14,193 bases of DNA. It comes from Peptococcaceae bacterium BRH_c23. GTDB lineage: Bacteria > Bacillota_B > Desulfitobacteriia > Desulfitobacteriales > Desulfitobacteriaceae. The stretch spans positions 1 through 14,193 of the forward strand of contig LADV01000003.1 of assembly GCA_000961805.1 (NCBI GenBank). The letters are read 5' to 3'. The notes beneath the pieces were generated by a model. That model had not been told where the DNA came from. It saw only the letters and a program-made list of their open reading frames with translations, and ran no database searches. How positions within the stretch are numbered: position 1 is the first letter of the stretch; each line of letters starts with the position of its first letter. Shown in pieces: positions 1 to 14,193 of this stretch. The position numbers were made by a program, and so were the translations under genes.

Positions 1-285
1 TGCTCAGTGGATTATTATCATCAAAAACGCGTTAAGGTGTCCCGTTTTGTCCGCGAGGTTTCGTATGTATTATCCGGAAAAAATCCCCAAGAAATTAGCA
101 AAAATGAAGAACCAACACTCCAGAGCGATTTGGTTGCCGGGTTAGTAGTTCAACATAAAGCCTTTGGAGAGGGAGTTATCATTAAAGAAGAGGGGAATGT
201 AATTCTTGTCCGCTTCAAGGACGGTACCCAACGTTCCTTTCTGAAAGACATCTGCGATCAAATGAAGTTGATTTGGGCTGTTTGA
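1..285 (+). CDS. C-terminal end of a UvrD/PcrA-like DNA helicase (partial at left edge)
   Basis: The frame is open from the first base of the window, so the gene starts outside; only about 94 codons are seen, ending in TGA. The readable part has a basic SRFVREV segment of the kind found after the helicase 2A domain, a linker, and then a small beta-rich tail (V-x-H-K-A-F-G-E-G-V, followed by V-R-F-K-D-G) like the C-terminal domain that closes many UvrD/PcrA-type superfamily 1 helicases. No ATPase motif lies inside the window, so the assignment rests on the tail alone. The end of the gene abuts the remains of an IS4-type transposase on the opposite strand, so the last few residues may be altered by that junction. 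Moderate confidence for the family, none for the exact helicase. Confidence 0.5.
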   Translation, partial: CSVDYYHQKRVKVSRFVREVSYVLSGKNPQEISKNEEPTLQSDLVAGLVVQHKAFGEGVIIKEEGNVILVRFKDGTQRSFLKDICDQMKLIWAV

Positions 286-915
286 TTTACAGATAACGAC
301 TTCAACATCGTAATGTCGGTGCTTCGTGTTATTATCGATGTAGAGTATGAAGCGGATCAAAAACTCAAGTTGACTTTTGTCAGATTTGCGAGCGACTGTG
401 ATGGTTGCTGCATCAGGGATCGGATCTCCATCAAATCGAATCCGTTGATGAAGCTTCACGCTACCCTTGGTTTTTCTAAAGTCAGCCCATAAATATTGGG
501 TAAGGCAAAGAGTTATGGTCGAGGCATCGATTAAATAGAGACGGCCTAACGATTGACGAAGAGCATTGTAACCCAGTTTTAATCCTAACGTTTGCACAAC
601 GCTTTTATGGATAATATCTGTGACTTCGGGCGACATGTCTCTGAATCGACGAGAAATCTGAGAAGTGCTAATGGATTCCAGATGGATGGCTTCGGCAAAC
701 GCATCTTTGTTTAAACTGTTGCTGATCTCGGCCAGACTTTTATATTGTCGCATTTCTGCATTCATCACAAGTTGGACGAGTTGTACCGTTTTCAACTTTT
801 TAACATATTTATCGACCGACTCAACTGTTTCGCTAATTTTTCGCCAAAGATCTTGAGATAAAATGGGTCCTAACAATTGAAAAAATGTGGATTCCGTGGT
901 ATTCTTGTCCTGCAT
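142..915 (-). pseudogene. IS4-type transposase, N-terminal part only
   Basis: Reading leftwards from ATG at 915, the protein begins with an N-terminal domain typical of IS4-group transposases. It then reaches a YLIDASTI segment holding the first catalytic Asp, followed by FRKTKGSVKLHQRIRF and a DKSQLEFLI segment. In intact members (about 380-450 aa) the second Asp (in a DRGYVDY-like motif) and the catalytic Glu (in the YRxRWQIE region) should follow. Neither is present. Convincing similarity ends near position 390; the remaining open frame down to 142 lies antisense to the helicase tail and is probably not transposase. A strong ribosome binding site (AAGGAG, plus strand 923-928) precedes the start. 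The element is therefore a dead remnant that lost its 3' half, possibly with an internal deletion around 370-390. Family call confident, exact break points not. Confidence 0.7.
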
Positions 916-924
916 TTTAACTCT

Positions 925-979
925 CCTTATAGTTAGAGTTGGACAAGAACTACTCCACCTCTAATTATAAGGCTTTTTT
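925..979 (+). terminator. Stem-loop with T-run upstream of the IS4-type transposase gene
   Basis: Bases 925-938 pair with 959-972 over 14 bp, all Watson-Crick except one G-T wobble, around a 20-base loop. They are followed by six T's at 974-979. On the plus strand this has the form of a Rho-independent terminator. It sits just upstream of the transposase start on the other strand, where IS elements often carry structures that block outside transcription or translation; on the minus strand it has no T-run. Structure is seen directly, role is inferred. Confidence 0.5.
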
Positions 980-980
980 A

Positions 981-1004
981 TGCCGAAATACAGGTATTTT
1001 GGCA
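981..1004. repeat. 11-bp near-perfect inverted repeat next to the transposase remnant
   Basis: TGCCGAAATAC (981-991) and GTATTTTGGCA (994-1004) are inverted copies with one mismatch and a two-base centre. It lies immediately outside the stem-loop at 925-979 and could belong to the right end of the IS4-type element or to the site into which it or the next element inserted. No target duplication could be recognised. Confidence 0.4.
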
Positions 1005-1056
1005 CATTAGCGTTAGTTATCATTAGTTTACACGATATATCTCACCAAGGATTAAC

Positions 1057-1335
1057 TTGACAAATACCCATCAACTTTATGCAAGGCTAGTGAATGAAAT
1101 TAGTAAACTGGTTCCCCGAGGAACAAAGCTGCCACAGGTTGATGCAATAAGAGATACACTTAAAGTCGTGGATATAGACGGGCTAAAACAAATCAATCAA
1201 TACATAGTAAAAAAGACGATTAAGAATAAGGTTTTTGAAAACGGAACCATTGACGGATATACTGTGGCTACTATTGACGGAACAAAATTCTTCGGGAGCA
1301 ATAAGAATCTCCTTATCGTAAATATGTTTGACTAG
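1057..1335 (+). pseudogene. N-terminal fragment of an ISNCY/ISDol1-like transposase
   Basis: About 92 codons are readable. The segment VATIDGTKFFGSNK near residues 70-83 resembles the first catalytic Asp region of transposases that read IDGTKFFGSxKKxC followed by a zinc-type CxxC. Here the match stops abruptly after GSNK and the frame ends ten residues later, so the catalytic core and everything after it is missing. The start is uncertain: TTG at 1057 is possible but has no good ribosome binding site, and the same frame is open back to 1027, so the 5' end may be truncated as well. No terminal repeats could be paired with it. The family name is from memory of the motif and should be treated as tentative; that it is a transposase scrap is more secure. 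Confidence 0.5.
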
Positions 1336-1445
1336 ACCTTCTAAGATATGAATGTAAATTTGAGTGACTTTGGGGTTTGCATCCCCATGTGGGCTTGGGT
1401 TTTTTTAATTCCATTACCATTGTTCATCATTGAAGAGGCCTTCGA

Positions 1446-1649
1446 GTGACGAAAATGGGGAGAGTGGAATTTCCCCTTGACCTGAGCTCTTTTGCCGACA
1501 TTAACAATGATTTGCCTAAATCGTTCTTTGCCAAAGGTGAGGAAGGATTAGCGGAAGCTGGTAAGCTCAGGGAAGGCTGCCTGTTCAATGCAATGATTAT
1601 TGAAGAAAAGGGATTTTCTTTTGTCCAAAGCATTAACTTAGCATCATAG
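1446..1649 (+). CDS. Small hypothetical protein upstream of the primase-like gene
   Basis: An open frame of 67 codons from GTG at 1446, or 64 from ATG at 1455, ending in TAG. I do not recognise the product. It is acidic and soluble-looking, with a central Phe-Phe-Ala-Lys-Gly-Glu-Glu segment and no signal peptide, membrane span or cysteine cluster. Neither start has a clear ribosome binding site, so it may be the 3' end of a longer gene whose front was lost; the frame is closed by TGA at 1431-1433. Its stop is followed, 11 bases later, by the strongly signalled start of the CHC2 zinc-finger gene, which suggests the two belonged to one plasmid-, phage- or ICE-type operon. A 94-codon antisense frame covers the same stretch but has no supporting signal. 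Confidence 0.4.
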   Translation: MTKMGRVEFPLDLSSFADINNDLPKSFFAKGEEGLAEAGKLREGCLFNAMIIEEKGFSFVQSINLAS

Positions 1650-1660
1650 AAAGGGGGGGC

Positions 1661-2004
1661 ATGAACATGCTCCCTTCCATTTCGGAAGTAGCAATTCAGC
1701 ACGGGCTTCAAATGAACGACCGCACATCCAAAAGCGTAAAGGACTTACGCTTTAAATGCCCGTTCTGCCAGGCCGACGATAAGAGAACAGATAAATATTA
1801 TCTTTCTCTGAACACGAATGACAACGTGTTCCATTGTTGGTCTTGTCACGAACACGGGGGAGTTTTAAGCTCATAGCTTTGTTGGAGCATTCTTCGATCG
1901 AAGAAGTGAAGAGGAATCTGTGGGGAGAAACAAAGGCCCCATGCAAGCCCCTTCATCCAGCCGAACGCCTTACCCCTGCACAACTTAAAGCCATGGTTAG
2001 CTGA
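1661..2004 (+). pseudogene. CHC2 zinc-finger (DNA primase-like) protein, frameshifted
   Basis: The gene starts at ATG 1661 behind a very strong AAAGGGGGGG site (1650-1658). Residues 33-62 form a zinc ribbon of the CHC2 primase type: CPFC (C33, C36), then HCWSC (C59, C62) followed by HEHGG. In this family the text should continue as a GGV-x-x-LIALLE helix. The actual frame stops at 1874-1876, but one frame over the sequence reads KLIALLEHSSIEEVKRNLWGE from 1867 on, to a stop at 2002-2004. One missing T in the TTTT run at 1863-1866 accounts for this exactly. Downstream the gene runs into a methyltransferase fragment, so only the zinc-binding front is left. The usual homes of such genes are plasmids, phages and integrative elements, in line with the neighbouring debris. 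Confidence 0.65.
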
Positions 2005-2134
2005 AAAAGGTTATGTGGTTACAGCTGTTGACATTTCCGCAGAAATGATGGAGCGGGCCAAGAAAAAGATTTCTGAATTGGGTTTACAAGTAAAATGGTG
2101 TCGATATGACATTGCAAAAATAATGATAACATAG
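1997..2134 (+). pseudogene. Fragment of a class I SAM-dependent methyltransferase
   Basis: A 45-codon open frame without its own start reads LAEKGYVVTAVDISAEMM and then an A-K-K-K-I helix and VKWCRYDIAK. This is the typical end of motif I through motif II/III of class I methyltransferases: helix, beta-strand 2 ending in the acidic Asp of VDIS, helix, beta-strand 3, D. The glycine-rich motif I that should come just before is absent, replaced by the tail of the primase-like pseudogene; the junction lies around 1988-1997. The fragment ends in TAG at 2132-2134. It cannot be functional. The substrate of the parent enzyme cannot be told. Confidence 0.55.
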
Positions 2135-2156
2135 GCGAATATCATGGTATCTTTCA

Positions 2157-2200
2157 GAATATTCAAAATATAATATATTAATTCAAAATATATAAGGGGG
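2157..2200 (+). promoter_or_regulatory. AT-rich leader with direct repeats and ribosome binding site of the FolD-like gene
   Basis: The 12-mer ATTCAAAATATA occurs at 2161-2172 and again at 2181-2192, 20 bp apart, overlapping the palindrome GAATATTC at 2157-2164. A TATAAT lies at 2169-2174, but no good -35 box sits 16-18 bp before it. AAGGGGG at 2194-2200 is a strong ribosome binding site eight bases before the TTG start at 2209. The repeats could be an operator or simply low-complexity AT sequence. Confidence 0.35.
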
Positions 2201-2208
2201 AAGCTACT

Positions 2209-2691
2209 TTGGATATTGATATGAATGGATTAGGATCTCAGTATATTAAAAGAAGCTTCGAGTCTCTTACTGATGATTTAGAATTCTTATTTGAACGATT
2301 ACACGTGCCAGTCTGTTTAGCTGCAGTGTTGATTGACGGACCTAATACTGCTATTTCCAGAGATCTCCTGCGGAAAACCTGTGACTCATTGCCCATTCGT
2401 TACTCCGAGTATTTGCTACCTCAAAATATCGGGTTGGAAAAGGTAGTTGCATTAATTGAGTCGCTAAATCGGGAAAAAGATATTCATGGGCTGATCATCG
2501 AAGTGCCATCCTCTCTTGAGTCCAAGTTAAATCTATTGTATGACTATATAAGTCCACAAAAAAATATTCGATTGAACGATGAAGATTACCATAAAATAGA
2601 AAAGTTTGGCCTTGATCCGCATGAAAAGTATATTTTAAGTATTCTCATGATGCTCGAAAAAGCCTTTAATACTGCCGTCTATCAAGCATAG
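2209..2691 (+). CDS. FolD-like N-terminal-domain protein lacking catalytic residues
   Basis: 160 residues starting at TTG 2209 (strong AAGGGGG site at 8 bases; ATG at 2221 is an alternative). Residues 33-120 follow the N-terminal domain of methylenetetrahydrofolate dehydrogenase/cyclohydrolase FolD: a VCLAAVLIDG strand, a helix ending near TC58, LPQNIGLEKVVALIESLN, then IHGLIIEVP and ISPQKNI. FolD normally has a catalytic Tyr and Lys in YVxxK; the aligned positions here are Ser and Leu. VQLP is IEVP, and the KDVDGF loop is KNIRLN. The C-terminal NAD(P) domain of FolD (total about 285 aa) is absent. It is therefore either a pseudo-enzyme or half of a decayed gene. Its place just before metV'/metF' remnants suggests a former folate C1 operon. 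The last residues may come from a junction with metV'. Confidence 0.6.
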   Translation: MDIDMNGLGSQYIKRSFESLTDDLEFLFERLHVPVCLAAVLIDGPNTAISRDLLRKTCDSLPIRYSEYLLPQNIGLEKVVALIESLNREKDIHGLIIEVPSSLESKLNLLYDYISPQKNIRLNDEDYHKIEKFGLDPHEKYILSILMMLEKAFNTAVYQA

Positions 2692-2693
2692 TA

Positions 2694-2876
2694 AGTGGTC
2701 CTTGCGGAGGCGCTCTCAATGGAAAGTGCGAAGTTAACTCCTTATCATCATGTGTTTGGAATGAACTATTTTTTCGATGGGCAAAAATGAATTCGCCGGT
2801 ATCGTTACCACAGTTTTGCAAAGATTATGATCGTCCAGTAATTTTAAACCAAGAGGGAATACTCAATGCCCTTTGA
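2694..2876 (+). pseudogene. C-terminal fragment of a second metV (metV')
   Basis: Directly after the stop of the FolD-like gene, another frame reads SGPCGGALNGKCEV, then SCVWNELFFRW, and ends in TGA at 2874-2876. This is the zinc/iron-sulfur C-terminus of MetV; the intact MetV of this window has NGPCGGSQNGKCEV followed by ECAWQLIYNR. There is no start; the N-terminal three quarters, including most of the cysteines, are missing. The end overlaps the start of the metF' fragment, the same overlap style as intact metV-metF further right, showing that the two were once a coupled pair. Sequence divergence from the intact MetV and its AT-rich composition argue against a recent duplicate. Confidence 0.75.
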
Positions 2877-3336
2877 AGAAGATTTGCGTAAAAAGGACTT
2901 TCTGATAACAGCGGAATTACTCCCGCCACGTGGTACAGAGGTTACCGAACTCTTAAAACAGGCAGAAGAATTGAAACCTTATGTCGATGCTTTCATTCTT
3001 CCCGATAATCCTGGCGCCAAATTGCGGGCGGCACCTCTGGGATTAGTGCATATCCTTCAATCCGAAGGTTTTGAGACCCTGCCGGGATCGAAACAGACTT
3101 GCTTGCAAGCTGATCTTTTGGCAGCCGGAAGCTTGGGTATCCGAAATGTCCTCGCAGTTACCGGGGATCATAATTTGCTTGGCGATCATCCTGCCAGCAA
3201 ACCGGTTTATGATTTGGATTCTGTCCAACTCCTGGCATTAGTAAAAAACCTAAATATGGGGCTGGATGCTAATGAACGGCCACTGACCATTTTTATGATG
3301 GAGAGGATGTGTGTGGACATGTCGGTCATATTTTAA
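2866..3336 (+). pseudogene. N-terminal half of a second metF (metF')
   Basis: Starts at ATG 2866, overlapping metV'. Residues 1-140 follow the TIM-barrel of methylenetetrahydrofolate reductase: FLITAELLPPRG with the family's catalytic Glu position, LQADLLAAGSLGIRNVLAVTGDH, and VYDLDSVQLL. The intact MetF has the parallel LQSDLLGAYSLGVRNVLCLSGDH and VYDLDSIQLI. The two are clearly different paralogues, not copies. After LDANERPL (about 3286) similarity stops; a normal MetF would continue with G-x-P-x-F-x-I-G-A and about 150 more residues. The last ~17 codons belong to a different segment. A truncated barrel cannot fold into an active enzyme. Possibly the organism's original MTHFR. Confidence 0.8.
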
Positions 3337-3468
3337 TAAATCACCGATGCTGGTAAAGCCATATTCGCTGATTAACGAGATACCACCGAAATTATGGTGA
3401 TGGCTGTAAATCGTCTCCGTTACTGTTACTCCTAAATTCCCATTAAGAACATGAGTGGCAACGTCGAG
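3250..3468 (-). other. Unidentified open frame inserted between metF' and uspA'
   Basis: On the minus strand the stretch between the metF' break (about 3286) and the uspA' duplication (from 3469) is one continuous open frame. It reads, for example, FLDVATHVLNGNLGVTVTE, then IYSHHHNFGGISLISEYGF, SIGDLLKYD, and a His-rich HVHTHPLHH, closing at 3250-3252. The composition looks protein-like (amphipathic helices, Gly turns, many His), whereas the plus strand here is full of stops. There is no start codon with a ribosome binding site and I cannot name the family. It is most likely a gene fragment brought in when the locus was rearranged. Confidence 0.3.
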
Positions 3469-3485
3469 GAAAGGGGTAATCTGTT

Positions 3486-3584
3486 TTGAATGATTGCAAG
3501 TTTAAAGTACTTCTCTACTCCGATGGGTCACATCAGGCTTTTTCTGCGGTCGTTTATACTGCCGCACTAGTTCTGAGGTTGTAA
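3486..3584 (+). pseudogene. 5' fragment of a second uspA (uspA')
   Basis: Thirty-two codons from TTG 3486 to TAA 3582-3584. The first ~28 codons are a clear copy of the uspA at 11849: KFKVLLYSDGSHQAFSA is identical in both. By eye the DNA of 3486-3569 matches 11849-11932 at about 72 of 84 positions (roughly 86%). Similarity extends upstream through the ribosome binding site GAAAGGGG (3469-3476, compare GAAAGAGG 11833-11840). The start codon has drifted from ATG to TTG. After residue 28 the copy ends and the frame stops at once, followed by a terminator. It encodes only the first strand and helix of the Usp fold and is non-functional. Confidence 0.85.
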
Positions 3585-3591
3585 CTCTAAT

Positions 3592-3619
3592 CACAGCTGC
3601 AGTTCTGCAGGTGTTTTTT
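3592..3619 (+). terminator. Rho-independent terminator ahead of the hdr operon
   Basis: CAC (3592-3594) pairs with GTG (3611-3613) and CTGC (3597-3600) with GCAG (3607-3610), with an AG bulge and the loop AGTTCT, followed directly by six T's (3614-3619). It closes the uspA' fragment and separates the debris on the left from the sigma-54 promoter on the right. The CTGCAG-TT-CTGCAG core could instead be a protein binding site. Confidence 0.5.
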
Positions 3620-3620
3620 G

Positions 3621-3653
3621 TTTCACGAGACCGGTTCCTGTTTTCACAAGCCA
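3621..3653 (+). promoter_or_regulatory. Candidate activator (enhancer) sites: direct repeats two helical turns apart
   Basis: TTTCACGAGACC (3621-3632) and TTTCACAAGCCA (3642-3653) are imperfect direct repeats exactly 21 bp apart, which puts them on the same DNA face. They lie about 80-110 bp upstream of the predicted sigma-54 transcription start, the normal distance for bacterial enhancer-binding proteins. An additional TGCC-N6-GGCA inverted repeat (3670-3683) lies between these repeats and the promoter. No regulator gene is in the window, so the protein is unknown. Confidence 0.4.
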
Positions 3654-3703
3654 AACTATCTTTTTTATATGCCTGAAATGGCAGGTTTGCGCCCTTTTTG
3701 GTG

Positions 3704-3720
3704 TTGGCACGAACCTTGCT
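3704..3720 (+). promoter_or_regulatory. Sigma-54 (-24/-12) promoter of the hdr-met operon
   Basis: TTGGCACGAACCTTGCT matches the sigma-54 consensus YTGGCACGrNNNTTGCW at every specified position, with the -24 GG (3706-3707) and -12 GC (3718-3719) exactly 12 bases apart. The expected transcript starts near 3730, about 27 bases before the GTG of hdrC. Transcription would need an AAA+ activator; the repeats at 3621-3653 are candidate binding sites. A TATAAT at 3733-3738 has no acceptable -35 partner. Confidence 0.8.
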
Positions 3721-3756
3721 TTGTTAAGAATTTATAATTGTTTGGGGGTAAAGGAT

Positions 3757-4308
3757 GTGAACGATTTCCTAGAGTTGCTGGAAGCGGAGAGCGGTCAGCC
3801 CATCAGCCGCTGTTATCAGTGCAAGAAGTGCAGCGGCGGCTGTCCGGTAAGCTCCTACACAGACATCAGACCCAACCAGGTGGTGAGGCTGGCCCAGCTG
3901 GGGAAGCAGGAGGAGCTGCTCGCCTCGCCGGGAATCTGGTACTGTACGGGCTGCATGACTTGCCAGGCGCGCTGCCCTAATGGCATCAACATTTCGGCAA
4001 TCCTTGACGTAATCAAGGCCCGGGCCATGAAGGACGGGGATTTGACAGCTGAAAGCTTACCCTTTTTCCACGACTGCTTCCTGGCTTCGGTCAGGCACCA
4101 CGGCAGAGTATTTGAGCTGGGCATGGTGGCCGGTTACAAATGGCGCTCCAAGAGATGGACCGACGATAAAGGATTGGGAGCCAGGATGTTCCTTAAAGGA
4201 AAGTTGGCGCTTCTCCCCAACCGCTGCAGCAACAGCCGGCAAATCCGCGAGATTTTCGAGATAGAAGTAGCACTCCGCAAACAGGAAGGGGGTAAGGACA
4301 ATGGGTGA
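3757..4308 (+). CDS. hdrC: Heterodisulfide reductase-like subunit C
   Basis: A 183-residue iron-sulfur protein that links HdrB to HdrA in the electron relay. Two complete [4Fe-4S] motifs are visible: C19-x2-C22-x2-C25-x3-C29-P (RCYQCKKCSGGCP) and C63-x2-C66-x2-C69-x3-C73-P (WYCTGCMTCQARCP). A helical C-terminal half with several aromatic and basic residues follows, as usual in HdrC. The chosen start is GTG 3757. It follows GGGGG (3744-3748, 8 bases away) and lies downstream of the predicted sigma-54 transcript start, whereas the longer TTG at 3721 would precede it; the protein then begins MNDFLELLEAESG, as HdrC proteins typically do. Its end overlaps hdrB by 8 bases, indicating coupled translation. 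First gene of the operon. Confidence 0.92.
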   Translation: MNDFLELLEAESGQPISRCYQCKKCSGGCPVSSYTDIRPNQVVRLAQLGKQEELLASPGIWYCTGCMTCQARCPNGINISAILDVIKARAMKDGDLTAESLPFFHDCFLASVRHHGRVFELGMVAGYKWRSKRWTDDKGLGARMFLKGKLALLPNRCSNSRQIREIFEIEVALRKQEGGKDNG

Positions 4309-5173
4309 GCGGCTTGGTTACTATCCCGGATGTTCCCTGCATACCAGCGCCAGGGAATACGACCTTTCCTGCCGTGCGGTGCTTAAGGCCCTTGGCGTGG
4401 ACTATGCGGAAATTCCGGACTGGAACTGCTGCGGCGCGAGTTCAGCCCACGGCGCCGGGCATGCCCTCAGCCGGGCCCTGCCCCTGCGCAACCTGATGAT
4501 CGCCGAGGATGTGGGAGAAGAACTGATAGTGCCCTGTGCGGCTTGCTACAGCATCTTGCGCTCCACCACCGGCTATCTGCAGAAAAAATCCGCAGAGGCC
4601 AGGGAGCTGCAGGCTAAAGTGGAGCAGGTTCTGGGCAAACCCTACCGGGAAAAAGTCCGGGTAACCCATCCTTTAGACTTGCTAACCAGGCCGGAAATGC
4701 TCAACAAGATCAAAGGACAGCTGCGTACTTCGCTGAACGGCATTAAACTTGCCCCCTATTACGGCTGTTTCCTGGTCCGGCCGGAAATTGCCGCCTTCGA
4801 TAACCAGGAACAGCCTCAGAAGATGGATATTCTGCTGCGGGAAGTGGGGGCTGAAGTGGTCCGCTGGTCCTATAAAACCGAATGCTGCGGCGGCGGAGTA
4901 GGGATTACCGAGGGTTCGGTGGCGTCTTCCCTGGTGGAGAAGCTGGTCTGCGAGGCCAGGAAGGCGGGGGCGGAAGCCGTGGTCACGGCCTGCCCCCTGT
5001 GCCAGGCCAACCTGGAAGGCAGGCAGACCCAGGGTTTACCGAGTTTCTATTTCACAGAACTGGTGGGCCTGGCCCTGGGGATTTCCGCAAGCAAGCGGTG
5101 GTTTAAGTCCCATCTGGTAGATCCAACCTCGGTGTTAACCAAAGTGCAAGGGGGGATATCCGGTGGCAGATAA
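4301..5173 (+). CDS. hdrB: Heterodisulfide reductase-like subunit B (two CCG domains)
   Basis: A 290-residue protein with both cysteine-rich CCG domains complete. The first has C11, C43-C44, C79 and C82 (YYPGCSLH, NCCGASSAHG, VPCAACYS). The second has C156, C195-C196, C231 and C234 (YYGCFLVRP, ECCGGGVG, ACPLCQ). In methanogen HdrB each CCG domain holds a non-cubane [4Fe-4S] cluster that reduces the CoM-S-S-CoB disulfide. That substrate does not exist in bacteria; in the acetogen MetFV-HdrABC-MvhD complex the subunit is thought to take part in passing electrons towards or within the methylenetetrahydrofolate reductase. ATG 4301 has a good GGGGGTAAGGA site. It overlaps hdrC by 8 and hdrA by 11 bases. 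Soluble, no membrane segments. Confidence 0.93.
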   Translation: MGERLGYYPGCSLHTSAREYDLSCRAVLKALGVDYAEIPDWNCCGASSAHGAGHALSRALPLRNLMIAEDVGEELIVPCAACYSILRSTTGYLQKKSAEARELQAKVEQVLGKPYREKVRVTHPLDLLTRPEMLNKIKGQLRTSLNGIKLAPYYGCFLVRPEIAAFDNQEQPQKMDILLREVGAEVVRWSYKTECCGGGVGITEGSVASSLVEKLVCEARKAGAEAVVTACPLCQANLEGRQTQGLPSFYFTELVGLALGISASKRWFKSHLVDPTSVLTKVQGGISGGR

Positions 5174-8100
5174 AGTGGTTGGCGCCGTAATGGTGGTAGG
5201 GGGCGGAATTGCCGGCATGCAGTCCGCTCAGGATCTGGCCAATGGGGGATTCTTGGTGCATTTGGTGACCGACGAATCCTCAATCGGCGGCAAAATGGCC
5301 CAGTTGGACAAAACCTTTCCCACAAATGAATGCGCCATGTGTCTCTTAGGGCCGAAAATGTCCGACACCTTAAGCCACCCTAATATTCAAATCCATACCT
5401 GTTCAACTTTGACCAAAGTCGAAGGTGATGCAGGTAACTTTAAGGCCACGCTGGTAGAGGCCCCGCGCTACGTAAATATGGCCGAGTGTACGGCCTGCGG
5501 GGATTGTGAGCAGGTCTGCCCGGTTGAGGTAGGGGATCGCTTCAACGAGGGCTCCATGCAGCGCAAAGCAATCTATAAGCTGTTTCCCCAGGCGGTGCCC
5601 AACAAGTACCTGGTGGAAAAAAGCGGCACACCTCCCTGCCGGGGCACCTGCCCGGCAGGCTGTAACGTCCAGGGTTATGTAGCATTGCTCTCCAAAGGAA
5701 AGTTCGGCGAGGCCTTGGAGGTTATCAGGAGGCGCATGCCCTTTGCCGGGGTTTGCGGACGGATCTGCCACCATCCCTGTGAAGGGGAATGCAACCGCAA
5801 GCAAGTCGATGAGCCCATCGCCATCGCCCAGTTGAAACGCTCTGCGGCGGACTACGGTTGGGTTGAAGCGGCGGAACAGAACCTGTTGGTCAAACTGCCC
5901 GCAGAATTCTTGCTGGATGAACAGGGCAATCCCTTAAAAACAGCTGTAATCGGGGCAGGTCCCGGCGGCCTGGCAGCAGCCAAGGACCTGGCTGAGCTGG
6001 GTTACCAGGTGACTGTCATTGATGCCCTGCCGGAAGCCGGCGGGATGCTGCGGGCCGGAATTCCCCGCTACCGTCTGCCCGGGGAGATTGTTAGCCGTGA
6101 AACCCAGGCCATCTTAGACCTGGGAGTGACCTTTAGGCCCAATACCAGGGTCGGGGTAGACGTATGCTTTGCGGACTTGCAATCAGAATTTGATGCAGTG
6201 CTTGTTGCAACAGGTTTTCAAAAGGGCCGTTCGCTGCCCATCCCGGGGAACGAACTCAAGGGAGTGGAACTGGGGGTCGAGTTCCTCCGGGCGGCTGCCT
6301 TGGGTGAAACACCGGCAGTAGGCAGGAAAACAGTGATTATCGGCGGGGGCAACGTAGCTATAGATACGGCCCGCACCGCTCTGCGGCTGGGGGCAGGGGA
6401 AGTTCACCTCTACTGCCTGGAAGATTATGAGCATATGCCGGCTCACCGATGGGAGATCGATGAGGCCGAGGAAGAAGGGGTGTGCGTTCACGCCGGTTGG
6501 GGACCCAAAGAAATCCTTGGCAAAAACGGCGGAGTGATCGGAGCAAGTTTCAAACGCTGCACCCGGGTCTTCGATGAAAATGGACAATTCAATCCGGCCT
6601 ATGATGAACTGCAAACGGAAATGATCAGCGCCGACTGCGTTGTCCTTTCCATCGGCCAGGCCAGCGACCTGTCCTTCCTGGACGGAACAGGGCTGGAAAC
6701 CAACCGGGGCGTGATTAAGGTTGATAAACTGACATACGCCACCAACCAAGCAGGGGTGTTCGCCTGCGGGGATATCGTCAGCGGGCCTGCTTCTGTGGTC
6801 GCTGCCGTCGGCGCCGCCCATGAAGCGGCTGAATCCATCCACCGTTTCCTCCAGGGTCAGGACCTCAGGCAGGGCAGGAGTCTGGCGAGACCGGAACCGG
6901 TGGGAGTACCTGAAGGTTTGAAGGTGAAGGTTGCTGCCCGGCAAAACCAAGCCCAGGCGGATCCCGCACGGCGGGTCAGGGATTTCGCTGAAGTCTATCA
7001 AGGTCTGACCCGGGAGCAGGTTATCAACGAGGCTAAACGCTGCCTGAACTGCGGGATTTGCTCCGAATGCCTGCAGTGCGTCAAGGCATGCAAGAAAAAG
7101 GCTATTGACCATTCGGCAGAACCCCAGGTTTATGAATTGGCCGTGGGGGCCGTAATCCTCTCTCCAGGTTACCAGGTGGAATCGGGAAACCTGAGGGGCG
7201 AGTACGGCTACGGCATCTATGAAAACGTCATGACCTCCCTGGAGTATGAACGTCTGCTTAGTTCCACCGGGCCTACCCAGGGCCATGTGCTGCGGCCTTC
7301 GGACCGCAAAGCGCCGCAGAAAGTCGCCTTTATCCAATGCGTAGGCTCGCGGACCTGTAATAAGGGAACAGAATACTGCTCTTCCATCTGCTGTATGTAT
7401 TCGACCAAAGAAGCCATCATCTCCCGTGAACACGATGCCAACATCCAGCCGGCGATATTCTACCTGGACATGAGGTCCTACGGCAAGAACTTTGACAAGT
7501 ACGTTAAATCAGCCAAGAAAAACGGGGTGCGTTATGTGCGCACCATGATCTCCAGCGTCAAGGAAGATCCCGTGAGCGGCAACCTGGTCATTAAATACCT
7601 CCAGGACAGTAAAATCGTGGAGGAAGAGTTCGAATTGGTGGTCCTGGCCATGGGGGTTAAACCGCCGAAGGCTGCTGGGGAACTGGCCCGTGTTACGGGG
7701 ATAAACTTGAATGAATACGGCTTTGCCCATACCAACCCGCTGGACCCGATTCAGACATCCAGACCGGGCGTTTTCGTGGCGGGAGCTTTCCAGGGTCCCA
7801 GAGATATTCCCGAGACCGTGATGAACGCCAGCGCTGCTGCCGCTGTTGCAGGTGCTCTCCTGGCTGACGGACGTAACCAGCTGGTTACTCCCAAGGTCTA
7901 TCCTCCGGAACGCGATGTCAGCGGGGAAGCAGCCAAAGTGGGTGTGTTTGTCTGCCACTGCGGCATCAACATCGGTTCCATCGTAGACGTTCCCGGCACT
8001 GTAGCCTATGCCAGGACCCTGCCCGGCGTGGTCCACGCCGAGGAGTTCCTCTACACCTGTTCCCAGGACTCCGTCAAACACATTGAAGACTTAATCAACG

Positions 8101-9422
8101 AGCAAGGGCTTAACCGGGTAGTGGTGGCTTCCTGCACCATCAGGACGCATCAGCCCCTGTTCCGAGAGGCCTTAAGGGAGGCCGGATTAAACCAGTTCCT
8201 GTTCGAAATGGCCAATATCCGGGACCAGTGCTCATGGGTGCACAGGGCTGAACCAAAACGGGCTACGGTTAAAGCCAGGGACTTGGTCCGGGCGGCAGTG
8301 GCCAAGGTCAAGGGCCATGCGCCCCTGCACCTGGAACCGGTGCCGGTAGTCCCCAGGGCTCTGGTTATCGGAGGCGGGATAGCCGGAATGACGGCCTGTC
8401 TGACCTTTGCCAAGCAGGGATTCGAGTCTTACCTGGTGGAACGGGAGCAGGTCCTGGGCGGCAACCTGCGCGAACTGCGCTTTGGGGAAGACGGCCAGGA
8501 CGCACAGGAATATATGCTTGAGGTGATCGACAAAGTCCAGTCCAATCCCTTGATTCAGGTGTTTACTCAAACGGAACTCCTGGATATTACCGGTCACCAG
8601 GGACACTTTGTCAGCGCCATGAAGACTGGGGACCTGCGCCAGGAGGTGCACCACGGGGTGGTTGTCGTGGCCACTGGCGGCAGGTTGTCGGAAGCAAACC
8701 CGGTTTACGGAATGGATAAAGACCCCAGAATCATCACCCTGGCAGAGCTGGAAGAAAAACTCCACGCCCTGCAGCAGGTGCAGGAAGGCAAGCCGCTGTT
8801 AGCCTATCGCGAATCGCTGGGCAAATGGCGCGAAGCAGCCATTATCCTCTGCGCCAGCGCCGGGGAGGAGCTGCCCTACTGCAGCAGGAGCTGCTGCACC
8901 CAGGGCATCTCCAACGCCATCAGGCTGAAGCAGCAAAATCCTCAGGGCACGGTCTATGTGCTGCACCGCGAAATCCGCACCTACGGTTTCCTGGAGAGCT
9001 ACTACAAGCTGGCCCGGGAAATGGGGATAGTCTTCGTCCGCTACTCCCCGGATAAGCTGCCGGCCCCGGAAATTGGCGCGGAGCTGTCGATTAGGGTGGC
9101 AGACCTGGATTCAGAAATGGAATTTCTGATCAAACCGGACCTCTTGGTCTTGGCACAGGGTTTTGAAGCGGCCGAGGGCGCCAGGGAACTGGGCACCCTG
9201 CTCAAAGTGCCGCTGAATGAAGACAGCTTCTTCATGGAAACCCACGCCAAGCTGGGACCGATGGATTTTCCGGGCTCTGGAATGTTCCTCTGTGGAGCCG
9301 CCCACTCGCCCAAGAGGCTCTGGAATGTTCCTCTGTGGAGCTGCCCACTCGCCCAAGTTTGTCAGCGAGGCCATCTATCAGGCCCAGGGGGCAGTGGCCC
9401 GGGCAGTGACCATCCTGGCTAA
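5163..9422 (+). CDS. hdrA: HdrA-like flavoprotein with in-line GltD domain; frameshifted near the 3' end
   Basis: 1419 residues as read, from GTG 5163 (AAGGGGGG site) to TAA 9420-9422. Order of domains: HdrA FAD fold (VVGGGIAG 11-18, SSIGGKMAQLDKTFPTNE); ferredoxin motif C109-C112-C115-C119; GltD-like insert about 155-620 with its own Fe-S entry domain (PPCRGTCPAGC, CGRICHHPCEGEC), a second FAD site (VIGAGPGGLAAA 262-273) and an NAD(P)H site (VIIGGGNVAIDTA 391-403). HdrA resumes at C627/C630/C633/C636 with the C726-C743 cluster region. A second HdrA-like module (VCHCGINIG 930-938; FAD site VIGGGIAGM 1068-1076; CSRSCCTQG 1240-1248) completes it. After residue 1384 a 43-bp duplication shifts the frame and removes the last two [4Fe-4S] clusters, found at 9433-9675. 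GltD enzymes have arginines for the NADPH phosphate where this protein has YCLED, suggesting NADH. Confidence 0.85.
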   Translation: MADKVVGAVMVVGGGIAGMQSAQDLANGGFLVHLVTDESSIGGKMAQLDKTFPTNECAMCLLGPKMSDTLSHPNIQIHTCSTLTKVEGDAGNFKATLVEAPRYVNMAECTACGDCEQVCPVEVGDRFNEGSMQRKAIYKLFPQAVPNKYLVEKSGTPPCRGTCPAGCNVQGYVALLSKGKFGEALEVIRRRMPFAGVCGRICHHPCEGECNRKQVDEPIAIAQLKRSAADYGWVEAAEQNLLVKLPAEFLLDEQGNPLKTAVIGAGPGGLAAAKDLAELGYQVTVIDALPEAGGMLRAGIPRYRLPGEIVSRETQAILDLGVTFRPNTRVGVDVCFADLQSEFDAVLVATGFQKGRSLPIPGNELKGVELGVEFLRAAALGETPAVGRKTVIIGGGNVAIDTARTALRLGAGEVHLYCLEDYEHMPAHRWEIDEAEEEGVCVHAGWGPKEILGKNGGVIGASFKRCTRVFDENGQFNPAYDELQTEMISADCVVLSIGQASDLSFLDGTGLETNRGVIKVDKLTYATNQAGVFACGDIVSGPASVVAAVGAAHEAAESIHRFLQGQDLRQGRSLARPEPVGVPEGLKVKVAARQNQAQADPARRVRDFAEVYQGLTREQVINEAKRCLNCGICSECLQCVKACKKKAIDHSAEPQVYELAVGAVILSPGYQVESGNLRGEYGYGIYENVMTSLEYERLLSSTGPTQGHVLRPSDRKAPQKVAFIQCVGSRTCNKGTEYCSSICCMYSTKEAIISREHDANIQPAIFYLDMRSYGKNFDKYVKSAKKNGVRYVRTMISSVKEDPVSGNLVIKYLQDSKIVEEEFELVVLAMGVKPPKAAGELARVTGINLNEYGFAHTNPLDPIQTSRPGVFVAGAFQGPRDIPETVMNASAAAAVAGALLADGRNQLVTPKVYPPERDVSGEAAKVGVFVCHCGINIGSIVDVPGTVAYARTLPGVVHAEEFLYTCSQDSVKHIEDLINEQGLNRVVVASCTIRTHQPLFREALREAGLNQFLFEMANIRDQCSWVHRAEPKRATVKARDLVRAAVAKVKGHAPLHLEPVPVVPRALVIGGGIAGMTACLTFAKQGFESYLVEREQVLGGNLRELRFGEDGQDAQEYMLEVIDKVQSNPLIQVFTQTELLDITGHQGHFVSAMKTGDLRQEVHHGVVVVATGGRLSEANPVYGMDKDPRIITLAELEEKLHALQQVQEGKPLLAYRESLGKWREAAIILCASAGEELPYCSRSCCTQGISNAIRLKQQNPQGTVYVLHREIRTYGFLESYYKLAREMGIVFVRYSPDKLPAPEIGAELSIRVADLDSEMEFLIKPDLLVLAQGFEAAEGARELGTLLKVPLNEDSFFMETHAKLGPMDFPGSGMFLCGAAHSPKRLWNVPLWSCPLAQVCQRGHLSGPGGSGPGSDHPG
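9273..9358 (+). repeat. 43-bp tandem duplication that breaks the hdrA frame
   Basis: Bases 9273-9315 and 9316-9358 are two successive copies starting GGCTCTGGAATG and ending CCCAAG, with one internal mismatch (C at 9298, T at 9341) and a difference at the last base (A versus T). Because 43 is not a multiple of three, the frame shifts by one. Deleting either copy joins GSGMFLCGAAHSPK directly to FVSEAIYQAQGAVARA, the normal HdrA text. It could be a real slippage event, a population variant or an assembly error. Confidence 0.9.
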
Positions 9423-9432
9423 GCCCCACCTG

Positions 9433-9675
9433 ATGGTGGGTGGGGTGGTTGCCAAGGTGGAAGCGGAAAAATGCGCTGCCTGTCTGACCTGCGTCCGGGT
9501 TTGCCCCTACAGCGTACCGAAGATCGGGCCCAAAATGGTTGCGGAAATCGAAGCTGTCCAGTGCCACGGGTGCGGCACCTGCGTCGGCGAGTGCCCGGCC
9601 AAAGCCATTCAACTCCAGCACTACACCGACGAACAAATGTTGGCCAAAATCTCCGCGGTTGGGAGGACTGAGTAA
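9433..9675 (+). CDS. hdrA: Detached C-terminal two-[4Fe-4S] ferredoxin domain of HdrA
   Basis: The part of HdrA lost through the 43-bp duplication continues in another frame: from about 9358 it reads KFVSEAIYQAQGAVARA, then two ferredoxin motifs C-x2-C-x2-C-x3-CP (KCAACLTCVRVCP and QCHGCGTCVGECP), ending in TAA 9673-9675. In HdrA proteins these clusters hand electrons to MvhD, so the reductase relay depends on them. The first in-frame ATG after the premature stop is at 9433, only 10 bases downstream, and could allow re-initiation to give a free 80-residue ferredoxin; there is no ribosome binding site of its own. If the duplication is an artefact, this is simply residues of a single HdrA of about 1489 aa. 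It overlaps mvhD by one base (TAATG). Confidence 0.6.
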   Translation: MVGGVVAKVEAEKCAACLTCVRVCPYSVPKIGPKMVAEIEAVQCHGCGTCVGECPAKAIQLQHYTDEQMLAKISAVGRTE

Positions 9676-10154
9676 TGGAAAAGCGCGAGAGTGGAAATAG
9701 GGAAAGTTTCTATCCCAAAATCATTGCCTTCTGCTGTTACTACTGCGCCTATTCGGCCGCCGACCTGGCAGGGTCGCTGCGCCTGCAGTACCCGCCAACG
9801 GTGCGGATGATCGAACAGCCCTGTTCCGGCAAAGTGGATATCCGTCTCCTGCTGCAAGCCTTTGAGGACGGAGCGGACGGGGTGTACGTGGCGGGCTGCA
9901 TGGAGGGGGATTGCCACTTCCTCAAAGGCAACATCAGGGCCAAAAAACGGGTTAACGCCGCCAAAATAATCCTCGACAAGGTCGGGGTCGGCGGTGAGAG
10001 GCTGGAAATGTTCAACCTGTCGGGCTCCATGGGCCCCAGATTCGCCGAAATAGCCAATGAGATGACGGAAAGAATTTTACGGCTCGGTCCCAACCCGCTG
10101 AACACAGCCAGGGCCGAGCGGACCACAAAGGGAGAGGAGGGAGACCCTAAATGA
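9675..10154 (+). CDS. mvhD: MvhD-like [2Fe-2S] electron-transfer subunit
   Basis: 159 residues from ATG 9675, overlapping the hdrA reading by one base and metV by four (ATGA). The MvhD/FrhD fold is recognisable: CCYYCAYSAADLAG at 20-33, VRMIEQPCSGKVD at 43-55, and VAGCMEGDCHFLKGN at 72-86. The conserved cysteines C21, C24, C50, C75 and C80 supply the [2Fe-2S] ligands. In methanogens MvhD connects a hydrogenase with HdrA. Here no hydrogenase gene is nearby and MvhD instead precedes metV-metF, so its likely partner is MetV on one side and HdrA on the other, as in Moorella. The C-terminal ~25 residues are basic and hydrophilic. Confidence 0.92.
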   Translation: MEKRESGNRESFYPKIIAFCCYYCAYSAADLAGSLRLQYPPTVRMIEQPCSGKVDIRLLLQAFEDGADGVYVAGCMEGDCHFLKGNIRAKKRVNAAKIILDKVGVGGERLEMFNLSGSMGPRFAEIANEMTERILRLGPNPLNTARAERTTKGEEGDPK

Positions 10155-10822
10155 TCGTAGCGGAAGCGAAACCGTTGGAGGAAATCCTGGAGTCCCTGCA
10201 GGGAATGTCAAAGGTTTTGGTAGTGGGTTGCGGCGGCTGCGTGTCGGTCTGCCTGGCCGGCGGAGAAAAGGAAACGGGAATTCTGGCCAGCACCCTGCGC
10301 ATGAAGCGCGAGCTTATGGGCGACTCCCTAGAAACTGTGGAGGAAACCCTGACCCGCCAGTGCGATCCCGAATACGTGCAGCAGCTGGCCAAAAAGCTGG
10401 AAGGTATTGACTGCATCCTTTCCCTGGCCTGCGGAGTGGGTGTACAGTTTCTAGCGGAACAATTCCCCCAAACCTGGGTGGTTCCGGCCCTGAATACCAT
10501 GTTCGCCGGTGCGACCATGGAGCACGGACTTTGGGAGGAACGTTGCGGGTTGTGCGGGGAATGTGTGCTGGCCCGGACCGGCGGGGTATGTCCGGTAATC
10601 CGCTGTGCCAAGAGCCTCTTAAACGGTCCCTGCGGCGGTTCGCAGAATGGCAAATGCGAAGTGAAGCCCAACGAATGCGCCTGGCAGTTGATTTACAACA
10701 GGGTGAGCGAGCTGGGCAGGTTGGAACTGCTTCTGGACGTGGCTGGGGCCAAGGACTGGTCTAAGTCCAGGGACGGCGGTCCCCGCAAAATGGTCAGAGA
10801 GGATGTGAAGATCGATGGCTGA
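10151..10822 (+). CDS. metV: Methylenetetrahydrofolate reductase small subunit MetV
   Basis: 223 residues with two cysteine-rich regions. The N-terminal half carries VGCGGCVSVC (C27, C30, C34), C71, C88 and C94. The C-terminal half has CGLCGEC (C132, C135, C138), C147, C152, C161, GKCE (C169) and C176, including the family signature LLNGPCGGSQNGKCEV. In acetogens MetV is the iron-sulfur (and in part zinc) partner that feeds electrons to the flavin of MetF. It starts at ATG 10151 in ATGA overlap with mvhD, with GGAGAGGAGGGAGA just upstream as a very strong ribosome binding site, and overlaps metF by 8 bases. Stoichiometric, coupled expression of MvhD, MetV and MetF is implied. All expected cysteines appear to be present. 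Confidence 0.93.
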   Translation: MIVAEAKPLEEILESLQGMSKVLVVGCGGCVSVCLAGGEKETGILASTLRMKRELMGDSLETVEETLTRQCDPEYVQQLAKKLEGIDCILSLACGVGVQFLAEQFPQTWVVPALNTMFAGATMEHGLWEERCGLCGECVLARTGGVCPVIRCAKSLLNGPCGGSQNGKCEVKPNECAWQLIYNRVSELGRLELLLDVAGAKDWSKSRDGGPRKMVREDVKIDG

Positions 10823-11732
10823 GGAAAAGAGCAAACTGCAGAGCCTGTTCGAGCAGGGCGAATTTGCAGTAACCTGCGAGATCGGCCCGCCGAAAAACGC
10901 CCAGGGAGACGGCATCCGCAAGCACACCGAACACCTGAAGCCATTTGTGGACGCCGTAAACCTCACCGACAACCAGACAGCCATCGTCAGGCTTTCCAGC
11001 ATCGGGGCCGGTGTGCATGTTCTGGCGGCAGGCGGCGAACCCATTATCCAGATGACAACCCGCGACCGCAACCGCATAGCCTTGCAGAGCGATTTGCTGG
11101 GGGCCTACAGCCTGGGGGTGCGCAACGTGCTCTGTCTCTCGGGGGATCACCAGACCTTTGGCAACCATCAAGGAGCGAAAAACGTCTATGATCTGGATTC
11201 CATCCAGTTAATCCAAACTGTAAAAGACATGCGGGAAGCCAAAGTGTTCCAATCCGGGGAAGTAATCAAGCAGGGGGAGCCACGGTTTTTCATCGGGGCG
11301 GTCGCCAATCCCTTCGCCGACCCCTTCGAGTTCCGGGTGCTGCGGCTGGAAAAGAAAATCCGGGCAGGCGCCCAGTTCATTCAAACCCAGTGCATCTTCG
11401 ACATGGAGCGCTTTGAAGCCTTCATGGATCTGGCCCGCAAGCGGGGCCTCCACCAGCAAGCCTATATTATGGCCGGGGTAATGCCCATCAAGTCCGCTAA
11501 GGTGGCTAAGTATATGCAGAAAAACGTTTCCGGCATGCTGGTCCCCGATGGGATTGTGGAAAGAATGAGCAAGGCTGTGGACCAACCGGCCGAGGGCGTC
11601 AAACTTTGCATCGAGCAGATCAAACATTTGCGGACCATTCCCGGAGTACGGGGAGTTCATATCATGGCAGTGGCCTGGGAAGAAATTGTGCCGGAAATCG
11701 TCAAAGGAGCGGGGCTGTTACCAAGGCCTTAA
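10815..11732 (+). CDS. metF: 5,10-methylenetetrahydrofolate reductase MetF
   Basis: 305 residues, a normal length for MetF. It is a FAD-containing TIM barrel that reduces methylene-THF to methyl-THF, the last step of the methyl branch of the Wood-Ljungdahl pathway. Visible marks: VTCEIGPPKN at 19-28 with E22 in the catalytic Glu position (E28 of E. coli MetF), LTDNQTA 50-56, TTRDRNR 81-87, LQSDLLGAYSLGVRNVLCL 90-108, SGDH 109-112, VYDLDSIQLI 124-133, IGAVANPFADP 160-170, and AQFIQTQCIFD 186-196. It ends LLPRP as many bacterial MetF do. Last gene of the operon; no clear terminator follows before uspA, so some read-through is possible. A divergent, truncated paralogue lies at 2866-3336. Confidence 0.95.
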   Translation: MAEEKSKLQSLFEQGEFAVTCEIGPPKNAQGDGIRKHTEHLKPFVDAVNLTDNQTAIVRLSSIGAGVHVLAAGGEPIIQMTTRDRNRIALQSDLLGAYSLGVRNVLCLSGDHQTFGNHQGAKNVYDLDSIQLIQTVKDMREAKVFQSGEVIKQGEPRFFIGAVANPFADPFEFRVLRLEKKIRAGAQFIQTQCIFDMERFEAFMDLARKRGLHQQAYIMAGVMPIKSAKVAKYMQKNVSGMLVPDGIVERMSKAVDQPAEGVKLCIEQIKHLRTIPGVRGVHIMAVAWEEIVPEIVKGAGLLPRP

Positions 11733-11744
11733 GAAAAGTGCCTG

Positions 11745-11831
11745 ATGTGTTCTTTTGAAGACAGATCACTTTTGGAAGCGTCAGATTTAAAACATATCAA
11801 AGAATTAGGCTATCAGCGTCAAATGTATTGA
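11745..11831 (+). other. Possible remnant open frame between metF and uspA
   Basis: After the metF stop the same frame stays open for a further 33 codons: EKCLMCSFEDRSLLEASDL and on to a stop at 11829-11831. An ATG at 11745 would give 28 residues. It reads like protein and is AT-rich like uspA, unlike metF, but has no ribosome binding site. It is perhaps the tail of a gene that preceded uspA before the operon arrived. Low confidence that it is expressed. Confidence 0.2.
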
Positions 11832-11848
11832 TGAAAGAGGTATTTGAC

Positions 11849-12481
11849 ATGAATGATTCTAAGTTTAAAGTACTTCTCTACTCCGATGGTTCACACCAGG
11901 CGTTTTCTGCAGCTGTTTATACAGCCACGCTATTAAAGAATATGCCTAATATGCATTTGACCATCGTGCAGGTACATGAAGCTGATGGAGGTTCACTGGG
12001 GACAGAATATAGTTGGAAAGAGTTGAGGCCTAGGTACAAAAGATATTCTTGGGGGTGTTCTAAAGGGAATGTATATAGTTGGATAGACACTTGGCCGGTT
12101 AGCCCTACCTCTGACTGGATGAGGCGCGTGCTCGATGAAGGTGATTCGGCCATAAGAAAACAATATTCTAAAATACTTACCAAAACTAACGAAATATTTT
12201 CAAAGAAAGGGCTCAACGTCAAGCATGAGGAATTATGTTCCGATTACAGTATTTCCGACACATCTGACATATCCCAAATAGCAGATGTAATTCTTGATTA
12301 TGCAACAAAAGGTTCATTTGAATTAATAATTATGGGTACGCGGGGGCTTTCTACCTTACATAGGCTGATTTTTGGTAGTTTAGCGTATACAGTGTTAAAC
12401 AAATCCCCTATACAGGTGTTGTTAATTAAGAAACTTCCTCAATACATTATTGATAGTTACTTGGCAGACACTGAGCACTAA
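11849..12481 (+). CDS. Universal stress protein family (UspA-like) with insertion
   Basis: 210 residues from ATG 11849, eight bases after GAAAGAGG; earlier in-frame starts at 11828 and 11831 lack a site. The N-terminal strand KFKVLLYSDGSHQAFSAA and the C-terminal signature IIMGTRGLSTLHRLIFGSLAYTVL are typical. The ATP-binding pattern G-x2-G-x9-G-S is intact (GTRG, nine residues, GS), suggesting an ATP-binding, MJ0577-like member. It is longer than the usual 140-160 residues because of an aromatic-rich insertion of about 50 residues (roughly 47-97, rich in Trp, Tyr, Lys and Arg). Base composition is AT-rich, unlike the operon before it. Its 5' end is duplicated at 3469-3569. Function unknown beyond stress or nucleotide sensing; a terminator follows at once. 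Confidence 0.88.
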   Translation: MNDSKFKVLLYSDGSHQAFSAAVYTATLLKNMPNMHLTIVQVHEADGGSLGTEYSWKELRPRYKRYSWGCSKGNVYSWIDTWPVSPTSDWMRRVLDEGDSAIRKQYSKILTKTNEIFSKKGLNVKHEELCSDYSISDTSDISQIADVILDYATKGSFELIIMGTRGLSTLHRLIFGSLAYTVLNKSPIQVLLIKKLPQYIIDSYLADTEH

Positions 12482-12496
12482 GAATAATCTTGAGAG

Positions 12497-12529
12497 AAAG
12501 CACTGGAGGCGACAACCCAGTGCTTTTTT
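12497..12529 (+). terminator. Rho-independent terminator of uspA
   Basis: AAAGCACTGG (12497-12506) and CCAGTGCTTT (12517-12526) form a perfect 10-bp stem with a 10-base loop, and the T-run continues to 12529. It starts 15 bases after the uspA stop. A textbook terminator, and the main transcription stop for anything reading through from metF. Confidence 0.92.
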
Positions 12530-12955
12530 GTTGTCCAACAGTGAAAAAGTATCATAGAGAAATATTAAAAACATTTGAGGGTCTGCGCGTACTGTCGCGT
12601 GTCTACAGATATGAAAGAACAGGAAGCGAGTTTTGAATCACACGTTGAGACCGTGGTAAGTATAAGAAAACAGACACTCTGAAAGACGCTTGTGGTGCGG
12701 CTTTGAGAAAGCATATAGTCTTTTTAGGGTGACGTAGCGTGTGGAGAACTATATTCTGCGAGATCATTTGGTCTAGCCTTTTAGATTATTTCAAGCATCG
12801 ATAAATGTTTCCAAAATATTCACATTGTACTTCCCCATTTGTCAAGAATGAAAATAGTTTCATTTTGCTGAAGTCTTATAACAATACCCCAAACTCATCA
12901 TCGACGTCGGTTACCCAAATAACTAAATCGGATTTTTGATCAACTAAGAATTCGT
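12530..12955. other. Gene-poor AT-rich stretch
   Basis: No convincing gene is seen in these 426 bases. A 31-codon frame from GTG 12541 and a few short frames on either strand have no ribosome binding sites or recognisable motifs. A small perfect hairpin, AATGAAA-ATAG-TTTCATT, lies at 12847-12864. On the minus strand a 30-codon frame around 12865-12965 looks protein-like but cannot be assigned. The stretch is probably the worn edge between the uspA locus and the recombinase element. Confidence 0.4.
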
Positions 12956-13718
12956 ATGACCTATGAACAACAGCACTTTAGCCTCTACCACGGTCAAACC
13001 ATTGATTTCACTGGTTTTTTTACCGATTTCAAAAGTGTATCAAATTCGGAGTTATTTAACGTTTTTGTCCAACCTCACTTTCTGCTAAAATTAGAAGGGA
13101 AGAGAGGTCGAAATGAGAAAGAACTACTTTGCAAAATTTCCATCGACCGAGGAAATCCCATGGGCAAGCGTGACTATGCCATTATCCTTTTGGCCTGCCG
13201 TCTTGGCTTAAGGTGTACGGATATCAAAAATCTTACAATGGACAACTTCCACTGGGAAGACAAAAAACTGATCTTCGTGCAGTCAAAAACAAGGACGACA
13301 TTATCCCTTCCACTGACAGCAGAGGTTGGATGGTCTGTCATTGATTATCTGAAGTACGGTCGCCCAAACGTAGAAAGTCGGTGTGTCTTCGTGAGACATC
13401 TTGCTCCATTTCTTCCTTTTTCGGAAAGTGACCACTTACACCAGATGATTGCAAAATACATGCAACTTGCACATCTGCCCACCTTAAGAAAGAGGACGGG
13501 GATGCACTCACTTCGCCATTATGTAGAGCCTCAGATTATGGGGAGCTCTACATAATCGCCACACTTTGGCCAGTTTACTGCTAGAAAACGATACTCCACT
13601 TCCTGCCATTTCTGATATCCTTGGGCATGTTGATACGGAATCTACGGCGGTCTATTTGAAAGTAGATATCAAAAGGCTCAAGGCATGTCCTTTGGATTTA
13701 GTGGAGGATATGGCATGA
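12956..13718 (+). pseudogene. Tyrosine recombinase (trio-type integrase), interrupted
   Basis: The catalytic domain starts around IDRGNPMGKRDYAIILL and carries the first active-site Arg in LGLRCTDIKNL, the Lys in QSKTRTT, and HSLRH (His and second Arg). It continues in another frame as TLASLLLENDTPLPAISDI, LGHVD (second His) and YLK (Tyr nucleophile). A 43-base insertion (39-bp mini-element plus 4-bp duplication) between HSLRH and TLAS shifts the frame, giving a stop at 13553-13555. Removing it restores 239 codons ending in TGA 13716-13718. The N-terminal ~70 residues do not resemble the core-binding domain of such enzymes, so the 5' end also seems to be replaced. The stop overlaps the next recombinase start (ATGA), the arrangement seen in recombinase-in-trio (RIT) elements. 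Confidence 0.8.
13514..13560. mobile_element. 39-bp inverted-repeat mini-element with 4-bp target duplication
   Basis: ATTATGTAGAGC (13518-13529) and GCTCTACATAAT (13545-13556) are perfect 12-bp inverted repeats around 15 bases, flanked by CGCC on both sides (13514-13517, 13557-13560). A third, partly matching copy ATTATGGGGAGC (13535-13546, 10 of 12) lies in direct orientation inside. The element cuts the recombinase exactly within its HSLRH-TLAS junction, and its removal restores the protein, which proves insertion. No transposase is encoded; it is a solo terminal-repeat or MITE-like remnant moved by an element elsewhere. Confidence 0.75.
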
Positions 13719-14038
13719 TAGATATCACTTATTATGGGTCATTTAAAGAACACATAAAAAACCATGTCGAGTTGAAGCAGGCTGTCGGGTATAAATATAT
13801 CGCAGAAGCAGAGCATCTAAAGCGTTTTGATACGTTTACACTGGAAAAATACAGTTTTAGTACGACTCTGACAAAGGAAATTGTGTTGGACTGGTGCAGT
13901 AAAAAGCCCTATGAATCACAGGCAAACCAGTGCACACGAGCCTCTATTATTCGTCAATTCAGCAGATACTTTGACAGCATCGGTGTTGCAGCCTACATTA
14001 TGCCGAATGGTTATTGGACTAAACCGCTATCGCGGTAG
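13715..14038 (+). pseudogene. Second tyrosine recombinase, N-terminal fragment
   Basis: 107 residues from ATG 13715, overlapping the first recombinase stop by four bases (ATGA). The text (YGSFKEHIKNHVELKQAVGY, a KRFDTF segment, LTKEIVLDWCSKKPYESQANQ, IRQFSRYFDSIG) is the SAM-like core-binding domain of tyrosine recombinases found in tandem-recombinase elements. Full-length relatives are about 330-400 residues; after the GVAAYIMPN segment the frame ends within about ten residues, before any catalytic residue. The truncation coincides with what may be the end of another element starting near 14057. Non-functional. Confidence 0.75.
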
Positions 14039-14056
14039 TTAAGCCCCGTTGAAGTT

Positions 14057-14148
14057 TGTGAATACACTCCAGTTTAGTGCAAATTCCGATGATAGCTCTT
14101 TGTTATATATTGGGCATTTTAAAATTATGTGCAGTTTTACTGCTAATA
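14057..14148 (+). repeat. Possible left end of an insertion sequence with internal repeats
   Basis: After the break in the recombinase the sequence begins TGTGAATACACTCC and holds two related segments, CAGTTTAGTGCAAATT (14070-14085) and CAGTTTTACTGCTAATA (14132-14148). Multiple repeated end segments starting with TG are a habit of IS21-type elements. The other end is outside the window, so this is only a suggestion. Confidence 0.25.
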
Positions 14149-14168
14149 AATTTTAAGGAGAATGCACC

Positions 14169-14193
14169 ATGAAAAACAAGGAACAAATTTTAT
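14169..14193 (+). CDS. Start of an unidentified gene (partial at right edge)
   Basis: ATG 14169 follows a strong AAGGAG site (14155-14160) at eight bases and reads MKNKEQIL before the window ends. Too short to identify. If the segment to its left is the end of an insertion sequence, this would be its transposase gene. Confidence 0.5.

Follow-up and report, generated by a model that had tools for sequence, protein, structure and literature searches.

A High-G+C Hdr-Type Methylenetetrahydrofolate Reductase Operon in Desulfosporosinus, Its Patchy Distribution, and the Decayed Cassette That Accompanies It

Introduction

Energy saving at the methylene-THF reductase step of the Wood-Ljungdahl pathway is debated, and the types of methylenetetrahydrofolate reductase (MTHFR) vary among organisms. 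In the 14,193-nucleotide stretch of DNA analyzed here (contig LADV01000003.1 of Peptococcaceae bacterium BRH_c23; hereafter the window), a G+C-rich operon for an Hdr-type MTHFR is found, and its host is an A+T-rich sulfate-reducing bacterium (Desulfosporosinus). The locus raises the question of where this operon came from, and of what became of the enzyme that preceded it. A preliminary description of the window proposed that a foreign operon had arrived in this host and replaced the native MTHFR.

Composition and Gene Content of the Operon

The G+C content of the operon (positions 3705-11732) is 57.7%, as compared with 39-41% in the flanks. All 16 consecutive 500-bp windows within these limits have a G+C content of at least 53.4% (mean 57.7%), against a mean of 40.6% and a maximum of 46.0% for the 11 flanking ones, and this profile bears out the sharp change of composition at the operon ends that had been described. 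The composition is foreign to the hosts of the operon. Its genes in the window have a GC3 of 0.67-0.72, while that of rpoB is 0.41-0.42 in the three other carriers: Desulfosporosinus sp. I2, D. orientis DSM 765 (G013), and D. acidiphilus SJ4 (G004).

Six genes on the forward strand form the operon in the order hdrC, hdrB, hdrA, mvhD, metV, and metF, which agrees with the HdrABC-MvhD-MetVF content given previously. The hdrC frame is open from 3721 and likely starts with GTG at 3757 (3757-4308), the start codon being uncertain. ORFs and profile matches define hdrB (4301-5173), mvhD of the FlpD family (9675-10154), metV (10151-10822), and metF (10815-11732). The hdrA gene, with its GltD/NfnA-like insert (5163-9675), occupies two frames, the change occurring at a 43-bp tandem duplication (9273-9357, forward strand; two 42-nt copies with one mismatch) that shifts the frame. 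This break, overlooked in the preliminary description, is missing from I2, D. orientis, D. acidiphilus, and the metagenomic contig C47 discussed below, and hdrA is intact in the first three. Since hdrA is frameshifted, the organism from which the window comes may lack a working MTHFR complex, unless the frameshift is an assembly error.

Homology points to a Moorella-type Hdr-linked MTHFR as the operon product. The six genes follow the order of hdrCBA-mvhD-metVF of the Hdr-type (6S-type) MTHFR of Moorella thermoacetica, and HdrA (~1490 aa) aligns end to end with its M. thermoacetica counterpart at 62% identity. HdrA residues 156-640 match NfnA/GltD-like chains and correspond to the GltD-like NAD(P)H-binding insert of the Moorella form, an architecture published for Moorella HdrA (PMC9430772). 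When the flavin residues of both TrxR-like domains were compared with those of Moorella, the first E/K pair was found to be kept as in M. thermoacetica, while the second retains E but has S in place of K. This Ser, unlike the Lys of Moorella HdrA, is shared by the carriers and by SKS1 and BP4 (see below). Loss of the second pair does not exclude membership of the Hdr-type MTHFR family, because in HdrCBA-MvhD-MetVF of Sporomusa ovata, too, one of two flavins keeps the E/K signature (PMC9430772). The window operon resembles that system in its gene content and single E/K flavin pair, but differs from it in the GltD domain of HdrA, which S. ovata HdrA lacks (PMC9430772).

An exact match to the consensus of the sigma-54 -24/-12 promoter element lies at 3705-3720 on the forward strand. 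When one mismatch is allowed, chance alone would give 0.67 matches per window, and support for the site therefore comes from its position and its occurrence in two outgroup operons. No such element was found upstream of nine other forward operons. The site is likewise strict in I2, SKS1, and BP4, but it is altered in D. orientis and D. acidiphilus.

The Decayed Cassette and the Question of Replacement

Three elements of an MTHFR cassette precede the operon on the forward strand. The first, here termed half-FolD (2209-2691; 160 aa), matches PF00763 only, belongs to a stand-alone family, and has lost its last ~10 residues in the window. It is followed by a metV' remnant (2692-2865), recognized by sequence comparison as a C-terminal part with the GPCGG motif, and by a metF' remnant (2866-3336), homologous to the cassette MetF up to ~3270. 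The ruined metV'-metF' pair of the preliminary description is real, and sequence comparison identifies the ruins as the decayed form of a short cassette for MTHFR, made up of half-FolD, mini-MetV, and MetF. Good matches to the relic among 29 Desulfosporosinus genomes are confined to the carriers, so that it is not a genus-wide gene; intact relatives occur in other Desulfitobacteriales. At each of the four loci, a decayed metV'-metF' pair precedes the foreign metVF, and this pair is fullest in the window.

A frame of 522-542 aa matching MTHFR is present in 27 of the 29 genomes, all three carriers included, and MTHFR plus DUF5981 was confirmed for one copy of this fused frame. The proposed replacement of the native MTHFR stands only in part: both composition and distribution mark the operon as foreign, and it lies directly downstream of a decaying cassette, but the carriers have kept the fused MTHFR. 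The predicted empty site, in which an intact metF' would be followed by usp, was not found, and other genes follow metF in the four intact cassettes examined. The left flank of the D. acidiphilus locus has a colinear counterpart in genome G019, but its right flank was not found within the 19.9 kb covered there; the right-flank gene of D. orientis is accessory.

Spread of the Block Between Species

In all three carriers, the operon is bordered on the left by this same relic and on the other side by a usp gene. The shared block (approximately 2087-12540, with no strand assigned) comprises half-folD, the metV'/metF' relic, a usp fragment, the operon, and the usp gene (11828-12481, forward strand), which is homologous at the right end in the other carriers. 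Repeat comparison identified the usp fragment (3466-3569, forward strand) as a direct repeat of the 5' end of this gene, with 87% identity between 3487-3569 and 11850-11932, in agreement with the uspA 5'-end copies reported on both sides of the operon. In I2, the left usp copy survives as a different piece than in the window. The outer flanks differ in each carrier, the left block ends are unequal, and neither a transfer vehicle nor sharp ends were found for the block.

Nucleotide identity of the operon is 93.8-96.4% among the window, I2, D. orientis, and D. acidiphilus, and its dS and dN/dS among carriers are 0.05-0.26 and 0.03-0.33, respectively. The usp gene (91.5-94.7% identity between copies) and half-folD (89-98%) behave in the same way. 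Host divergence was gauged with two control genes: among the latter three genomes, rpoB is 78-81% identical and its dS exceeds 2 or is saturated, and identity is 74-78% for the resident fused MTHFR. Operon copies that are 94-96% identical in species of the genus so distant in both controls indicate a recent passage of the entire block from one Desulfosporosinus species to another, a point that is new here. Furthermore, a deletion common to the window, I2, and D. orientis is at odds with the grouping of D. orientis and D. acidiphilus by HdrA, and the block copies may therefore have recombined.

This spread speaks against the single arrival and swap previously envisaged for this host, as ruins, operon, and usp travelled between species together. 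One old transfer that replaced the native MTHFR, with no later movement, would account for the decayed pair found upstream of the foreign metVF at every locus; it is nevertheless improbable given near-identity across species far more diverged in the two control genes, outer flanks that differ between carriers, and the fused MTHFR that these have kept. An assembly chimera that set a G+C-rich segment in A+T-rich flanks, to which the odd duplication in hdrA and the misbinned appearance of C47 might lend color, is scarcely credible and is ruled out as the source of the junctions, because the operon has the same junctions with left relic and usp in the three other carriers, in two cases on contigs of 5,863,081 and 4,926,837 bases.

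The block resembles genomic islands in its deviating composition, patchy distribution, and varied neighborhoods, in a divergence unlike that of core genes (the two controls), and in the transposase and recombinase fragments nearby in the window. It differs from such islands in that inspection of ORFs, ends, and repeats revealed neither an integrase or relaxase nor a tRNA target or terminal repeat as part of the shared block. The remnants reported previously, an IS4-family transposase fragment (142-915, minus strand; profile match below the NCBIfam cut-off) and a tyrosine recombinase fragment (12956-13555), are present, but lie outside the shared block, which has neither its own integrase or transposase nor shared defined ends. 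Megablast of the whole window gave no plasmid match.

Origin of the Operon

The MetF of the operon is encoded in three of the 29 Desulfosporosinus genomes and lacking in 26, and the divergence of the operon is not core-like. Further carriers are indicated by database entries for MetF, 26 of 34 being at least 96% identical, with that of the window itself included. The finding that the preliminary description had set against its own reading, namely relatives that share the operon and trees that agree with the species tree, is thus not what is seen. Across the order Desulfitobacteriales, the operon occurs in 7 of 73 genomes, a count that takes in the SKS1/DBS2-4/BP4 group and a single match at 47%; G053 in this set repeats G001 (SKS1.bin126). 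The operon sequences are nearest to high-G+C metagenome-assembled genomes (MAGs) of this order. In GC3 the operon is like the SKS1 lineage and unlike its hosts, with the BP4 operon intermediate (0.51-0.59). Trees of MetF and HdrA place the carriers beside SKS1 (SH-aLRT 89 and 95). However, an SKS1 and BP4 clade apart from the carriers is not rejected by the AU test (p 0.113), so the operon tree alone is no proof of a donor nested within this group, and MvhD identities point the opposite way.

By RpoB, SKS1, DBS2-4, and BP4 form the sister group of Desulfosporosinus. Vertical inheritance from their common ancestor, with loss in most species, would fit this relationship and an operon tree that the AU test does not reject. 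It is contradicted within the genus, where operon dS is 0.05-0.26 against over 2 for rpoB of the same species, the fused MTHFR control is 74-78% identical, GC3 is 0.64-0.72 for the operon against 0.41-0.42, 26 of 29 genomes are without the operon, and the outer flanks differ. Very unlikely overall, vertical descent is tenable only for the stage that preceded the spread.

G001 was rejected as kin of the window. Its 6.2-kb operon contig C47 is 94.6% identical to the window and 97.0% to I2, but its own operon on contig C108 is 73% identical to the window. Coverage of the two contigs differs (1.42 for C47 against 2.21 for C108), and the window flanks 1-3700 and 11600-14193 have no match in G001. 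C47 probably comes from a Desulfosporosinus and was binned wrongly.

Proposed History and Mechanism

We consider it likely that the operon came from a high-G+C relative within the Desulfitobacteriales, landed by the old cassette, and was then passed between Desulfosporosinus species with the whole block. The foreign composition, the patchy distribution, the recent spread, and the decay of the cassette are shown by the data, while the donor group and the order of events are what we infer. In this history, hdrC-hdrB-hdrA-mvhD-metV-metF would have been transferred to a Desulfosporosinus lineage. It probably brought along a small zinc-ribbon gene as well as its own sigma-54 promoter and terminator. 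The operon would have settled beside the older half-FolD/mini-MetV/MetF cassette and a usp gene, after which the old metV-metF pair would have decayed and the block, ruins included, would have moved on between species. An intact operon would provide a Moorella-type complex in which NAD(P)H donates electrons to HdrA, HdrCB and MvhD link HdrA to MetVF, and MetVF reduces methylene-THF, or acts in reverse in acetate oxidation. Unlike the Moorella system, the operon has a sigma-54 promoter and is carried between species in a block, and the donor-like MAGs have a zinc-ribbon gene as a seventh gene in the operon.

The block is a case of an energy-metabolism module that moves between species together with what is left of its predecessor. 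The genus offers a natural experiment, with species that have and species that lack a recently acquired Hdr-type MTHFR and a resident fused MTHFR-like gene in nearly all; three of the carriers are named strains. A broader reading, offered tentatively, would make the methyl-branch reductase of sulfate-reducing Desulfosporosinus an interchangeable module. An Hdr-type MTHFR that is controlled by sigma-54, linked to NAD(P)H, and equipped with one flavin competent for bifurcation might spread between species as a block and displace the half-FolD/mini-MetV/MetF cassette, in which a catalytically dead half-FolD might now serve as a folate-binding or docking subunit.

The Stand-Alone Half-FolD

An unstudied system is brought to light by this locus, namely a short MTHFR cassette whose half-FolD stands alone; intact versions of it occur in Paradesulfitobacterium and in two further genomes. 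The PF00763 ORF as a leftover of a full folD was ruled out, as it represents an intact, small, conserved family. Its sequence profile and its predicted fold are those of the N-terminal domain of FolD. Unlike FolD, which combines a catalytic and an NAD(P)-binding domain, family members have 160-173 aa, match a single domain, and are without the NAD(P)-binding one. They also differ at three residues of the N-terminal domain, Tyr, Lys, and Gln, which we take to be catalytic in FolD. In a profile alignment to 3p2o, these positions are occupied by Ser, Leu, and Glu in the PF00763 ORF.

Composition and Architecture of the Operon

The preliminary description reported a sharp change in G+C content at both ends of the operon hdrC-hdrB-hdrA-mvhD-metV-metF, which is confirmed here: the operon (3705-11732) is 57.7% G+C and is set in an A+T-rich genome, Desulfosporosinus-like to judge by the matching loci, against 40.4% in the relic to its left, 39.0% in the usp region to its right, and 41.3 and 40.2% in the outer flanks of the window. 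By homology, its product is predicted to be an NAD(P)H-linked Hdr-type methylenetetrahydrofolate reductase (MTHFR), and the operon is a new member of this known enzyme type. Residues 156-640 of HdrA match NfnA/GltD-like chains and those from 633 on match solved HdrA chains, an architecture like that of Moorella thermoacetica HdrA, which is described with a GltD-type insert in PMC9430772. Moorella loci also align with the operon gene by gene. Moorella HdrA carries two flavin signatures; here the first is conserved, but the Lys of the second is Ser in the carriers of the operon and in two metagenome-assembled genomes (MAGs) of the same order, SKS1.bin126 and BP4.bin80. HdrA of S. ovata likewise keeps only one flavin pair (PMC9430772). 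The HdrA orthologue of Desulfosporosinus sp. I2 has 1489 aa, while in the window a 43-bp tandem duplication (9273-9357; 42-nt copies with one mismatch) disrupts the hdrA reading frame after codon 1384. This duplication is absent from I2, D. orientis, D. acidiphilus, and the MAG contig C47, and is either a real mutation or an assembly artefact.

A Block Shared Between Species

A MetF scan of genome contigs returned 55 loci, the nearest being that of Desulfosporosinus sp. I2 (98% amino acid identity). Operon-type MetF at 97-98% is found in three of 29 genomes of this genus (I2, D. acidiphilus SJ4, and D. orientis DSM 765) and is absent from 26. In all three carriers, as in the window, the operon is flanked by a half-folD relic on one side and a usp gene on the other. 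The shared stretch spans about 2087-12540 of the window, and the neighbors beyond it are unlike between loci. D. orientis has cooS (read by eye from ORFs) and a GAF-type sigma-54 activator (confirmed by domain scan) to the left and an oxidoreductase to the right, whereas PTS genes and a methyltransferase lie outside the block in D. acidiphilus (both sets read by eye). In the window, an IS4-family transposase fragment (142-915, minus strand) and a tyrosine recombinase fragment (12956-14038) fall outside the block. Two short stretches of the window, 1227-1307 (81 bases) and 13063-13136 (74 bases), are found again to the left of the D. acidiphilus block.

Over 8 kb, the operon is 93.8-96.4% identical among the window, I2, D. 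orientis, and D. acidiphilus. A similar pattern holds for the usp gene, at 91.5-94.7% among the window, D. orientis, and D. acidiphilus, and for the half-folD region, whose copies are 89-98% identical. By contrast, rpoB of the three carriers is 78-81% identical (third positions 45-51%, dS >2 or saturated), and a second control from the same genomes, the separate fused MTHFR resident in the genus, is 74-78% identical (third positions 45-50%). Because operon, usp, and half-folD are far more alike than these two control genes, sequence comparison indicates that the block, relics included, has recently moved between species. Operon dS of 0.05-0.26 and dN/dS of 0.03-0.33 between carriers mean that the genes are under purifying selection; the usp gene (11828-12481) has a dN/dS of 0.8-1.7 among the window, D. 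orientis, and D. acidiphilus. The right-hand usp of I2 is 90% identical to the window only over 11734-11968 and drops to 68-78% further out, and therefore the right end has been exchanged in I2.

The block that travels beside a displaced short cassette shows island behavior of a known kind in a new form. Neither the Desulfosporosinus operon nor its transfer is described in the consulted parts of the open-licence literature (PMC9430772, PMC8982180, PMC7248197, PMC6372793, PMC7483475, PMC8515935); one of these papers states that every other sequenced Desulfosporosinus species has the Wood-Ljungdahl pathway (PMC6372793).

The Left Relic and the Replacement Question

The 160-aa FolD-like ORF has stayed intact in the window and in all three carriers, with pairwise dN/dS of 0.13-0.53. 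A protein search with this half-FolD found 15 homologues, 12 at 86-99% and three, of 170-173 aa, at 54-59%. Matches at 1e-10 occur in nine of 82 genomes of the class: the three carriers, Paradesulfitobacterium ferrireducens (G049, twice), two other Desulfitobacteriales (G050 and G046), and three with weak matches inside longer frames. At all four loci of G049, G050, and G046, intact genes for half-FolD, a mini-MetV (98-114 aa frames), and MetF follow one another (L228:8024-9679, L229:6743-8492, L230:1269-2971, and, on the minus strand, L231:7431-9073), with domains confirmed by scan for one G049 copy and for G046. The relic to the left of the window's operon is a decayed relative of this cassette. 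Three of the intact cassettes have a MetF 65-67% identical to the relic MetF, and the fourth has one at 53%; one metagenomic fragment matches the relic MetF at 87%, and the operon MetF at 42%. The G046 cassette adjoins genes that inspection by eye assigns to cooS and cooC, this cooS being 38% identical to that of D. orientis.

The deletion junction from half-FolD to metV is common to the window, I2, and D. orientis, while a different deletion is seen in D. acidiphilus, which retains a longer half-FolD end. However, the HdrA tree pairs D. orientis with D. acidiphilus, and therefore the block copies have probably recombined.

The AlphaFold model of half-FolD (pLDDT 85.8, from 10 sequences) matches only FolD-type structures among the 50 PDB matches listed (best E 4e-6, query TM about 0.6). 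The Tyr, Lys, and Gln in the N-terminal domain of FolD are catalytic. A profile alignment places Ser, Leu, and Glu at these positions in half-FolD, which is also without the NAD(P) domain; given both losses, the modeled protein likely represents a catalytically inactive subunit of the older MTHFR cassette.

It had been proposed that a foreign operon replaced the native MTHFR. This interpretation is partly supported: a short cassette does lie in ruins beside the operon, but the fused MTHFR is kept in the carriers. Within the genus, 27 of the 29 genomes, among them all three carriers, have a frame of 522-542 aa matching MTHFR; MTHFR and DUF5981 domains were confirmed for the single copy that was scanned (G019). 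As predicted from these genes, the operon is not the sole MTHFR of its carriers.

Origin of the Operon

GC3 is 0.67-0.72 for the operon genes of the window and 0.64-0.72 for those of the other carriers, against 0.41-0.42 for rpoB of the three carriers. In SKS1.bin126 the operon (0.64-0.73) and rpoB (0.63) are alike, while BP4.bin80 has 0.51-0.59 and 0.43, respectively. In the RpoB tree, SKS1, BP4, and a further MAG, DBS2-4, form one group (SH-aLRT 84) adjoining Desulfosporosinus within the same order. The MetF and HdrA trees instead place the carriers with SKS1 (for MetF also DBS2-4) and BP4 outside (SH-aLRT 89 and 95), and a concatenated tree of 16 rows agrees with support of 80/84, although an AU test did not reject a tree keeping SKS1 and BP4 together (p 0.113). 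I2 and SKS1 are closer than SKS1 and BP4 for HdrB, HdrA, MetV, and MetF, but not for MvhD, whereas SKS1 RpoB is 92% identical to that of BP4 and 85% to that of I2. From GC3, trees, and protein identities, we infer that the donor was probably near SKS1/DBS2-4.

The 6.2-kb SKS1.bin126 contig C47 (L001 and L014) shares 97% identity with the I2 operon and is probably a misbinned Desulfosporosinus contig. SKS1.bin126 also has a second arrangement of the module (L003), in which a further metVF (67% at the nucleotide level) is followed by an HdrA-like gene and preceded by another HdrA/MvhD-like frame.

Possible Sigma-54 Control and the Gene After metF

An exact sigma-54-type element lies upstream of the operon (3705-3720). 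Strict -24/-12 sites were found upstream in four of 15 scanned forward-hdrC loci (the window, I2, SKS1, and BP4) and in none of nine Moorella-like operons, and the element is altered in D. orientis and D. acidiphilus. In BP4, the hdr operon is immediately preceded by a gene for a 394-aa sigma-54 activator-like protein (L015:1500-2684); this protein is 40% identical to the D. orientis activator and is a candidate regulator of the promoter. Two CBS-type sigma-54 activators follow a G049 cassette. Given the strict sites and the activators near these loci, sigma-54 control may be an ancestral trait of the sub-clade that is decaying in some carriers.

In SKS1, DBS2-4, and BP4, metF is followed by a seventh gene, of zinc-ribbon type (L011:10936-11142; downstream of metF in L012 and L015). 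I2 keeps this gene, frameshifted by a one-base gap, together with a terminator-like hairpin; only the hairpin is left in D. acidiphilus, and both are lost in the window and D. orientis.
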